This document shows, one piece after another, positions 1 to 64,000 of a DNA stretch of 64,000 bases. The stretch's first letter is position 1, and every line of letters begins with the position of its first letter. The position numbers and the translations under genes are program-made. Source of the stretch: Micrococcus porci (lineage in GTDB: Bacteria > Actinomycetota > Actinomycetes > Actinomycetales > Micrococcaceae); assembly GCF_020097155.1 (NCBI RefSeq), contig NZ_CP083691.1, forward strand, positions 1,302,001 to 1,366,000, given 5' to 3'. The notes under the pieces are model-generated. The model had not been told where the DNA came from. It made no database searches and worked only from the letters and a program-made list of their open reading frames with translations.

Positions 1-558
1 CGCAAGGGCCGCATGCAGGAGATGTCCAACCACGGCACCGGCTGGATCCGCATGGAGTTCCTGGTGCCGGCCCGCGGCCTGATCGGCTTCCGCACCCGCT
101 TCCTCACGGACACCCGCGGCGCCGGCATCGCCTCGTCCGAGGCCGCCGGCTACGAGCCGTGGACCGGCGACATCGAGTACCGCACCAACGGCTCCCTGGT
201 GGCGGATCGCGCGGGCACCGCCACGCCGTTCGCCATGATCAACCTGCAGGAGCGCGGCACGTTCTTCATCCAGCCGGGCGCCGAGGTGTACGAGGGCATG
301 ATCGTGGGCGAGAACGCGCGGGCGGACGACATGGACGTGAACATCACCAAGGAGAAGAAGCTCACCAACATGCGTGCCGCCTCCTCCGAGTCCTTCGAGG
401 GCCTGACCCCGCCCCGCACCCTGACCCTCGAGGAGTCCCTCGAGTTCGCCCGGGAGGACGAGTGCGTGGAGATCACCCCCGAGGACATCCGCATCCGCAA
501 GGTGGTCCTGGACGCGAACGAGCGCCTCAAGGCGGCCCGTGCCCGCGCCCGCGCCTGA
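1..558 (+). CDS. typA: Translational GTPase TypA/BipA, C-terminal part (5' end outside window)
   Basis: The frame is open from base 1 and ends with TGA at 558, giving about 185 residues of the C-terminal part of TypA/BipA, a ribosome-associated GTPase of the EF-G type. The stretch MEFLVPARGLIGFRTRFLTD and the later TKEKKLTNMRAASSE are typical of the domain V and BipA-specific C-terminal domain. The GTPase domain lies upstream of the window. The last bases overlap by 20 bp the GTG start of the next gene, suggesting translational coupling. Identification rests on this characteristic C-terminus and is secure; only the upstream extent is unknown. Confidence 0.93.
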   Translation, partial: RKGRMQEMSNHGTGWIRMEFLVPARGLIGFRTRFLTDTRGAGIASSEAAGYEPWTGDIEYRTNGSLVADRAGTATPFAMINLQERGTFFIQPGAEVYEGMIVGENARADDMDVNITKEKKLTNMRAASSESFEGLTPPRTLTLEESLEFAREDECVEITPEDIRIRKVVLDANERLKAARARARA

Positions 559-1126
559 GCCGCGCCACGGCGCGCACCCCACGACGGCGGCGCCCGTCCC
601 CTCCGCGGGGGGCGGCGCCGCCGTCGCGGCACGCAGGGGACGACGCCGGCCGGCCTGGCGGGACGTGCTGCCCGGCCTGGCGCTCGGCGTCGGGACGGGC
701 GCGCTGGGCACCGCCACGCACCTGAGCCTGCTGCCCGTCGGCTCCTGGCTGCTCCCGTGGGGGCTGGTGCTCGCGCTCGTGCTGGTCGGCTCCACGCAGC
801 GCTGGTGGATGCGCCGCGCCGCGGCCGCCGGGGGACGCCCGGTGCGGGCGGGCGCCGCCGTCGTGCTGGCCGCGTTCACCATGGCCTCCGCGCTGCGCTG
901 GCTGCCGGCCACGGACCGGCTGGACCTGCCCTGGACCGCGGGCGTCGCGCAGGCCATGCCCGTGGCGTTCGCGGCCTCGGTCGGCTGGACGCTGGGCCTG
1001 CCGGTGCTCGGCGTCGTCCTGCTGTGGCTGGGCGCCCGTGCCGGCGAGGGACGGGCGGCCGGAGAGAGTACCCTGGAGCGAACCCCGAACCCCGTGCCTG
1101 CCAGGAAGGTGGACGGTCAGCCATGA
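539..1126 (+). CDS. Hypothetical multi-pass membrane protein
   Basis: The 195-residue product starts at GTG 539 inside the end of typA and stops at 1126, overlapping the fdxA ATG by 4 bp (ATGA). After a proline/alanine-rich, positively charged head of about 40 residues there are roughly four hydrophobic segments, separated by short basic loops such as [14 protein letters not shown]. The C-terminus is short and polar. No enzymatic motif is visible and I do not recognise a named family. Small membrane proteins are common between typA and fdxA in related actinobacteria, but that is context only. The overlaps at both ends suggest a typA-orf-fdxA transcription unit. An ATG start further in cannot be excluded. 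Confidence 0.75.
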
Positions 1127-1449
1127 CCTATGTGATCGCGTTGCCGTGTGTGGACGTCAAGGACAAGGCGTGCATCGACGAGTGCCCCGTGGACTGCATC
1201 TACGAGGGCGAGCGCTCCCTCTACATCCACCCGGACGAGTGCGTCGACTGCGGCGCCTGCGAGCCGGTGTGCCCGGTGGAGGCCATCTACTACGAGGACG
1301 ACGTCCCCGAGGAGTGGGCCGACTACTACAAGGCCAACGTCGAGTTCTTCGACGACCTCGGCTCCCCGGGCGGCGCGGCCAAGCTCGGCCAGATCGCCAA
1401 GGACCACCCGCTGATCTCCGCGCTGCCCCCGCAGGGCGAGGGCGCCTGA
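1123..1449 (+). CDS. fdxA: Seven-iron ferredoxin FdxA
   Basis: A 108-residue ferredoxin carrying one 3Fe-4S and one 4Fe-4S cluster, a cytosolic low-potential electron carrier. Cysteines at 9, 17, 21, 25, 40, 43, 46 and 50 match the Azotobacter FdI pattern: 9, 17 and 50 would hold the 3Fe-4S cluster, 21, 40, 43 and 46 the 4Fe-4S cluster, and 25 is the free cysteine. The acidic C-terminal half is also typical of actinobacterial FdxA. The start ATG overlaps the upstream stop by 4 bp and has an AGGAAGG ribosome site about 13 bases before it. dapC begins 4 bases downstream, the usual actinobacterial order. Confidence 0.97.
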
Positions 1450-1453
1450 GCGC

Positions 1454-2605
1454 ATGCTGACGCTGCCGGACTACCCCTGGGACACGCTCGCCCCCTACCG
1501 TGAGCGCGCCGCGGCGCACCCCGAGGGCACGGTGGACCTGTCCATCGGCACGCCGGTGGATCCCACGCCCGCGCTGATCCGCGACGCGCTCACGGCGGCC
1601 GCGGACGCCCACGGCTACCCGACGACGCACGGCACCGCCGAGCTCCGGCAGGCCGTCGTGGACTGGTTCGCCCGGCGGCGCGGCGTCCCGGGGCTGGACC
1701 CGGAGGCCGTCCTGCCCACGGTCGGCTCGAAGGAGCTCATCGCGTGGCTGCCTACGCTGCTGGGCCTGGGGGCGGGGGACGTCGTCGTCTTCCCGGCCAC
1801 CGCGTACCCCACCTACGCGATCGGCGCGCAGATCGCCGGCGCCGAGGCCGTGGCCGCGGACACCCTCGCCGAGCTCGACGACGACGTCCGCTCCCGCGTG
1901 CGCCTCGTCTGGACGAACTCCCCGGCCAACCCCACCGGCGCCGTCCTGGACGCCGCGGAACTGAGGGCGATCGTGGACGACGCCCGGGCCCTGGGCGCCG
2001 TGGTCTGCGGCGACGAGTGCTACGCCGAGCTCGGCTGGGACGAGTGGGAGGACCGCGTCGTCCCGTGCATCCTCGCTCCCGAGGTCTCCGGCGGGGACCT
2101 CACCGGCCTGCTCTCCGTGTACTCGCTGTCCAAGCAGTCCAACCTCGCCGGGTACCGCGCGGCGTTCGTCGGCGGCGACCCCGAGCTGATCGCGCCGCTG
2201 ACCAACACCCGCAAACACGCCGGGATGATCGTGCCCGGGCCCGTGCAGCACGCCATGGCCGTGGCCCTCCGCGACGACGCCCACGTGGCCGCCCAGAGGG
2301 ACCTCTACCGGGAGCGGCGCGCCGCGCTGAAGGCGGCCCTCGAGTCCGCCGGGTACGCGGTGGACCACTCCGAGGCCGGCCTGTACCTGTGGACCCGCCG
2401 GGCGGACCTCGCCCCCGGTCAGGGCACCGCGCAGGACTCGTGGGACCTGCTCGGCGAGCTCGCCGAGCTGGGGATCGTGGCCGGGCCGGGCGTCTTCTAC
2501 GGCGCCGCCGGCCACGGGCACGTCCGTGTGGCGATCACCGCCTCGGACGAGGCCGTGGCCGCCGGCGCCGCTCGGCTGACCGCGCGCGGCCCGCTGCCCC
2601 GCTGA
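1454..2605 (+). CDS. dapC: Succinyldiaminopimelate transaminase DapC
   Basis: A 383-residue class I/II PLP-dependent aminotransferase that converts N-succinyl-2-amino-6-ketopimelate to N-succinyl-LL-2,6-diaminopimelate, for lysine and peptidoglycan. Visible family features are the N-terminal DLSIGTPVDPTP stretch, TNSPANPTGAVL in the middle, and SVYSLSKQSNLAGYR, whose lysine should form the Schiff base with PLP. It starts 4 bp after fdxA. dapD and dapE lie within 4 kb, so three of the four succinylase-branch enzymes are clustered here. A rho-independent hairpin follows directly. The specific dapC assignment rests on the fdxA-dapC pairing plus the family pattern. Confidence 0.93.
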   Translation: MLTLPDYPWDTLAPYRERAAAHPEGTVDLSIGTPVDPTPALIRDALTAAADAHGYPTTHGTAELRQAVVDWFARRRGVPGLDPEAVLPTVGSKELIAWLPTLLGLGAGDVVVFPATAYPTYAIGAQIAGAEAVAADTLAELDDDVRSRVRLVWTNSPANPTGAVLDAAELRAIVDDARALGAVVCGDECYAELGWDEWEDRVVPCILAPEVSGGDLTGLLSVYSLSKQSNLAGYRAAFVGGDPELIAPLTNTRKHAGMIVPGPVQHAMAVALRDDAHVAAQRDLYRERRAALKAALESAGYAVDHSEAGLYLWTRRADLAPGQGTAQDSWDLLGELAELGIVAGPGVFYGAAGHGHVRVAITASDEAVAAGAARLTARGPLPR

Positions 2606-2616
2606 GACGCACGGAC

Positions 2617-2646
2617 GACGGCGCCCCCGGCTCCGGGGGCGCCGTC
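2617..2646 (+). terminator. Terminator hairpin after dapC
   Basis: A perfect 14-bp GC stem (2617-2630 pairing with 2633-2646) with a 2-base loop lies 12 bases after the dapC stop and before the gltA promoter. There is no U-run, as is usual in such high-GC genomes. Confidence 0.75.
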
Positions 2647-2698
2647 CACGGCGCGGCCCCGCGGGTCCACCGGTGGCGTGCCGCCCGGCCCGACTGGG

Positions 2699-2704
2699 TA
2701 GAGT
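2699..2704 (+). promoter_or_regulatory. Probable -10 box of gltA (TAGAGT)
   Basis: TAGAGT sits 78 bases before the gltA start, downstream of the dapC terminator, giving gltA a leader of about 70 bases and a GAGGGAGA ribosome site. No clear -35 was seen. This contrasts with the leaderless arrangement of many other genes here. Confidence 0.45.
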
Positions 2705-2782
2705 GGAGAAGAATCGTCCCCGTGTGCGCGCCCAGTCCTGCGCGCCGCGGGCCCACCTGACAGGAAGACGAGGGAGACACCC

Positions 2783-4069
2783 GTGAGCGAGATTGAGTCC
2801 GCCCGACTGACGGTCGGCGAGAAGACCCTGGACCTCGGCGTCGAGAAGGCGGCCGAGGGCAACGACGGCATCGTCGTCGCCCCGCTGCTCAAGGAGACCG
2901 GCAAGGTCACCTACGACCCGGGCTTCATGAACACCGCCAACGCCAAGTCCGCCATCACCTACATCGACGGCGACCAGGGCATCCTGCGCTACCGCGGCTA
3001 CGCGATCGAGGACCTCGCCGAGCACTCCTCGTTCATGGAGGTCGCCTACCTGCTCATCTACGGCGAGCTGCCGGAGTCCAAGGAGGCCCTGGAGGCCTGG
3101 GAGACCAACATCCTGCGCCACAACATGGTCCACGAGGACCTGAAGATGTTCTTCAACGGCTTCCCGCGCGACGCACACCCGATGCCGGTGCTGTCCTCCT
3201 CCGTGTCCGCCCTGTCCACCTTCTACGCGGACTCCCTGGACCCCAAGGACCCCGAGCAGGTCCACATCTCCACCGTGCGCCTGCTGGGCAAGCTGCCGGT
3301 GCTGGCCTCCTACGCGTTCAAGAAGTCGCTGGGCCAGCCGTTCATGTACCCGCACAACAACCTCAACTACGTGGAGAACTTCCTCCGCCTGTGCTTCGGC
3401 GTGCCCGCCGAGGAGTACGAGATCGACCCGGACATGGTCAAGGCGCTCGACCTGCTCCTCATGCTCCACGCGGACCATGAGCAGAACGCGTCGACCTCCA
3501 CGGTGCGCCTGGTGGGCTCCACGGACGCCAACCTCTTCGCCTCCGTCTCGGCCGGCATCAACGCCCTCTACGGCCCCCTGCACGGCGGTGCCAACGAGGC
3601 CGTCCTCAACATGCTGCGCAGGATCCAGGCCGAGGGCATCAAGCCCGAGGACTTCATGGAGAAGGTGAAGCACAAGGAGGACGGCGTCCGCCTGATGGGC
3701 TTCGGACACCGCGTCTACAAGAACTACGACCCGCGCGCCAAGATCGTCAAGAAGACCGCCGAGGACATCCTGGCCAAGCTCGGCGGCAACGACGAGCTGC
3801 TCGAGATCGCCATGCGCCTCGAGGAGAAAGCCCTCGCCGACGACTACTTCGTGGAGCGTCGTCTCTACCCGAACGTCGACTTCTACACCGGCGTGATCTA
3901 CAAGGCCATGGGCTTCCCCGAGAAGATGTTCACCGTCCTCTTCGCCCTGGGTCGCCTCCCCGGCTGGATCGCCCAGTGGCGCGAGCTGACGGAGGACCCG
4001 GCCACCAAGATCGGCCGCCCGCGCCAGATCTACGTGGGCGAGCAGCTGCGCCAGTACCCGCAGCGCTGA
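2783..4069 (+). CDS. gltA: Citrate synthase
   Basis: A 428-residue type II (hexameric, Gram-negative-like) citrate synthase that condenses oxaloacetate and acetyl-CoA into citrate at the entry of the TCA cycle. Catalytic residues are visible in order: His in GPLHGGANEAV, His in GFGHRVYKNYDPRAK and Asp in YPNVDFYTGV. The length fits the family. The GTG start is supported by GAGGGAGAC at about 10 bases upstream. The gene is monocistronic, bounded upstream by the dapC hairpin and downstream by a strong hairpin shared with the convergent dapD. Confidence 0.97.
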   Translation: MSEIESARLTVGEKTLDLGVEKAAEGNDGIVVAPLLKETGKVTYDPGFMNTANAKSAITYIDGDQGILRYRGYAIEDLAEHSSFMEVAYLLIYGELPESKEALEAWETNILRHNMVHEDLKMFFNGFPRDAHPMPVLSSSVSALSTFYADSLDPKDPEQVHISTVRLLGKLPVLASYAFKKSLGQPFMYPHNNLNYVENFLRLCFGVPAEEYEIDPDMVKALDLLLMLHADHEQNASTSTVRLVGSTDANLFASVSAGINALYGPLHGGANEAVLNMLRRIQAEGIKPEDFMEKVKHKEDGVRLMGFGHRVYKNYDPRAKIVKKTAEDILAKLGGNDELLEIAMRLEEKALADDYFVERRLYPNVDFYTGVIYKAMGFPEKMFTVLFALGRLPGWIAQWRELTEDPATKIGRPRQIYVGEQLRQYPQR

Positions 4070-4111
4070 CCGGGGCGCCGGGGCGCGCGCCCCGGACCCC
4101 GCCGACCGCGC

Positions 4112-4148
4112 GACGGCCCCCGCACCCGGACAGGGTGCGGGGGCCGTC
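4112..4148 (+). terminator. Bidirectional terminator between gltA and dapD
   Basis: A perfect 16-bp inverted repeat (4112-4127 with 4133-4148, loop GGACA) lies between the convergent 3' ends of gltA and dapD and can serve both strands. Confidence 0.85.
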
Positions 4149-4167
4149 GGCGTTCAGCTCAGGAGCG

Positions 4168-5130
4168 TCAGTTCGCGTGCAGCTCCGCGTTGAGCGCCAC
4201 GGTGCGGCCGTCGCGGGGGAGGACCTCCACGCCGCCGGTCACGGAGTTGCGGCGGAACAGCAGGTTGGTCACGCCCGAGAGCTCGACCGCCTTGACGGTG
4301 CGCGGCTTCCGGCCGGGCTCCACCACGGTCACCACGGTGCCCGCGGTGACGTACAGGCCGGCCTCCACCACGGAGTCGTCGCCGATGGAGATGCCCACGC
4401 CGGAGTTCGCGCCGAGCAGCACGTGCTCGCCGATGACGACCTTCTGGGTGCCGCCGCCGGAGAGGGTGCCCATGATGGACACGCCGCCGCCGAGGTCGGA
4501 GCCGTCGCCCACCACCACGCCGGCGGAGATGCGGCCCTCCACCATGGAGTGGCCCAGGGTGCCGGCGTTGAAGTTGACGAAGCCCTCGTGCATCACGGTC
4601 GTGCCCTCGGCCAGGTGCGCGCCGAGGCGGACGCGGTCGGCGTCGCCGATGCGCACGCCGGTGGGCACCACGTAGTCGGTCATGCGGGGGAACTTGTCCA
4701 CGCCGTAGACGTTCACGGCGCCGCGGGCGCGCAGCTTGGCACGGGTCGCCTCGAAGCCCTCGACCGCGCACGGGCCGAAGTTCGTCCACACGACGTTGGT
4801 GAGCAGGCCGAACACGCCGTCCAGGTTCAGCTCGTTGGGGCGCACCAGGCGGTGGGAGAGGGCGTGCAGGCGCAGCCAGGCGTCCTCCGCGGAGGCGGGG
4901 GCGACGTCGAGGTCCGCCTCGAGGGCGACGATGTCCTGGGTGGTGCCGCGATCCGCGTCGGCGGCTGCGAGGCCCTCGAGGGTGCCGGCGAGGGACGCGT
5001 CGGCGGAAGCCAGCGGGCCGGTGACGGGCGCGGGGAACCAGACGTCGAGGACGGCGCCGTCGGCGGCGCGGGTGGCCAGGCCGTGGCCGGAGACGAGGCG
5101 GGCGGAGGAGGTCTGCGAGGTGTCGGTCAT
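4168..5130 (-). CDS. dapD: Tetrahydrodipicolinate N-succinyltransferase DapD
   Basis: A 320-residue enzyme that transfers succinyl from succinyl-CoA to tetrahydrodipicolinate, the first committed step of the succinylase branch of diaminopimelate synthesis. The C-terminal half shows left-handed beta-helix hexapeptide repeats ([51 protein letters not shown]), and the long N-terminal domain matches the actinobacterial form of DapD. The ATG at 5130 is preceded by TAGTCT 7 bases upstream, so the mRNA is probably leaderless. It is divergent from dapE with 71 bp between starts, so the two probably share a regulatory region. Confidence 0.95.
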
Positions 5131-5137
5131 GCGCGTC

Positions 5138-5143
5138 AGACTA
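5138..5143 (-). promoter_or_regulatory. -10 box of dapD (TAGTCT), leaderless
   Basis: TAGTCT on the minus strand ends 7 bases before the dapD ATG, placing transcription start at or next to the start codon. Confidence 0.6.
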
Positions 5144-5188
5144 CCGACCCGCCCGTGCCGGGTCCGGTGCAGCGGCCCGCCCCGTCCG

Positions 5189-5194
5189 TAGGAT
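5189..5194 (+). promoter_or_regulatory. -10 box of dapE (TAGGAT), leaderless
   Basis: TAGGAT ends 7 bases before ATG 5202. This spacing decides for 5202 over the in-frame ATG at 5193, which lies inside the box. The AGGA within the box could also be read as a ribosome site. Confidence 0.55.
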
Positions 5195-5201
5195 GGACGC
5201 C

Positions 5202-6341
5202 ATGACCGACGCCGTCGCCCCCGTCCTGCCCGACCTCGCCGCCGCCGACCTCGACGTCGCCGCGCTGACCGCCACGCTGCTGGACGCGCCGTCGGTCTCC
5301 GACGACGAGGGCCCGCTCGCCGACGCCGTCGAGGCGGCGCTGGCCCGCCTGCCGCGGCTGGGCGTGCGGCGCTTCGGGGACGCGATCGTGGCCCGCACCG
5401 AGCTGGGCCTGCCCGGCCGGGTGATCCTCGCCGGCCACCTGGACACCGTGCCCCTGCCCACTGCGCCCGGAGCGCGCGGCACCGTCCCCTCCGCCTGGGA
5501 GGGGGACGTGCTCTACGGCCGTGGCGCCGTGGACATGAAGTCCGGCGTCGCCGTCCAGTTGGCCCTGGCCGGCCTGTTCGGACGGGCGGACGGCCCGGAC
5601 CCGGTCCACGACGTCACCTGGGTGTTCTACGACCACGAGGAGGTCGACTCCGCGCGGTCCGGCCTCGCCCGCATCGCCCGCCAGGCCCCGGAGCTGCTCG
5701 AGGGCGACTTCGCCGTGCTGCTCGAGCCCACGGACGGCGTCGTGGAGGGCGGCTGCAACGGCACCTGCCGGTACCGGGTGCGGTTCGAGGGGGTCGCCGC
5801 GCACTCCGGGCGCGCGTGGCGCGGGGACAACGCGATCCACAAGCTGGGCGCACTGCTGAGCGCCCTGGCCGCCTACGAGCCCGCCACCGTCACGGTGGAG
5901 GGGCTGGACTACCGCGAGGGCCTGAACGCCATCCGCGTGTCCGGGGGAGTGGCCGGCAACGTCATCCCCGACGCCGCGGCCACCGAGGTGAACTACCGGT
6001 TCGCCCCGGACAAGACCCTCGAGCAGGCGCACGCCCACGTCCGGGAGGTCTTCGCGGCCGCCGGCGTGGACTGGGACGCCCAGGTGGAGGTCACGGACGC
6101 CTCGCCCGCCGCCCGCCCGGGCCTGGACCGGCCCGCCGCCGCGGCCTTCGTGGCCGCCGTGGGCGGGGAGCCCATGCCCAAGTACGGCTGGACGGACGTC
6201 GCCCGCTTCTCCGAGCTCGGCGTGCCCGCCGTGAACTTCGGTCCCGGGGACGCCCTGCTCGCCCACACGGACGACGAACACGTGGAGCGTGCGGCCGTCG
6301 AGCGCTGCCGGGACGCCCTCGAGGCCTGGCTGCGGGGCTGA
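5202..6341 (+). CDS. dapE: Succinyl-diaminopimelate desuccinylase DapE
   Basis: A 379-residue M20-family zinc hydrolase that removes succinate from N-succinyl-LL-diaminopimelate to give LL-DAP. Motifs in order are AGHLDTVP (metal His, catalytic Asp), [10 protein letters not shown] (bridging Asp), FYDHEEVDS (catalytic and metal Glu) and a later HTDDEHV near the C-terminus. A dimerisation domain with the HSGRAW motif sits in the middle. The start at 5202 rather than 5193 is preferred because of the -10 position. The gene ends facing gluD, with a hairpin and an unusual G run between them. Confidence 0.94.
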
Positions 6342-6380
6342 GCCGCCGCCCTGTCATCCCTCCGCCCCCCGAGACGACCA

Positions 6381-6412
6381 CGGGCCGGGCGTCCGTGAGG
6401 AGACCCGGCCCG
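6381..6412 (+). terminator. Terminator hairpin after dapE
   Basis: A perfect 9-bp stem (6381-6389 with 6404-6412), 14-base loop, 40 bases after the dapE stop. It could also act for the convergent glu operon on the other strand. Confidence 0.6.
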
Positions 6413-6430
6413 CGGCGACGGAGACCCGTC

Positions 6431-6455
6431 GGGGGGGGGGGGGGGGGGGGGGGGG
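6431..6455. repeat. Homopolymer of 25 G
   Basis: Twenty-five consecutive G residues lie between the dapE terminator hairpin and the end of gluD. The run stops one base before the gluD stop codon, so on the coding strand gluD reads TGA, G, then 25 C. It is non-coding in every frame I would call real. Its length may be unreliable, since such tracts are prone to slippage and sequencing or assembly error. Confidence 0.9.
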
Positions 6456-6456
6456 C

Positions 6457-7338
6457 TCAGTCCTTCCCGATGGTCACGGCGGTCGAGCCGGCGTGGGGCT
6501 TCGTCCTCCCGGAGGTGCGGGAGGACAGTCGGCGGGAGAGCAGCGTGGCCAACCAGGTGAGCAGCATGTTGATCAGGATGAAGATCACGGCGGCCACCAC
6601 CAGCGTCTGCAGGATGTTGCCCTGGCCGGAGCCGAGCTGGCGGGCGTACTGCAGCAGCTCGAAGAAGCCGATCAGGTAGCCCAGCGCCGAGTCCTTGAGG
6701 ATCACCACGAACTGGCTCAGCAGGGACGGGAGCATGGCGACGAGCGCCTGCGGCACCTCCACGAGGCGCAGTGACTGGTTCGGCGTCATGCCGATCGCCG
6801 CGGCGGCCTCGCGCTGGCCCTTGGGCAGGCCCGTCACGCCGGACCGGACGAGCTCGGCGATGACGGAGCCGTTGTAGAGGGTCAGGCCCACGATCACGGC
6901 GTAGTACGGGCTGTCCGCGGCGTTGATCGCCCCGCCGCGGGCCGCCAGCGCGAACGCCTGGTAGAAGAAGACCATCATCACGAGGACGGGCACGGCCCGC
7001 AGGAACTCGACGACGACGGCCGCCAGCCACCGCACCGGCGCGACCGGCGCCAGGCGCAGGAAGCCGAACACCAGGCCGAACACCACCGAGGTGACCACGG
7101 CGATGCCCGCGGACTGCAGGGTGAACTGCAGGCCCGGCAGGTAGTAGTTGGTCCAGGCGTTGGCGTCGAGCGCGGCCAGCCAGCGGCGCGGCTCGAGCTG
7201 GCCGCGGTCCTGGAGCGCCATGCCGACGACGACGGCCACGGCCAGCACGAGGGCCAGGGCCACGAGGTTGACGATCAGGATGCGCCGCCGGGTCGCCGGA
7301 CCCGGGGCGTCGAACAGCACGGAGGCCTGCGCGCTCAT
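6457..7338 (-). CDS. gluD: Amino-acid ABC transporter permease (GluD-like)
   Basis: A 293-residue inner-membrane permease of the His/Glu/Gln/Arg/opine family. After a cytoplasmic head, a first membrane segment lies near residues 20-42, followed by a periplasmic loop and about four further segments. The EAA loop that contacts the ATPase is visible as GQREAAAAIGMTPNQSLRLVEVPQAL. It starts at ATG 7338, overlapping the gluC stop by 4 bp (ATGA), so the two permeases are translationally coupled and probably form a heterodimer. Glutamate as substrate is inferred from similarity of the cluster to Corynebacterium gluABCD and is not proven. Confidence 0.88.
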   Translation of the reverse strand: MSAQASVLFDAPGPATRRRILIVNLVALALVLAVAVVVGMALQDRGQLEPRRWLAALDANAWTNYYLPGLQFTLQSAGIAVVTSVVFGLVFGFLRLAPVAPVRWLAAVVVEFLRAVPVLVMMVFFYQAFALAARGGAINAADSPYYAVIVGLTLYNGSVIAELVRSGVTGLPKGQREAAAAIGMTPNQSLRLVEVPQALVAMLPSLLSQFVVILKDSALGYLIGFFELLQYARQLGSGQGNILQTLVVAAVIFILINMLLTWLATLLSRRLSSRTSGRTKPHAGSTAVTIGKD

Positions 7339-8015
7339 CGGCTCACCGCCCACTTGTCGGAGGCCCACGTGGTCAGCAGGCCGATCGGGATGACGATCAG
7401 GCAGAACCCGATCGCGATGGTCAGGAAGATCGCCACCATGGCGTCGGGCCGGAACTCGATCATGGTTTTCATCAGCCCGGAGGCCTCGGCCACGGACGCG
7501 GCGGCGGCCACGGTGGTGTTCTTGGTCAGGGCGATCACGGTGTTGCCGATCGGGGTGATCGCCCCGCGCAGGGCCTGCGGCAGGATCACCAGGCGGGCGG
7601 CGGGCAGGAAGCCCAGGCCGATCGCGCGGGCGGCCTCGGCCTGGCCCAGGGGCACCGTGTTCACGCCGGAGCGGATCGCCTCGCACATGAACGCCGCGTG
7701 GTACAGGGACAGGGCGAGCACGGCGTAGACGAAGAAGTTGACCTTGAAGTCCGGGGCGAACGTGACCTTCAGCTGGCCCCAGACCGCGAGCACGCCGATC
7801 AGCATGATGATGGTCAGCGGGGTGTTGCGCACGATGTGGACGTAGCCCGCTCCGACGGCCCGCAGGGAGGGCACGGGGGAGATGCGGCAGAGGGCGAGCA
7901 GCACGCCGAGGACGAAGGCGCCCAGGGTGGCGAGCGCGGCCAGCCGGATGTTCATCCAGAAGGCCTGCGGCACGGCGGCGCCGTACTGCTCGACGAGGGT
8001 GGACAGGGATTCCAT
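7335..8015 (-). CDS. gluC: Amino-acid ABC transporter permease (GluC-like)
   Basis: A 226-residue permease of the same family, with membrane segments starting near residue 25 (LAALATLGAFVLGVLLAL) and an EAA loop, GQAEAARAIGLGFLPAARLVILPQAL. The motif RNTPLTIIML before it is typical of HisM/GlnP-type subunits. It lies 90 bases downstream of gluB on the minus strand, behind a strong hairpin that probably lowers permease expression relative to the binding protein. Its stop overlaps the gluD start. Confidence 0.89.
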   Translation of the reverse strand: MESLSTLVEQYGAAVPQAFWMNIRLAALATLGAFVLGVLLALCRISPVPSLRAVGAGYVHIVRNTPLTIIMLIGVLAVWGQLKVTFAPDFKVNFFVYAVLALSLYHAAFMCEAIRSGVNTVPLGQAEAARAIGLGFLPAARLVILPQALRGAITPIGNTVIALTKNTTVAAAASVAEASGLMKTMIEFRPDAMVAIFLTIAIGFCLIVIPIGLLTTWASDKWAVSR

Positions 8016-8051
8016 GTCTCCTCCGGGGATCGGGAGCGGGTGCCAGACGAC

Positions 8052-8081
8052 GGCGGCGGCTCCGGTCTCGGAGCCGCCGCC
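8052..8081 (-). terminator. Intercistronic hairpin between gluB and gluC
   Basis: A perfect 13-bp stem (8052-8064 with 8069-8081, loop GTCT) sits between the gluB stop and the gluC start. Hairpins at this place in ABC importer operons commonly act as partial terminators or mRNA stabilisers, so that the binding protein is made in excess. That role is inferred. Confidence 0.65.
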
Positions 8082-8105
8082 GGCGCGTGGGGCGTCAGGA
8101 AGGGA

Positions 8106-8993
8106 TCAGGCGCAGGGCTCGAACTCGGCGTCGGCGCCGGAGTTCTTGTCCTCGGAGTACTCGTAACCGGTGCCCTCGGTGTTGGCCTTCAGGGACTTCT
8201 CCCACTCGCCGGAGTCCTTCATGGCCTTGATGGCCTCGTTGATGTCCTTGCACTTGTCCGAGCCCTTCTGCAGGCCGACGCCGTAGCGCTCGGTGGTGAA
8301 GGGCTGGCCGACGACCTTGAACTTGCCCTTGTTGGCGTCGGTCGCCGCGAGGCCGGCGAGGATGATGTCGTCCGTGGTCACGGCGTCCACCTGGCCGGAC
8401 TCCAGGTAGGTCACGCACTCCGCGTAGCCGCCCTGCTCGACCAGGTTCACGCCGGAGGCGTAGTTGTCCTTGATCTTCTGGGCGGAGGTCGAGCCGGTGA
8501 CGGAGCACAGGTTCTTGCCGTTGAGGGAGTCCGGGCCGGTGATCGAGGTGTCGTCCTGGCGGACCAGCAGGTCCTGGCCGGCCACGAAGTAGGGGCCGGC
8601 GAAGTCCACGCGCTGCTTGCGCGCGTCGGTGATGGAGTAGGTCGCGAAGATCATGTCGACCTCGCCGTTCTCCAGGGCGTTCTCGCGGTTCGCGGACGGG
8701 GTCTGGACCCACTCGATCTTGTCCTCGGCAACGCCGAGCTTGCCTGCCACGTAGCGGGCGACGTCGGTGTCGAAGCCGGTGGGCGCGTTCTGGCCCTCAC
8801 GGAAGCCGAGGCCCGGCTGGTCGTACTTGATGCCGATCCGGAGGGTGTCCGAGGAGCCGGACTGGGCGGCGGTCGAACCGGAGGCGGACGACGCGGAGCC
8901 CGAGCCGCCCGAGGAGGAGGGGGAGCAGGCGGAGAGGGACAGGGCCGCGGCGGCGGCCACCGCGGCGACGGAGAGGATGCGGGAACGGGCCAT
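8106..8993 (-). CDS. gluB: Glutamate-type substrate-binding lipoprotein (GluB-like)
   Basis: A 295-residue solute-binding protein of family 3. The N-terminus is a lipoprotein signal: basic MARSR, a hydrophobic alanine/leucine core and the lipobox LSAC, with Cys near residue 22 as lipidation site. A serine/glycine-rich linker of about 25 residues follows, as usual for surface lipoproteins, then the mature domain from SDTLRIGIKYDQPGLG. The motif DMIFATYSITDARKQRVDFAGPY is the family signature. ATG 8993 has AAGGAGT 5 bases upstream. Expressed with gluA upstream and gluCD downstream. Confidence 0.93.
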   Translation of the reverse strand: MARSRILSVAAVAAAAALSLSACSPSSSGGSGSASSASGSTAAQSGSSDTLRIGIKYDQPGLGFREGQNAPTGFDTDVARYVAGKLGVAEDKIEWVQTPSANRENALENGEVDMIFATYSITDARKQRVDFAGPYFVAGQDLLVRQDDTSITGPDSLNGKNLCSVTGSTSAQKIKDNYASGVNLVEQGGYAECVTYLESGQVDAVTTDDIILAGLAATDANKGKFKVVGQPFTTERYGVGLQKGSDKCKDINEAIKAMKDSGEWEKSLKANTEGTGYEYSEDKNSGADAEFEPCA

Positions 8994-9067
8994 GATGACT
9001 CCTTGGGTGCGGAGGGTGCTGACGGGGAGGGTGACGACGACGGCGCCCCGGTCGGGGCCGGCACGCG

Positions 9068-9880
<813 letters not shown>

Positions 9881-9887
9881 ACCCGGG

Positions 9888-9893
9888 AATATA
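9888..9893 (-). promoter_or_regulatory. -10 box of gluA (TATATT), leaderless
   Basis: TATATT on the minus strand, the most AT-rich box in the core part of the window, ends 7 bases before the gluA ATG. No TTGACA-like -35 is seen at 17 bases. Confidence 0.65.
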
Positions 9894-10019
9894 GCGCACG
9901 TCACACCTTGCGCCGCCCACCTGTTCGGTGGGGTGACCCACGAGCAGAGGACCGCCCGCGAATGGGGCACGGCGCCGGTCAGCCGCAGCGGGAGGCGTCC
10001 GGGGCGGGGCGCCCCTGAC

Positions 10020-10025
10020 TAGGCT
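10020..10025 (+). promoter_or_regulatory. -10 box of the LOG gene (TAGGCT), leaderless
   Basis: TAGGCT ends 6 bases before ATG 10032. Confidence 0.55.
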
Positions 10026-10031
10026 GGAACC

Positions 10032-10829
10032 ATGACCGACAAGCCCGATCCCGCCCGCGCGGACCGCGTGGACCGTCACCGCGTGCACCGCGGCGGCCAG
10101 ATCCTGCGGGGGGACGCGGCGGCGTCCCCCACCTTCGACCAGCTCCTGCTCGACGCGCGGCGGGCGCCGGCCGGGAAGACCCGTACGCCCTCGACCTCGT
10201 CCACCTCGGACGCCTGGCGGGTGCTGCGCATCCAGTCGGAGTTCGTCGAGGGGTTCGGCACGCTGGCGGACCTCGGGCCGGCGATCTCCGTGTTCGGCTC
10301 GGCCCGCACGGGTGAGGGCACGGACGAGTACGCGCTCGGCGTCGAGATCGGCCGTCGGCTGGCGGAGGAGGGCTGGGCCGTCATCACCGGCGGCGGGCCG
10401 GGGGCCATGGAGTCCGCGAACCGCGGCGCGGACGAGGCCGGCGGCGTGTCCGTCGGCCTGGGGATCGAGCTGCCGTTCGAGACCGGGCTGAACCCGTGGG
10501 TCGGGATCGGGGTGGACTTCCGCTACTTCTTCGCCCGCAAGGTCATGTTCCTGCGCTACGCCCAGGGGTTCGTCGTCCTGCCCGGCGGGTTCGGGACGCT
10601 GGACGAGCTCTTCGAGGCTCTCACCCTGGTCCAGACCGGGACGGTCACCCGCTTCCCCGTGGTGCTCGTGGGCACGGAGTTCTGGGGGCCGCTCGTGGAC
10701 TGGATCCGCGGCACCCTGACGGCGCGCGGCATGATCTCGCCGGGGGACGCGGACCTCATCACGGTGGTGGACACGGCCGAGGAGGCCGTGGCCCACGTCA
10801 GCGCGACGTGCGGGGGTGCCCGCGCATGA
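10032..10829 (+). CDS. LOG-family (TIGR00730) Rossmann-fold nucleotide hydrolase
   Basis: A 265-residue protein of the lysine-decarboxylase-like LOG family, members of which cleave cytokinin riboside 5'-monophosphates or similar nucleotides to base and ribose 5-phosphate. The diagnostic PGGFGTLDELFEALTLVQTG motif, with its Glu, is present, preceded by VITGGGPGAMESANRGADEAGG for nucleotide binding. About 75 N-terminal residues precede the Rossmann core (ISVFGSARTGEG), with conserved-looking QSEFVEGFGTL. The stop overlaps the ATG of the next gene by 4 bp. The physiological substrate is unknown. Confidence 0.9.
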   Translation: MTDKPDPARADRVDRHRVHRGGQILRGDAAASPTFDQLLLDARRAPAGKTRTPSTSSTSDAWRVLRIQSEFVEGFGTLADLGPAISVFGSARTGEGTDEYALGVEIGRRLAEEGWAVITGGGPGAMESANRGADEAGGVSVGLGIELPFETGLNPWVGIGVDFRYFFARKVMFLRYAQGFVVLPGGFGTLDELFEALTLVQTGTVTRFPVVLVGTEFWGPLVDWIRGTLTARGMISPGDADLITVVDTAEEAVAHVSATCGGARA

Positions 10830-11143
10830 CGCAGCCGATCTGGATCGCCGTCCTCGTCGTGGCCGTCGTCGCCGTCGCCGCGCTGGCGGCCGCCGCCCTG
10901 GGCCGCGCCCTGCCCCGGCCCGCCGACCCCGCAGGGCAGGCCCCGCCCCACCCGGTGCTGCTGCCGGAGCACCCGCGCGCCGCCGACGTCGACCGCCTGC
11001 GGCTGGCCACGGCGGTGCCCGGCTACCAGCGGGATCAGGTCGATGAGGTGCTCGCCCGGCTGCGGGCGGCGCTCGCCGCCGACGAGGAGCGCATCGCCGC
11101 CCTGGAGGCCCGCCTGGGCGAGGGGGACGGCGTCGGGCGGTGA
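10826..11143 (+). CDS. Small DivIVA-domain membrane protein
   Basis: A 105-residue protein with one N-terminal membrane helix (about residues 5-25, IWIAVLVVAVVAVAALAAAAL), a proline-rich linker and a C-terminal DivIVA-type segment, FxLATAVPGYQRDQVDEVL-like, followed by a short coiled coil (LRAALAADEERIAALEARLG). DivIVA domains recognise curved membrane or self-assemble. Such small proteins lie beside LOG and DUF3117 genes in mycobacteria and Arthrobacter, which supports the call. Translation is coupled to the LOG gene by an ATGA overlap. Function is not established. Confidence 0.78.
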   Translation: MTQPIWIAVLVVAVVAVAALAAAALGRALPRPADPAGQAPPHPVLLPEHPRAADVDRLRLATAVPGYQRDQVDEVLARLRAALAADEERIAALEARLGEGDGVGR

Positions 11144-11299
11144 TGGCGCACGGCGGCTCGTTTGGCGCGGCCCCGCCGGATCCGCGATAATGGCTGTGTG
11201 TCCCGTCACGCGCGCCACCGACGCGCGGGGGCGGGACGACCTCTGACACGTGGCACGGTCCGCGCGTCTGATTCGCGAAGCCAGAGAAGGGAAGTCGCA

Positions 11300-11470
11300 A
11301 TGGCCGCCATGAAGCCCCGCACCGGGGACGGTCCCATGGAAGTGACCAAGGAGGGCCGCAGCCTCATCATGCGCGTCCCGATCGACGGCGGCGGACGCCT
11401 GGTCCTGGAGATCAACGCCGACGAGGCCAAGGAGCTCCAGCAGTGCCTCGAGGGCGTCACCCAGGCCTGA
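11300..11470 (+). CDS. DUF3117 family protein
   Basis: A 56-residue protein conserved across Actinobacteria. The sequence MKPRTGDGPMEVTKEGRS followed by IMRVPIDGGGRLVLEI is the family hallmark, and the acidic/alanine C-terminal helix contains ADEAKELQQCLEG. ATG 11300 has AGAAGGGAAG about 8 bases upstream. Function unknown. It is single-copy and always small in the family, so the length is normal. A strong bidirectional hairpin follows. Confidence 0.92.
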   Translation: MAAMKPRTGDGPMEVTKEGRSLIMRVPIDGGGRLVLEINADEAKELQQCLEGVTQA

Positions 11471-11491
11471 GCCCGGCCCCGCGCGCACGAC

Positions 11492-11523
11492 ACGGCCCCC
11501 GCACCGCACGGTGCGGGGGCCGT
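11492..11523 (+). terminator. Bidirectional terminator between DUF3117 and O-methyltransferase
   Basis: A perfect 15-bp inverted repeat (11492-11506 with 11509-11523), minimal loop, between convergent genes. Its arm resembles the gltA/dapD terminator arm, a favoured terminator sequence in this genome. Confidence 0.85.
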
Positions 11524-11550
11524 TCCGTGTCCGGACGGGGAGGCGCCGGT

Positions 11551-12201
11551 TCAGCGGCGCACGGCCAGCAGGACCCCCGTGCCCGTGGGGACCACGGCCG
11601 AGACCCACGCCTCGTCCTCCCGGACCAGGCGGTCGACGTCCCGGGCGGAGACGGTGGAGTCCTCCCGGACCGCCGCGCGCGGCACGCGGTCCGAGTCCAG
11701 GGCGTCGACGACCACCAGCAGCCCGCCGGGGGCGAGCATGCGGGCCGCCTGCTCCACGTCGAAGGCCCGGGAGGCGGGCTCGCCGTCCACCACGACCATC
11801 TCGTACGCGCCCGTGGTGAGGCGGGGGAGGACCAGGCGGGAGCGGCCCGAGATCATGCGCGTCCGGCTGGTGGGCAGGTGCGCCTCGGAGAAGGCCTCGC
11901 GGGCGGCGCGCTGGGCCTCGGCGTCGGGGTCCACCGTGGTGAGCACGGTGCGCTCCGGCAGCCCGCGCATCAGCGCGAGCCCCGAGACGCCGGCGCCGGT
12001 ACCGATCTCGACGACGGCCGAAGGCGCCCGGGTGGCCGCCAGGACGGTGAGCAGCGCCGACGTCCCCTCGCCGACCGCACGGACGCCCAGCTCCGCGGAG
12101 CGCTCCCGGGCGCGCAGCAGGACCTCGGACTCCGCGGTGCGGGCCTCGGCCCACGCCCAGGAGGCGTGCTTGTCGGTGGGCTGGGGATGCAGGGCGCTCA
12201 T
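11551..12201 (-). CDS. O-methyltransferase family 3 (Rv1220c-like)
   Basis: A 216-residue SAM-dependent methyltransferase related to catechol/caffeoyl-CoA O-methyltransferases. SAM-binding motif VVEIGTGAGVSGLALMRGLP is near residue 65, followed by LTTVDPDAEAQ and the metal-site-like VVDGEPASRAFDVEQAARMLAPGG. In mycobacteria and Arthrobacter this gene lies divergent from sigE-rseA, as here it lies divergent from the anti-sigma-like gene, but no sigma factor gene fits in the 117 bp between them. ATG 12201 is the only convincing start. Substrate unknown. Confidence 0.88.
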   Translation of the reverse strand: MSALHPQPTDKHASWAWAEARTAESEVLLRARERSAELGVRAVGEGTSALLTVLAATRAPSAVVEIGTGAGVSGLALMRGLPERTVLTTVDPDAEAQRAAREAFSEAHLPTSRTRMISGRSRLVLPRLTTGAYEMVVVDGEPASRAFDVEQAARMLAPGGLLVVVDALDSDRVPRAAVREDSTVSARDVDRLVREDEAWVSAVVPTGTGVLLAVRR

Positions 12202-12318
12202 GGGGACCTCGGAGTCGGCGGTCGGAGGCGGCGGCTGCCCCTCCGGGGGCGGGGCCAGTGTACGGAATCCGGGCGCGGCGCCGGGGGACGGTCCAGCCTC
12301 CTCCCAGGTGCGGTGGCC

Positions 12319-13296
12319 ATGATGGAGGCCATCACGAGCGCACCGGCCCCGCGGACCCCTCCAGCCCCGCGACGGCCCGGCCGAGGAGACGAGGAGGTGG
12401 GGGTGCTGGCACGAGGACACTGCCTGCCCGTGCTCGACTCCTACCTGGAGGGCGTGCTGGCCCCCCGGGCGTCCCGCCGGGTGGAGGCCCACCTGTCCCG
12501 CTGCCCCGACTGCCGGGCGGTGGCCGGCCAGCGGGCCCGGGTGCTGGACGCGGCCCGGTCCGTGGACGCCCGCCCGGCGGCCGGTGCCGTCATGCGTCCC
12601 CGGGGCGTCTCCGGGCGGGCGGTCGTCTGCGGCCTCCTGGTGCTCGTCGTCCTCGCGGGGTTGGTCGCGGCCGTCTGGATGCTGGGCGGGCCGGCCTCCA
12701 CGGCCGCCCCGGCCGACGTCGACCCCGTCCGGGCGGTCAGCGCGCCCGTCAGTGCGAGCGCGGACGAGGACGACGTGGCGACCCGCGTGGACGAGCTGCG
12801 CGGCCAGGGCTGGGCCCTGCCGTCCCTCTCCGCCTCCGGGATGCGCCCGCTGTCCGTGCACGCGGACCGCGTGGGGGAGGCCGCGGAGGTCTCCGTCGCC
12901 TGGGGTCGCACGAGCCCGGTCGTCACCGTCCGGGAGTGCCGCGGGGCGGACGCGGACGAGCGCACCCGGTGCGCCCGCCAGGGTGGGGTGGGGGTGTCCG
13001 GAGCGAGCGAGGCCCGGCTCCCCGTGGGCATGGACTACCGCATCGCCGACCACGCCGACGGCGGCTGGGAGGCGTGGCTGAGCACGTCGGACGCCGTCTA
13101 CCGGGTGGACGCCTCCGTGCCCCGGTCCCAGGCGGAGGCGCTGCTGAGCCAGCTCGTCGTCGTCGAGCGCTCGGGGCTGGCCCCGCCCCGCCGCGACGAG
13201 GATCCCCGCGACCGGCTGGAGCGCGGTCTGGACCGCCTCCTGGACGGCCGCGTGGGCGGCGCGGCCGTGCGGAACCCGGCCGCGGGCGCCCGGTGA
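12319..13296 (+). CDS. Putative zinc-finger anti-sigma-type membrane protein (RseA position)
   Basis: A protein of up to 325 residues. An HxxxCxxC zinc-finger anti-sigma motif (HLSRCPDC) is near residues 58-65, followed by a single membrane segment near residues 100-120 (VVCGLLVLVVLAGLVAAVWML) and an extracytoplasmic domain of about 200 residues. Starts at 12319 or 12322 (two ATGs) are possible; a later GTG after GAGGAGG near 12395 would also keep the finger. In relatives the gene here is rseA, directly after sigE, and before tatB. sigE is missing from this locus, so its partner must be encoded elsewhere or be lost. Confidence 0.75.
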   Translation: MMEAITSAPAPRTPPAPRRPGRGDEEVGVLARGHCLPVLDSYLEGVLAPRASRRVEAHLSRCPDCRAVAGQRARVLDAARSVDARPAAGAVMRPRGVSGRAVVCGLLVLVVLAGLVAAVWMLGGPASTAAPADVDPVRAVSAPVSASADEDDVATRVDELRGQGWALPSLSASGMRPLSVHADRVGEAAEVSVAWGRTSPVVTVRECRGADADERTRCARQGGVGVSGASEARLPVGMDYRIADHADGGWEAWLSTSDAVYRVDASVPRSQAEALLSQLVVVERSGLAPPRRDEDPRDRLERGLDRLLDGRVGGAAVRNPAAGAR

Positions 13297-13304
13297 GCGT
13301 CTAG

Positions 13305-13310
13305 TAGAGT
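13305..13310 (+). promoter_or_regulatory. -10 box of tatB (TAGAGT), leaderless
   Basis: TAGAGT ends 7 bases before GTG 13318, so tatB has its own promoter in the 21-bp gap after the anti-sigma-like gene. Confidence 0.6.
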
Positions 13311-13317
13311 CACGAGC

Positions 13318-13977
13318 GTGTTTGGCATCAACGGCTCCGAGCTGATCGTCCTGATCGTCCTGGCCTTCGTGGTCCTCGGGCCGGAGAAGCTCCCCGAGTA
13401 CACCCGCGCCCTGGCACAGGGCATCCGCAAGACCCGGGACATGGCCGAGGGCGCCAAGACGCAGTTCAAGGAGGAGACCGGGACGGACTTCGACTCCGTG
13501 GACTGGCGCAGGTACGACCCCCGCCAGTACGACCCCCGCCGGATCATCCGCGACGCGCTCCGCGAGCCGGCCGACGGTTCCACGGCCGCGGCCCGCGCGC
13601 AGGAGCTGACCGGCGTGGCCGCCGAGGACCTGCAAGGCGGCCTCTCCGCCCAGGACCTGCGGGACATGGACCCCCGCTCGCTGTTCCGCCGCCCCTCGGG
13701 CGACGGCAGCACGGCCGCCCCGGCAGGCGGGGGCGCCTCGGCGCCGTCCGACGCCCCCACCCCGGAGGACGTCCCCTCCGCCGCGGTCCCCGTGGCGGCC
13801 GCGTCCCCTTCCCCGGCCGGGGCCGCCGCCGCCGGCGTCGCGGCCGCCCTCCTGGCCTCCGGACGCGCCGAGGAGGTCCTCACGGACCCGGCCCCGCTGC
13901 AGCACCTGGGCACCGACCCGGATCCCCTCGACCTGCTCGGCAAGGCCCCGGCGCCGTTCGACGTCGACGCCACCTGA
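13318..13977 (+). CDS. tatB: Sec-independent protein translocase subunit TatB
   Basis: A 219-residue TatB, part of the twin-arginine receptor complex with TatC. The N-terminus has the short membrane helix (about residues 5-21), ending in the family hallmark GPEKLPEY, then an amphipathic helix (ALAQGIRKTRDMAEGAKTQF). The C-terminal half is a disordered alanine/proline/acidic region, longer than in enterobacteria and common in actinobacteria. tatA and tatC are not in this window. The exported protein at 39726-40316 has a Tat-type signal and may be a client. Confidence 0.93.
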   Translation: MFGINGSELIVLIVLAFVVLGPEKLPEYTRALAQGIRKTRDMAEGAKTQFKEETGTDFDSVDWRRYDPRQYDPRRIIRDALREPADGSTAAARAQELTGVAAEDLQGGLSAQDLRDMDPRSLFRRPSGDGSTAAPAGGGASAPSDAPTPEDVPSAAVPVAAASPSPAGAAAAGVAAALLASGRAEEVLTDPAPLQHLGTDPDPLDLLGKAPAPFDVDAT

Positions 13978-14004
13978 GCGCCCGCCCCTCCGGGCCCCGC
14001 CCGG

Positions 14005-15153
14005 TCAGCGAGGGCTGACGGGGAGCCCGCGCCCGCGCAGGCTCCCGGGGCGCACCGCCAGCCGAGCGGCGACCTCCTGCAGGGCCGCGGCCGCCGGGCT
14101 CTCCGGCGCGGAGACGACCACGGGCTCGCCCGCGTCGCCCCCGCGGCGCAGCGCCGGGTCCAGGGGCACGGTGCCCAGCAGCGGCACCGACGTGCCCAGC
14201 GCGCCGGAGAGCCGGTCCGCGACCTCCTGGCCGCCGCCGGCGCCGAAGACGTCCAGCACGGTGCCGTCCGGCAGGGCCATCGGCCCCATGTTCTCCACGA
14301 CGCCGGCGACCCGCTGACCGGTCTGCGCCGCCAGCTGACCGGCCCGCGCGGCCACCTGCGCGGCGGCGTGCTGCGGGGTGGTCACCACCACGAGCTCCGA
14401 GGCCGGCAGCAGCTGCGCCGTCGAGATGGCGATGTCCCCGGTGCCCGGGGGCAGGTCCACGAGGAGCACGTCCAGGTCCCCCCAGTGCACGTCCGTGACG
14501 AACTGCTCGAGCGCGCGGTGCAGCATGGGCCCGCGCCAGGCCACCGGCCGGTCCGCGTCCAGGAACATGCCGATCGAGATGACCTTCACGCCCCGCGAGA
14601 CGGGCGGCAGGATCAGCTCACCCACGCGTGTGGGGGAGGCCTGGACGCCGAGCAGGCCCGGGATGGAGTAGCCGTGCACGTCCGCGTCGATCAGCCCCAC
14701 GGACAGTCCCCGGCCGGCCAGCGCGACCGCCAGGTTGGCCGTGACCGTGGACTTGCCGACGCCGCCCTTGCCCGAGGCGACCGCGAGGACGCGGGTGAGC
14801 GAGTCCTCCGCGAAGGGGTTCGCGGGGCGTGCCCCGCGCAGCGCCTCCTGGAGGGCGGCACGCTCGGTGGGGGTCATCACGCCCAGGCGCACGTCCACGC
14901 CGGCGCACCCCGGCACGTCCGCGACGGCGGCGGCCACGTCCGCCTGGATGGTCCCCTTCAGGGGACACCCGGCGATGGTCAGCAGCACCTCGACGGCCAC
15001 ATGGCCCCCGCCGGTCTCCGCCACGGAGCGGACCATGCCGAGCTCCGTGATCGGCCGGCGGATCTCCGGGTCGACCACGCCGTCGAGAGCCGCGAGGACC
15101 GCAGCCTCCAGAGGGGTCCGCACCTCCGGGCGGGGCAGGGCCGGGGCGCTCAC
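14005..15153 (-). CDS. mrp: Mrp/NBP35-family ATPase (Fe-S carrier type)
   Basis: A 382-residue protein with an N-terminal MIP18/DUF59 domain (AALDGVVDPEIRRPITELGM) and a C-terminal P-loop ATPase with deviant Walker A, VASGKGGVGKSTVTANLA. The family loads or stores iron-sulfur clusters. Here the region VVENMGPMALPDG, where many Mrp proteins have a CxxC cluster motif, contains no cysteine, as seen directly; the carrier role is therefore uncertain. The gene overlaps the DUF1003 gene upstream by 4 bp and belongs to the conserved tatB-mrp-DUF1003-MgtE/CBS block. Confidence 0.92.
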   Translation of the reverse strand: MSAPALPRPEVRTPLEAAVLAALDGVVDPEIRRPITELGMVRSVAETGGGHVAVEVLLTIAGCPLKGTIQADVAAAVADVPGCAGVDVRLGVMTPTERAALQEALRGARPANPFAEDSLTRVLAVASGKGGVGKSTVTANLAVALAGRGLSVGLIDADVHGYSIPGLLGVQASPTRVGELILPPVSRGVKVISIGMFLDADRPVAWRGPMLHRALEQFVTDVHWGDLDVLLVDLPPGTGDIAISTAQLLPASELVVVTTPQHAAAQVAARAGQLAAQTGQRVAGVVENMGPMALPDGTVLDVFGAGGGQEVADRLSGALGTSVPLLGTVPLDPALRRGGDAGEPVVVSAPESPAAAALQEVAARLAVRPGSLRGRGLPVSPR

Positions 15154-15902
15154 GGGGCGTCCTGCCCGGCGTCGTCGGCGGCATGGGCCGCGTCAGGGGC
15201 GGCGCCACCCTGATCCGCAGCCTCCTGGGCGGCGATGATCGCCAGCGTGGTCGTGTGCGCCTCCGTCCCGTCGGGACGGCCCGGCTCCCGGCGGGACGAC
15301 TTCTTCTTGGACTTCTCCTTGGGCTTGGGGGCCACGGCCGGGCCCGCCTCCTCGGCGCGCAGCTCCTCGCGGACCTCCTCCCGGACGACCTCGCGGAGCG
15401 CGGCCACGAGGTCCTCGTTCATGGCGCGGAGCTCACCGCGGACGTAGTCGCGGGTGGCCATGTCCTGGAGGGCGATGCGCAGGCCGGAGATCTCGCGAGT
15501 CAGGAACTCGGTGTCCGCGAGGTTGCGCTCGGCACGGTCGCGATCCTCGCGCAGGGCCACCTTGTCGCGGTCGTCCTGCCGGTTCTGCGCGAGCAGCAGC
15601 AGCGGGGCCGCGTAGGAGGCCTGGAGGGAGAGCATGAGGGTCAGTGCCGTGAAGCCCAGGGCCGCGGAGTCGAAGCGCCAGGGTTCGGGGGCGTAGGAGT
15701 TCCACCCCACCCACACTAGGCAGAACAAGGTCATCCACAGCAGGAACTGCGGGGTGCCCATGAACCGGGCGATGCCCTCCGTCCACTCGCCGAACGCGTC
15801 CGGGTTGGGCGTCAGGCGCGGCATGACACGCTCACGGGCCCGCATCGGCGTGTCGAGGCCGGTGGCGCGGGTGTCCCGTGGGTCGCGGGGGCTCTGGGGC
15901 AT
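15150..15902 (-). CDS. DUF1003 membrane protein
   Basis: A 250-residue protein with two membrane segments near residues 53-70 and 78-100, flanked by the DUF1003 signature (GTPQFLLWMTLFCLVWVGWN and LTLMLSLQASYAAPLLLLAQNRQ). A long coiled coil of arginine and glutamate residues and a lysine-rich, disordered tail follow. Function unknown. Its stop overlaps the mrp start and it lies 2 bp after the CBS protein gene, so the three form one operon. ATG codons at 15902, 15845 and 15824 are all possible starts; the longest is given. Confidence 0.88.
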   Translation of the reverse strand: MPQSPRDPRDTRATGLDTPMRARERVMPRLTPNPDAFGEWTEGIARFMGTPQFLLWMTLFCLVWVGWNSYAPEPWRFDSAALGFTALTLMLSLQASYAAPLLLLAQNRQDDRDKVALREDRDRAERNLADTEFLTREISGLRIALQDMATRDYVRGELRAMNEDLVAALREVVREEVREELRAEEAGPAVAPKPKEKSKKKSSRREPGRPDGTEAHTTTLAIIAAQEAADQGGAAPDAAHAADDAGQDAP

Positions 15903-15904
15903 GG

Positions 15905-17173
15905 TCAGTCCTGGCCTTCCGTCTCGGGGTGGTCCTCGGGGTCCATGGCGCGCCAGTCCTCCGGCAGGATGTGGTCCAGCACGTCGTCCACGCTGACGGC
16001 GCCGACCACGCGGTGCTGGGCGTTGACCACGGGGATGCTCGTCAGGTTGTAGGTCGCCAGCTCGCGGGTCACGTGGGCCACGGAGTCCATGTCGGAGACC
16101 GGTTCGAGGTCCTTGTCCATGATGTTGCCGATCGCCTCGGGCGGAGGGTAGCGCAGCAGGCGCTGGAAGTGCACGACGCCCAGGTAGCGGCCGGTGGGGG
16201 TCTCCAGGGGAGGCCGGGCGACGATCACCAGGGACGCCAGCGCCGGGGAGATCTCCTGCTGGCGGATGGTGGCCATCGCCTCGGCCACGGTGGCCTCCGG
16301 GGGCAGCACCACGGGCACCGGCGTCATGATCGAGCCGACCGTGTCCTCCTCGTACTCGAGCAGGCGCCGCACGTCCTCCGCGTCCTCGGGCTCCATGAGC
16401 TCCAGCAGGAGCTCCTGCTGCGAGTCCGGCAGCTCGTTGAGGAGGTCCGCCGCGTCGTCGGGATCCATCTCCTCCAGGACGTCCGCGGCGCGCTCGATGT
16501 CCAGGTGGGAGAGGATCTGGACCTGGTCGTCGTCGGGGAGCTCCTGGAGGACGTCGGCGAGGCGCTCGTCCTGCAGCTCGTTGGCGACCTCGACGCGCCG
16601 CTTGTCCGTCATCTCGTGGAGCATGTCCGCGAGGTCCGCGGGCTTGAGGTCGTCGTGGGCGGCGACGAAGCTCGAGGCACCCTGCGGCTCGGCCGCCGCG
16701 CCCCAGGCGACCTCGTCCCAGGAGACGAGCAGGTGCTCGCCGCGGGGCCGGCCGAACGCGGTGCGGCCGTCGTCGCGGCGCACGTAGTAGTCCGTCACCA
16801 GCCAGTCGCCGTTGCGCTGCTGCTCGATGCCCAGGTCCTCCACGACGGCGCGGCCGGAGCCGTCCGTCAGGTGCACCCGCCGGTCGAACAGGTCGCCGGC
16901 CACCGTCTGCTCCGCGCCCCGCCGGGAGAACCGGCGGAGGTTGATCAGGCCCGTGGTGATGATCTGGCCGGAGTCCATGGAGGTCACGCGCGTCATCGGC
17001 ACGAACACGCGCTTCTTGCCGGGGACTTCGATGACGAGGCCCGTGGCCGCCGAGCGGGCCCCGCGTCCGCGGTCGAGCACCACCACGTCCCGCAGACGGC
17101 CGAGGCGGTCGCCGAGCGGGTCGAACACGTCCAGGCCCAGCAGTCGGGCCACGAAGATCCGAGGGGAGTTCAC
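15905..17173 (-). CDS. MgtE N-domain/CBS-domain protein without transport domain
   Basis: A 422-residue soluble protein. The N-terminal about 170 residues are PRC-barrel-like (RLGRLRDVVVLDRGRG). The middle is an MgtE N-terminal superhelical domain rich in repeated LxDLLxELPD-type turns (ADMLHEMTDKRRVEVANELQ onward). The C-terminal part is a pair of CBS domains (GSIMTPVPVVLPPEATVAEA and ILPEDW end). The membrane transport domain of true MgtE is absent. GTG 17173 is preceded by TAGGCT 6 bases upstream. It may sense Mg2+ or nucleotides; this is inferred from the domains only. Confidence 0.88.
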   Translation of the reverse strand: MNSPRIFVARLLGLDVFDPLGDRLGRLRDVVVLDRGRGARSAATGLVIEVPGKKRVFVPMTRVTSMDSGQIITTGLINLRRFSRRGAEQTVAGDLFDRRVHLTDGSGRAVVEDLGIEQQRNGDWLVTDYYVRRDDGRTAFGRPRGEHLLVSWDEVAWGAAAEPQGASSFVAAHDDLKPADLADMLHEMTDKRRVEVANELQDERLADVLQELPDDDQVQILSHLDIERAADVLEEMDPDDAADLLNELPDSQQELLLELMEPEDAEDVRRLLEYEEDTVGSIMTPVPVVLPPEATVAEAMATIRQQEISPALASLVIVARPPLETPTGRYLGVVHFQRLLRYPPPEAIGNIMDKDLEPVSDMDSVAHVTRELATYNLTSIPVVNAQHRVVGAVSVDDVLDHILPEDWRAMDPEDHPETEGQD

Positions 17174-17179
17174 CGGACC

Positions 17180-17185
17180 AGCCTA
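17180..17185 (-). promoter_or_regulatory. -10 box of the MgtE/CBS operon (TAGGCT), leaderless
   Basis: TAGGCT on the minus strand ends 6 bases before GTG 17173 and would drive the MgtE/CBS, DUF1003 and mrp genes. Confidence 0.55.
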
Positions 17186-17254
17186 GTGGGTGGCGCCCGT
17201 CCGCCCGCGGCGGAGGCCGCCGCGGGCGGGCGGAGGGCCGGGCACAATGGAGGC

Positions 17255-18052
17255 ATGTCGATGATGATGTCCGGACCCGCCGCCGGCGGCCTGCCTCAGG
17301 GCGAGCTCCTGGCCACGTACAGCACCTACGAGCAGGCCCGTGAGCAGGTGGACCGCCTGGCCGAGGCCGACTTCCCGGTGACCGCGCTCTCCATCGTGGG
17401 CAAGGACCTGCGCGTCGTGGAGCGGGTGCGCGGCCGCCTGAACTACGGCCGGGTGGCCCTCGGAGCGGCCGTGCAGGGCGCCCTGTTCGGCGCGATGATC
17501 GGCGCCTTCCTGCTCCTCCTCGACTCCTCCGCCGGCGGCATGCAGATCGTCACCTCGGCGCTGCTGGGCGTGGCGGTCTGGGTGATCTTCGGCGTCGTCG
17601 GCTTCGCCTCCCGCAAGGGCCGCCACGGCTTCGCGTCCACGCAGGCCCTCGTGCCCGGCGGCTACGACCTCGTGGTCGCCTTCGAGCATGCCGGGCGCGC
17701 CCGCCAGGAGCTCGGCCTCGGCGCCCGCGGGGCGGCGACGCCGGCACCCGCACCGATGCCCGTGCAGGAGTCGGCCCCCGCCCCGGCCCCCGCCCCCGCG
17801 CCGTCCGGCTCGGCGGTGTCCGGCCCCTCGGGCTCGCACGCCGCCCCGGCCTCCTCCGCCGAGCCCGCACCGGCGCACGTCGACGGCCCGGCGCAGGACC
17901 CCGCCGCGCCCGCCGGCCTGGACCGCTCCTACGGGGTGACGCTGCCCCCGGAGGAGGTCGCCCGGCTCATCGAGGCGCGCGGCGGCCGACCGCGGCAGGA
18001 TCCGCAGGCCCCGCAGGGTCAGCCGCACCCCTGGGACCGTCCGCAGTCCTGA
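17255..18052 (+). CDS. General stress protein 17M-like membrane protein
   Basis: A 265-residue protein. The first about 70 residues (ATYSTYEQAREQVDRLAEADFP) resemble the heat-induced stress domain of YflT/17M proteins. Two membrane segments follow near residues 70-92 and 98-115, then a DLVVAFEHAGRARQELG stretch. The last about 110 residues are a proline/alanine repeat region (APAPAPAP) ending in a PWDRP motif, probably disordered. ATG 17255 is preceded by CACAAT and a GGAGG that could be either a -10 or a ribosome site. Divergent from the MgtE/CBS operon. Function unknown. Confidence 0.8.
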   Translation: MSMMMSGPAAGGLPQGELLATYSTYEQAREQVDRLAEADFPVTALSIVGKDLRVVERVRGRLNYGRVALGAAVQGALFGAMIGAFLLLLDSSAGGMQIVTSALLGVAVWVIFGVVGFASRKGRHGFASTQALVPGGYDLVVAFEHAGRARQELGLGARGAATPAPAPMPVQESAPAPAPAPAPSGSAVSGPSGSHAAPASSAEPAPAHVDGPAQDPAAPAGLDRSYGVTLPPEEVARLIEARGGRPRQDPQAPQGQPHPWDRPQS

Positions 18053-18074
18053 ACCGCCCCCGCGGCATGCACCG

Positions 18075-19949
18075 TCAGAGCGACCAGGAGCGCAGGCGGC
18101 GCAGCATGTCGCGCTTCTTGTCCGCGTGGCCCCCCATGCGGGTGAGGATGTCGGAGAGGGCCCCGATCGCCTCGTCGATGTACGGGCCCTTGTTCAGCAT
18201 GGCCGCCTCGGCGCGCTGCGCCATGGCGGCGTCCGTGATCTCGGCGCGGGACGGCAGGCCCTGCTTGGCCAGGGTCTCCAGGATCTGCGTGGCCCAGACG
18301 GCGGGGACGTGCGCGGCCTCGCAGAGCCAGAGGATCTCCTCCTGGAGCTCGGCCATGCGCTCGAACCCGGCCTCCACGGCGAGGTCGCCGCGGGCGATCA
18401 TGACGCCCACGTCGTTCCACCGCATGGCCTCGAGGAGCATCGCCGGCAGCCGCTCGAACGCCCCGACGGTCTCGATCTTCAGGGAGACGCCCACGCCCCG
18501 GGCGTCCTCCGCGTCGAGGGCGTCGATGAGGGCGGCGACGTCCGCGGGGGAGCGGACGAAGGACATGTTCACGACGTCCGCGTGCGCGGCCGCGAACGGC
18601 AGGTGAGAGCGGTCCTCGTCCGTCAGGGCCGGCAGGCGCAGGTCCGTGTCCGGGAAGTTCACGCCCTTCTCCGCCCGGAGCTTGGCCCCGGTCGGGCCCG
18701 CCTCGGTCACGGTCAGCGTGATGGCCTCGCCGTCGTTCGAGACGACCTCGCCCGTGATCTTGCCGTCGTCGATCAGGACGCGCTCGCCCGGGCGCACGTC
18801 CTGGAACGCCTGAGGCAGGGAGCAGCCGATCGTGAACGGCCCCTCGCTCACCGCGGGGCGCGGGTCCATGGAGCGGGTGAGCACGATCTCGTCGCCGGCG
18901 TGCACGCGCATCGCCTGGGGGACGGACGGCAGCGCGCCGACCACCAGGGTCCCGCGCGGGGTGTCCACCTCGAGGCCGGTGTGCCAGTACACGGTCTTGC
19001 GGCAGGCCAGGAGCACGCCCGCCTCCGTGGCGGCCAGCACGTGCAGGGTGCGGTCGGAGTCGCGGGCGTCGGTGAGCATCGCGTGGTCGCCGGGGCGCAG
19101 CGCGGACAGCACCGGTGAGTGCCCCGAGCCGGCCGGGTCCAGCGGCAGGACGACGGCGTCCGCGGCCTCCGGGGCGTCCGCCTCGCCCAACCACACGCGG
19201 GAGCGCTCCAGCACGGTCCCGTCCACGTCCCGGCGGGGCTTGACCTTCACGACGCCGGGTCCCGGCTCGAGCGGCCCCGTGCGCAGCTTCGGCCCGGCCA
19301 GGTCCATGCAGATGCGGGGGGCGGGACGGCCCCCGTCCCGGGCGACGCCGCGGATGTTCGCGACCATCGCTGCCCAGGCGGCCTCGCCGTCATGGGCGGC
19401 GTTCACGCGGGCCAGGTCCATGCCGGCGTCGGCCATGCCCTGGACCAGGGCGGCGTTCGTGGCGGCCTCGGAGGGCATGGTGACCATGATCCGGGTCTCC
19501 CGGCCCGGGCGGCTGGGCCCGAGGAGCGACTCCGCGTTGGCGGCGAGGAGTGCGCGCCCCTCCGCGGGGGAGAGGGGGTCGTCGTCGGCCGGGTCGGGTG
19601 CGGGGCGGCCGCCCAGGGGGTGGAGGGCGGTGCGCACGGCGTCGAGGTGGCCGAGCACGCCGGCCTCCATCCGGCCGAGGGAGGACAGGCCGACGGCGGA
19701 CAGGGCGTCCTGGAGGGGGCGCAGGTCCTCCCCGCGCAGCGTCACATAGTGGACGAGGTTCCGCGCCGACGCGCGGTGGCGGTCGGCGACGCGGTCGAGG
19801 CGCTCCGCATGGGCCTGCTCGGCGGCGACGATCCGCGCGCGGAGGGCGTCGATCGCCTCGATGAGCTCGGTGACGGCGGCACCGGGGGCGACGACGGGAG
19901 ACTCGGCGGTCGGACGGGAGTCGGGGGCGTTCTCCGGGAGGGTCGACAT
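18075..19949 (-). CDS. Atypical pyruvate kinase (N-terminal extension, no C-terminal regulatory domain)
   Basis: A 624-residue protein. Residues 1 to about 150 form a helical extension (NLVHYVTLRGEDLRPLQDAL, SLGRMEAGVLGHLDAVRTAL) not found in standard PykA/PykF. From about 151 the pyruvate-kinase barrel and lid domain follow: TRIMVTMPSE, ARVNAAHD, MDLAGPKLRTG, catalytic KIET, ARGDLAVE and ATQILETLAKQGLPSRAEITD. The chain ends about 40 residues after the barrel, so the allosteric C-terminal domain is missing. The usual LNFSH is VNAAH. Activity is plausible, since Lys, Glu and Asp ligands remain, but another reaction on phosphoenolpyruvate-like substrates is possible. Confidence 0.82.
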   Translation of the reverse strand: MSTLPENAPDSRPTAESPVVAPGAAVTELIEAIDALRARIVAAEQAHAERLDRVADRHRASARNLVHYVTLRGEDLRPLQDALSAVGLSSLGRMEAGVLGHLDAVRTALHPLGGRPAPDPADDDPLSPAEGRALLAANAESLLGPSRPGRETRIMVTMPSEAATNAALVQGMADAGMDLARVNAAHDGEAAWAAMVANIRGVARDGGRPAPRICMDLAGPKLRTGPLEPGPGVVKVKPRRDVDGTVLERSRVWLGEADAPEAADAVVLPLDPAGSGHSPVLSALRPGDHAMLTDARDSDRTLHVLAATEAGVLLACRKTVYWHTGLEVDTPRGTLVVGALPSVPQAMRVHAGDEIVLTRSMDPRPAVSEGPFTIGCSLPQAFQDVRPGERVLIDDGKITGEVVSNDGEAITLTVTEAGPTGAKLRAEKGVNFPDTDLRLPALTDEDRSHLPFAAAHADVVNMSFVRSPADVAALIDALDAEDARGVGVSLKIETVGAFERLPAMLLEAMRWNDVGVMIARGDLAVEAGFERMAELQEEILWLCEAAHVPAVWATQILETLAKQGLPSRAEITDAAMAQRAEAAMLNKGPYIDEAIGALSDILTRMGGHADKKRDMLRRLRSWSL

Positions 19950-19956
19950 GCCGCCG

Positions 19957-19962
19957 ACCCTA
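19957..19962 (-). promoter_or_regulatory. -10 box of the pyruvate kinase gene (TAGGGT), leaderless
   Basis: TAGGGT on the minus strand ends 7 bases before ATG 19949. Confidence 0.5.
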
Positions 19963-20032
19963 GCCAGGCCCCGGCCCCCGGGGCACGGTCCCGCCCACCG
20001 CGCCCCGGGAGCGCGCAGGAGACGCCGACGGT

Positions 20033-21607
20033 TCAGCCCTGCAGGCGCGCCATCCAGGCCTCGACGTCCTCCGGGGTGCGCGGCAGCGCGGCGGAGAGGT
20101 TCTCGGCGCCGTCCTCGGTCACGAGGATGTCGTCCTCGATGCGGACGCCGATGCCGCGGTACTCCTCCGGGATGGCCAGGTCCTCGGCCTTGAAGTACAG
20201 GCCCGGCTCGATGGTGAACACCATGCCCGGCTCGAGCACGGCGTCCAGGTAGAGCTCGCGCCTGGCCTGGGCGCAGTCGTGCACGTCGAGCCCCAGGTGG
20301 TGGCTCGTGCCGTGCGGCATCCAGCGGCGGTGGTGCTGGCCGGCCTCGGACAGGGCCTCCTCGGGGGACACCGGCAGCAGGCCCCACCCGTGGAGGCGGC
20401 CCGCGAGCACGCGCATGGCCTCGGCGTGGATCTCCCGGAAGCGGATCCCCGGCTTCACGAGCGCGAACGCGGCGTCGGCGGCGTCGAGCACGGCCTGGTA
20501 CACGCGGCGCTGGACGTCCGAGTACGTGCCGGAGACCGGCAGGGTGCGGGTGATGTCGGCGGTGTAGAGGGAGTCGTCCTCGACGCCGGCGTCCACGAGG
20601 ATCAGCTCGCCCTCACGCACCCGCCCGGTGTTGCGGATCCAGTGCAGCACGGTGGCGTTGTTGCCGGATGCCGCGATCGTGTCGTAGCCGAGGTCGTTGC
20701 CCTCCTCGCGGGCCCGGGCGAAGAAGGCGCCCTCCACCACGCGCTCGCCGCGGGCGTGACCCACGGCGCGGGGCAGGGCGCGCACGACGTCCTCGAACCC
20801 GGCGATCGTGGAGGCCACGGAGGCGCGCATCCGCTCGACCTCCCACTCGTCCTTCACCAGGCGCAGCTCCGAGAGGGCCTCGGCGAGGGCGGCGTCGGCG
20901 GCCCCGGCCGCCTGCGCGTCCACCCCGGCGTCGGCCCGGGCGGCGGCGACGACGGCGTCCATGTCCTGGTCCGCCTCGCGCAGCAGGCGCACGGCCGTGG
21001 CGGCGACGTCCTTGGTCACCGCGTTCTCCAGCTCTTCCAGGCCGGCGGTGCGCAGACCGGTGCGTGCGGCCAGCTCCGCGAGCGTGGGGCGGGGGCCGAT
21101 CCAGAACTCGCCCGCGCGGGGGTCGGAGTAGAACTGCTCCGTGTCCCGGCCGGCCAGCGGACGGAAGTACAGGGTGGCCGCGTGGTCCGTGCCCGCGTCG
21201 CCCGCGCCCGCGTCCGTGGGCTCCAGGACGAGGACGGCGTCCGGCTCGTGGTCCACGCCCAGGCCGGTCAGGTGGGCGAACGCCGAATGCGCGCGGAAGC
21301 GGTAGTCCGTGTCGTTGGAGCGGACCTTGGGGCGGCCGGCCGGCACCACGATCCGCTCACCCGGGAACATGGCCGAGACCGCGGCGCGGCGGCGCGCGGC
21401 GAACGGGGCGGAGGCGTCCGGACCGGGCAGCTCCCGGGAGGCGGGCGCCCACTGCGAGGCCATGAAGGCGCGGAACGCGTCCGAGGTCGGCTTCTGCGAG
21501 CGGTTCTCCACGCGCTCGGCCAGCGGCTGCGGGCTCAGGGCCGCGCCGGAGTCCGCGGCCGCCTCGGGCGCCAGGTCGTCGTTCTGCTGTGCGGATGCGT
21601 CGGTCAT
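20033..21607 (-). CDS. pepP: Aminopeptidase P family protein (Xaa-Pro aminopeptidase)
   Basis: A 524-residue M24B metallopeptidase that removes N-terminal residues preceding proline. The N-terminal AMP-N domain (FAARRRAAVSAMFPGERIVV, YRFRAHSAFAHLTGLG) is followed by the pita-bread catalytic domain with dinuclear-metal ligands: Asp in VDAGVEDDSLYTADITRT, His in HGTSHHLGLDVHD, Glu in FTIEPGLYF and Glu in VRIEDDILV. The extra length comes from an acidic N-terminal head of about 45 residues. Divergent from the PHP-domain gene with 52 bp between starts. Confidence 0.93.
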   Translation of the reverse strand: MTDASAQQNDDLAPEAAADSGAALSPQPLAERVENRSQKPTSDAFRAFMASQWAPASRELPGPDASAPFAARRRAAVSAMFPGERIVVPAGRPKVRSNDTDYRFRAHSAFAHLTGLGVDHEPDAVLVLEPTDAGAGDAGTDHAATLYFRPLAGRDTEQFYSDPRAGEFWIGPRPTLAELAARTGLRTAGLEELENAVTKDVAATAVRLLREADQDMDAVVAAARADAGVDAQAAGAADAALAEALSELRLVKDEWEVERMRASVASTIAGFEDVVRALPRAVGHARGERVVEGAFFARAREEGNDLGYDTIAASGNNATVLHWIRNTGRVREGELILVDAGVEDDSLYTADITRTLPVSGTYSDVQRRVYQAVLDAADAAFALVKPGIRFREIHAEAMRVLAGRLHGWGLLPVSPEEALSEAGQHHRRWMPHGTSHHLGLDVHDCAQARRELYLDAVLEPGMVFTIEPGLYFKAEDLAIPEEYRGIGVRIEDDILVTEDGAENLSAALPRTPEDVEAWMARLQG

Positions 21608-21646
21608 GCCCCCATCGTCTCACCGCCCCGCCGCGGGGACGACGAC

Positions 21647-21652
21647 TACGCT
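21647..21652 (+). promoter_or_regulatory. -10 box of the PHP gene (TACGCT), leaderless
   Basis: TACGCT ends 7 bases before ATG 21660. Confidence 0.5.
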
Positions 21653-21659
21653 GTGAGCC

Positions 21660-22517
21660 ATGTCCACGGCGCGCTACGACCTGCACACGCACTCCACCGA
21701 GTCGGACGGCACCGAGCCGGCCGCCGACGTCGTGCACGCCGCCGCTCTCGCCGGACTGGACGGGCTCGCGTTGACGGACCACGACACCACGGCCGGCTGG
21801 GCCGCGGCCGCCGACGCCGCCCGGGAGACCGGGCTGCTGCTCGTCCCCGGCATGGAGATGTCCTGCATGGCCGCGGACGGCACGAGCGTGCACCTGCTCA
21901 GCTACCTGCACGACCCCGCGGACCCGTCCCTGCTGGCCGAGCTGGGCGCCTCGCGCGACGCCCGGCTCACCCGCGCGCAGTCGATGACCGACCGCCTGGC
22001 CGAGGACTTCCCCATCACCTGGGACCTCGTGCGCGAGCACGCCTCGGAGAACGCGACGATCGGCCGCCCGCACATCGCCGACGCGCTCGTGACGATCGGC
22101 GCCGTCCCGGACCGCTCCGCGGCGTTCTCCTCGATCCTGCGCGGCGGCTCCAAGTACTACGTGCCGCACTACGCCGTCGACCCCGTGGAGGCGGTCCGGC
22201 TCGTCCGCGCCGCCGGCGGGGTGCCCGTCTTCGCGCACCCGCGCGCCCGACTCCGCGGGCGGATCGTGGGCGACGACGTCCTGGAGGCGATGATCGAGGC
22301 GGGCCTGGCCGGACTCGAGGCCGACCACCGGGACAACCCCGAACAGGAGCGCACGTGGCTGCGCGAGACCGCGACGCGGCACGGACTGTTCGTCACGGGC
22401 TCCTCGGACTACCACGGGGCCGGCAAGCCGAACCTGATCGGAGAGTTCACCACCGGCCCCGAGGTGCTCGCCGAGATCGAGCACCAGGGGACGGGCGCGG
22501 CGGTCGTCCGCGGCTGA
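21660..22517 (+). CDS. PHP-domain phosphoesterase (RNase AM/nucleotide phosphatase type)
   Basis: A 285-residue PHP-fold metal-dependent phosphoesterase of the YciV/TrpH group, members of which hydrolyse 3',5'-nucleoside bisphosphates or trim RNA 5' ends. Metal-binding motifs in order are DLHTHSTESDGT, LTDHDTTAGW, PGMEMSC, VPVFAHPRARLRG and TGSSDYHGAGKPN. Size matches the single-domain family. No partner gene is obvious. The 3' end faces the DEAD-box helicase gene across a terminator surrounded by short repeats. Confidence 0.9.
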   Translation: MSTARYDLHTHSTESDGTEPAADVVHAAALAGLDGLALTDHDTTAGWAAAADAARETGLLLVPGMEMSCMAADGTSVHLLSYLHDPADPSLLAELGASRDARLTRAQSMTDRLAEDFPITWDLVREHASENATIGRPHIADALVTIGAVPDRSAAFSSILRGGSKYYVPHYAVDPVEAVRLVRAAGGVPVFAHPRARLRGRIVGDDVLEAMIEAGLAGLEADHRDNPEQERTWLRETATRHGLFVTGSSDYHGAGKPNLIGEFTTGPEVLAEIEHQGTGAAVVRG

Positions 22518-22538
22518 GCCGACGCGCCGCCTCCGACG

Positions 22539-22695
22539 CTTTCGATCGCGAAACGGACGGCGTGTCCGGGGTTGTCGTGCGCGAAACGGAGGGCGCCCCG
22601 CACCCCGGGACGAGGGGATGCGGGGCGCCGTCGTCAATGGAGTCCACTTCACGGACGAAAGCCTCTCCCGAGGCGTTCACTTCGCGGACGAAAGC
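22539..22695. repeat. Four degenerate 21-bp elements arranged as inverted pairs around a terminator
   Basis: Copies lie at 22539-22559 (+), about 22571-22592 (+), 22642-22662 (-) and 22675-22695 (-). In the same orientation the first and last read GCTTTCG-AT-CGCGAA-ACGGAC and GCTTTCG-TC-CGCGAA-GTGAAC, differing at about five of 21 positions. The two middle copies are more diverged. Several contain a small self-complementary TTTCG/CGAA core. They flank the terminator symmetrically in a 187-bp non-coding gap. Confidence 0.6.
22592..22629 (+). terminator. Bidirectional terminator between the PHP gene and DEAD-box helicase gene
   Basis: A 15-bp GC stem (22592-22606 with 22614-22629) with one bulged A at 22618 and a 7-base loop. 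A second smaller hairpin, 22683-22690 with 22695-22702 (loop AAAG), sits 2 bases beyond the helicase stop. Confidence 0.75.
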
Positions 22696-22704
22696 GTCCG
22701 CGCG

Positions 22705-24375
22705 TCAGCCGTCGATCACGTCACCGCCGCGCCGACGCGTGCGGGTGCGGCGTCGGCGCTCGCCGGAGGCGCCTTCCGAGCGCTCCGCGGCGGCCGGGCG
22801 GTCGGCCTTCTCGGCCCGCGGGGCACGCTCCGCGCGGGGCGCCCGCTCCGCCTTCACCGTCTTCTCGGGGCGCGGCGCCCGCTCCCCGCGAGGCGTGCGG
22901 TCCTCACGCGGGGGCCGATCCTCGCGGGAGGCCCGGGAGCCGCCGCCGGCGCGCCCGCCCCGGCCGCCGGAGCGCTCGCCGCGCCCGCCGGACCGGGAGC
23001 CCGACCGCTCGTCGCGACCGCCGCGGGCCGCCTTCTCCTTGGCCTCCGGGCCGCCGAGGTCCTCGAGCCGCTCGGCGTCCAGGCCGGCGAGCACGCGCTT
23101 CTCTTTCGGGAGGCGCCCCTTGGTGCCCTTCGGGATGCCGAGGTCGGAGAAGAGGTGCGGGGACGAGGAGTACGTCTCGACGGGCTCGGGCTGGTTCAGC
23201 CCCAGCGCCTTGTCGATCAGCGACCAGCGCGGCATGTCCTCCCAGTCCACCAGGGTCACCGCGGTGCCCTTGTGGCCGGCGCGGCCGGTGCGGCCCACGC
23301 GGTGCACGTAGGTCTTGGCGTCCTCGGGGGCCTGGAAGTTGATCACGTGCGTGACGTCGTCGACGTCGATGCCGCGGGCCGCCACGTCCGTGGCCACCAG
23401 GATGTCCACCTTGCCATTGCGGAACGCGCGCAGGGCCTGCTCGCGGGCGCCCTGGCCGAGGTCGCCGTGCAGCGGGCCGGCGGCGAACCCGCGGTTCGTC
23501 AGCTCCTCCGCCACGCGGGCGGCGGTGCGCTTGGTGCGCGTGAAGATGATGGTGCGGCCGCGGCCCTCGGCCTGCAGCGCGCGCGCCACGAGCTCGTCCT
23601 TGTCCATGTGGTGGGCCCGGTAGACGAGCTGGCGGATGTCCTTCTTGGTGAGGCCCTCGTCCTCCGGGTCCGATGCGCGGATGTGCGTGGGACGGGTCAT
23701 GTACCGGCGGGCCATGGCGATCACGGGGCCGGGCATCGTGGCGGAGAACAGCATGGTCTGGCGGACCTCGGGCACGGCGGCCAGGAGGGTCTCCACGTCG
23801 GGCAGGAAGCCGAGGTCCAGCATCTCGTCGGCCTCATCCAGGACCACGGTGTTCACGGCGTCCAGGCGCAGGTGCTTCTGCCGCAGCAGGTCGATGAGGC
23901 GGCCGGGGGTCCCGACGACGACCTCCACGCCGCGCTGCAGCTCCTCGATCTGGGGCTCGTAGGCGCGCCCGCCGTAGATCGTGGCGATGCGCAGCGGACG
24001 GTGCTTGGCGGCGGCCACCAGGTCGCCGGCCACCTGCACGGCGAGCTCGCGGGTGGGGGCGACGACCAGGGCCTGCGGGGCGCCGGCGGCGCCGGCCGCG
24101 ACGCGCGTGTCCCAGCCCGCCTCGTCGGGGCCCACGGCCCGCTGCAGGGCCGGGATGCCGAAGCCCAGGGTTTTGCCGGTGCCGGTCTTGGCCTGGCCGA
24201 TGATGTCGTGGCCGCCGAGGGCGACGGGCAGGGTCATGGCCTGGATGGGGAACGGGTGGACGATGCCCTTCTCGGACAGGGCCCGCACGATGGGCTCTTG
24301 GACGCCGAAGTCGGCGAAGGTCTGCTCGGGGGCGGTGGGGGCGACGGCCTCCGCGGCGGCGGTGTTCTCGGTCAT
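22705..24375 (-). CDS. DEAD-box RNA helicase (RhlE/DeaD type)
   Basis: A 556-residue ATP-dependent RNA helicase. Motifs: Q motif FADFGVQEPIVRAL with PFPIQAMTLP, motif I AKTGTGKT, PTRELA, TPGRL, motif II VLDEADEMLD, SATMP, motif V ATDVAARGIDV and motif VI HRVGRTGRAGH. From about residue 430 the tail is a long RGG/arginine-, serine- and glutamate-rich region (RSGGRGERSGGRGGRAGG, then repeats of RAPRAE), which usually binds RNA and may drive condensate formation. ATG 24375 follows a 239-bp gap, so a long leader, typical of cold-regulated helicases, is possible. Confidence 0.94.
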   Translation of the reverse strand: MTENTAAAEAVAPTAPEQTFADFGVQEPIVRALSEKGIVHPFPIQAMTLPVALGGHDIIGQAKTGTGKTLGFGIPALQRAVGPDEAGWDTRVAAGAAGAPQALVVAPTRELAVQVAGDLVAAAKHRPLRIATIYGGRAYEPQIEELQRGVEVVVGTPGRLIDLLRQKHLRLDAVNTVVLDEADEMLDLGFLPDVETLLAAVPEVRQTMLFSATMPGPVIAMARRYMTRPTHIRASDPEDEGLTKKDIRQLVYRAHHMDKDELVARALQAEGRGRTIIFTRTKRTAARVAEELTNRGFAAGPLHGDLGQGAREQALRAFRNGKVDILVATDVAARGIDVDDVTHVINFQAPEDAKTYVHRVGRTGRAGHKGTAVTLVDWEDMPRWSLIDKALGLNQPEPVETYSSSPHLFSDLGIPKGTKGRLPKEKRVLAGLDAERLEDLGGPEAKEKAARGGRDERSGSRSGGRGERSGGRGGRAGGGSRASREDRPPREDRTPRGERAPRPEKTVKAERAPRAERAPRAEKADRPAAAERSEGASGERRRRTRTRRRGGDVIDG

Positions 24376-24614
24376 GGCGACTCGCAGTTCGTCTCGGGCG
24401 CCGCGGGCGGCGGCCGAGGGGCCGGGCCGGGCGCGATGGGGGAGCCGATCGCGGGAACACGGGCGGGGCCGGACTGTCCGGGCCCCGTGGAACCGGTCTG
24501 GGCCGCGTGCGAGGCGGGCCGTGCCGAATCCGGCAGGACGGGCGCCGCCGGGCCGCTCACGCGAGAGGACGGGCGGGCGCTTCAGGGTGATCAGATGCGA
24601 CCGGTCATCCTGGT
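24376..24614. other. Intergenic region, possible long leader of the helicase gene
   Basis: This GC-rich gap separates the ATG of the helicase gene from the stop of the upstream RNB gene on the same strand. It has several short GC inverted repeats but no open frame with coding character and no clear terminator. A 5' leader of the helicase mRNA is the simplest reading. Confidence 0.4.
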
Positions 24615-26132
24615 TCAGCGTGCGCTGTGGGGCCAGTCTACCCCGGAGGCCGTGACCTTCCCGGCGGCGACGTCGACGGCGTCGACGCGCACCCGGACGA
24701 CGGTGCCGGGCTCGGCCCGGCCGGGCACCCGCAGCGACACCGCGGGGTCGGTGAGCTGCACGTCCGTGCCCTTCTCCGAGGTCCGGACCGCCGTGCCCTC
24801 GAGGACGGACCCCACCCGGGCGGCCAGCAGCGCGGCCTCGACCAGGTCGGTGGCCGCGCGGTCCGCGGCCGAGGCCCGTCGCCCGGACTCCGCCATCAGC
24901 GCCGGCAGGTCCGGCAGCGCCCGGCGCACCCAGTCCGGGACCGGCTCTCCGGCGACGTGCGCGTGGCAGAGCACCAGCACGAAGCGGTCCACGAGGCGGC
25001 GCAGGGGCGCGGTGGTGTGGGCGTAGGGGGCGGCGAGGGCGGCCTGCTCGGGGTCCTCGGGCAGGGCGCGGAGCGCCGGGTCCACGGACCCGCGGTCGAA
25101 GGCGGTGTACCCGGCGCCGCGGAACAGGGTGGTGGCGGCGTGCATGACGGCCAGCCCACGCGGGTCGGTGGGGTCCACGGTCCGCAGGTAGGCGCCATAG
25201 TCCAGCTCCTCGCCCCACGGCAGGCCGAGGGCCCGGGTGCGGGCGCGGAAGGCGTCCACGGCGTCGGGGTCGGGGGCGGGCATGGTCCGCAGGATCCCGA
25301 CGCCGGCCTCCAGCATGATCCGCGCCGCGGCCATCCCCGTCATCAGCGACAGCTGGGCGTTGTGGTCCTCCGCCGCCAGGGGGACGCGCTGCACGAGCGT
25401 GTAGGCGCCGTCCACGACCGAGATCTCCTGGTCCGGCATGGAGAGGGAGGCGCCGCCGCGCGCGGCCTCCTGGGCGGTGCGCCGTGCCCCGACCTCGGGC
25501 AGCAGGGCGAGGGACGCCCGCACCTCGGCGGGCCAGTCGGCGGCCTCGGGGGCGGCGTCGTCGTCGAGGAGGGCCTGGACCTGCGGATAGGCCAGCTGCG
25601 CGCGGGAGCGGATGCGGGCGCGCACCAGGTCGGTGGAGGCCACGGCCCCCTCCGCGTCCAGGACGAACGTCCACACGAAGGTGGGGCGCTCGACCTCGGG
25701 AAGGAGGGAGGCGGCGTCCTCGCTGAGGACCTCCGGGTGCAGGGGGACGCGCCCGTCCGGCAGGTAGACGGTCTGCCCTCGCCGACGGGCCTCGGCGTCG
25801 ACGGCGCCCTCCGGCGCGACGAACCCCGGCACGTCCGCGATGGCGTACCGCACCGTGAGCTCGTCCCGGCCCGGGCCGGCCTGCAGGTGCAGGGCCTGGT
25901 CCAGGTCCGTGGACCCGGCCGGGTCCACGGTGACGAACGGCACGGCCGTCAGGTCCGCCCGGTCCGGGTCCGCGGCCACGCGGCCGGGGACCTCCGCCGC
26001 GGCGCGCTCCGCCTCGGTCAGGACGTCCGCGGGGAACTCACCGGGCACGTCGAGCTCCGCCCGCAGGGCGCGCAGGCGGGCGGCGAGGGCGGCGTCGGGG
26101 CCGCCGCGGACCTCGAGGGCGTGGTGGGGCAC
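24615..26132 (-). CDS. RNB-domain exoribonuclease (RNase II/R family)
   Basis: A 505-residue 3'-5' exoribonuclease. The RNB catalytic motif is VTVDPAGSTDLDQALHLQ, with the aspartates that bind Mg2+, followed by RYAIADVPGFV, DAEARRRGQTVYLPDGRVPLHP and the late THTTAPLRRLVDRFV-like stretch. The N-terminal cold-shock domains of RNase R are absent, and a short S1-like segment remains at the C-terminus; this compact architecture is common in actinobacteria. GTG 26132 gives MPHHALEVRG, the typical start of these proteins. Its neighbours, a helicase and DUF3107, suggest but do not prove a role in RNA turnover. Confidence 0.9.
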   Translation of the reverse strand: MPHHALEVRGGPDAALAARLRALRAELDVPGEFPADVLTEAERAAAEVPGRVAADPDRADLTAVPFVTVDPAGSTDLDQALHLQAGPGRDELTVRYAIADVPGFVAPEGAVDAEARRRGQTVYLPDGRVPLHPEVLSEDAASLLPEVERPTFVWTFVLDAEGAVASTDLVRARIRSRAQLAYPQVQALLDDDAAPEAADWPAEVRASLALLPEVGARRTAQEAARGGASLSMPDQEISVVDGAYTLVQRVPLAAEDHNAQLSLMTGMAAARIMLEAGVGILRTMPAPDPDAVDAFRARTRALGLPWGEELDYGAYLRTVDPTDPRGLAVMHAATTLFRGAGYTAFDRGSVDPALRALPEDPEQAALAAPYAHTTAPLRRLVDRFVLVLCHAHVAGEPVPDWVRRALPDLPALMAESGRRASAADRAATDLVEAALLAARVGSVLEGTAVRTSEKGTDVQLTDPAVSLRVPGRAEPGTVVRVRVDAVDVAAGKVTASGVDWPHSAR

Positions 26133-26167
26133 GGCCGGATGGGGCTGCGGTGGTCAGGCGGCGCGGA

Positions 26168-26398
26168 TCAGACCGCGGCGAAGCCCAGCGGGGCGGACTT
26201 CTTGGCGCCGATCTCCACGAAGCCGATGCGGTCGGCCGGGACGATCACCTGGCGGCCCTTGGTGTCCGTGAGCGCCAGGGTGGTGCCGTCGGCGAGGGCG
26301 GCGTCCACGAGGGCGCGCACCTCCTGGGCGGTGTGGTCGCTCTCCAGAACGACTTCGCGGCCGACGTGCTGCACGCCGATGCGGATCTCCATGGTCAC
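26168..26398 (-). CDS. DUF3107 family protein
   Basis: A 76-residue actinobacterial protein of unknown function. The family pattern EIRIGVQHVGREVVLES, then GRQVIVPADRIGFVEIG near the C-terminus, is clear. ATG codons at 26398 and 26392 are both possible; the second gives the family-typical MEIRIGV start. It lies in the same orientation between the decayed TetR gene and the RNB gene. Confidence 0.9.
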   Translation of the reverse strand: MTMEIRIGVQHVGREVVLESDHTAQEVRALVDAALADGTTLALTDTKGRQVIVPADRIGFVEIGAKKSAPLGFAAV

Positions 26399-26500
26399 GT
26401 TCCTCTCGTCACGGGATGATGCTGCGGCAAGCCTACGGGAGCCGGGGGCGTGCGCCAGGGGGGCGCCGGGCGTTCACCCCGGGGCGTAACGCGGCGCGGC

Positions 26501-26903
26501 TCAGGACGCGCCGTCGACGCGGTCCGCGATCGCGTCCAGGCCCAGCCACAGCACGTTCTCCACGACCTCGGCCGCCTTCGCGGCGGTGGGCCGAGGTGGG
26601 GGAGTCCATGTAGCGGAACACGGCGTGCACCGCGCTGCGGGCGCGGGTGCGGTTGTCCTGCGTGGAGGCGGTGCCCTCGACGATCAGGGCGCGCAGGCGC
26701 TCCACCTCCGCGTCCAGGAGCTCCAGGAACAGCTCCTGCTTGCCCCCGAAGTGCTGGTACACGACCGGCTTGGACACGTCGGCCCGTTCGGTGATCTCGT
26801 CCATCGACGTGCCGACGTAGCCCTGCGCCGCGAAGACGACGCGGGCGACCTCCAGGAGCTGGCCGCGCCGCTCGGCCCGGGGCAGGCGCGCGGGGGCGGC
26901 CAC
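26501..26903 (-). pseudogene. TetR-family regulator with internal deletion and frameshift
   Basis: From 26903 the frame encodes a normal TetR head: RAERRGQLLEVARVVFAAQGYVG, the helix-turn-helix MDEITERADVSKPVVYQHFGG, and the start of the ligand domain to YMDSPTSAHR near 26590. There the frame turns into low-complexity arginine/glycine sequence. In the next frame, starting at the same place, a convincing tail reads AAKAAEVVENVLWLGLDAIADR and ends at TGA 26501. The length is not a multiple of three, and head plus tail are about 70 residues shorter than a usual TetR, so an internal deletion that shifted the frame is the likely event. The DNA-binding domain could still be made. Confidence 0.75.
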
Positions 26904-26906
26904 GGC

Positions 26907-28256
26907 TCAGGCGGTCCTGCGGGCGTCGTCGGCCTCGGTCGCGGGGCAGGCGTCCCCGGGGGCGTCGGCGGGTCGCGTGCCGGGCACCGGGATGTCGAAG
27001 AGGACCTCGAGGGCGTGCTCGAACTCGTCGAGGCGTCCCTGGGCGGCCAGCTCCCTGGCGCGCACGCTCGGGGTGTGCAGCAGCTGGTTGACCATGCGCC
27101 GCAGGGCGAACTGCACCTCGTCCGCGGCGGCGGTGCAGCCGTGACGGGCGCGCACGCGCTCCATCTCCCGGTCCAGCGCGGCCATCGTGTGTCCGCGCAG
27201 AGCCTTGATGGCCGCGTCAGCGGTGCGGCCGCGACGCGCGGAGGTGTACTCCTCGAGCGCGGTCTCCACGAGCCCGCGCGCCTCGGCGACGGCCGCCTGC
27301 GCCTGCTCGGGGGCGGCCAGCCGCACGGACTCGAGGGTGATCAGGTCCACGCCCTCGAGCTCCCCGACGGCGGGGTCGAAGTCCCGGGACAGGGCCAGGT
27401 CCACCACGGTGACCGGCCGCTCGGCGCCGCGGCGCAGCCCGGCCATCCGTTCGGGGCTGATCTGGCGGTCGCCGCCGGACGAGCCGATGATCACGTCGGC
27501 CTCGGCGACGGCCCCGGCCACGTCCGCGCCGCCGAGGGCCAGCGCCCAGCCGCCGCGGTCGGCGACGAACTGGGCCGCGCGGCCGGAGGCCGAGTGCACG
27601 CCGACGGCCTGGGCGCCGCGGTCGGCCAGCTGGGCCAGGGTGGTGCCGGCGTACGCGCCGGTGCCGATCAGCAGGACGTTGGCCTCCTGCCAGAACGTGC
27701 GGCGGGCCATGGCGTCGGTGAGGCCGCGCAGCTCCTCGGCGAGGTCGAGGGCGACGGAGACCACGGAGCGTCCGGTGGCCCCGAGCGCGGTGTGGGAGCC
27801 GACGTCCTTCGCGGTGCGGGTGGCGGACTCGAACAGACGCGTCAGGCTGCCGGTGGCCGTCCCGGCGTCGCGCGCGTCGACCAGGGCGCGGCGCACCTGG
27901 CCGGCGATCTCGCGCTCGCCCACCACCGCGGAGTCGAGGCCGGCCCCGACCTCGAAGAGGTGGCGGGCGGAGGCGTCGTCGTCGAGGACGCGGAAGGCGC
28001 TGCGGACGGCGTCCTCGGGCAGGCCGGACTGCTCGGCGATCGCGGCGACGATCCGCTCGCGGGCCGCGTCGGCGTCGCGGGCGTCGGCGTACACCTCGAC
28101 GCGGTTGCATGTGGCCAGCACGACCGCCCCGTCGTCCGTCGAGGACGCCAGGGCGGAGCCGACGCCCGCGGACCCCGCGCTCAGGCGGGCGACGGTGTCG
28201 AGGCTCAGGTCTTTGTGGGAGGCCACCAGGGAGAAGACAGTCACAGCAACGTCCAT
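26907..28256 (-). CDS. hemA: Glutamyl-tRNA reductase
   Basis: A 449-residue enzyme that reduces glutamyl-tRNA to glutamate-1-semialdehyde, the first step of C5-pathway heme synthesis. The catalytic cysteine is in VLATCNRVEVY, the NADPH-binding segment in NVLLIGTGAYAGTTLAQLADRG, and the family stretch GLDSAVVGEREIAGQVR is present. The frame extends 14 codons upstream, but ATG 28256 fits the family start better; GTG 28244 is the alternative. It is divergent from hemE. The C-terminal 20 residues are an acidic, probably variable tail. Confidence 0.94.
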   Translation of the reverse strand: MDVAVTVFSLVASHKDLSLDTVARLSAGSAGVGSALASSTDDGAVVLATCNRVEVYADARDADAARERIVAAIAEQSGLPEDAVRSAFRVLDDDASARHLFEVGAGLDSAVVGEREIAGQVRRALVDARDAGTATGSLTRLFESATRTAKDVGSHTALGATGRSVVSVALDLAEELRGLTDAMARRTFWQEANVLLIGTGAYAGTTLAQLADRGAQAVGVHSASGRAAQFVADRGGWALALGGADVAGAVAEADVIIGSSGGDRQISPERMAGLRRGAERPVTVVDLALSRDFDPAVGELEGVDLITLESVRLAAPEQAQAAVAEARGLVETALEEYTSARRGRTADAAIKALRGHTMAALDREMERVRARHGCTAAADEVQFALRRMVNQLLHTPSVRARELAAQGRLDEFEHALEVLFDIPVPGTRPADAPGDACPATEADDARRTA

Positions 28257-28293
28257 CTTAGCCCCGTGGTCGCCCGGGCCCGCCCCGTGGCGG

Positions 28294-28335
28294 ACCACCG
28301 CCCGCCAGAGCGGGCGGTGGTGTGGCGTGCGCCAC
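28294..28335. promoter_or_regulatory. Inverted repeats in the divergent hemA-hemE control region
   Basis: A near-perfect 12-bp stem (28294-28305 with 28310-28321, loop CAGA) is followed at once by a 6-bp inverted repeat, GTGGCG-TG-CGCCAC (28322-28335). Both lie in the 122 bp between the divergent hemA and hemE starts. Their place suits an operator or attenuator controlling heme synthesis, but no regulator-binding consensus is recognised. Confidence 0.4.
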
Positions 28336-28378
28336 GCGGATGCGGCGTCGGCGGGCTCCGGATGGGATGATCGTGGGC

Positions 28379-29536
28379 ATGTCCGCCATGACCACGCCCC
28401 CCGGCCTGCCTGCGGAGCATCCGCTGAGCACGGCCGACCCCGCCCGTTCGACCGCCGACGCGCCTCTGGTGTGCGCCCTGCGCGGCCGACGCCCGCACCG
28501 GCACCCGGTCTGGTTCATGCGCCAGGCCGGCCGCTCCCTGCCGGAGTACCGGAAGGCGCGGGAGGGCGTCGGCATGCTCGAGTCCTGCCTGCGCCCGGAG
28601 CTCGCGGCCGAGATCACCCTGCAGCCGGTGCGCCGGCACGACGTCGACGCCGCGATCTTCTTCTCGGACATCGTGGTGCCGCTGAAGCTGGCCGGCGTGG
28701 GCGTCGAGATCGTCCCGGGCGTCGGTCCGGTGCTCGACCACCCGGTGCGCACCGCGGAGGACGCCGCCGCCCTGCCCGAGCTCGAGGACTCCGCCCTGGA
28801 CGTCATCCGGGAGGCCGTGTCCCGCACGGTCGCCGAGCTGGGGCCCACCCCGCTGATCGGTTTCGCCGGCGCCCCCTTCACCCTGGCGGCCTACATGGTG
28901 GAGGGGCGTCCCTCCCGCGACCACCTGGGCCCGCGCCGCATGATGCACGGCGACCCGCAGACGTGGGCCGCGCTCGCCGCGTGGGCCGCCACCGTGTCCG
29001 GGCAGTTCCTCCGCGCGCAGCTGGAGGCCGGCGCCTCCGCCGCGCAGCTGTTCGACTCCTGGGCCGGCTCGCTCTCCGCCGCCGACTACCGCAAGCACGT
29101 CCAGCCGCACTCCGCGGCGGCGCTCTCCGCCGTGTCCGACCTGGCCGGGCCCGGCGTCGAGGGCGGCGCCCCGCTGCTGCACTTCGGCACCGGCACCGGC
29201 GAGTTCCTGGACCTCATGCGCGACGCCGGCGCCTCCGCCGTCGGCGTGGACCACCGCATCACCCTGGCCGAGGCGCACCGCCGCCTCTCCTCCCGCCCCG
29301 GCCCCGACGGGCGCGCCGCCGTCCCGCTGCAGGGCAACATCGACCCGGCCCTGCTGGGCGCCCCGTGGGAGGTCCTCGAGGCGCACGTGCGCGAGGTCGT
29401 CGCCTCCGGCGCCGCGGCCCCGGGCCACGTGGTCAACCTCGCCCACGGCGTGCCCCCGGAGACCGATCCGGAGGTCCTCACCCGGGTGGTGGAGCTGATC
29501 CACTCGATCCCCGTGGCGGACGGGGCGGAGAAGTGA
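28379..29536 (+). CDS. hemE: Uroporphyrinogen decarboxylase
   Basis: A 385-residue enzyme that converts uroporphyrinogen III to coproporphyrinogen III. The signature VWFMRQAGRSLPEYRK near residue 40 and a second motif GFAGAPFTLAAYMVEG are present, with FSDIVVPLKLAGVG carrying the catalytic Asp region. ATG 28379 is preceded by GATGAT 7 bases upstream, which fits a leaderless start. First gene of a six-gene run; its stop overlaps the GTG of hemY by 4 bp. Confidence 0.96.
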   Translation: MSAMTTPPGLPAEHPLSTADPARSTADAPLVCALRGRRPHRHPVWFMRQAGRSLPEYRKAREGVGMLESCLRPELAAEITLQPVRRHDVDAAIFFSDIVVPLKLAGVGVEIVPGVGPVLDHPVRTAEDAAALPELEDSALDVIREAVSRTVAELGPTPLIGFAGAPFTLAAYMVEGRPSRDHLGPRRMMHGDPQTWAALAAWAATVSGQFLRAQLEAGASAAQLFDSWAGSLSAADYRKHVQPHSAAALSAVSDLAGPGVEGGAPLLHFGTGTGEFLDLMRDAGASAVGVDHRITLAEAHRRLSSRPGPDGRAAVPLQGNIDPALLGAPWEVLEAHVREVVASGAAAPGHVVNLAHGVPPETDPEVLTRVVELIHSIPVADGAEK

Positions 29537-31032
29537 GCGGGTCGGCCCTCGTCGTCGGCGGCGGGATCGCCGGGCTGCTGGCCGCACGCCGCCTGAACCA
29601 GCAGGGCTGGGAGGTGACGCTGGCCGAGGCCACCTCGGTGCTCGGCGGCACGCTCTCCGCCCGCTTCCTCGACGTGCCCTCCGTGTCCGACTCCGGCGCG
29701 GTCGAGCGGCAGACCCTCGAGCTCGACGGCGGCGCCGAGTCCTTCGCGGTGCGCGGGGCCGCCGTGCGCGCGCTCGTCGACGAGCTCGGCCTGGGGGACG
29801 ACGTCGTCTCTCCGGAGCCGCTGGGCTCCTGGCTGCACGGCCCCGCCGGCGCCGTCCCCGCCCCGCGCGTGGGCCTGGTGGGCATCCCCGGCGACCTGGA
29901 CGCCCCCGACGTCGCCGCGGCCCTGAGCCCCGCCGGACTCGAGCGCGCCCGCCGCGACCTGACGGAGCCGATGGACCGCTGGGCGGCCGCCCGCGCGGCC
30001 GGTGAGCCCGTCACGGTGGCCGCCCTCGTGGCGGACCGCCTGGGCGACGACGTCCTCGAGCGCCTGGTGGTCCCCGTCGTCGGCGGCGTGCACTCCGCCG
30101 ACCCGGCCGTGGTGGACGTCGAGCGCGTCGCCCCCGGCCTGCTGGCCGCGGCCGTGGAGCAGGGCTCGCTGGCCCGGGGGGTGGCCGCCCTGCGCGGCGG
30201 GCAGACCCCGGGCGCGGCGGTCGCCGGCGTCGACGGCGGCATGGCCAAGGTCACCGGCCGTCTGGTGCAGACCCTGCGCGAGGACGGCGTGACCGTGCTG
30301 CGCGGCGTGCGCGTCGCCGCCCTGTCCCGCCTCGGCGCGGACGGCCGCTGGTGGGCCCAGATCTCCGATCGGGACGAGGAGGTCGTCCGCGGCCTCGAGG
30401 CGGACCGTGTGGTCCTCGCCGTCGACGGCGTCGCGGCCTGGGAGCTGCTGGCCCCCGTCAGCGGCGACGCCGTCGACCCCGACGCCGGCCCCGCCCTCGG
30501 CGAGGGCGTCGCCCTGGCCACGCTCGTGGTGGAGGCTCCCGGCATGGACGCCGCCCCGCGCGGCACCGGCCTGCTCGTGGCGCCCGGCACGGACGTCCGC
30601 GCCAAGGCGCTCACCCACTCCACCGCGAAATGGGCGTGGCTGCGGTCCGTGGTGGACCGCCCGGACGAGTCCGGCGCGCCCCGCCACCCGCACCGCCACG
30701 TGCTCCGCCTCTCCTACGGGCGGCACGGCGGCGCGGCCGGCGACCTCGGCTTCCGCAGTGCCGACGAGGACCTGCTGGCCGCCGCCGTCGCGGACGCCGA
30801 AGCCCTGACCGGGGTGGAGCTGTCCGCCGACGACGTGCTCGCGTCCACCGTGACCCGCTGGCGCCGGCCCATCCCACCGCAGCACGGCCCGGACCGCGAG
30901 GCCATGGACCGCCTCATCGCCTGGGCGCAGGATGTGCCCGGCCTCGACCTCGTGGGCTCCTGGGTCCACGGGACGGGCCTGGCCGCCGTCGTCGCGGGCG
31001 TGGAGCGCACCGTGGCGCCCGCCGCCGCCTGA
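29533..31032 (+). CDS. hemY: Coproporphyrinogen III oxidase / protoporphyrinogen oxidase-type flavoprotein
   Basis: A 499-residue FAD enzyme of the HemY/CgoX family. The dinucleotide-binding motif ALVVGGGIAGLLAARRL is at the N-terminus, followed by GGTLSARF and GGAESFAVR, and the C-terminal FAD motif LDLVGSWVHGTGLAAVVAG. Because hemQ is the next gene, the enzyme most likely oxidises coproporphyrinogen III to coproporphyrin III, the Gram-positive route (alternative symbol cgoX). GTG 29533 overlaps the hemE stop. Confidence 0.93.
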   Translation: MSGSALVVGGGIAGLLAARRLNQQGWEVTLAEATSVLGGTLSARFLDVPSVSDSGAVERQTLELDGGAESFAVRGAAVRALVDELGLGDDVVSPEPLGSWLHGPAGAVPAPRVGLVGIPGDLDAPDVAAALSPAGLERARRDLTEPMDRWAAARAAGEPVTVAALVADRLGDDVLERLVVPVVGGVHSADPAVVDVERVAPGLLAAAVEQGSLARGVAALRGGQTPGAAVAGVDGGMAKVTGRLVQTLREDGVTVLRGVRVAALSRLGADGRWWAQISDRDEEVVRGLEADRVVLAVDGVAAWELLAPVSGDAVDPDAGPALGEGVALATLVVEAPGMDAAPRGTGLLVAPGTDVRAKALTHSTAKWAWLRSVVDRPDESGAPRHPHRHVLRLSYGRHGGAAGDLGFRSADEDLLAAAVADAEALTGVELSADDVLASTVTRWRRPIPPQHGPDREAMDRLIAWAQDVPGLDLVGSWVHGTGLAAVVAGVERTVAPAAA

Positions 31033-31082
31033 GACCCCGCCGGAACGAACTCACCGAAGTACCACGAAGGAAAGAGGACACC

Positions 31083-31787
31083 ATGTCGAACACCGCGGCC
31101 CAGCCGGGCCAGGACTGGTTCACCACCTACACCGTCTTCGCGCGCCCGCAGGGCGAGCCGGGCTGGCTCGGCCTCGACGGCCGGGAGGCCAAGAAGGCCG
31201 TCAAGGAGTTCGACGGCGTCGTGAAGTCGCTGGCCACGCGCGGCGTGACCGTGCGCGGCGTCTACGACGTCTCCGGGATGCGTGCCGAGGGCGACGTGAT
31301 GGTGTGGATGTACGCCCACGCGCCCGAGGACCTGCAGGCCGCCATCCGCGACCTGCGCCGCACCCGCCTGCTGGACGGGACGAACATGGTCCTCTCCGCC
31401 ATGGGCGCCGACCGCATGGCCGAGTTCAACAAGGACCACATCCCCGCGTTCGCCATGGGCCGCAAGCCCCTGGACTGGCTCTGCTTCTACCCGTTCGTGC
31501 GCTCCTACGACTGGTACACCCTGGACCCCAAGGAGCGCGCCCGCATGCTCCGCGAGCACGGCAAGCTCGGCCAGGACTTCCCGCAGGTGTGGGCCAACAC
31601 CACCTCCGCGTTCGCCCTGAACGACTGGGAGTGGCTGCTGGGCCTGGAGGCTCCGAAGCTCAACGACCTCGTGGACATGATGCGCCACCTGCGCGACAAC
31701 GAGACCCGCCACTACGTCCGCGAGGAGGTCCCGTTCTACACGGGCCGCCGCCTCGAGACGTCCGAGCTGCCCGAGGTGCTGGCCTGA
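31083..31787 (+). CDS. hemQ: Coproheme decarboxylase HemQ (ChdC)
   Basis: A 234-residue chlorite-dismutase-like protein that decarboxylates coproheme III to heme b, the last step of the coproporphyrin-dependent pathway. Characteristic segments are GVYDVSGMRAEGDVMVWMYA, FPFVRSYDWYTL-like near residue 140 (with the redox-relevant tyrosines) and DMMRHLRDNETRHYVREEVPF. A GAAGGAAAGAGGA ribosome site precedes the ATG, and the 50-bp gap after hemY is the largest in the cluster. The ATG of hemH overlaps its stop. Confidence 0.96.
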   Translation: MSNTAAQPGQDWFTTYTVFARPQGEPGWLGLDGREAKKAVKEFDGVVKSLATRGVTVRGVYDVSGMRAEGDVMVWMYAHAPEDLQAAIRDLRRTRLLDGTNMVLSAMGADRMAEFNKDHIPAFAMGRKPLDWLCFYPFVRSYDWYTLDPKERARMLREHGKLGQDFPQVWANTTSAFALNDWEWLLGLEAPKLNDLVDMMRHLRDNETRHYVREEVPFYTGRRLETSELPEVLA

Positions 31788-33127
31788 TGACCGCCGTTCC
31801 GACGCACCGCGTCCCCGAGGACGCCCGGCGTCCCGTCCACGAGCCCGAGCGGGCCGCGGCGGGCGTCGACTACGACGCGTGCGGCGCCATGGCGCCCAAG
31901 GCCTACGACGCGCTGATCCTGGCGTCCTTCGGCGGCCCCGAGGGCCAGGAGGACGTGATCCCGTTCCTGCGCAACGTCACCCGCGGCCGCGGGATCCCGG
32001 ACGAGCGCCTCGAGGAGGTCGCCACCCACTACCGGGCCAACGGCGGCGTGTCCCCGATCAACGCGCAGAACCGCGCGCTGATCTCCGCGATCGAGGCCGA
32101 GCTGGTCCGCCGCGGCCTGGAGCTGCCGGTCTACTTCGGCAACCGCAACTGGGAGCCGTACTTCCCGGACGCCCTCCAGCGCGCGTACGACGACGGCCAC
32201 CGCCGGATCCTCACCGTCACCACCTCCGCCTACTCCTGCTACTCGTCCTGCCGCCAGTACCGCGAGGACATGGGCCTCGCCATGGAGAGGACCGGGCTCG
32301 AGGGCAAGGTGGACCTGGACAAGACCCGCCAGTACTTCAACCACCCCGGCTTCGTGGAGCCCTTCGCGGAGGGCCTGCGCGCTGACCTGGCCTCCCTGCG
32401 CGAAGAAGTGGGCGAGGACGCCCGCGTGCACCTGCTGTTCGCCACGCACTCCATCCCCACCGCGGATGCCGCGGCGGCCGGCCCCCGCGGGCTCGCCGCA
32501 GCCCTGCGCGAGCAGGCCGGCGGCGAGCCGGGCGACGTCGAGGGCGCGGACGCGTACTCGGCGCAGCACCTCGACGTGATCCGCGAGGTGCTGGCCCGCG
32601 TGCCCGAGGCCGAGGGTGTCGACTGGTCCCTGGTGTACCAGTCCCGCTCCGGCGCCCCGCACGTGCCGTGGCTGGAGCCGGACATCAACGACGCCCTCGA
32701 GGCCCTGGCCGGTCCCGACGCCCCCGCGGACGCGGACGGGCGCGCCCTGGCCGGCGTCGTGGTGGTGCCGGTGGGCTTCGTGTCCGACCACATGGAGGTG
32801 GTCTGGGACCTCGACACCGAGGCCAAGGACACCGCGGCCGAGCTCGGCGTGGCCTTCCGCCGCACGCCGACCCCGGGGACCGACCCGCGGTTCGTCTCCG
32901 GCCTCGTGGACATCGTCGAGGAGCGCCTGGGCCGGCGGGAGGGCCGCGAGGCCGTGGGCTGCTTCCCCGCCTGGTACGACGTCTGCCGCCCGGACTGCTG
33001 CGTCAAGGTGATGCGGGACGGGTCCGTCCGTCCCACCACCTCCGCGGTGGACGCGCCGGTGCGCGGCCTCGCCGAGCACCGGGGCGAGCAGGACGGGGCC
33101 GACGACGCGGGAGCGCAGGACTCGTGA
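31787..33127 (+). CDS. hemH: Coproporphyrin III ferrochelatase
   Basis: A 446-residue ferrochelatase (CpfC type), inserting Fe2+ into coproporphyrin III. Seen directly: ILASFGGPEGQEDVIPFLRNV, the TTSAYSCYSSCRQYREDM block and the catalytic His in LLFATHSIP. The C-terminal YDVCRPDCCVK cluster, together with a cysteine in the YSCYSSC region, agrees with the 2Fe-2S cluster described for actinobacterial ferrochelatases. About 35 N-terminal residues precede the catalytic domain; an internal ATG at about 31889 could start a shorter form. The stop overlaps hemC GTG by 4 bp. Confidence 0.95.
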   Translation: MTAVPTHRVPEDARRPVHEPERAAAGVDYDACGAMAPKAYDALILASFGGPEGQEDVIPFLRNVTRGRGIPDERLEEVATHYRANGGVSPINAQNRALISAIEAELVRRGLELPVYFGNRNWEPYFPDALQRAYDDGHRRILTVTTSAYSCYSSCRQYREDMGLAMERTGLEGKVDLDKTRQYFNHPGFVEPFAEGLRADLASLREEVGEDARVHLLFATHSIPTADAAAAGPRGLAAALREQAGGEPGDVEGADAYSAQHLDVIREVLARVPEAEGVDWSLVYQSRSGAPHVPWLEPDINDALEALAGPDAPADADGRALAGVVVVPVGFVSDHMEVVWDLDTEAKDTAAELGVAFRRTPTPGTDPRFVSGLVDIVEERLGRREGREAVGCFPAWYDVCRPDCCVKVMRDGSVRPTTSAVDAPVRGLAEHRGEQDGADDAGAQDS

Positions 33128-34275
33128 GCGGGCCGGGCGCGCCCGCCGGGGACGGGCTGCGGGTCGGCACCCGCGGCTCCGCCCTGGCCACCACCCAGAC
33201 CACGCACGTCGCCGAGGCTCTCACCGACCGCTCGGGGATGCCCCACGAGCTCGTGGTGATCCGCACCGAGGGGGACGTGACCACCGGCTCCCTGGCGTCC
33301 CTGGGCGGCACCGGCGTGTTCGCCTCGGCGTTGCGGTCCGCCGTCCTGGACGGGCGCGTGGACCTGGCCGTGCACTCCCTCAAAGACCTGCCGGCCGCCC
33401 AGCCGGCCGGCCTGGAGATCGCCGCCGTGCCCCCGCGCGCGGACCTGCGCGACGCCCTCTGCGCCCGCGACGGGCTCACCCTGGCGACCCTCCCCGAGGG
33501 CGCCCGGGTGGGCACCGGCTCCCCGCGTCGCGTGGCCCAGCTGCGCGCCCTGCGCCCGGACCTGGAGCTCGTGGACATCCGCGGCAACGTGCAGACCCGC
33601 CTGGCCCGTGTGGCCGGGCACGAGGTCCACGACGACGACGCCCCCGCCGCCGCCGGCGCCCCCCGCGGGGACCTCGACGCGGTGGTCCTGGCCTGCGCCG
33701 GGCTCGACCGGCTGGGCCTGCAGCACGTCATCACCGAGCGGATCGATCCCGAGGTGATGCTCCCGGCCCCCGGCCAGGGCGCGCTCGCGGTGGAGATCCG
33801 CGAGGAGGACGGGCCGCTGCTCGGCCCGTCCGCCGTGGACCCGGACAGCCACGCCGGCCGGCTGCGCGCCGCACTGGAGCTGGTCGACGACCGCGACACC
33901 CACGTGGCCGTGACCGCCGAGCGGGCCCTGCTGCTGCGCCTGGAGGCCGGCTGCGCCGCCCCGATCGGGGCCGTGGCCCGCGTGGAGGAGGGCACGGCCG
34001 TGGACGGCTCGCCCGCCCCGCGGATCGTCATGTCCGCGATGGTCGCCGCCGTGGACGGTTCCCAGGTGCTGCGCCGGACCTCGTCCGTGCAGCTGGACGC
34101 CGTCCCGGAGGACGTGGCCGGGGACCCGGCCGAGGCCGACGAATGGATCGAGGACACGCTCTTCATGGCCGCCGGCGCCCTGGGCGTGCACCTGGCCGAG
34201 CTGTTCGTCGCCGAGGGGGCGGACCTGCTGCCCGGCACCGTGCGCGGCGTCGCGAAGCCCGACCCGGAGGCCTGA
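33124..34275 (+). CDS. hemC: Hydroxymethylbilane synthase (porphobilinogen deaminase)
   Basis: A 383-residue enzyme that joins four porphobilinogen units into hydroxymethylbilane. Visible features: LRVGTRGSALATTQT, DLAVHSLKDLP, GTGSPRRVAQL and LEAGCAAPIGA, whose cysteine carries the dipyrromethane cofactor. It is about 60 residues longer than E. coli HemC, with insertions in loops such as HDDDAPAAAGAPRG. It is in an early-pathway position after hemH, with overlapping GTGA start, and hemD starts 1 base after its stop. Confidence 0.95.
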   Translation: MSGPGAPAGDGLRVGTRGSALATTQTTHVAEALTDRSGMPHELVVIRTEGDVTTGSLASLGGTGVFASALRSAVLDGRVDLAVHSLKDLPAAQPAGLEIAAVPPRADLRDALCARDGLTLATLPEGARVGTGSPRRVAQLRALRPDLELVDIRGNVQTRLARVAGHEVHDDDAPAAAGAPRGDLDAVVLACAGLDRLGLQHVITERIDPEVMLPAPGQGALAVEIREEDGPLLGPSAVDPDSHAGRLRAALELVDDRDTHVAVTAERALLLRLEAGCAAPIGAVARVEEGTAVDGSPAPRIVMSAMVAAVDGSQVLRRTSSVQLDAVPEDVAGDPAEADEWIEDTLFMAAGALGVHLAELFVAEGADLLPGTVRGVAKPDPEA

Positions 34276-34276
34276 G

Positions 34277-35080
34277 GTGGACGGGCGCCCGCTCGTGCTC
34301 ACCCGGCAGCCGGCTCAGGCCGGCACCCTCGAGGCGGACCTGGCCGCGGCCGGGCGGCGGGTGGCGTTCTGCCCGCTGACGGACTTCGAGCTGCCCCCGA
34401 CGCCCGGCGGTCTGCGGGCGGTGGTCGAGGCCGTCGTCGGGGGTCGCTGCGCCTGGCTGCTGGTGACCAGTCCGAACGCGGTGCGCGCCCTGCAGGCCGC
34501 CGGGTGGACGGGCGCCGTGGGGGCGGGGGTCCGCGTCGCCGTCACCGGCGCCGGCACGGCCCGGGTGCTGGCCGACGCGGGCTGCGCCGTGGAGCCCTGG
34601 ATGCCGGAGAGCGCCTCCGCGGCGGGCATCCTGGCCGAGTTCCCGGCGGCGCCGGCGGAGACGGGCGACGGCGCCCGCCGCGTCCTCCTGCCGCAGTCGG
34701 CGCTGGCCACCGCGGAGCTGGAGGAGGCGCTGACGCGGCGCGGCTGGGCCGTGGACCGCGTCGAGGCCTACCGCACCGTGCCGTACCCGGCGGACGCCGC
34801 GCGTCGCCTGCTGACGGAGGAGCCCGGGGACGCCGGGACGGTGGTCCCGGTGGCGGAGCTGGCGGGCGCGGACGTGGTCCTCACCAGCCCCTCGGCGGCG
34901 CGGGCACTGGCCGTGCACCCCGCCCTGGACGACCCGGAGCTGCGGCGGACCTGGCGACTCGTCGCGCTCGGTGCGCCCACCGCACGTGAGGCGCGCCGGC
35001 TGGGCCTGCGCCTGACCGGGCAGGCGGCCACGCCCGACGCCACGGGGATCCTCGCGGCGCTGGCCCGGCCGGTCGGCTGA
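34277..35080 (+). CDS. hemD: Uroporphyrinogen-III synthase
   Basis: A 267-residue enzyme that cyclises hydroxymethylbilane with inversion of ring D. HemD sequences diverge strongly; the support is VLTRQPAQAGTLEADLAAAG at the start, WLLVTSPNAVRALQAAGW, VAVTGAGTARVLADAG and VVLTSPSAARAL near the end, plus the position directly after hemC. GTG 34277 is preceded by GGAGG overlapping the hemC stop. Last gene of this hem run. In relatives hemB-hemL often continues, but here 8.5 kb of other DNA intervenes. Confidence 0.9.
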   Translation: MDGRPLVLTRQPAQAGTLEADLAAAGRRVAFCPLTDFELPPTPGGLRAVVEAVVGGRCAWLLVTSPNAVRALQAAGWTGAVGAGVRVAVTGAGTARVLADAGCAVEPWMPESASAAGILAEFPAAPAETGDGARRVLLPQSALATAELEEALTRRGWAVDRVEAYRTVPYPADAARRLLTEEPGDAGTVVPVAELAGADVVLTSPSAARALAVHPALDDPELRRTWRLVALGAPTAREARRLGLRLTGQAATPDATGILAALARPVG

Positions 35081-35081
35081 G

Positions 35082-35426
35082 TCAGCGGGCGCCGTCGTCG
35101 GGATCCGCGGGAGCGGACCCCGCGGGGGGCTCCTCGGGATCGTCGGCGCCGCCCGAGGCGGGGGGCTCCTCGGCGGGCGCGGACGCGTCGTCGACGACGG
35201 GATGGGTGTGGACCTCGTCCTCGACGGAGGCGCCCAGTCCGGCCAGCAGGTCCACCCGCGGCTCGCGGAGGATCGCGACGGACACGTTGGCGAAGCCCGT
35301 GTGGGCGAGCAGGCGCGAGGCCTCCTCGTCCGAGAGGTCGTAGGCGTGCGCCAGCATGCGCACGTTCTCCGTGTAGAAGGCGTGAAGGCGGTCGACGCCG
35401 CGGAGGAACTCGAGGGTGTTGGCCAT
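35082..35426 (-). CDS. Hypothetical protein with acidic C-terminal tail
   Basis: A 114-residue protein from ATG 35426 (an in-frame GTG at 35489 would add 21 residues). The first about 65 residues look folded and helical (LEFLRGVDRLHAFYTENVRM, DLSDEEASRLLAHTGFANVSV). The last about 45 are low-complexity proline, alanine and acidic residues. No family is recognised. It converges on hemD with a single base between stops. Expression is uncertain, but codon use and the folded half suggest a real gene. Confidence 0.55.
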   Translation of the reverse strand: MANTLEFLRGVDRLHAFYTENVRMLAHAYDLSDEEASRLLAHTGFANVSVAILREPRVDLLAGLGASVEDEVHTHPVVDDASAPAEEPPASGGADDPEEPPAGSAPADPDDGAR

Positions 35427-35543
35427 GCGGACACTGTCCGGCACGGCGGCGACGTCCTGGTGACCGCCGGATGAACGCCCGGCGACCACGATGCCGGACG
35501 GCCGACGGCCGACGGCCGCCGCGGCTCCGGGCGGGGCGTCGGC

Positions 35544-36623
35544 TCAGCCCTGCGCGCGGCGGCGCCGCTGCTTGAGGGTGACCTCCATGGACCGGCCCTC
35601 GGTGCGGGTCTCCAGGTAGGGCTGGTCCGCGACGAGCGTGGACAGCTTCGCGTGGCCGAAGTCGCGGGGGTCGAAGTCCACGTGGGTGCGGGACATGTGC
35701 TGGCCGATGAGGGACAGCGAGGCCCAGCCGTCGTCGCCGGAGGTGGCGTTCACGGCCTTGACCAGGGCGGACTGCAGGTTGATGCGGGAGGCGGGCTCGG
35801 CGTCGTCGTCGGCGTCCGCGCGCACGTCCGGCGGGGTCGGGTCCTCGGCGGTGATGACCTCGGCGGAGTCCACGTCCACGAGGACGGAGCCGCGACCGGC
35901 GCCCCGGCCGCGGCCGCGCACGGCGCGCTGCGGGGCGGCCTCGTCGGATTCGGGGGCCGGCGTCACGTCCGGGGCGGGTTCGACGACGGGGGCGGGCTCG
36001 GCCTCGGCCGGCTGCTCGGAGGCGACGTCGGCGGCCGGCTTGGCCTTGGCCCCGCGGCCCCGGCTCCCGCGGCGGTTGCCGGTGGCGGGGCCCTCCTTGG
36101 CCTCGCGCTCGTCCTTGGGGGAGGGCTCGGCCTGCAGGGAGGGGGCGGGCTCGTCGTCGTCGACGCCCTCGGTGTGCGTGCCCAGCAGCTCGAGGTAGAT
36201 GAACTGGTCCACGGCGTTGCGCAGGGAGGCGGGCGTCTTGCGGGCGCCCAGGCCGATCACGCGCTTGCCGGACTCGCGGAGGCGCGTGGCCAGGCGGGTG
36301 AAGTCGGAGTCGGAGGAGACCAGGGCGAACGCGTCCACGTTGCCCATCCAGAGCAGGTCCATGGCGTCGATGATCAGCGCGGAGTCCGAGGAGTTCTTGC
36401 CGATGGTGTAGGCGAACTGCTGCACCGGCTGGATGGCGAGCTCGTTCAGCGCCTTCTTCCAGCCGTTGAGGTTGGTGGTGGTCCAGTCGCCGTACGCGCG
36501 CTTGATGGTCGGCGTGCCGTAGGTGGCCAGCTCCTCGAGGATGAGGCCGGCGTACTTGGGGGAGACGTTGTCGCAGTCCAGCAGGACGGCGATGCGCAGC
36601 GAGGCGGGAGTGGGTTCGGACAT
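35544..36623 (-). CDS. NYN-domain (LabA/DUF88) protein with C-terminal OST-HTH-like domain
   Basis: A 359-residue protein. Residues 10 to about 150 form a NYN PIN-like nuclease domain: AVLLDCDNVSPKYAGLILEE with the acidic metal site, SDSALIIDAMDLLW, and FALVSSDSDFTRLATRLRESG. The middle is a low-complexity linker rich in alanine, proline, glutamate and RGRG. The C-terminal about 70 residues (LQSALVKAVNATSGDDGWASL, FGHAKLSTLVADQPYLE) match an OST-HTH/LOTUS-type fold. Proteins of this pairing are thought to act on RNA. TACCCT ends 7 bases before the ATG. Confidence 0.85.
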   Translation of the reverse strand: MSEPTPASLRIAVLLDCDNVSPKYAGLILEELATYGTPTIKRAYGDWTTTNLNGWKKALNELAIQPVQQFAYTIGKNSSDSALIIDAMDLLWMGNVDAFALVSSDSDFTRLATRLRESGKRVIGLGARKTPASLRNAVDQFIYLELLGTHTEGVDDDEPAPSLQAEPSPKDEREAKEGPATGNRRGSRGRGAKAKPAADVASEQPAEAEPAPVVEPAPDVTPAPESDEAAPQRAVRGRGRGAGRGSVLVDVDSAEVITAEDPTPPDVRADADDDAEPASRINLQSALVKAVNATSGDDGWASLSLIGQHMSRTHVDFDPRDFGHAKLSTLVADQPYLETRTEGRSMEVTLKQRRRRAQG

Positions 36624-36630
36624 GCCTCCC

Positions 36631-36636
36631 AGGGTA
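36631..36636 (-). promoter_or_regulatory. -10 box of the NYN gene (TACCCT), leaderless
   Basis: TACCCT on the minus strand ends 7 bases before ATG 36623. Confidence 0.45.
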
Positions 36637-36806
36637 GCCGGGGGACCGTGATGGGGAGGGGCGACGACGGCGGCCCCGGGTGTGGGTGGTCAGGGCGCGT
36701 CATGAACGGTGGTGCGACGGAGGTCGTGGCGAGGTGGTCGTGGCGACGGTTGGGGCATGTCCAGGGAGTCGTGGGCACGCCATTCGGAGCCCTTCGGCGG
36801 GGACGC

Positions 36807-36817
36807 CACAAACGACC
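36807..36817 (+). repeat. 11-bp direct repeat, copy 1 (CACAAACGACC)
   Basis: Identical to 37559-37569. The two copies enclose the methyltransferase gene and about 750 bp. Short enough to arise by chance, but the placement fits an insertion footprint. Confidence 0.35.
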
Positions 36818-36843
36818 GATTGTGCCGCCCCGGTCGCTGGGGG

Positions 36844-37473
36844 TCAGGCCGTCCGCCGGGCGATGACGGTAAAGGTGTGCCAGTGCTTGATGCCGTCGAA
36901 GGAGCGCCCCTCTTCGTTGCGTTCGTTCAATTCGATCACCTCCAATGCGTCGAGGAGTCGTTCCACCTCTTGCAGGGTGAGGTAGGTGCCTTGGTCTGAG
37001 GCCCAGGTGTCCTCGCAGCCGAAGAGATCGACCGCCAGGATGCCGCCAGGCAGCAGGGCCTGCCTGAGTCGTTCCCACACCGGTGCGAAGTGTGCGCGGG
37101 GGATGAAGGGCAGGGAAGCGTTGGCCAGAATCAAGTCGGCGAGGGGGAGGGGATCCCACTCTTCGATGAGGCCTGTCCGGTGTTCGAGGACGCCGAGGGA
37201 GGTGAGCTCGTGCATCCGCTCTTCGACGGAGGCATCGACGTCGATGGTGTGAACCGTGAGGCCTTCCTGGAGAAGGCGCCGCGCTTCGATGCCGGCGCCG
37301 CTGCCCAGTTCGACAGCACGTAGGCCTGACAGGTTCTGGTGGGTGGCGCGCAGTGCTGTGAGTGCCCGCTCGGTGAGAGGGCGCACGGCGGACGTGCCCG
37401 CGCGGGCGGCGTTGTAGGAATTCCAGTCGCTGGAGCTTGTGGGGGTGGCAATCATGAGGGCAGTGTCCCCCAT
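36844..37473 (-). CDS. Class I SAM-dependent methyltransferase (TehB-like)
   Basis: A 209-residue methyltransferase. The SAM motif VELGSGAGIEARRLLQEG is near residue 54, followed by VHTIDVDASVEERM and LADLILANASLPFIP, as in the Methyltransf_25/TehB-like group. ATG 37455 may be the true start, since GGGGGA lies 9 bases before it, while 37473 lacks a ribosome site. Codon third positions are less GC-rich than in neighbours, which suggests recent acquisition. It stands alone between unrelated genes, inside an 11-bp direct repeat. Substrate unknown. Confidence 0.82.
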   Translation of the reverse strand: MGDTALMIATPTSSSDWNSYNAARAGTSAVRPLTERALTALRATHQNLSGLRAVELGSGAGIEARRLLQEGLTVHTIDVDASVEERMHELTSLGVLEHRTGLIEEWDPLPLADLILANASLPFIPRAHFAPVWERLRQALLPGGILAVDLFGCEDTWASDQGTYLTLQEVERLLDALEVIELNERNEEGRSFDGIKHWHTFTVIARRTA

Positions 37474-37558
37474 GGTGGCCGCAGGAAGAGAGGTGAGAAC
37501 GAGGGTTGACTCGCAATGGCGGCCCTGTGGCGAGTCTTGTGGCGGTGGTCCGGTCCGT

Positions 37559-37569
37559 CACAAACGACC
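37559..37569 (+). repeat. 11-bp direct repeat, copy 2 (CACAAACGACC)
   Basis: Second copy of the repeat at 36807-36817, located 112 bases before the next gene. Confidence 0.35.
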
Positions 37570-37680
37570 CTTTCGGGCAGAGACGTGGAAACTCCGTCTC
37601 GGGGCCAGCAGAGTAGGGAAGGGGCCTGGCACCGCGGATCTGGCCCTCGACAGTGTCTGGAGGCCGGGGAGGAGGGGCCG

Positions 37681-38814
37681 ATGAAGGCGAGTGTGCAGGA
37701 CCTGCTGCCCGGCCCGCGTGGGCGGCGTCTGTGTCTGGAGGCGGCGAGGATGCTCAGCCACCGGGTCGCCGATCTGGTGTTCTGGCTGGGCTATGAGCTG
37801 GATCCGGACCGGGGCATCTCCTCCCTGGTCATGTGGCCCCCGGGCGGCGGTGCCCTGGAGGCGGGCGCGCGTCCTGCCGTGTCCATCGATCAGGTGGCGC
37901 AAGCCTTGGCCGACCTCGACCTCTCGGGCCTGACGGATGGGGTGGTCCAGGCGGCCCTGGTCGGTTCGGTCATGTCGGCCCGGTACTGGCAGGAGCCCGA
38001 CGGCGAAGACGTGCTCGCCGGCCATCCGGACATCCACGCCGCCCTGGAGGCGGTGGCCGCGGGCGTGCTGGGCTCGGCGGCGGCCCGGCACTGGGGGAGT
38101 CCGCGCGCAGCGGCGCAGTGGGTCATCGACTGGCGTGCGTTCGAGGATCCGGCCCCGGTGCCCCGGGACGCTCGACGGGTCCTGGCGGCCTGGGCTCGAG
38201 AAGAACGGCGGCAGGAAGTCCGGGCCGCCGCTGAGCATCCTGTTGATCCGACGGCGAACTTCTCCGGGACCTGGTGGTCCATCCCGCAGGGGGCCGTCGT
38301 CAGCGTCGGGCAGATCCCGACTGGGTTGGACCTCGTCGAGGACGACATCGGCGCGGAGGCGGCCACGGTGATCCCGGTGCGGGGAGCGGGTCGGACGTAT
38401 GAGGTCCGCGGCCCCGGGGACTGGATCCGGCTGTGCCGGCGGTTCCCGCTGGAGGTCAGTGCCTCGCGGCGGCACGACTGGTACCGGGTGACCGGACGGT
38501 CCGGGCGGTGGGTCATCCCGGACTGGGAGCAGGTCGCCTCCGAGTGGGACGCGGTGCACCTGACCACCTTGGGCTATCTCAGCGCGGCCACCCGCGCTCT
38601 GCCCGTGGAGGCGGGCGTGGCCACGGTGCTCGCCGGGTGGGACCCGGACACCACCGTGTGGCTCGCCGACGCGGTCCGTGAGTCGGAGGAGCCCCGCCAA
38701 TGCTGGCAGCGCGTATCCGGCGACGACGGATGGGCCCGTTGCGTGCCCGTCCGTGATGTCGGCTCGGAGGGCCCCGCGCGGGGACGCGGGGCCAGCCCGC
38801 CGGTGGAGGGGTGA
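37681..38814 (+). CDS. Hypothetical protein (377 residues)
   Basis: I do not recognise a family. ATG 37681 follows a strong GGAGGAGGGG ribosome site. The sequence is soluble and globular, with tryptophan-rich segments in the C-terminal half (FSGTWWSIPQGAVV, WYRVTGRSGRWVIPDWEQVA, LAGWDPDTTVWLADA). The N-terminal half is helical and alanine-rich. No signal peptide or membrane helix is seen. Its stop overlaps by 4 bp the start of a second unknown gene, so the two are co-expressed. They lie directly upstream of the AT-rich islet in the variable region between hemD and hemB. Confidence 0.7.
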   Translation: MKASVQDLLPGPRGRRLCLEAARMLSHRVADLVFWLGYELDPDRGISSLVMWPPGGGALEAGARPAVSIDQVAQALADLDLSGLTDGVVQAALVGSVMSARYWQEPDGEDVLAGHPDIHAALEAVAAGVLGSAAARHWGSPRAAAQWVIDWRAFEDPAPVPRDARRVLAAWAREERRQEVRAAAEHPVDPTANFSGTWWSIPQGAVVSVGQIPTGLDLVEDDIGAEAATVIPVRGAGRTYEVRGPGDWIRLCRRFPLEVSASRRHDWYRVTGRSGRWVIPDWEQVASEWDAVHLTTLGYLSAATRALPVEAGVATVLAGWDPDTTVWLADAVRESEEPRQCWQRVSGDDGWARCVPVRDVGSEGPARGRGASPPVEG

Positions 38815-39185
38815 GCGGGCGTGGGCCTTCTGCGTCGGGCCAGATGCCTTCCACGGAGGCTGTGCTCAGCATCCTTCGGCGTCTGGAGCGGCGTCACTTC
38901 AGCCGTGATGCGTATGCGCGGTTGCTTGACGCCGACGTGACCGGGGAGGTGCTCACGGTGGTGGCCTGGCAGGGGGGTCCGTCCCCGTCGGACCCGGAGC
39001 GGGTGATCGCCCACCGCACGGACCTGCGCCAGCGTCTGACCGAGTGCCGTGGCGATCTCGAGGCGGTGCTGATGGATGCGTTGCAGTTCGGTGTGTACGA
39101 ACCAAGCTCGCCGGGCAGGCCGCCGGCGGGGGATGAGCCTGCCCGGCTGCTGGAGAAGTATCCCGAGGCCACCTGGTACGAGTGA
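38811..39185 (+). CDS. Hypothetical protein coupled to the preceding gene
   Basis: A 124-residue unknown protein from GTG 38811, whose GTGA overlaps the upstream stop; ATG 38844 gives a shorter alternative. It is predicted mostly helical (STEAVLSILRRLERRHFSRD, HRTDLRQRLTECRGDLEAVL). No motif is recognised. The C-terminus ends in EKYPEATWYE. Pairing with the 377-residue protein suggests a two-component function, which cannot be named. Confidence 0.65.
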   Translation: MSGRGPSASGQMPSTEAVLSILRRLERRHFSRDAYARLLDADVTGEVLTVVAWQGGPSPSDPERVIAHRTDLRQRLTECRGDLEAVLMDALQFGVYEPSSPGRPPAGDEPARLLEKYPEATWYE

Positions 39186-39221
39186 GGAAGCTGGAGCGAC
39201 GCGCGGCAGCATCTGGTCAGC

Positions 39222-39240
39222 GTCCAGGCGGGTATACCCC
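39222..39240 (+). repeat. 19-bp direct repeat, left copy, with palindromic core
   Basis: GTCCAGGCGGGTATACCCC, identical to 40511-40529. It contains the perfect 10-bp palindrome GGGTATACCC. It marks the left edge of the AT-rich islet and could be a recombination site or the target repeat left by insertion. Confidence 0.8.
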
Positions 39241-39251
39241 CGATTGCGCTG

Positions 39252-39320
39252 AGCCCCTTTACGTCCACTTCAGGAAGTGGGCCAGTCTCAAGCGAGGGTG
39301 GCCCACATCAGCGAGCAGAG
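39252..39320 (+). other. Possible insertion-sequence end remnant
   Basis: This stretch has a 7-bp hairpin, CCACTTC-AG-GAAGTGG, and two related arms, AGTGGGCCAGT and GGTGGCCCACATCAG. Repeated GTGGCCCA boxes resemble the multiple terminal repeats of IS21-family elements. No transposase gene or remnant is present in the window, so this is a weak call. Confidence 0.3.
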
Positions 39321-39410
39321 AATGAGCGGGCGCTGGATGTGTCGGGGAGACCCCTCGCGCTCATGCGTTGCGCCTCCGTGTAGACGTATGACATCTACGC
39401 GCCGAGGCTT

Positions 39411-39587
39411 TTAATGAGGGGTATTGCGATATTTGAAAGTCGACAAAATAAGAGCGACACCCGCAATCCCTAGCAGGCTTCCGGCAACTCTCCCAAATAG
39501 TTCCGAATTAATAAACCCCCCCATAAAAAAAGCTATCCCCAAAAGGATGAATGCAAATCCAAAAATTACATTCTGAAAACGATTCAT
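39411..39587 (-). CDS. Small two-helix membrane protein (58 residues), possible immunity protein
   Basis: Read by eye on the minus strand from ATG 39587 to TAA 39411. The product starts MNRFQNVIFGFAFILLGIAF and has a second hydrophobic stretch, RVAGSLLGIAGVALILSTF, with a short polar turn between (GGFINSEL) and a basic end, KYRNTPH. This is a typical helix-turn-helix in the membrane. Codon use is AT-rich, unlike the chromosome. The ribosome site is weak. It is downstream of, and co-directional with, the exported protein at 39726-40316, separated by a strong hairpin. Small two-helix proteins in this place are often immunity proteins of bacteriocins; that role is inference. Confidence 0.55.
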   Translation of the reverse strand: MNRFQNVIFGFAFILLGIAFFMGGFINSELFGRVAGSLLGIAGVALILSTFKYRNTPH

Positions 39588-39659
39588 GAAACTAGTTACA
39601 CCGCCCGAGTGAAATTACAATAATAGTATCTTGGCAAGATTTATAAGGGTCTCCATACG

Positions 39660-39710
39660 AGTAAGAGCTATGCCCCGCTGCGCGATTTGACGTGGGGCAT
39701 AGCTCTTACT
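39660..39710 (-). terminator. Strong hairpin after the exported-protein gene
   Basis: A perfect 17-bp stem (39660-39676 with 39694-39710) with a 17-base loop, 16 bases beyond the stop of the minus-strand gene. No U-run follows on that strand, so it may terminate only partly and allow some reading into the small membrane gene. Confidence 0.7.
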
Positions 39711-39725
39711 TCCTTGATTCAAGTC

Positions 39726-40316
39726 TTAGCGACCCATAGCTTCGCGGCACGTCTGCAGAAAGCCTAGGCCGACCAAGGCGGCGCCCAGTTCGAGAATCTC
39801 CCTCTCGGCTGTACGAGTAGATATATTTCGGGCGCCAGCAAGGATTCGGGCAACCTTGGTAGCACCATACTTGTTCACGAGCCTAACAAGTCGTGCTGCA
39901 AGCGCTGCAACGCGAACAGTGGGGAAGACGGTGCCCCCGACGAAGAGCAGAATCTCCCCTGCGCACTTTGCCGTTTCGACCCATCCCAGGGCAGAAACCT
40001 CATTCTCCGAGTGAGATGTCTGCTCATTTGAAATGGACTCAAACTCTGCGTTTACATCTTCAACAGCGCGCTTAGCCTTGATCAAATCCGCGCTTGAAAA
40101 AGTGTATCCCGTCACTTTCCCATTCGGATCCTGGACTTCGAGAATCTTCATGGAAGAATCGATGGCGACCGTGCGGCCCCGGCGCAGACCCGGCGGGAGG
40201 TCGGTCGCAGGCCCGGCCATTGCAGGAGTCGCGGTCATGGTGAGCCCGGCAGAAATAATTGCCGCAGAACTCAGCTTGATGACTGAACGACGACTCGCCT
40301 TATTGATATCCGTCAC
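39726..40316 (-). CDS. Exported protein with Tat-type signal and amphipathic C-terminal helices; bacteriocin-like candidate
   Basis: A 196-residue protein from GTG 40316, with GGAGGAATC directly before it. Residues 1-34 are a signal peptide with twin arginines (SRRSVIKLSS), a hydrophobic core and an AMA cleavage site at 34/35. Residues 35 to about 105 are hydrophilic (propeptide-like). From about 110 there are alternating hydrophobic and basic helices (EILLFVGGTVFP, AALAARLVRLVNKYGATKVA), bounded by the only two mature cysteines, 118 and 190, which could form a disulfide. GC content is well below the chromosome. I do not recognise a named family. With the following two-helix protein it resembles a secreted membrane-active peptide plus immunity pair; this is a hypothesis. 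Confidence 0.65.
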   Translation of the reverse strand: MTDINKASRRSVIKLSSAAIISAGLTMTATPAMAGPATDLPPGLRRGRTVAIDSSMKILEVQDPNGKVTGYTFSSADLIKAKRAVEDVNAEFESISNEQTSHSENEVSALGWVETAKCAGEILLFVGGTVFPTVRVAALAARLVRLVNKYGATKVARILAGARNISTRTAEREILELGAALVGLGFLQTCREAMGR

Positions 40317-40510
40317 GATTCCTCCAGGTGCTTGCCCTCTAGTTGTCGCTGAGAGGCTGCTTGTCCATCATGATGCCGGTCGGCTACGCGGGTGCTCTGA
40401 TCATCGACTGTGATCGAGCAATGCAAGCATACAGCAATGTGTTGTGCGTTACCTAGCCAGGATGCTGTTGCGCGACCTGGAAGTGCAGTCCTCCTCCCCC
40501 GAGGAACTCT

Positions 40511-40529
40511 GTCCAGGCGGGTATACCCC
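40511..40529 (+). repeat. 19-bp direct repeat, right copy, with palindromic core
   Basis: Identical to 39222-39240, in the same orientation, 1,289 bp further on and 88 bp upstream of the serine recombinase gene. Confidence 0.8.
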
Positions 40530-40569
40530 TTTACACGCCTCGCCCACCCACGAGAGCATCACGTCAGAG

Positions 40570-40615
40570 ACGGTCCTAAGCGGGACCGTTGGACATAAGT
40601 GTCGGAGGGTCTTAG
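40570..40615 (+). promoter_or_regulatory. Possible res-type recombination site
   Basis: Clustered inverted repeats directly before the recombinase gene: ACGGTCC-taagcg-GGACCGT (40570-40589), GACA-taag-TGTC (40592-40603) and GTC-tta-GAC just after. Serine resolvases bind arrays of such sites next to their own gene. The site consensus is not matched exactly. Confidence 0.35.
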
Positions 40616-40617
40616 AC

Positions 40618-40962
40618 ATGGTTGGACAGACGGTGGCCTATGTGCGGGTGAGCTCGGCCGAGCAGAACCTGGATCGGCAGCTGGAGGCGGTGGGGGAGTG
40701 CGACCGGATCTTCGAAGACAAGATCTCCGGCAGCTCCCGCGCCAAACGCACCGGGCTGGCGGAGCTGCTGGGGTACGTGCGGGAGGGGGACCTGGTGAAG
40801 GTCGCCTCGATGGATCGGTTGGGACGGGACACCCGGGATCTGTACGCGATCGTGGATGAGCTCACGGATAAGGGGTGTGCGGTGCAGTTTGTGTCCGAGC
40901 GGATCACCGTGGACAAGTCCGGCACCTCCCCGGTGGACCCCACATCGAGGACCCCACGGTAA
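40618..40962 (+). pseudogene. Serine recombinase (resolvase/invertase), truncated
   Basis: The 114-residue product has the N-terminal catalytic domain of the resolvase/invertase family: VAYVRVSSAEQNLDRQL with the nucleophilic serine, FEDKISGSSRAKRTGLAELL, and VASMDRLGRDTRDLYAIVDEL with catalytic arginines. It runs normally to DKSGTSPVDP and then stops after a few unrelated residues. The family is about 190 residues and ends in a long helix and a DNA-binding helix-turn-helix; both are missing. The 3' break abuts the remnant GNAT gene, so this is a deletion or insertion junction. Confidence 0.85.
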
Positions 40963-40997
40963 GAGCAACCCCAAAGGGATAAGGCACGGTCTTCTAC

Positions 40998-41168
40998 ATG
41001 GCGGTGTTGCCCTCGCGTCGGGGTCAGGGGATGGGGCGTCGTCTGCATGCCCTCGGCCTGGCCGAGCTGGCCCGGCGTGGCGCGCGGAAGTACATCGGCT
41101 CCACCGGCCGGAAGAAGGCCGCCATGGTCGCCGTCTCCCGCGCCAACGACTGCATCGTGGAGGGATGA
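40998..41168 (+). pseudogene. GNAT acetyltransferase, 3' fragment
   Basis: A 56-codon frame (ATG 40998, TGA 41168) reading MAVLPSRRGQGMGRRLHALG, then an ARKYIGSTGRKKAAMVAVSRAN stretch. The RGQGMG motif is the acetyl-CoA loop of GNAT proteins. The residues before it (GTVFY) continue in frame upstream to a TAA, so the N-terminal two thirds have been lost at the junction with the truncated recombinase gene. Not expected to be functional. Confidence 0.7.
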
Positions 41169-41190
41169 CGGCGAGGGGTCTGCGCCTGGC

Positions 41191-41706
41191 TCACCCGCCC
41201 CGCTGCGTCCCTGTGCGGGGTCGGAATCCCAGCCGCCGGTAGATGCCCATGGCCGCCTCGGAGGTGCCCTCGCCGAAGCGCAGGCTCACGGCCGCGTCGC
41301 CGGCGGCGGAGCAGGTGTCGACGGCGTGCTGCACCAGGGCGCGCCCGACCCCCTTCCCGCGCACGGCGGGATCGGTGAAGAGGTCGATGATGAACGGACC
41401 CGCGAGGTCCGCGTCCCAGATCGAGCGGGTGACCACCATGATCGCCCCGGCCAGGCGCCCGTCCACCCATGCCGTGGCACTCGCGTCGGCGCGCAGCTCC
41501 CCGTAGTCGCCGCGGAAGGTCGCGTCCATCTCCTCGCGCGCTTCAGCCAGGCCGGAGGCGGCGACGCCGGGCGGGTAGCCCATGAGGTAGCACCGGGCCA
41601 GGTCGTCGGTCGTCCCGGTGTCCAGTCCTCGGAACTCGAAGTCTCCGCGGACATGGTCGGCGGCGTGGGCCGCCGGCAGGCGGAGCGTCAGCAGGTCGGT
41701 GGACAC
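41191..41706 (-). CDS. GNAT-family N-acetyltransferase
   Basis: A 171-residue acetyltransferase. The acetyl-CoA motif is FTDPAVRGKGVGRALVQHAV, followed by SLRFGEGTSEAAMGIYRRLGF. GTG 41706 is chosen because AGAGGA lies 8 bases upstream; an ATG 30 bases earlier has no ribosome site. It is last of three same-strand genes (GNAT, O-methyltransferase, GNAT) that form a probable operon. Substrate unknown. Confidence 0.85.
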   Translation of the reverse strand: MSTDLLTLRLPAAHAADHVRGDFEFRGLDTGTTDDLARCYLMGYPPGVAASGLAEAREEMDATFRGDYGELRADASATAWVDGRLAGAIMVVTRSIWDADLAGPFIIDLFTDPAVRGKGVGRALVQHAVDTCSAAGDAAVSLRFGEGTSEAAMGIYRRLGFRPRTGTQRGG

Positions 41707-41749
41707 GGGGGTTCCTCTCGTCAGGGCGGGGTGCATCCCTGCCGTTCGA

Positions 41750-42361
41750 TCACCCGACGCCGGAGCCGTGCCCGGGTCGGTCCTTGCTGACCAGCAGCAG
41801 GCCGGCGCCCACGGGCACCAGGGTGCTGCGGAAGCCCGGTGAGGCGTCCACGAGCGCACGGAAGGGGCGGACGTCGTCGGCGTGGGACAGGCAGTTGTCC
41901 ACCACGAGCAGCCCCCCCGGGGCCAGGATGCGGGCCAGGTCGGGCCAGTAGTCCGGGTAGGCGGGGCGCTCGGCGTCGAGGAAGACCAGCGGCAGGCACC
42001 CGTCCTCGGCATCGGCCAGCACGTCCGCGGCGTCCGCCTGCCGGACGGTCACGACATCGGCCACCCCCGCCGCCTCCAGGTTCGTCCGGGCCTCGGCCAG
42101 GCGGGGTGCGTCGGGGTCGACGGTGGTGAGACGACCGCCGTGGGGCTCCAGGGCGTCGGCGATCCAGAGGGCCGAGAAGCCCGTGGACGTGCCCAGCTCC
42201 AGCACCTCGGCCGGGGCCAGCGTGCGCACGAGGATGTTGAGCAGTTCCGCGCTCTCCGGCTCCAGGTTGCGGCGGCGGTCCAGGCGGTCGGGCTGGGCGG
42301 CGTCGAAGTCGCGCCCCTCCTGCCAGAGGCGGTCCAGCAGCGCACGGCGTCTCGGGTCCAT
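41750..42361 (-). CDS. O-methyltransferase (class I, family 3)
   Basis: A 203-residue SAM-dependent O-methyltransferase. SAM motif EVLELGTSTGFSALWIADAL is near residue 51, then RLTTVDPDAPRLAEARTNLE and the metal-site region LVFLDAERPAYPDYWPDLAR followed by LVVDNCLSHADD. It resembles the protein at 11551-12201 in fold but is clearly a different subgroup. It starts 4 bases after the stop of the upstream GNAT gene. Substrate unknown. Confidence 0.86.
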   Translation of the reverse strand: MDPRRRALLDRLWQEGRDFDAAQPDRLDRRRNLEPESAELLNILVRTLAPAEVLELGTSTGFSALWIADALEPHGGRLTTVDPDAPRLAEARTNLEAAGVADVVTVRQADAADVLADAEDGCLPLVFLDAERPAYPDYWPDLARILAPGGLLVVDNCLSHADDVRPFRALVDASPGFRSTLVPVGAGLLLVSKDRPGHGSGVG

Positions 42362-42365
42362 GGGG

Positions 42366-42884
42366 TCATCCACCAGGGGCGGAGGCCGCCCCGTCCACGA
42401 CAGCGACGGGTCCCTCCCAGCGCTGCTCGCCGTCGACGATGTGTCCGGTAGGACGCAGGCCGAGCCGGCGCGCCACGGCGGCCGAGGCGGCATGGCCGGG
42501 GTGGATGTCGGCCACGACCTCGGAGACCCCGCGCCGGGCGAGCTCGTCGAGCAGCAGGCGCGCCGCGGCGGTCGCATGGCCCCGGCCCTGCCAGGGGACG
42601 CCGATCACCCACGCGATCTCGGCGGCTCCCCCCGCGACGGGGATGGTCGCCTGCACGTAGCCGACAGCCTCCCCGGTGTCGTCGAGCACCACGAGGTGGT
42701 TCAGCCACGTCTCGCTGCGGTCCTCGGAGTGGCCGCGGGCCTGGACTGCGTACTGGCCGGAGAGGGCCCCCCGGGTGGGCGGCTCGCCGCCCGTGAACGT
42801 GTACAGGGCCGGATCCGCGAGGACGGCGACCATCTCGTCGGCGTCGTCCGGGCGGAGGGGTCGCAGGTGGATCGGGGGAGTCAT
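42366..42884 (-). CDS. GNAT-family N-acetyltransferase (RimJ-like)
   Basis: A 172-residue acetyltransferase of the RimJ/RimL-like group: LRPLRPDDADEMVAVLADPA at the N-terminus, and an acetyl-CoA loop IGVPWQGRGHATAAARLLLDE. ATG 42884 starts the three-gene minus-strand operon and faces away from the kinase gene. The C-terminal tail VDGEQRWEGPVAVV is typical. Target unknown. Confidence 0.86.
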   Translation of the reverse strand: MTPPIHLRPLRPDDADEMVAVLADPALYTFTGGEPPTRGALSGQYAVQARGHSEDRSETWLNHLVVLDDTGEAVGYVQATIPVAGGAAEIAWVIGVPWQGRGHATAAARLLLDELARRGVSEVVADIHPGHAASAAVARRLGLRPTGHIVDGEQRWEGPVAVVDGAASAPGG

Positions 42885-42968
42885 GGGCCCCACGGGATCG
42901 GGTCTGCGTGCGGATGTCAACACCGCCCCGGCGGGTCGGCGGGCGCGCCGGCGTCGCCACCCGGCACC

Positions 42969-43562
42969 ATGGCAACGGTGTTCGAGGGAGGCGACCGGCC
43001 CTGGCTGTGCGTGCTCGCCGGACGTGCCGGGACGGGCAAGACCACGCTGGCCCAGGCGCTCGCGCAGGCGACGGGCGCCTGCTGCCTGCGGGTGGACGCC
43101 GTCGAGACCGCACTCGGGCGGGTCCAGGACCACGTGGGCGCCGCGGGCTACGCGGTCGTGCACGAGCTCGCCGTCTCGAACCTCCCGCTGGGCCACGACG
43201 TCGTCGTCGACGCCGTCCATCCCGTCCCCGCATCCCGGGCCGCCTGGACGCAGACCGCCGCGCGGGCGGGCGCGCGCCTGGTGGTCCTCGAGACGGTCCT
43301 GCCGGACGGGAGGGAGCACCGCCGCCGCGTCGAGACGCGCGAGGCCGACATCCCCGGCCACCGGGTCCCCACCTGGGAGGACGTCCAGGCGGACGGCTGG
43401 GTGGCGTGGGACGTCGAGCGCGACGGTCCCCCGGACCGTGATCGACACCACCACCCGCGCGGCCGCGCTGCGCGACGCGCCGGCGGCCCTGCCACGCCGG
43501 TGACGCGCACGCGTGCCTCCGAAGGCCCGGGCGCCGTCCCGAGCGGGACCGCGCACCCGTAG
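42969..43562 (+). CDS. P-loop kinase-like protein with probable frameshift near its end
   Basis: A 197-residue AAA/Zeta-type kinase. Walker A AGRAGTGKTTLAQAL is at about residues 18-32, followed by DAVETALGRVQ, HDVVVDAVHPVPASRAAW and VLPDGREHRRRVETREADIP. After VAWDVERDGP (about 43427) the frame becomes an unlikely histidine/arginine-rich tail. Dropping one C from the CCCCC run at 43428-43432 restores RTVIDTTTRAAALRDAPAAL and a stop at 43503, the expected family ending. Either a real one-base insertion or a sequencing error is involved. Substrate unknown. Confidence 0.75.
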   Translation: MATVFEGGDRPWLCVLAGRAGTGKTTLAQALAQATGACCLRVDAVETALGRVQDHVGAAGYAVVHELAVSNLPLGHDVVVDAVHPVPASRAAWTQTAARAGARLVVLETVLPDGREHRRRVETREADIPGHRVPTWEDVQADGWVAWDVERDGPPDRDRHHHPRGRAARRAGGPATPVTRTRASEGPGAVPSGTAHP

Positions 43563-43580
43563 CGCGTCGGGCCCACGGCC

Positions 43581-43586
43581 TAGAAT
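43581..43586 (+). promoter_or_regulatory. -10 box of hemB (TAGAAT), leaderless
   Basis: TAGAAT ends 7 bases before ATG 43594. It gives hemB-hemL a promoter of its own, independent of the hemE-hemD run. Confidence 0.65.
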
Positions 43587-43593
43587 CGAGGGC

Positions 43594-44580
43594 ATGTCCT
43601 TCCCCTTGAACCGTCCCCGCCGCCTGCGCCAGTCCGCCGCGATGCGCCGGCTGGTGGCCGAGACCCGCCTCCACCCGAACGAGCTGATCCTGCCGGCCTT
43701 CATCAAGGAGGGCGCCGCCGAGCCCGTGCCGATCGCCTCGATGCCGGGCGTCGTGCAGCACACGACGGACACCCTCAAGGCCGCCGCGGCCGAGGCCGCC
43801 GAACTGGGCCTGGGCGGCATCATGCTGTTCGGCGTGCCGACCACGCGCGACGCCGTCGGCAGCGCCGCCCTGGACCCGGACGGCGTCCTGAACCGGGCCA
43901 TCCGGGACGTGAAGGCGGAGGTGGGGGACGGGCTCGTCGTGATGTCCGACCTGTGCCTGGACGAGTTCACCGACCACGGCCACTGCGGCGTGCTCACCGC
44001 CGAGGGCACTGTGGACAACGACGCGACGCTGGAGATCTACGCCCGGATGGGCGTCGCGCAGGCCGAGGCCGGTGCGGACGTGCTCGGACCCTCCGGGATG
44101 ATGGACGGCCAGGTCCGCGTGATCCGGGAGGCCCTCGAGGGCGCCGGACATCACGAGACCGCGATCCTCGCCTACGCCGCGAAGTACTCCTCGGCGTTCT
44201 ACGGGCCGTTCCGCGACGCCGTCGACTCCCAGCTCACGGGCGACCGCAAGACCTACCAGATGGACGCCGCCAACCGGAGCGAGGCCCTGCGCGAGGTCGC
44301 CCTCGACCTCGAGGAGGGCGCGGACATGGTGATGGTCAAGCCCGCGATGAGCTACCTGGACATCGTGCGGGACGTGGCGGACATGGCGGACGTGCCCGTC
44401 TCCGCGTACCAGATCTCGGGGGAGTACGCGATGATCGAGGCCGCCGCCGCACACGGCTGGATCGACCGGAAGGCCTCGATCGTCGAGTCCGTGCTCTCCA
44501 TCCGGCGCGCCGGCGCCGACTCCGTGCTCACCTACTGGGCGGCCGAGCTCGGCCGCTGGATGAAGGAGGGGTCCCTGTGA
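43594..44580 (+). CDS. hemB: Delta-aminolevulinic acid dehydratase (porphobilinogen synthase)
   Basis: A 328-residue enzyme that condenses two aminolevulinates into porphobilinogen. The Schiff-base lysine is in [14 protein letters not shown], the second active-site lysine in [14 protein letters not shown]. The metal loop reads [14 protein letters not shown]: two of the three cysteines of zinc-dependent enzymes remain, and the middle one is aspartate, so metal use may differ from the E. coli enzyme. Translation is coupled to hemL by a GTGA overlap. Confidence 0.96.
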
Positions 44581-45902
44581 CCGCGTCCCAGCCGACCACC
44601 AACGCCGCCGCCTTCGCCGCGGCCCAGGCCGTCATCCCCGGCGGCGTGGACTCGCCCGTCCGCGCGTTCGGCTCCGTGGGCGGCACGCCCCGCTTCATGG
44701 CCGGCGCACGCGGCCCGTACCTGACGGACGTCGAGGGCACCGAGTACGTCGACCTCGTCTGCTCGTGGGGCCCCATGCTGCTCGGCCACCGCCACCCCGA
44801 GGTCCTGGAGGCCGTGCACGCCGCCGTGGACCGCGGCCTCGGCTTCGGCACCTCCACGCTGGAGGAGACCGCGCTGGCCGAGCTGATCGCCTCCAGGGTG
44901 CCGGTCGAGCGCGTGCGCTTCGTGTCCACCGGCACCGAGGCCACCATGACCGCCCTGCGCCTGGCCCGCGGCGTGACGGGGCGCAACCTGATCGTGAAGT
45001 TCGCCGGCTGCTACCACGGCCACTCGGACGGCCTGCTGGCCGCCGCCGGCTCCGGCGTGGCCACCGCCGCGCTGCCCGGCTCCGCCGGCGTCACCGAGGC
45101 CGCCGCCTCGGAGACCCTCGTCGTGGACTACAACGACCGCGCCGCCCTCGAGGCCGTGTTCGCGGAGCACGGCGAGCGCATCGCCGCGGTGATCACCGAG
45201 GCCGTGCCCTGCAACATGGGCGTCGTGGAGCCGGCCGAGGGCTACAACGCCTTCCTCCGCGAGATCACCGCGCAGCACGGCGCCCTGCTGATCTGGGACG
45301 AGGTGCTCACCGGCTTCCGCGCCACCGCCACGGGCGGCTGGGGCCTGTCCGGGCAGCCCGAGGGCTGGACCCCGGACATCTGGTGCTTCGGCAAGGTGAT
45401 CGGCGGCGGCATGCCCGCGGCCGCTCTGGCCGGCTCCGCGGAGATCATGAACCACCTGGCCCCGCTGGGCCCCGTGTACCAGGCGGGCACCCTCTCCGGG
45501 AACCCGGTGGCCATGGCCGCCGGCCACGCCACCCTCTCCCGCGCCGACGACGCCGTGTACGCCGCCGTCCAGCGCGCCTCGGACGCCGTCCGCGAGGGCC
45601 TCGCGGCGGCGCTGACCGCCGAGGGCGTGGACCACTCCATCCAGCGCGCCGGCACCCTGTTCTCCGTGGCCTTCGGCACGTCCGAGCACGGTGTGCGGGA
45701 CTACCGGGACGCCCAGGGCCAGGACGTGTTCCGCTACGCCCCGTTCTTCCAGACCATGCTGGAGTCCGGTGTCTACCTGCCGCCGTCCGTGTTCGAGGCC
45801 TGGTTCGTCTCCGCCGCCCACGACGACGCCGCCGTGGAGCGTGTGCTCGCCGCCCTGCCGACCGCCGCGAAGGCCGCCGCGGCCGCCACCCCACAGGGCT
45901 GA
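44577..45902 (+). CDS. hemL: Glutamate-1-semialdehyde 2,1-aminomutase
   Basis: A 441-residue PLP-dependent aminomutase that makes 5-aminolevulinate from glutamate-1-semialdehyde, the product of HemA. The cofactor lysine is in [31 protein letters not shown] and [18 protein letters not shown] are family signatures. GTG 44577 overlaps the hemB stop and has a perfect AAGGAGGGG ribosome site. A long hairpin shared with the convergent exonuclease gene follows. Confidence 0.96.
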
Positions 45903-45925
45903 CCGAGCCCGAGAGGACCCGCACC

Positions 45926-45972
45926 GACGACGACGGCGCCCCGCCCGGGGAGGGTGGGGTGCCGTCGTCGTC
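45926..45972 (+). terminator. Bidirectional terminator between hemL and exonuclease gene
   Basis: A 12-bp perfect stem (45926-45937 with 45961-45972) extended by GCCCC/GGGGT (45938-45942 with 45956-45960), 23 bases after hemL. Confidence 0.8.
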
Positions 45973-45993
45973 CGCGGGGGAGAGGACGCCGGC

Positions 45994-46680
45994 TCACACG
46001 TCCGGCTCCACCGGCCACGCGCGGGACACGGTGGCCTGGGGGTCCTTGCGGCGGAGGTACTCCTCGAAGCTCTCCGCCTGCTCCGCCTTCCAGCGCGCCT
46101 GCGCGGCGTGCAGCTCGTCCAGGGGCAGGTCCGCCTTCGGGTGCCGGCGCACGAGCTCGTCCATGACCTGCACGGCGGCGAGCGCGTCGGCGGCGGACGT
46201 GTGCGCATCCTCCAGGACCACGTCGTAGTGCTCGGACACCGCGCCGAGGGTGCGCTTGCCCTTGCGGAACCGGTCCACCTGCTTGTCCACCACGTAGGGG
46301 TCCACCACCGGGCGCGGCTCCAGCGGGGCGACCCCGTGGCGGCGGGCCTCCCGGTCCATCACGGTGAAGTCGTAGACGCCGTTGAAGGCCACCACGGGGA
46401 TGCCGGCGGCGAAGAGGTCCCGCAGGGTCTCCGTGATCTCGGAGACGCCCCGGCGGGCCTCCAGGCCCTCGGCCCGCGCCCGCTCGGTGGTGACCCCGTG
46501 CACGGCGGCGGCCTCCTCCGGGATCGGCACGCCCGGGTCCAGCAGCCACTCCGCGGAGGACACCGCCTTCCCGGCGGCGTCCACCATGACGATCGTCGCC
46601 GTGACGATCCGGGCCTGCCTGGGGTCGCGCCCGGTGGTCTCGAGGTCGAACCCCGCGCGGATCTGCTCGTTCCAGCTCAT
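45994..46680 (-). CDS. DEDD-type 3'-5' exonuclease (DnaQ-like)
   Basis: A 228-residue exonuclease. Exo I is FDLETTGRDP (Asp, Glu), Exo II VVAFNGVYDFTVMDREARRHG, and the Exo III-like region HTSAADALAAVQVMDELVRR has the catalytic His and Asp. It resembles stand-alone epsilon-like exonucleases of actinobacteria. No polymerase or helicase domain is attached. TACCGT ends 7 bases before its ATG. Confidence 0.9.
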   Translation of the reverse strand: MSWNEQIRAGFDLETTGRDPRQARIVTATIVMVDAAGKAVSSAEWLLDPGVPIPEEAAAVHGVTTERARAEGLEARRGVSEITETLRDLFAAGIPVVAFNGVYDFTVMDREARRHGVAPLEPRPVVDPYVVDKQVDRFRKGKRTLGAVSEHYDVVLEDAHTSAADALAAVQVMDELVRRHPKADLPLDELHAAQARWKAEQAESFEEYLRRKDPQATVSRAWPVEPDV

Positions 46681-46687
46681 GGCCCCC

Positions 46688-46693
46688 ACGGTA
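46688..46693 (-). promoter_or_regulatory. -10 box of the exonuclease gene (TACCGT), leaderless
   Basis: TACCGT on the minus strand ends 7 bases before ATG 46680. Confidence 0.45.
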
Positions 46694-46755
46694 CCCAGCC
46701 CGCAGGACACGCTACGGCGCACGGAGGCAGGCGCCGGGCTTGGCAGGATGACGGG

Positions 46756-47163
46756 GTGAGCCCCGTCCCGTCCACCCCGCCCGACCCCGACCCCCACCTG
46801 CCGACGGACGGACCCGTCACCCTGGGGGAGGCGCTCGCGGCCGCCGCCCGGCTGATCCCCTCGGGGCGTGCCGCCTCCTACGGAGCCCTGGCCGGGCTCC
46901 TGGGCCGGGGCGGGCCCCGGCAGGCCGGGCGCGCGATGGCCGAGTCCGAGCCCGGGACGCCGTGGTGGCGCGTCGTCCGCGCCGACGGCTCCCTGCCCGA
47001 GCCTCTGCGGCGCCAGGCGCGGGAGCGCTGGGCGGCCGAGGGGACGCCGGTGCGCGGGTCCGGCACCGTCCGCGATCAGCGGGTGGACCTGGCCCAGGCC
47101 GGCTGGGAGCCCGACGCCGCCGCCCGCGCCGCGCTCGCAGACCTGGCCGCCCGCGTGGGCTGA
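46756..47163 (+). CDS. Alkyltransferase-like protein (ATL, MGMT family without catalytic Cys)
   Basis: A 135-residue protein of the DNA-binding domain of O6-alkylguanine-DNA alkyltransferase. The helix-turn-helix with the arginine finger is visible in GRGGPRQAGRAMAESE. The active-site PCHR is replaced by PWWRVVRADGS, so it cannot accept alkyl groups; ATL proteins instead flag O6-alkylguanine for nucleotide excision repair. A proline-rich head of about 20 residues is unusual. CAGGAT lies 6 bases before the GTG. It lies just upstream of adnAB and so in a DNA-repair neighbourhood. Confidence 0.88.
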   Translation: MSPVPSTPPDPDPHLPTDGPVTLGEALAAAARLIPSGRAASYGALAGLLGRGGPRQAGRAMAESEPGTPWWRVVRADGSLPEPLRRQARERWAAEGTPVRGSGTVRDQRVDLAQAGWEPDAAARAALADLAARVG

Positions 47164-47222
47164 GCGACGGCCCGACCACGGCGGCCGGCCTACCGTGTCC
47201 GGCCCCCTGACAGACTGGAGCC

Positions 47223-50200
47223 ATGAGCACCACCCCGCACCCGTCCGAGCCCCGGACGGAGCCGACGCCGCAGGCCGCCGACGCCGACCCGGCGGACCTC
47301 GCCGCGCTCCTGGCCGAGCCGGACGAGGAGCCGCCGCACGCCGCGCCCGTGCCCGCGCGCCTGGTGCGCGGCGTGGGGCAGGACCGCGCCGGCGTCGTGC
47401 TCACCGTCGAGCAGGAGGCGGTGGCCGGGCTGGGGGAGGGCCACGGTGCCCACCTGGTGCTCGGGGCGCCCGGCACGGGGCGGAGCACCGTGGCCGTGGA
47501 ATACGCCGCCCGGCGGCTCGAGGCGGGCCTCGATCCGGAGTCGCTGCTCGTGCTCGCACCCAGCCGCGAGGCCGCGGCCCGCCTCCGGGACGCCCTGACG
47601 GAGCGGCTGGCCGCCGCCGGGCACGGCACCCGCGCCGTGACGCCCGTGCGCACCTGGGCCTCCTACGCGTTCGACCTCATCCGGCGCGCCCGCGTCACCG
47701 GGCCCCTGCGCGGGCTCTCCCGCCCGCCGCGGCTGCTCTCCGGTGCGGAGCAGGACACGGTGATCGCGGAGCTCCTGGACACCTACGCCGCCGGCCTCGC
47801 CCCGGCGCCGGAGTGGCCGCGGGACGTCGCGCAGGCCGTCGACACCCGCGGCTTCCGGCGGGAGGTCCGCGAGCTCGTGGACCGCATGAGCGAGTTCGGC
47901 GTGGAGCCGGGCGTCCTCCAGGAGCTCGGCCGCCGGCACGGCCGCCCGGTCTGGGAGGCCGCCGCCGAGCTGGTCCAGGACTACCGGGACCGCCTGGACC
48001 TGGGCATGGCGGAGGCGTTCGACGCCGCCGGGCTCATCTCCACCGCCGTCCGCCTGCTCACGGAGCGCTTCCCGGACGACCCGGAGCGCGACGCCGCGGC
48101 CCTCGCCTTCGCCGAGGCGGAGCAGGCACGGCTCCGGGCGATCGTGGTGGACGACCTGCAGGAGGCGGGTCCCGCCGTGCACGACCTCCTCGTCCACCTC
48201 GGCCGGGGCCGGGACGTCCTCCTCACCGCCTCGCCGGACACGACCGTCCAGGGCTTCCGCGGCGCCCGCCCCGACCTGGTCTCCCGGTACCCCGCCGCCC
48301 TGGATCCCGATGCCGTCCCCGGGGCGTCGTCGCCCGACCCCGACGCGCGGACCCACGTGCTCACGGCGGGGCACCGCATGAGCGCGGGCGTCCAGGAGGG
48401 CTGGCTCCGCGCCGCCCGTCGCATCCGCCAGCGGACGGTCGGCGTGGAGCTCACCCGCACCCGCACCGTCCCCGCGGGGGAGGGCGGCGCCGTCGAGGGG
48501 CACGCGGTCCCCTCGCGTGCCCACGAGGACCAGCTCGTCCTGGAGCGGGTGCTGCGCGTCCACCACGAGGACGGCGTCCCCCTGGACGGGCTCGCGGTGA
48601 TCGCCCGCTCCGGCGCCCGCGCCGCCGCGCTGGGGCGTCACCTGGAGGCGGCCGGCGTCCCCGTGCGCCGCGAGGCCGCCGGTGAGGTGCTCAAGGACGA
48701 GCCCGCCGTGGCGCCGCTGCTCACCCTGCTCCGGGCGGTCTCCGACCAGGCCGAGGACCCGGAGGCCGGCGTGGCGCTGGAGGCGGACGAGGCCGTCGCG
48801 CTGCTGCGCGGCCCCTATGGCCGCGCCACCGCCCTCAACATCCGCCGCCTGCGCCAGGACCTGCTCGCCGCCGAGCGGGCCCGTGGGGGCCGGCGCACCT
48901 CGGACGAGCTGCTCGTGGCGGCCTTCGGCGACCCGGCCCTCGCCGGTGAGGAGACGGACCGCCACCGGGCCCTGCGGCGCCTGGCCTGGATGCACCGGGA
49001 CGGCCTCGCGGCCGCCCGGGAGCCCGGCGCCACCGCGGAGACCGTCCTCTGGGCCGTGTGGGCCGCCTCCGGCCGGGCCGACCGCTGGCGCGCCGCGGCC
49101 CTCGGCCGGGCGGAGGGCGCCGAGGGGCGGCGGGAGGCCCGCCGCGCGGACGCGGACCTCGACGCCGTCGTCGCGCTGTTCCGCATCGCTGAGCGGTTCG
49201 TGGACCAGTTCCCGGGCGCGGCGCCCGCCGACTTCTCCCGGTACATGGAGTCGCAGGACCTGCCCATGGACACCCTGGCCCGCCGGGCGGAGACCGGTGA
49301 CGCCGTGCACGTGCTCACCCCGGCCGGCGCGGCGGGCCGGGAGTGGGACACGGTGATCGTCGTCGGGCTCCAGGAGGGGGCCTGGCCCAACACCGCCCTG
49401 CGCGGTCAGCTGCTGGGCGCCACGGACCTGACCGACCTGCTCACCGCGGCCGCCGTCGACGGCGCCTGGCCCACGGACCACCGGACCCGGCTCGCGGAGG
49501 TCCGGCAGGATGAGCTGCGGATGCTGGCCGCCGCGGTCTCACGGGCACGCCGGCGCGTCGTCGCCACCGCCGTGCGCAACGAGGACGAGACCCCCTCGGA
49601 CTTCCTCGACCTGCTCGACCCCGTCGCGGACGTCGCCGCCGGCCGCCCGCTCACCGAGGTGCCCCTGCCCCTCACCGCCGCCGCCCTCGTGGCGGCGGCG
49701 CGTCGTCGGCTGGAGGCGCCGGACCTGCCGGAGGCCCTCGTGGGCCTGGAGGATCCGGCGGCCGCCGCGGTGCTCGCCGCCCTCGCCGAGGACGGCGTGG
49801 CCGCGGCCGCGCCCGACCGCTGGTGGGGACTCGCCCCGCTGTCCACGGACGCCCCGCTCACGGACATCACCGCGGAGCCCGTGCGCCTCTCGCCCTCGCG
49901 GGCTCAGACCGCCTTGGAGAACCCCCTGAACTGGCTCCTGTACCACGTGGGAGCCCAGGCCGGCGGCACGCTCGCCCAGTCGATCGGCGTCCTCGTGCAC
50001 TCCGTGGCCGAGCACCACCCGGACGGAGAGCCCGGCGCCGTGCGTGCCGAGCTGGAGCGGCGGCTCCCGGAGCTGGGCCTGCCGGAGGGCTGGACCACCG
50101 ACCTGCAGCACGCCCGCGCCCGCCGCCTCGTCGAGGCGTACATCCGCTACTGGTCACAGATGCGCGCGGAGGGTCGACGCCCCGTGGCGCAGGAGGTCGC

Positions 50201-50705
50201 CCTGCACGTCCCCCTCGCCTGGGGGGATGAGCGCGTGGAGATCTCCGGTGTGATCGACCGGCTCGAGGTCGACGCCACTGGCCGCCCCTACGTGGTCGAC
50301 CTCAAGACCGGCTCCTCCAAGCCGGACACGGCGGAGCTCGAACGTCTCCCGCAGCTGGCCGCCTACCAGGTGGCCGTGCGCGCCCGCGGGCTGGAGCTGC
50401 TCGCCGAGGACCCCGCCACCGACCCCGCCCTGCGCCGGGCCCTGTCCGCGATCGAGGCCCCGGCCGAACCCGGGGGAGCGGCCCTCGTCCAGCTCGGCGC
50501 CGCCACCAAGACCAAGGCCACCGTCCAGCCCCAGCCGGCCGTCACCGCCGACGACGACTGGGCCCTCGACCAGGTGTTCACCGCGGCCCGCCGCACCGTG
50601 GGTCCGCGGTTCCTGGCCGTCCACCGGCCCGGGGTGCGCTGCGCCCTGCCGTCCGTCTGCCCGCTCTGCACCGAAGGAAGGCAGGCCACCGAATGGCATC
50701 GCTGA
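47223..50705 (+). CDS. adnA: AdnA-type helicase/nuclease subunit with degenerate motor
   Basis: A 1160-residue UvrD/RecB-like protein, first subunit of the AdnAB double-strand-break resection machine. The motor is degenerate: Walker A reads GAPGTGRST (Arg for Lys) and motif II reads VVDDLQE (DD for DE). This agrees with reports that mycobacterial AdnA is the non-driving motor. The C-terminal RecB nuclease is intact: EISGVIDRLEVDATGRPYVV followed by DLKTG and QLAAYQ. The chain ends with CALPSVCPLC, a likely part of an Fe-S site, but the upstream ENPLNWLLY has no cysteine. The stop overlaps adnB by 13 bp. Confidence 0.9.
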   Translation: MSTTPHPSEPRTEPTPQAADADPADLAALLAEPDEEPPHAAPVPARLVRGVGQDRAGVVLTVEQEAVAGLGEGHGAHLVLGAPGTGRSTVAVEYAARRLEAGLDPESLLVLAPSREAAARLRDALTERLAAAGHGTRAVTPVRTWASYAFDLIRRARVTGPLRGLSRPPRLLSGAEQDTVIAELLDTYAAGLAPAPEWPRDVAQAVDTRGFRREVRELVDRMSEFGVEPGVLQELGRRHGRPVWEAAAELVQDYRDRLDLGMAEAFDAAGLISTAVRLLTERFPDDPERDAAALAFAEAEQARLRAIVVDDLQEAGPAVHDLLVHLGRGRDVLLTASPDTTVQGFRGARPDLVSRYPAALDPDAVPGASSPDPDARTHVLTAGHRMSAGVQEGWLRAARRIRQRTVGVELTRTRTVPAGEGGAVEGHAVPSRAHEDQLVLERVLRVHHEDGVPLDGLAVIARSGARAAALGRHLEAAGVPVRREAAGEVLKDEPAVAPLLTLLRAVSDQAEDPEAGVALEADEAVALLRGPYGRATALNIRRLRQDLLAAERARGGRRTSDELLVAAFGDPALAGEETDRHRALRRLAWMHRDGLAAAREPGATAETVLWAVWAASGRADRWRAAALGRAEGAEGRREARRADADLDAVVALFRIAERFVDQFPGAAPADFSRYMESQDLPMDTLARRAETGDAVHVLTPAGAAGREWDTVIVVGLQEGAWPNTALRGQLLGATDLTDLLTAAAVDGAWPTDHRTRLAEVRQDELRMLAAAVSRARRRVVATAVRNEDETPSDFLDLLDPVADVAAGRPLTEVPLPLTAAALVAAARRRLEAPDLPEALVGLEDPAAAAVLAALAEDGVAAAAPDRWWGLAPLSTDAPLTDITAEPVRLSPSRAQTALENPLNWLLYHVGAQAGGTLAQSIGVLVHSVAEHHPDGEPGAVRAELERRLPELGLPEGWTTDLQHARARRLVEAYIRYWSQMRAEGRRPVAQEVALHVPLAWGDERVEISGVIDRLEVDATGRPYVVDLKTGSSKPDTAELERLPQLAAYQVAVRARGLELLAEDPATDPALRRALSAIEAPAEPGGAALVQLGAATKTKATVQPQPAVTADDDWALDQVFTAARRTVGPRFLAVHRPGVRCALPSVCPLCTEGRQATEWHR

Positions 50706-53700
50706 GCTCCCCGGTCCCGCTGCGCCCCGCCCCGGTCGACGCCGGGCCCCGGGTCGACGTGTCCCGCGCCGTCCACAGCCCGCAGGACATCGCCGCGCGG
50801 CTGGGCGTGTTCCCGCCCACCGACGAGCAGGTGGAGGTGATCGCCGCCCCGCTGACCCCGCGGCTCGTCGTCGCCGGCGCCGGCTCAGGGAAGACCGCCA
50901 CCATGTCCGACCGGGTCGTCTGGCTGGTGGCCAACGGCTTCGTCCGCCCGGACCAGGTCCTCGGCGTGACGTTCACCCGCAAGGCCGCCGGTGAGCTCGC
51001 CCACCGCATCAACGCCAAGGTGGACGCACTGCTGCGGTCCGGCCTGCCCATCCCCGGGTTCGAGGGCGAGCCCGAGGACCTGGGGCGGGCCTCCGTGTCC
51101 ACGTACCACTCGTACGCCGGCGCCCTCGTCCGGGACTACGGCCTGCGCATCGGCGTGGAGCCCGAGGCCCGCCCGCTCGGGGAGGCGGACGCCCACCGGC
51201 TCATGTCGGCCGTGGCCGCCTCCCACCCGATCGTCGCGGACGGCCTGCGCGTCTCGGCGTCCACCCTCGTCGCGGCCGCGCTGCGGCTGTCCGGCGACCT
51301 CGCCGAGCACCTCGTGGAGCCCGCGCAGGTGCGGGCCCACCTGCGGGAGCGGATCGCCGTGGGCGAGGCCCTGGAGCTGCCCCCGCGCATGAAGGAGCCC
51401 TCCGACGAGATCGTCGAGTTCTTCGCCGGCCTCGAGACCCGGGTCCTCATGGCCGACCTGGTCGAGCGCTACACCCAGGCCAAGGCCGAGCGCGGCGTCA
51501 TGGACTTCGGAGACCTGCTCCGCCACGCCGCCCGGGTGGCACGGGAGATCCCCGCCGCCGGGCGGGCGGAGCGGGAGCGGTTCCCCGTGGTCCTGCTGGA
51601 CGAGTTCCAGGACACCTCCCACGCGCAGATGGAGATCTTCCGCGGGCTCTTCGGCCCCGAGTCCACGGACCTCGACGCCCCCGGGCTGGGCCACTGCGTC
51701 ACCGCGGTCGGTGACCCTCACCAGTCCATCTACGGGTTCCGCGGCGCGTCCGCCGGCCAGCTGTTCACCTTCCCCTCGGCGTTCCCCCGCCTCGGCGAGC
51801 TGCCCGGCGGCGCCCCCGGCCGGGTCAACGCGGACGTCTCCCACCTCACGGTCGCCTGGCGCAACGACGAGGCGATCCTCGCGGCCGCGAACGCCGTGGT
51901 CGCGGAGCTCAACGCCCACGCCGCCGACGCCGGCACACCCCTCGAGCTCAAGCCGCTGCGGCCGCGGCCCGGCGCCGGGACGGGCGAGGTGCGCGTGGAC
52001 CGCCACGTGAGCGCGCAGGACGAGGCGGAGGCGCTCGTCGCACGCCTGGCGGCCCTCGGCGAGGACCCCGCCACGGCGGATCTCAGCCGCGCCGTGCTCT
52101 GCCGCGCCCGGACCCAGTTCGGGCCCGTCCTCGACGCCCTCGAGGCCGCCGGTGTGCCGTACGAGGTGCTGGGGCTGTCGGGGCTGCTCTCCCTCCCGGA
52201 GATCGCCGAGGTGCTCTCCGTGCTCCATGTCCTCGCGGATCCGGGCCGCAGCGACCACCTCGTCCGCGTCCTGGCCGGCCCCCGGTACCGGATCGGCCCG
52301 GCGGACCTCGAGCTGCTCCACGAGCGGGCGCGGTTCGTCAGCCGGCTGCGCCGCCGCGCGGCCGCCCACGAGCCGCTCGACCCGGCGACCGCGGTCGAGG
52401 CGCCGGACGTCAGCGCGGACGAGGACGCCGACGCCCCGGCCCTGCTGGAGGCCCTGGACTCCCTGCCCGGGGAGTCCACCGTCTGGACCGGCTCCCACGG
52501 CCGGCCCTTCTCCGCCGAGGGACTGCGCCGCCTGCGCGCGGCCAACGCGGAGCTGCGCCGCCTCTCGGCCTGGGCCGGGGCGGACCCGGCCGACCTCATC
52601 GGGGAGGTCGTCCGGGAGATCGGCCTGGACGTCGAGCTCGCACTGCGCCCCGGCCCGTCAGCCGCCTCCGCGCGCCGCCACCTCGACGCCTTCCAGGACG
52701 CCGCCCGGGGCTTCGCCGCCGGCGACGGCGCCCCCGCCGACCTGCCGGCGTTCCTCGCATGGACGGAGGCCGTGGAGGAGCACGAGAAGGGCCTCGGCAT
52801 CGCGTCGGCGGACCCCGCCCCCGGCGTGGTCCAGGTGCTCACGGCCCACGCGTCCAAGGGACTCGAGTGGGACGTGGTGGCCGTGCCGGGCCTCCAGACG
52901 GGCACCTTCCCCACCGCGCGTCCGGACCGCTGGACCAGCGGGGGGACCGGCATGCTGCCGTGGGCCCTGCGCGGCGACGCCGCCTCCCTCCCGCAGTGGG
53001 ACGGCTCCTGGGCCGAGAACCGGCGCGACTGGGTGCAGTCCGCCGGGACGGGCTACTCCTCCAAGACGGCGGCCGCCACGAACCCGGCCCCCTACGGGGA
53101 CGCCGTCGCGGACCACGCCGCCCGCGAGGAGCGGCGCCTGGCGTACGTCGCGTTCACCCGCGCCCGGTCGGCCCTCTGGCTGAGCACGTCCCACTGGAAG
53201 GGCACGGCCAAGAAGCCGGTGGACCCCTCGCCCTTCCTCGTGGAGGCGGCCGCGCTGGCCGGGGAGGTGCCCGGCGTCGTGCTGGGGGAGGAGCCCGCGC
53301 CGGAGGAGCTGGGCGAGGCCAACCCCACGGCCGAGCGCACGCTGGTCGCCTGGTGGCCGGCGGACCCCCTCGAGGGACCCGAGGCCTTCGAGGCCGACGG
53401 CGAGGACCTCGACGACGAGGCCGCGTGGACCCCGCTGCCCCGCCGCACCCGCCCCCGCCGGGCCCGTGTGGAGAACGCCGCCCGCCAGGTCGCCGCCGCG
53501 GACCCCGCGGCCCTGGCCGAGGACACCGACCTGGCGCGGGCGCTGGACTGGGTGCTGCTGCGCCGCCGGCGCGTCGGCGCGGCCGCGGACGGCGTGGCCC
53601 TGCCGGAGCACCTCTCGGTGTCCCTCTACGGGGAGCTCGCGGCCGACCCCCAGGCCGTCGCGGACCAGCTGCGCCGGCCCATGCCGCGGCCGCCGGCCCA

Positions 53701-54271
53701 CGCGGCCCGCCGCGGCACCGCCTTCCACGCCTGGCTCGAGCAGCGCTTCGACGCCACCGGCATGCTGGACATCGACGAGTCCGACGACGCCGCCGACGCC
53801 TGGGTCGAGGACGCCCTGGACCTGGCGCCGATGCAGGAGTGGTTCCTCGCCTCCCGGTGGGCCGACCGGGTGCCCGCGTTCGTCGAGACCGCCGTGGAGA
53901 CAACTCTCGCCGGGATCACCCTCCGCGGGCGCATCGACGCGGTGTTCCGCACGGGCGCCCGCCCGGGCATGCCCTTCGACCCCGAGGCCGACTGGGAGCT
54001 GGTCGACTGGAAGACCGGCCGCGTGCCGGGTGGGGCGGAGCTGCGCCGCAAGGCCCTGCAGCTGGCGGTGTACCGCCTGGCGTGGTCCCGCCTGCACGGC
54101 ATCCCCCTGGAGCGCATCCGGGCGAGCTTCGTGTACGTGGCCGCGGGCCAGGAGCGGGTCTTCGACGACCTGCCCGGGGAGGAGGAGTTGGAGGCGATCG
54201 TCACCGCGGCCGTCGCGGGCCCGGGCGCCACCTCGTCCGGCGAGGTCAGTCCACCGGACGCAGCACGCTGA
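50693..54271 (+). CDS. adnB: AdnB helicase/nuclease subunit
   Basis: A 1192-residue UvrD-like helicase fused to a RecB nuclease. The motor is complete: Walker A VVAGAGSGKTATMSDRVV, GVTFTRKAAGEL, motif II VLLDEFQDTSHAQ, VGDPHQSIYGFRGAS and VLTAHASKGLEWDVV. The C-terminal nuclease has HAARRGTAFHAWLEQRF, VDWKTGRVPGG and QLAVYRLAW. It should be the active translocating subunit, working with AdnA as a heterodimer. The start overlaps adnA. Its last 26 bp overlap the convergent phosphotransferase gene. Confidence 0.93.
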   Translation: MASLSSPVPLRPAPVDAGPRVDVSRAVHSPQDIAARLGVFPPTDEQVEVIAAPLTPRLVVAGAGSGKTATMSDRVVWLVANGFVRPDQVLGVTFTRKAAGELAHRINAKVDALLRSGLPIPGFEGEPEDLGRASVSTYHSYAGALVRDYGLRIGVEPEARPLGEADAHRLMSAVAASHPIVADGLRVSASTLVAAALRLSGDLAEHLVEPAQVRAHLRERIAVGEALELPPRMKEPSDEIVEFFAGLETRVLMADLVERYTQAKAERGVMDFGDLLRHAARVAREIPAAGRAERERFPVVLLDEFQDTSHAQMEIFRGLFGPESTDLDAPGLGHCVTAVGDPHQSIYGFRGASAGQLFTFPSAFPRLGELPGGAPGRVNADVSHLTVAWRNDEAILAAANAVVAELNAHAADAGTPLELKPLRPRPGAGTGEVRVDRHVSAQDEAEALVARLAALGEDPATADLSRAVLCRARTQFGPVLDALEAAGVPYEVLGLSGLLSLPEIAEVLSVLHVLADPGRSDHLVRVLAGPRYRIGPADLELLHERARFVSRLRRRAAAHEPLDPATAVEAPDVSADEDADAPALLEALDSLPGESTVWTGSHGRPFSAEGLRRLRAANAELRRLSAWAGADPADLIGEVVREIGLDVELALRPGPSAASARRHLDAFQDAARGFAAGDGAPADLPAFLAWTEAVEEHEKGLGIASADPAPGVVQVLTAHASKGLEWDVVAVPGLQTGTFPTARPDRWTSGGTGMLPWALRGDAASLPQWDGSWAENRRDWVQSAGTGYSSKTAAATNPAPYGDAVADHAAREERRLAYVAFTRARSALWLSTSHWKGTAKKPVDPSPFLVEAAALAGEVPGVVLGEEPAPEELGEANPTAERTLVAWWPADPLEGPEAFEADGEDLDDEAAWTPLPRRTRPRRARVENAARQVAAADPAALAEDTDLARALDWVLLRRRRVGAAADGVALPEHLSVSLYGELAADPQAVADQLRRPMPRPPAHAARRGTAFHAWLEQRFDATGMLDIDESDDAADAWVEDALDLAPMQEWFLASRWADRVPAFVETAVETTLAGITLRGRIDAVFRTGARPGMPFDPEADWELVDWKTGRVPGGAELRRKALQLAVYRLAWSRLHGIPLERIRASFVYVAAGQERVFDDLPGEEELEAIVTAAVAGPGATSSGEVSPPDAAR

Positions 54272-55343
54272 CGGTGCCCCCGGCGCGGCCGTCGTCGTCG
54301 GAGACGTCCACGACGCCGTCCGCGTCGTCCTCGTCCCAGTCCGGGGCCCGGTCGTCGTGGGCGGCGTGCAGCCCGACCACGTTGTCCGCCGTCGGGGCGG
54401 CCTGCGGAGCCGTGGCCTCCGCGACGCCGACGGCCTCGGCCAGCTCGGTGAGCAGGGCCCGCGCGTCGGCGGTCGTCTCCGCGTCGTGGCGGTCGACGCC
54501 CCGCAGCAGCCACCGCGCCAGCGCGAACTCCGCCAGCAGCGCGCCGCGGCGCAGCAGGTGCGCGTCCGGGGCCGCCGCGCCCTCGGAGTCCAGCCGCTCG
54601 GCGTAGGCGGCCAGGACGCGCTCGGGCAGGGCGGGGTCCTCCGCGGCGGCCAGCCAGGCGAAGTCCTCCGCCGGGTCGCCCACGTGCAGGTCCGTCCACC
54701 CGGACACCCCCACCACGCGGCCGCGGGACACCAGGAGGCCGTCCTCGTGCAGGTCCCCGTGCACCGGGACCGGCGAGAAGTCCCAGAGGTCCGCTTCCTC
54801 GAGCGTCTCCTCCCAGCGGCGCAGCAGGCGCGGCGGCACCTGCCCGGTGGCCGCCGCCCGGTCCAGCTCCGTCAGGTGCCGCTCGCGCACATGGTCCGCG
54901 GTGTACACCGGCAGGTCCGCCTGCTCCACCACGGTCAGGGGCAGCGTGTGCAGCGCGGCGAGGATGCGGCCCAGGTCCTGGACGGCCGCGTCCCCGAGGC
55001 CGCCGATCTGCTCGAGCGTGGCCGGCTCGCCGGGCAGGGCCTGGTAGACGAAGGTGCGCAGCCCGTCGATCCGCACGGCGCCCGCCACCGAGGGCACGCG
55101 GAACGGCAGCCCCGCGCGCAGGTGCGGGTCGAAGCCGGCGAGGACCTGCAGCTCGGTCTCGAGGCGGATGCCGGCCTCCGCGGAGCGCGGCGAGCGCACC
55201 AGCCAGCGCTGGCCGGCGTCGTCCACCACGAGCGCGGCGGCGACGTCGGGCGAGTCGTCCGGGCTGGGCTCCACGGAGACGGGGGTCAGGCCGGGCACGG
55301 CGGCGGCGGCGAGGGCGGCGAGGCGGAGGGGCTGACGATGCAC
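54246..55343 (-). CDS. Aminoglycoside-phosphotransferase-fold protein with degenerate catalytic motif
   Basis: A 365-residue APH-fold protein. The catalytic loop reads HGDLHEDGLLV near residue 195: the Asp is kept, but the usual Asn (HGDxxxxN) is Gly. The metal-binding IDW/DFG-like motif reads VGVSGWTDLHVGDPAEDFAWL, with Ser-Gly in place of Ile-Asp. Both Mg2+ ligands outside the catalytic Asp are thus missing, so kinase activity is doubtful. The last about 60 residues are acidic and disordered. It sits between adnAB and nudC, a conserved place in Micrococcales. GTG 55343 is preceded by TAGGCT. Confidence 0.8.
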   Translation of the reverse strand: MHRQPLRLAALAAAAVPGLTPVSVEPSPDDSPDVAAALVVDDAGQRWLVRSPRSAEAGIRLETELQVLAGFDPHLRAGLPFRVPSVAGAVRIDGLRTFVYQALPGEPATLEQIGGLGDAAVQDLGRILAALHTLPLTVVEQADLPVYTADHVRERHLTELDRAAATGQVPPRLLRRWEETLEEADLWDFSPVPVHGDLHEDGLLVSRGRVVGVSGWTDLHVGDPAEDFAWLAAAEDPALPERVLAAYAERLDSEGAAAPDAHLLRRGALLAEFALARWLLRGVDRHDAETTADARALLTELAEAVGVAEATAPQAAPTADNVVGLHAAHDDRAPDWDEDDADGVVDVSDDDGRAGGTVSVLRPVD

Positions 55344-55349
55344 CCGTCC

Positions 55350-55355
55350 AGCCTA
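55350..55355 (-). promoter_or_regulatory. -10 box of the APH-fold gene (TAGGCT), leaderless
   Basis: TAGGCT on the minus strand ends 6 bases before GTG 55343. Confidence 0.55.
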
Positions 55356-55442
55356 GGCCGCGAACGCCGGGGACGCCCGGGGGCGCACCGGTCCGGGCCC
55401 CGACCGGCCGGACACGGGTGTCCGCCGCGCGGGGCACGGGCC

Positions 55443-55448
55443 TACCGT
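55443..55448 (+). promoter_or_regulatory. -10 box of nudC (TACCGT), leaderless
   Basis: TACCGT ends 7 bases before ATG 55456, and this supports that ATG as start. Confidence 0.5.
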
Positions 55449-55455
55449 GGGGGCC

Positions 55456-56478
55456 ATGCCCGTCCCCTCCGCCCCCGACGCCGTCCCCGCCGCCCTGCCG
55501 CACCTGACCCTCGCCCGCGAGGCCCTGGACCGGTCCGGTGCCGAGCGCGAGGACCCGGGGCTGCTCGGCCGCCTCGCCGCGGATCCCGCCACGGGCGTCC
55601 TGCACCTCGTCGGCGGCCGCGCCCCCGTCCGGGACGGCGCGCTGGTCCTCGTCCCGCCGGCCGGGCCCTTCCCGCCCGAGGCCGTGTTCCTGGGCCGCCG
55701 CCTGACCGACGCCGCGGCCCCCTCCGCCGCCGGCCGCCCGCTCGTGCTCGTCGCGCGCGAGTCGGCGCCTGGGTCGTCCGGGGACGGCGGGCCGACGCGG
55801 CCAGCCGAGCCGACCGACGCCCCGACCCGCGACCCCTTGGCCGGGGCGGCCTGGCTGGGGCTGAGGGACGTGGCCGCGGGCCTGTCCGACGCCGACACGG
55901 GCCTGTTCGTGGAGGCCGTCGCGATCGCCAACTGGCACGCAGGCCACGGGTTCTGCTCTCGGTGCGGCGGCCGCACGGACACGGAGTCCGCGGGCTGGGT
56001 GCGCCGCTGTCGGGACTGCTCGGCCCGGCACTTCCCCCGCACCGACCCCGCGGTGATCATGGCGGTCATGGACGACCAGGACCGGATCCTCCTCGGCTCG
56101 AACGCGGCCTGGCCGGCGGGTCGGCACTCGTGCCTGGCCGGGTTCGTGGAGCCGGGCGAGTCCCTCGAGCACGCCGTCGCGCGGGAGGTCCTCGAGGAGG
56201 CGGGCATCGTCGTCGTGGACGCGGCGTACCGAGGCTCCCAGCCGTGGCCGTTCCCGCGCTCGCTCATGGTGGGCTACCGGGCGCACGCCCTGCCGGGTCA
56301 GGAGCCGGTGGCCGACGGCCACGAGATCCGCTCGGTGCGCTGGTTCACGCGCGACGAGCTCGCGGCCGAGGTCCGGGCGGGCGCCGTGACCCTGCCGGGG
56401 GCCGTGTCCATCGCGCGGGCCCTGATCGAGGATTGGTACGGTGGGACGCTGCCGGATCCGACCACGCTGATCTCCTGA
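55456..56478 (+). CDS. nudC: NADH pyrophosphatase / RNA deNADding enzyme NudC
   Basis: A 340-residue Nudix hydrolase that cleaves NAD(H) to NMN(H) and AMP and removes NAD caps from RNA. The zinc ribbon is FCSRCGGRT with RRCRDCSARHFP; the Nudix box is GFVEPGESLEHAVAREVLEE; and the NudC-specific SQPWPFPRSLM follows. The N-terminal domain is about 150 residues with a proline-rich insertion. uvrD2 begins 19 bp downstream, the same order as in mycobacteria. Confidence 0.95.
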   Translation: MPVPSAPDAVPAALPHLTLAREALDRSGAEREDPGLLGRLAADPATGVLHLVGGRAPVRDGALVLVPPAGPFPPEAVFLGRRLTDAAAPSAAGRPLVLVARESAPGSSGDGGPTRPAEPTDAPTRDPLAGAAWLGLRDVAAGLSDADTGLFVEAVAIANWHAGHGFCSRCGGRTDTESAGWVRRCRDCSARHFPRTDPAVIMAVMDDQDRILLGSNAAWPAGRHSCLAGFVEPGESLEHAVAREVLEEAGIVVVDAAYRGSQPWPFPRSLMVGYRAHALPGQEPVADGHEIRSVRWFTRDELAAEVRAGAVTLPGAVSIARALIEDWYGGTLPDPTTLIS

Positions 56479-56497
56479 GAGGAGGGCTCCGGGCCCC

Positions 56498-58615
56498 ATG
56501 AGCACCCCCGACGAGATCCTCCGCGGCCTGGACCCGGAGCAGCGCAAGGCCGCGACCGCCCTGCACGGGCCCGTGTGCATCCTGGCCGGCGCGGGCACGG
56601 GCAAGACCCGCGCCATCACCCACCGGATCGCCTACGGCGTGGCCTCCGGCGTGTTCGACCCGCACCGCACCCTCGCCCTGACCTTCACGGCCCGCGCGGC
56701 CGCGGAGATGCGGACCCGCCTGCGCGACCTCGGCGTCGACGGCGTCCAGGCCCGCACCTTCCACTCCGCGGCCCTGCGCCAGCTGCAGTACTTCTGGCCG
56801 CAGGCCGTGGGCGGGCAGATGCCCACGCTCGTCGAGAACAAGGTGCGCCTGCTCACCGAGGTCGCGCACCGCATGCGCATGACCGTGGACCGGGCCGGCC
56901 TCCGCGACCTGGCCGGGGAGATCGAGTGGGCCAAGGTCTCCCTCCACGCCCCCGAGGGGTATGCCGAGGCCGCCCGCGACCGCGAGATGCCGGCCGGCTG
57001 GACCGCGACCACGGTCGCCCGGCTCTACACGGGGTACGAGGAGGCCAAGACCGCCCGCAACATGATCGACTTCGAGGACGTCCTCCTCATCCTGGTGGGC
57101 ATCCTCTCCACGGAGCCGAAGATCGCGGCGACCGTCCGGGAGCAGTACCGCGTCTTCGTGGTGGACGAGTACCAGGACGTCTCCCCGCTGCAGCACCGCC
57201 TCCTCGACCTCTGGCTGGGGGACCGGCAGGACCTCTGCGTCGTGGGCGACTCCTCCCAGACCATCTATTCCTTCACGGGCGCGACCTCCCGGTTCCTCAC
57301 GGGCTTCCGCGAGCGCTACCCCGAGGCCACGATGGTCAAGCTCGTCCGGGACTACCGCTCGAGCCCGCAGATCGTCGGCGCCGCGAACACGCTGCTGGCC
57401 GAGCGCACCCAGGCGGGCCTGCGGGACCGGTCCCTGCCGTTCTGGCCGGAGCCGCTCGCCCTGTCCTCGCAGCGTCCCTCGGGGCCGGACGTCGTGTTCG
57501 CCGAGTGCCAGGACGACGAGGCCGAGGCCGGCTGGGTGGCCCAGCGGATCCAGGGCCTGCTCGACGACGGCGTGCCGGCCGCGGAGATCGCCGTGCTGTT
57601 CCGCACCAACGGCCAGTCCGAGGCGTTCGAGACCGCCCTCTCGGCGGCGGGCATCGGCTACCAGCTGCGCGGCGGGGAGCGGTTCTTCTCCCGCCGGGAG
57701 GTCCGCGAGGGCGTCCTGCAGCTGCGCGCGGCGGCGCGCGAGGCGCAGGACCTGGTGGGTGCCGACGTCGTGCAGCGCGTCAAGGACGTGCTCTCCTCCC
57801 TGGGCTACTCGGACACCCCGCCCTCGGCATCGGGCGCGGCGCGCGAGCGCTGGGAGTCCCTGCACGCCCTGGTGAACCTGGCCGACCAGCTCGCGGGGAC
57901 GCGGGAGGACTTCACCCTGGTGCAGCTGGTGGCGGAGCTGGACGAGCGCGCCCAGGCCCAGCACGCGCCCACCGTGCAGGGCGTCACGCTGGCCTCCCTG
58001 CACTCGGCGAAGGGCCTCGAGTGGGACGCCGTGTTCCTGGTCGGCCTGTCCGAGGGGCTCATGCCGATCTCCTTCGCGGACACCCCCGCCGAGGTCGACG
58101 AGGAGCGCCGTCTGCTCTACGTGGGCATCACGCGCGCCCGCCAGCACCTGCACCTCACCTGGACCCTGGCCCGTTCGGGCGGCGGCCGGGCCAACCGGCG
58201 CCCCTCGCGCTTCCTGCGTGCCATCGACCCGACGCTCGGCGGCACCCGTGAGCACGCCCCGGCCGCCGCGATGCCGGCCCGCCGTCCCCGGCGCGGGGCC
58301 ACCGTGGCCGTGTGCCGCACGTGCGGCCGCCCCCTCGAGACGGGCGCCGAGCGCAAGACCGGGCGCTGCGTGGACTGCCCCGCCCTGTACGACGAGGGCG
58401 TGCTGGACACCCTCAAGGACTGGCGCAGCCGCGTGGCGAAGACGGACAAGGTGCCCGCGTTCGTGGTCTTCACGGACGCGACCCTGGAGGCGATCGCCGA
58501 GACGATGCCCGCCACGCCGGCCGAGCTGATCAAGGTCAAGGGCGTGGGCAAGTCCAAGCTCGACCGGTTCGGCCAGGACGTCCTCGACCTGCTCCACGGG
58601 ACCTCCGCGGCCTGA
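56498..58615 (+). CDS. uvrD2: ATP-dependent DNA helicase UvrD2
   Basis: A 705-residue SF1 helicase. Walker A ILAGAGTGKTRAITHRI, motif II FVVDEYQDVSPLQ, VGDSSQTIYSFTGATS and LASLHSAKGLEWDAVFLV are complete. After the motor comes a tetracysteine zinc motif (VCRTCGRPL, then GRCVDCPALY), and the C-terminus is an HRDC domain (AFVVFTDATLEAIAETMPAT). This motor-tetracysteine-HRDC layout is specific to actinobacterial UvrD2. Operon with nudC. Confidence 0.95.
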   Translation: MSTPDEILRGLDPEQRKAATALHGPVCILAGAGTGKTRAITHRIAYGVASGVFDPHRTLALTFTARAAAEMRTRLRDLGVDGVQARTFHSAALRQLQYFWPQAVGGQMPTLVENKVRLLTEVAHRMRMTVDRAGLRDLAGEIEWAKVSLHAPEGYAEAARDREMPAGWTATTVARLYTGYEEAKTARNMIDFEDVLLILVGILSTEPKIAATVREQYRVFVVDEYQDVSPLQHRLLDLWLGDRQDLCVVGDSSQTIYSFTGATSRFLTGFRERYPEATMVKLVRDYRSSPQIVGAANTLLAERTQAGLRDRSLPFWPEPLALSSQRPSGPDVVFAECQDDEAEAGWVAQRIQGLLDDGVPAAEIAVLFRTNGQSEAFETALSAAGIGYQLRGGERFFSRREVREGVLQLRAAAREAQDLVGADVVQRVKDVLSSLGYSDTPPSASGAARERWESLHALVNLADQLAGTREDFTLVQLVAELDERAQAQHAPTVQGVTLASLHSAKGLEWDAVFLVGLSEGLMPISFADTPAEVDEERRLLYVGITRARQHLHLTWTLARSGGGRANRRPSRFLRAIDPTLGGTREHAPAAAMPARRPRRGATVAVCRTCGRPLETGAERKTGRCVDCPALYDEGVLDTLKDWRSRVAKTDKVPAFVVFTDATLEAIAETMPATPAELIKVKGVGKSKLDRFGQDVLDLLHGTSAA

Positions 58616-58645
58616 GCCGGAGCACCCGGGACCACTCCCGCCGAT

Positions 58646-59422
58646 TCACGGACGGGCGTCCGCGAGCGCCCCGTCCAGGGACTCCTCCACGGCGGCCAGC
58701 GCCGCCGCCCAGTCGTCACCCGTGCCGTCGCCGGCCAGGAGGTCCGCGCACCCGCATCCGGGACGCGTGCGGACGGGGATGCGGGTGAGCCGTCCGGTGG
58801 CCGCGTCCACCCGCAGCACTGCCGACGTCGCGTCCCGCCGCCCGGTCAGCACGTCGAGGGCCAGGACCACCGCGCGCAGTGCGTGTCCGGGCTCCCGGGC
58901 CGCCCCGGGGTCCCGGCGCGGCGGCGCGGCCGGGGGAGCGGTGAGGGCCGTCCCGGGGACGTCCTCCGTGCAGAGAACGCAGCCGGGTGCGCCGCCGCCG
59001 GTCCAGGGTCCGGCGCTGACGCCGTGGAGGTCGGTGCGGACGGGCAGGAGGGGATGCTGCGCCGCGATGGCGCGGGCGGCCAGATCGGGCAGGCCGGGCA
59101 GGTCGACGGCGACCGTGGCCGCCCCGAGGGCGCCCGGTCTCGTGCCGGCCCCCGCATAGACGGGCAACGCGGGCCACGTCCGCGACAGGCGCGCCTCCCA
59201 GGCGCGGTCCCGCGGGCGGCCGAGGTCCGCCGGGAGGAGGCCCAGACCGAGGTCGGACGCCCCCACCGGCGTCGGGTCCCACAGTGCGAGCGCCGCCACC
59301 CCTCCGGCCGCGAGCGCGGCGGCCAGCGCACCGCCGGCCGGTCCGAGCCCCGCCACCTGGATCCCCGCCGGGTCCGCGAGCAGGCCCGACTCCCGGGGCC
59401 CGTGTGCGTCCGTCGTCGCCAT
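58646..59422 (-). CDS. ThiF/E1-like protein, probably non-canonical
   Basis: A 258-residue protein with a Rossmann-type start IQVAGLGPAGGALAAALAAG and LALWDPTPVGASDLGLGLLP, as in ThiF/MoeB adenylating enzymes, which activate ubiquitin-like sulfur carriers. Two cysteine pairs (GCVLC near the middle and GCGC near the C-terminus) could bind zinc. The usual catalytic Arg and adenylation motifs are not evident, so enzymatic activity is uncertain. It is convergent with uvrD2 and divergent from the YgjP-type gene. Its place corresponds to mycobacterial Rv3196. Confidence 0.72.
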   Translation of the reverse strand: MATTDAHGPRESGLLADPAGIQVAGLGPAGGALAAALAAGGVAALALWDPTPVGASDLGLGLLPADLGRPRDRAWEARLSRTWPALPVYAGAGTRPGALGAATVAVDLPGLPDLAARAIAAQHPLLPVRTDLHGVSAGPWTGGGAPGCVLCTEDVPGTALTAPPAAPPRRDPGAAREPGHALRAVVLALDVLTGRRDATSAVLRVDAATGRLTRIPVRTRPGCGCADLLAGDGTGDDWAAALAAVEESLDGALADARP

Positions 59423-59566
59423 GGCACCGCCTCCCTCCGCGTCCGGCGCCCCGCGCGCCGGTCCCGCCTCCACCGTGCCACGGGCGCGCGTCGCGTGGTC
59501 CGGCCGTCCACAGGGCGCCCGCCCGTCCGGACGCGCCCCGGCGCCGCGCCGCGGGAGAATGGCGGC

Positions 59567-60256
59567 ATGAGCCCGTCCCGCACCGTCACCGACCTCGACT
59601 GGCATGGCACCCCGGTGCGCCTGGTGCGCTCCGCCCGGCGCACGCGCACCGTGGCGGCCGTCTGGCGGGAGGGCCGCCTGCAGGTCAGCGTCCCCGCCCG
59701 TCTCTCCCGGGCGGAGGAGCGGCGGTGGATCGAGCGCATGGTGGACAGGGCCGGGCCCGCCCCCGCCGCGCACCCCGCCCCGTCCGCCTCGGCCCCGTCG
59801 ACCGGACTCGGATCGGCCCCGGACCCGAGGGGGGACGCGGACCTGCTGGCGCGCGCGGACGCCCTGGCGTCCGCGCACCTCGACGGCGCCGCCCCCGGCG
59901 GACGTGCACCCCGGCCGGCGTCGGTCACGTGGTCCAGTCGGCAGCGCCAGCGGTGGGGCTCCTGCACGCCCGCCCGCGGCACGATCCGTCTCTCGGCCCA
60001 GCTGCGGGGCATGCCGGACTGGGTGGTGGACGCGGTCCTCGTGCACGAGCTGGCCCACCTGAGCGAGCGTGGGCACGGGCCCCGCTTCCAGGCGCTCGTG
60101 GGCCGCCTGCCGCGCTACACGGAGGCCATGGCGTTCCTGGCCGGCGTCACCTACGCCACGTCGCGCGGACTGCCGGGGGCTTACCCGGCAGACGCCGACG
60201 TCGCCGACCACGCCCGCGGATGGCCGGGCGGGGACGACGACGTCGTGGAGGGGTGA
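59567..60256 (+). CDS. YgjP-like (DUF45/WLM) metallopeptidase
   Basis: A 229-residue zinc-peptidase-like protein. The active site is VHELAHLSERGHGPRFQALVG (HExxH plus a downstream His), preceded by SSRQRQRWGSCTPARGTIRLS, the YgjP signature. An alanine/proline-rich insertion of about 60 residues separates the N-terminal part (PVRLVRSARRTRTVAAVWRE) from the catalytic part, longer than usual. GAGAAT lies 6 bases before ATG 59567. Substrate unknown; the next gene on the other strand is also a putative metalloprotease. Confidence 0.87.
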   Translation: MSPSRTVTDLDWHGTPVRLVRSARRTRTVAAVWREGRLQVSVPARLSRAEERRWIERMVDRAGPAPAAHPAPSASAPSTGLGSAPDPRGDADLLARADALASAHLDGAAPGGRAPRPASVTWSSRQRQRWGSCTPARGTIRLSAQLRGMPDWVVDAVLVHELAHLSERGHGPRFQALVGRLPRYTEAMAFLAGVTYATSRGLPGAYPADADVADHARGWPGGDDDVVEG

Positions 60257-60266
60257 GCGGGCGGGC

Positions 60267-61679
60267 TCAGCCCTCGTGGGGGGCGTCGCCGAAGCCGCCG
60301 TCGAGGAGCGTGCGCAACTCGTCGTCGAGGGCGTCGGTGGAGGCCTCCGCCTCGGAGCGGCGGCGGGCGTAGCCGGCCGGGTCGTCGAGGTCCTCGGAGG
60401 TGGGCTGGCGCTCGGGGGAGGACCAGATCTGCTCGCGGTACTCCACCCCGTGCTCGGCGGTGACGGCCTCCCAGAAGACGGCCGCCTCGCGCAGGCGGCG
60501 GGGGCGCAGCTCGAGCCCGACGAGGGCGGCGAACGCCTCCTCGGCGGGGCCGCCGGAGGCGCGGCGGCGGTTCATGGTCTCGCGCAGCGCGGGGGCGGAC
60601 TCCAGCGGGGCCGCCGCGGCGGCGACCACCACGTCCACCCAGCCCTCCACGAGGGCGATGAGCAGCTCGAGCTGGTCCAGGGCGGCCCGCTGCGTGGCGT
60701 CGGGCTCGGCGATGAACGAGGACCCGTTGAACACGGCCTGCATGGACTCGGGGTCCATGGGGTCCACGGACTCGGCGGCGCGTTCGATGCCCGCGGTGTC
60801 CAGGCGGATGCCGGCGGCGTACTGCTCGATCGCGGCGAACAGGTCGCGCTCCAGCCACGGGGAGTGCAGGAACAGGCGCAGGCGGGCCACCTCGCGCAGG
60901 GCCAGGTAGAGGCGCAGCTGGTCGTCCGGCACGGACAGCCCGTCCCCGAACTCCTCGATGTTCACGGGGATCAGCACGGGGGTGTGCCCGGCGATCGGCA
61001 GGCCCATGTCCGTGCCGGAGAGCACCTCCTTGCCGAGCGTGCCCACGGCGCCGCCCAGCTGCAGGCCGAACATGGTCCCGCCGAGGTTCTTCAGCATGGG
61101 CTGGAGGCCGCCGAGCATGCCGGCGTCCATCCCCTCGGGGAGCTGGCCGGGCAGCTGCTGCTCGATCGCCGCGGACATGGCGCGGGACAGGGACACCGCC
61201 ACCGGCTCCGTGACGCGGCGCCAGCGCTCGGCGGTGGCCTCCACCCACTCGGCCCGGGACCAGGCCGCGCCCACGGCGCCCGTGGACTCGGTGTCCGTGA
61301 CGCCGTCCAGCCACAGCTCGGCCAGGCGCAGGGCTTCGTCCACCTCGCGACGGGCGAAGGTGCCCACCACTGGGTCCTCGCCCGCCACGGCCTGGCGCGC
61401 GGACTGCCTGGCCAGCGTCCAGTTCACGGGGCCGTCGGAGCCAGGGCCGGGGTTCATCATGGCCTGGAACTGCGCCATGGCCTGCTGCAGCATCGTGGGG
61501 TCCAGTGCGGACGGGTCGAAGCCCATGCCGCCCGGTCCGCCCATCCCCTGCATCGCCTGGCGGATCTGCTCGGGGTCGGGGCCCTGCCCGCCGAACATCT
61601 GCCGGAGCATCTCCTCGAGGGGGTCGCGGGCGTCGTCGTCGCCGGAGCCGGATCCGGGGGTGCGCGGGGAGTCAGTCAT
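60267..61679 (-). CDS. DUF2342 (TIGR03624) putative zinc-dependent metalloprotease-like protein
   Basis: A 470-residue actinobacterial protein. A glycine/methionine-rich N-terminal region (QGMGGPGGMGFDPSALDPTM) is followed by the conserved core with LGGAVGTLGKEVLSG, LALREVARLRLFLHSPWL, ALVEGWVDVVV and GLELRPRRLREAA. In the first site relatives typically read REAAHxRLF, to my recollection; here that His is Arg, so metal binding may be impaired. TAGCCT ends 7 bases before ATG 61679. Divergent from the PDZ/Lon-type protease gene, as in mycobacteria. Confidence 0.87.
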   Translation of the reverse strand: MTDSPRTPGSGSGDDDARDPLEEMLRQMFGGQGPDPEQIRQAMQGMGGPGGMGFDPSALDPTMLQQAMAQFQAMMNPGPGSDGPVNWTLARQSARQAVAGEDPVVGTFARREVDEALRLAELWLDGVTDTESTGAVGAAWSRAEWVEATAERWRRVTEPVAVSLSRAMSAAIEQQLPGQLPEGMDAGMLGGLQPMLKNLGGTMFGLQLGGAVGTLGKEVLSGTDMGLPIAGHTPVLIPVNIEEFGDGLSVPDDQLRLYLALREVARLRLFLHSPWLERDLFAAIEQYAAGIRLDTAGIERAAESVDPMDPESMQAVFNGSSFIAEPDATQRAALDQLELLIALVEGWVDVVVAAAAAPLESAPALRETMNRRRASGGPAEEAFAALVGLELRPRRLREAAVFWEAVTAEHGVEYREQIWSSPERQPTSEDLDDPAGYARRRSEAEASTDALDDELRTLLDGGFGDAPHEG

Positions 61680-61686
61680 GCGCCCC

Positions 61687-61692
61687 AGGCTA
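61687..61692 (-). promoter_or_regulatory. -10 box of the DUF2342 gene (TAGCCT), leaderless
   Basis: TAGCCT on the minus strand ends 7 bases before ATG 61679. Confidence 0.5.
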
Positions 61693-61810
61693 TCGGCGCG
61701 CCCGCCGCCCGTGCGCGGGTCGGCCCCCGGGCGCGTCCGCCTTTCGCCCTGGGCGCACCCGCCGCCGGGGCCCGCGGCCCCTCCGCCGCGCCGCCCTCGG
61801 CGCGCCCGGG

Positions 61811-61816
61811 TAGACT
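61811..61816 (+). promoter_or_regulatory. Probable -10 box of the PDZ/Lon-type protease gene (TAGACT)
   Basis: TAGACT lies 77 bases before GTG 61894, giving a leader with an AGGAAAG ribosome site. Confidence 0.4.
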
Positions 61817-61893
61817 GGACCGACCCGCGCCCGCCGGCCACCGCCCGGGCGCGTGGACCGATCCGACCACCCCCGCAGGAAAGCCGGTGTCGC

Positions 61894-62979
61894 GTGCGAG
61901 CAGCCCCTCCCAGGCCCCGCGGCGGCTCGCGCCGTCGCCCCGGCCGGACGCCCGTCTCCGGGCGGCTCGCCCTCGGCTCGGCCGCCCTGGCGTTCGTGCT
62001 TCCCGTGCCGTACATCCTGGAGGGACCCGGCCCGGCCATCGACGTCCTGGGCGAGCAGGACGGCACCCCCGTGCTCACGGTGGAGGGCGGCACCGCCGAC
62101 CCCGGCGAGGGGCGCCTGGACATGACCACCGTGCTCGTCTCCGGCCCGCCCGGCGGGACCACGGGCCTCGGCGACCTCGTCACCGCCCTCGCGGACGGCA
62201 CCGTGGACGCCCAGCCGCGCGAGCTCGTGCACCCCTCCGGCGTCAGCGCGGACACGGTCGCCCAGTCCAACGCCGCGGCCATGACGGACTCCCAGGACGT
62301 CGCCACGGCGGCCGCCCTGCGGGCCCTGGGCCGCGACGTCCCCGCGCACCTGGCCGTCCATGCGACGGTCCCCGGCGCCCCGGCCGAGGGGATCCTCCGC
62401 GAGGGCGACGTGATCCTCGCCGCCGCAGGGAGGTCCGTGACGGACATGGCGGGGATCCGCGCCGCCGTCGACGCCGCCGGCCCCGGGGACCTCGCCCTGA
62501 CCCTCCGCCGCGACGGCACCGAGCGGCAGGTGAGCGTGCCCGTGACCGCCGCGGACCCGGCCACCGGCCGCTCGTGGCAGCTCGGGGTCCTGCTCGAGCA
62601 GCGCTTCGACCTGCCCGTGCAGGTCGAGTTCGCGCTCGAGGACATCGGCGGTCCGTCCGCCGGGATGATGTTCGCCCTCGCGGTGATCGAGCGGCTGACC
62701 CCGGGGGACATGACCGGCGGCGCGCGGATCGCCGGCACCGGCACCATCACGGCGGACGGCGTCGTCGGCCCCATCGGGGGCATCCCGCAGAAGATGCAGG
62801 GCGCCGCCCGGGACGGGGCCGACGTGTTCCTCGCGCCACGGGAGAACTGCGCGGACCTCGCCGGCCGCGTCCCCGCCGGGATGACCGTCTACGCCGTGGA
62901 CACGCTGGCCACGGCCCGCGCCGTCGTCGAGGCCGTGGGCCGCGGCGAGCGCCCCGACGACGTGCCCACGTGCTCGTGA
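61894..62979 (+). CDS. Membrane-anchored PDZ/Lon-type (S16) serine protease
   Basis: A 361-residue protein from GTG 61894 (AGGAAAG 10 bases upstream). After a basic N-terminus, one membrane helix near residues 25-45 (LALGSAALAFVLPVPYIL) anchors it, with the rest outside. A PDZ domain lies near residues 165-235 (APAEGILREGDVILAAAGRS). The C-terminal Lon proteolytic domain has the Ser-Lys dyad: Ser in DIGGPSAGMMFAL, Lys in GIPQKMQGAARDG. Orthologues (Rv3194c type) sit beside UPF0182 genes, as here. Substrate unknown. Confidence 0.92.
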   Translation: MRAAPPRPRGGSRRRPGRTPVSGRLALGSAALAFVLPVPYILEGPGPAIDVLGEQDGTPVLTVEGGTADPGEGRLDMTTVLVSGPPGGTTGLGDLVTALADGTVDAQPRELVHPSGVSADTVAQSNAAAMTDSQDVATAAALRALGRDVPAHLAVHATVPGAPAEGILREGDVILAAAGRSVTDMAGIRAAVDAAGPGDLALTLRRDGTERQVSVPVTAADPATGRSWQLGVLLEQRFDLPVQVEFALEDIGGPSAGMMFALAVIERLTPGDMTGGARIAGTGTITADGVVGPIGGIPQKMQGAARDGADVFLAPRENCADLAGRVPAGMTVYAVDTLATARAVVEAVGRGERPDDVPTCS

Positions 62980-63103
62980 CGCCGCCCCGCACCCGCCCCC
63001 TGACCGACCAGACCACCGCGACCGCACCGCCGGGCGCGACACCACGCGGGGACCGCACGGCTCCGCAGACCGCCCCCGGACCGGGGGAGACGAAGGAGAG
63101 ACT

Positions 63104-64000
63104 GTGAGCTTCGGACAGGAAGGCGCGGGCCCCTTCGGCGGCCCGCCCCATCACGACGGCGATGGCGGCGCGCACGCGGCGCGCCGGGTTCGCGCGGGCG
63201 GGGGCCGGCCGAGCGCGCTGCTGCTGACCGTGATCGCGGTGGCCGCGCTCGTGGCCCTCTACATGCTGTTCACGCAGGTGTACACGGAGGTGCTCTGGTT
63301 CGACCAGCTCGGCTTCTCCGAGGTGTTCTGGACCGAGGTCCTCACCAAGGCGGCCCTGTTCGTCGTCGCCGGCGCGGTGATGGCCCTGGCCGTGTGGCTG
63401 TCCCTGCGCACCGCCTGGCGGCACCGGCCCGGCACGGCGGGCGCGGACGGCCGGGACTCCCTCAGCCGGGCCCGGCGTCAGCTCGAGCCGATGCGCCGGC
63501 TCGTCTGGGCGGCCCTGCCGGCGGTCCTGGGCCTGTTCGCCGGCTCGGCCGCGATGAACGGCTGGAAGACCGTCCAACTGTTCCTCCACCAGGTGCCCTA
63601 CGGCAAGGCCGATCCGGAGTTCGGGCTGGACCTGATGTTCTACCTGGCCACGCTGCCGTTCCTGACGATGGCGGTCGGCTACCTGATCTCGGTGGTGCTG
63701 GTCGCCGGCCTCGCGGGCCTCGCCGTGCACTACCTCTACGGGGCCCTCGGCGTCGGCGACGACGGCCGGGTGCACGTCTCCGTCCCGGCCCGCGTGCACC
63801 TGGGCGTGCTCGCCGGCCTGTTCCTGCTGCTGCAGGCGGCCACGTTCTGGCTCAATCGCTACCGCACCCTCCAGTCCCAGGCGGGGAACTGGGCCGGCGC
63901 CATGTACACGGACGTCAACGCCGCGATCCCCACGTCCGCGATCCTGGCGGTGACGGCGGCGCTCGTGGCCGCCCTGTTCGTGTGGGCGGCCTTCACGGGC
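63104..64000 (+). CDS. UPF0182 family membrane protein, N-terminal part (runs off the window)
   Basis: From GTG 63104, with GAAGGAGAG just upstream, 299 codons are visible without a stop. The start is polar, then membrane helices appear: about residues 40-58 (SALLLTVIAVAALVALYMLF), the UPF0182 motif YTEVLWFDQLGFSEVFWTE, and further helices near 80-100, 135-155 and 180-205. The full family is about 950-1000 residues with seven helices and a large extracytoplasmic domain. Function unknown. It follows the S16 protease gene by 124 bp in the usual order. Confidence 0.9.
   Translation, partial: MSFGQEGAGPFGGPPHHDGDGGAHAARRVRAGGGRPSALLLTVIAVAALVALYMLFTQVYTEVLWFDQLGFSEVFWTEVLTKAALFVVAGAVMALAVWLSLRTAWRHRPGTAGADGRDSLSRARRQLEPMRRLVWAALPAVLGLFAGSAAMNGWKTVQLFLHQVPYGKADPEFGLDLMFYLATLPFLTMAVGYLISVVLVAGLAGLAVHYLYGALGVGDDGRVHVSVPARVHLGVLAGLFLLLQAATFWLNRYRTLQSQAGNWAGAMYTDVNAAIPTSAILAVTAALVAALFVWAAFTG

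Follow-up and report, generated by a model that had tools for sequence, protein, structure and literature searches.

A probable bacteriocin and immunity gene pair on a candidate resolvase-exchanged cassette in Micrococcus porci

Results

An AT-rich islet with two genes

The window, the 64,000-nucleotide stretch of Micrococcus porci DNA analysed here, corresponds to positions 1302001-1366000 of contig NZ_CP083691.1 (G000:C1). The genome consists of a single contig of 2,648,900 bases. The positions below are those of the window unless another sequence is named. The G+C content is 74.8% over the whole window and 53.7% in a 1.27 kb segment at 39241-40510, referred to as the cassette body. Among 1195 other overlapping segments of the same length (1270 bp) the minimum was 65.3%. 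An earlier note, made from the letters of this DNA, had described an AT-rich block here, and the composition bears this out. The block as delimited there, 39222-40529, coincides precisely with the outer ends of two perfect 19-bp direct repeats, GTCCAGGCGGGTATACCCC, at 39222-39240 and 40511-40529. These repeats bound the islet and are not mentioned in that note. A search of the 2.65-Mb genome that allowed up to three mismatches gave 5 matches to the 19-mer and 0 to the reversed pattern.

The two credible genes of the islet, A and B, lie on the minus strand with 138 nt between them and point away from the resolvase gene that borders the islet. Gene A (39726-40316) has a GTG start preceded by GGAGG and encodes a 196-residue protein, probably exported and a likely bacteriocin precursor. 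The sequence SRRSVIK occupies residues 8-14, a cleavage motif AMA|G lies at 34/35, and C118 and C190 are the sole cysteines; they bracket a basic C-terminal domain that is predicted to be helical. The length, the twin arginine, the cleavage motif and the cysteines all agree with the earlier description. The Tat signal claimed there is plausible, with the RR motif and AxA visible, and profile TIGR01409 scores 13.1 bits, below its cut-off of 16.7. Profile searches placed neither A nor B in a known family above cut-off, no sequence match was found in the PDB, and neither protein resembles a transposase.

The AlphaFold model of A, built from a 7-row alignment, is of moderate confidence (mean pLDDT 64.7). 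It contains three strands and one helix at residues 45-99 (block mean pLDDT 65-91), followed by five helices at 106-195 (block means 50-83). The C-terminal domain was modelled worse alone (pLDDT 58.3). A Foldseek search with the model of A produced no PDB match at E <= 0.001, and the EntV structure 7roa was not among the 50 matches listed for these low-confidence models.

Gene B (39411-39587) encodes 58 residues with hydrophobic segments at 7-23 and 34-50. It is the two-helix membrane protein that had been proposed downstream of A on the same strand, and it is a likely immunity protein. Between the two genes, at 39660-39710 on the minus strand, is the perfect 17-bp hairpin that had also been reported. 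The arms, 39660-39676 and 39694-39710, form 17/17 pairs around a 17-nt loop, and the structure begins 15 nt past A. The RNA fold is stable (-41.1 kcal/mol, z -3.0). A search for terminator-like sites with a T run gave none, and the hairpin, which lacks such a run, is possibly a terminator or attenuator.

Relatives of A and the conserved pairing

Seven relatives of A were identified in Micrococcus, Rothia, Brachybacterium and one other family, with 30-43% identity where full length. The whole-genome search found G004 (43% identity), G323, G339, G730, G466 and G569, and in G162 a fragment of A is present at two contig ends. A scan of named genomes generated 4 loci, in Micrococcus lacusdianchii, Brachybacterium paraconglomeratum, Rothia santali and a Rothia MAG, which appear to correspond to G004, G730, G323 and G339, respectively. 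The gene is rare: 5/395 genomes of the family (4 plus one fragment), 4/396 of the order and 1/394 of the class, where each count includes the M. porci genome itself and the three samples overlap.

A check set beforehand was whether the two genes co-occur in other genomes. They do: 7/7 relatives have a small membrane-protein ORF at the same position, downstream of A on the same strand. The partner ORF has two predicted helices in 5/7 relatives, three in L013 and four in L042. A fixed criterion was then applied, namely an ORF encoding 50-130 aa and two or more helices that starts between 40 nt before and 250 nt after the stop of A. It was passed by 6/7 relatives, and by 7/7 (adding L042) once the permitted overlap was raised to 70 nt. 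For comparison, the criterion was applied to the remaining ORFs of 150 aa or more from the window and six plasmid loci, of which 1/347 had such a partner (0/156 in the window); this control is rough since many of the counted ORFs will not be genes, and the raw count was 2/348 at either overlap setting, one of the two being A/B itself.

B diverges fast. In a 13-sequence set phmmer gave 3e-6 and 3e-5 for two partners, the only scores below 1e-4, and 0.007 or worse for the others. In A, both cysteines are invariant in 7/7 aligned rows (the window and six relatives, with the G162 fragment left out). The segment from cysteine to cysteine is 73-74 residues long and basic, with 9-10 K+R vs 3-4 D+E in the six rows computed. 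The RR motif is present in 5/6 rows with an intact N-terminus.

Several relatives have unusual surroundings. In G569 (L043, 1495-2022) the 5' part of A has been replaced by other sequence and the small partner ORF is retained, as expected if immunity outlives the bacteriocin. In Brachybacterium (L041) the pair is flanked by two very similar aldo-keto reductase ORFs (302-1363 and 2581-3543), so it may have arrived there in a different way. Two contigs of one genome of the Rothia relatives' genus (L014 and G162:C93) start within gene A, an indication that the copy is repeated. Similar multi-helix membrane proteins lie on both sides of gene A in L042 (1167-2478).

Comparison of A and B with EntV-type bacteriocins

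A 153-aa protein of Corynebacterium jeikeium plasmid pK64 (L106, 7288-7749) matches the EntV structure 7roa at 3.9e-4, and we infer that it is corynicin JK (ypkK). Its plasmid relatives include one Lactococcus plasmid, two Bacillus plasmids and S. pyogenes pDN571, which we take to be the streptococcin A-M57 (SA-M57) plasmid. Five comparators were taken out of 13 records of this EntV/SA-M57 group. In 5/5 a signal was recognised by eye and two C-terminal cysteines span 62-65 residues. A two-helix ORF of 57-73 aa lies just downstream in 5/5; two of these ORFs are annotated genes and three were picked from ORF lists. On C. jeikeium plasmids (L103, 6404-8199; L106, 4121-7973) a resolvase-family gene is likewise found no more than a few kb from the EntV-like gene and its partner.

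Passages of PMC9562342 and PMC6606811 describe EntV as a 170-aa precursor that has to be cut to a C-terminal 68-aa form and requires a C106-C167 disulfide. PMC8308785 names M. luteus as one of the targets of A-M57 and mentions the proposal that A-M57 acts like dysgalacticin, on glucose uptake and membrane potential.

The A/B pair resembles EntV, SA-M57 and corynicin JK in having a plausible signal, a presumed N-terminal pro-part, a basic C-terminus, predicted to be helical, between two cysteines and a small two-helix ORF directly downstream. From this layout and the conserved pairing, A and B are probably a bacteriocin and its immunity protein. This had been the earlier reading of the islet; the pairing and layout lend it partial support, whereas the poor conservation of B and the lack of sequence homology to a known bacteriocin do not.

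The two proteins could also be a secreted protein and membrane partner that do something else; A might, for instance, be an envelope protein or a processed signal, and B its anchor or receptor. Such a role would suit the strands in the N-terminal domain of A and the lack of a known family above cut-off or PDB sequence match, and no protease or transporter ORF was recognised in the ORF list of the islet. It fits poorly with the sporadic occurrence, the fast divergence of B, the foreign composition and the basic, cysteine-bracketed helical end in a layout like that of SA-M57-type bacteriocins, and we consider it rather unlikely.

The order of parts, the cysteine positions, the charge and the small partner might reflect true but very distant homology of A to EntV, SA-M57 and corynicin JK. 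The profile comparisons argue against this. An hhalign of the A family against the EntV/SA-M57 family profile had a probability of 0.1% and detected no homology, and hmmsearch in both directions was marginal, with one 0.005 match in a 7-sequence set that falls in the signal region. The N-terminal domain of EntV consists of three helices, whereas strands are predicted for A. The cysteines of A are 73-74 residues apart rather than 62-65, and the Tat-like RR motif is a further difference. Homology of A to the EntV group is unlikely. Because no sequence homology was detectable, A and B are treated as a separate family, one that by analogy may work alike.

A resolvase and its res region beside the islet

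The right-hand repeat (40511-40529, plus strand) is the start of a res region, at the position of site I, and the res continuation beyond it is shared with other places. It begins 107 bp ahead of the ATG of a serine resolvase gene. The remaining res region (40530-40617, plus strand) is 87-91% identical to that of six Micrococcus plasmids. The resolvase itself (40618-40962, plus strand) is a truncated 114-aa ORF. Its homology stops at 40938 and it lacks the helix-turn-helix (HTH) domain. It matches Pfam Resolvase at 7.1e-24, and residues 1-102 of an intact 187-aa homologue at 96%. Two near-full-length copies are present in the same genome, one of them with Resolvase and HTH_7 confirmed, as for the copy on pLMA7.

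The segment 40511-40938 occurs in six Micrococcus plasmids (87-91% identity over 94-95% of the query) and in many chromosomal places. A seventh plasmid record, from Dietzia, matches 18% of the segment. Twenty-four other matches in the genus touch res or resolvase. 19/24 start within 10 bases of the repeat start and 5/24 further inside; the latter are one res split by a transposon, two resolvase fragments and two copies in G008 (about 76 bp inside, and outside the site table). Elsewhere in the M. porci genome (L068, G000:C1:704500-724000), a Tn402/Tn5053-like element at 1437-14162 apparently splits another res copy of the same resolvase. It contains an rve/Mu-C transposase (4936-6327) and an AAA protein (4127-4936), and appears to be a res-site hunter in Micrococcus.

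The empty site and the swapped modules

The left-hand site (39222-39240, plus strand) reads GTCCAGGC|GGGTAT|ACCCC, with its left half from the flank and its right half from the cassette. The cassette body is missing from an otherwise matching plasmid locus (L080). On M. luteus plasmid NZ_CP043850.1 the left flank, which is shared with the window over 37565-39240 (plus strand, 94.8%), is followed directly at the same site by res and resolvase, with no islet. The right flank, a GNAT gene region at 41223-41721, is 90% identical to the plasmid and 86-87% identical to G007 and G008. In these two genomes 134 bp separate the left flank (to 39185) from the right flank (from 41218), with neither islet nor resolvase in between. 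Because no further copy of the cassette was found elsewhere, the mobility of the islet itself rests on one empty site.

Plasmids pLMA7 and pJD12 provide two rearranged modules at the same kind of site. Both have the resolvase at the right, and their common left context is 98.3% identical over the 414 bases preceding the exchange. Between these, pLMA7 carries a TetR-MFS module and then an Nramp-regulator module, and pJD12 carries them in the opposite order. The TetR-MFS modules are 99.8% identical and the Nramp-regulator modules 99.5%. The left halves of the sites, GTCCAGTC, GTCAAGCC and GTCCAAGG, each keep their association with the DNA on their left. For the right halves, ACCCACTAGG, GCCAGAAGCG and ACCCCTTTAC, the same is true of the DNA on their right. 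Since the half-sites keep to their own side, the exchange is confined to the 6 bp GGGTAT. On pCW.Ay a third left half lies ahead of the same Nramp module.

The central AT of the palindrome GGGTATACCC falls within GGGTAT. Serine resolvases cleave the central 2 bp of site I, according to the relevant portion of PMC12217951, so the position of this AT inside the exchange interval is, as judged from the sequences, as expected for a serine resolvase. We therefore regard the block as very probably a cassette exchanged at a resolvase-type site.

Homologous recombination within conserved res regions might have swapped the modules, with the sites just marking where homology starts. Res and resolvase are 85-92% identical among most copies, which makes such crossovers possible. 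However, no res is present at the internal sites of pLMA7 and pJD12; there the common part is the short site alone, with a 6-bp exchange interval at each, and this explanation is improbable. Ordinary insertion by a transposon, an integrated element or illegitimate recombination, with the 19-bp repeats as a target-site duplication, would account for AT-rich foreign DNA flanked by direct repeats but is highly improbable, since A and B are unlike a transposase, the site is already there on the empty plasmid and is met again at the boundaries of other modules, its half-sites segregating independently, and the swapped modules had already weakened it.

Survey of the sites

In all, 31 sites were recorded over 24 loci that were picked because a site or resolvase had already been found there. 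22/31 run into the same res and 9/31 into other DNA; ahead of the 22 there are 15 different left flanks. Compared over up to 414 bp, these flanks comprise 4 groups and 11 single ones. A string, TAGGGTGTGTCTGAGAAACC, recurs with close variants in the left flank ahead of several sites. This string may represent the end of an IS, in which case the 15 flanks are perhaps not all independent. The sites come from a motif filter with limited mismatches, which misses more diverged sites such as the one at 6199 in L069. The L151 site may be a chance match.

A res-side pattern, GGGTATACCCCTTTACAC, was searched with at most one mismatch and found in 11/375 genomes of the family, in 2/32 genera; the reversed control was found in 1. 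The second genus has four loci. At one of them (L166) a resolvase of 72% identity lies within reach, and none is seen at the other three. Five of the seven loci of A relatives were scanned (L013 and L014 were left out), and none of the five contains a site. At L141 (G006:C61) the left flank of the window (76% over 90 bp) precedes a site at 171, and the next site, with res, is at 13106. The 13 kb between them are perhaps a larger insertion at the same place.

Discussion

The reading that we favor is that the islet is a cassette exchanged by a resolvase-type reaction and that its cargo is a bacteriocin with its immunity protein. For both parts together we estimate a probability of roughly 0.57. 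The cassette would have entered the res of a small Tn3-type serine resolvase via site-specific exchange at GGGTAT. The neighboring copy of the resolvase is truncated, and other copies could act in trans. Protein A would leave the cell by the Tat or the Sec pathway. The beta/helix part at its N-terminus would presumably be a pro-region, and the basic helical C-terminal domain, closed by a C118-C190 disulfide, would presumably be freed by a protease and attack the membrane of neighboring bacteria. Protein B would shield the producer. The resolvase as agent, the disulfide, processing, killing and immunity are what we infer; what can be read directly from the sequences are the genes and their conserved pairing, the invariant cysteines, the sites, the empty site and the swapped modules.

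If this is true, the cargo represents a new bacteriocin family of Micrococcus, Rothia and Brachybacterium, whose members are secreted, contain a disulfide and are paired with immunity proteins in the membrane. The short site (GTCCANNNGGGTATRCC) would make such cassettes findable by a simple pattern search.

Resolvases are usually viewed as enzymes that tidy up cointegrates. Kholodii (2001) reportedly described resolvase-mediated shuffling. Res-dependent exchange of DNA segments by resolvases is already known (PMC9501444, section 2.6). The system described here shares with Tn3-type resolvase/res systems a small serine resolvase with an HTH domain, a res just upstream, a probable central 2-bp exchange (here confined to GGGTAT) and the movement of segments between replicons. 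Catalytic and HTH domains are both present in the two intact copies scanned, and the window copy is without HTH. The site 107 bp before the ATG lies where the distal crossover site of a res of ~100-120 bp should be. The present system differs from those in that modules of 1.3-2.9 kb are bounded by short crossover-like sites, and in that two modules are stacked beside the resolvase in pLMA7 and pJD12. The titles and abstract openings that were covered, a set with most subscription journals outside it, yielded no description of resolvase cassette arrays, and a word search of the pJD12 announcement returned none of resolvase, recombinase, transpos-, Nramp or cassette. Shuffling by resolvases is known, and within the literature covered cassette arrays at resolvase sites seem to be an undescribed variant.

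Two other systems are similar in part. The pdif modules of Acinetobacter are small plasmid-borne gene modules enclosed by short recombination sites, on which the host XerC/XerD are believed to act (PMC9501444, section 2.6), whereas here the site is followed by a dedicated resolvase gene. The Tn402/Tn5053 res-site hunters likewise target res regions, with one apparent case in this genome, but they have transposition genes of their own and none was recognised in the islet.

A further parallel is the integron, in which cassettes sit at a fixed site beside a recombinase gene, their order can change, and half-sites travel along. In the same way, the islet occupies a fixed site with a recombinase gene as its neighbor, the modules can be re-ordered, and half-sites move with the cassette. 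A serine-resolvase counterpart of the integron would exist in Micrococcus, and perhaps in a second genus of the family, if the resident resolvase and res gather GGGTAT-core half-site cassettes into re-orderable arrays on plasmids and chromosomes. The cargo would be metal transport, efflux, and bacteriocin with immunity, and the islet would be one captured cassette with a new bacteriocin family. We judge the chances of this broader proposal to be evenly balanced. If resolvases do gather and re-order cassettes as well, actinobacteria have an integron-like route for accessory genes. Integrons, like pdif modules, depend on tyrosine recombinases. Beside the site here lies a recombinase of the serine resolvase family and no integron-type tyrosine integrase, and the sites are short and palindromic. 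The genes here stand in either orientation, so they presumably have their own promoters.
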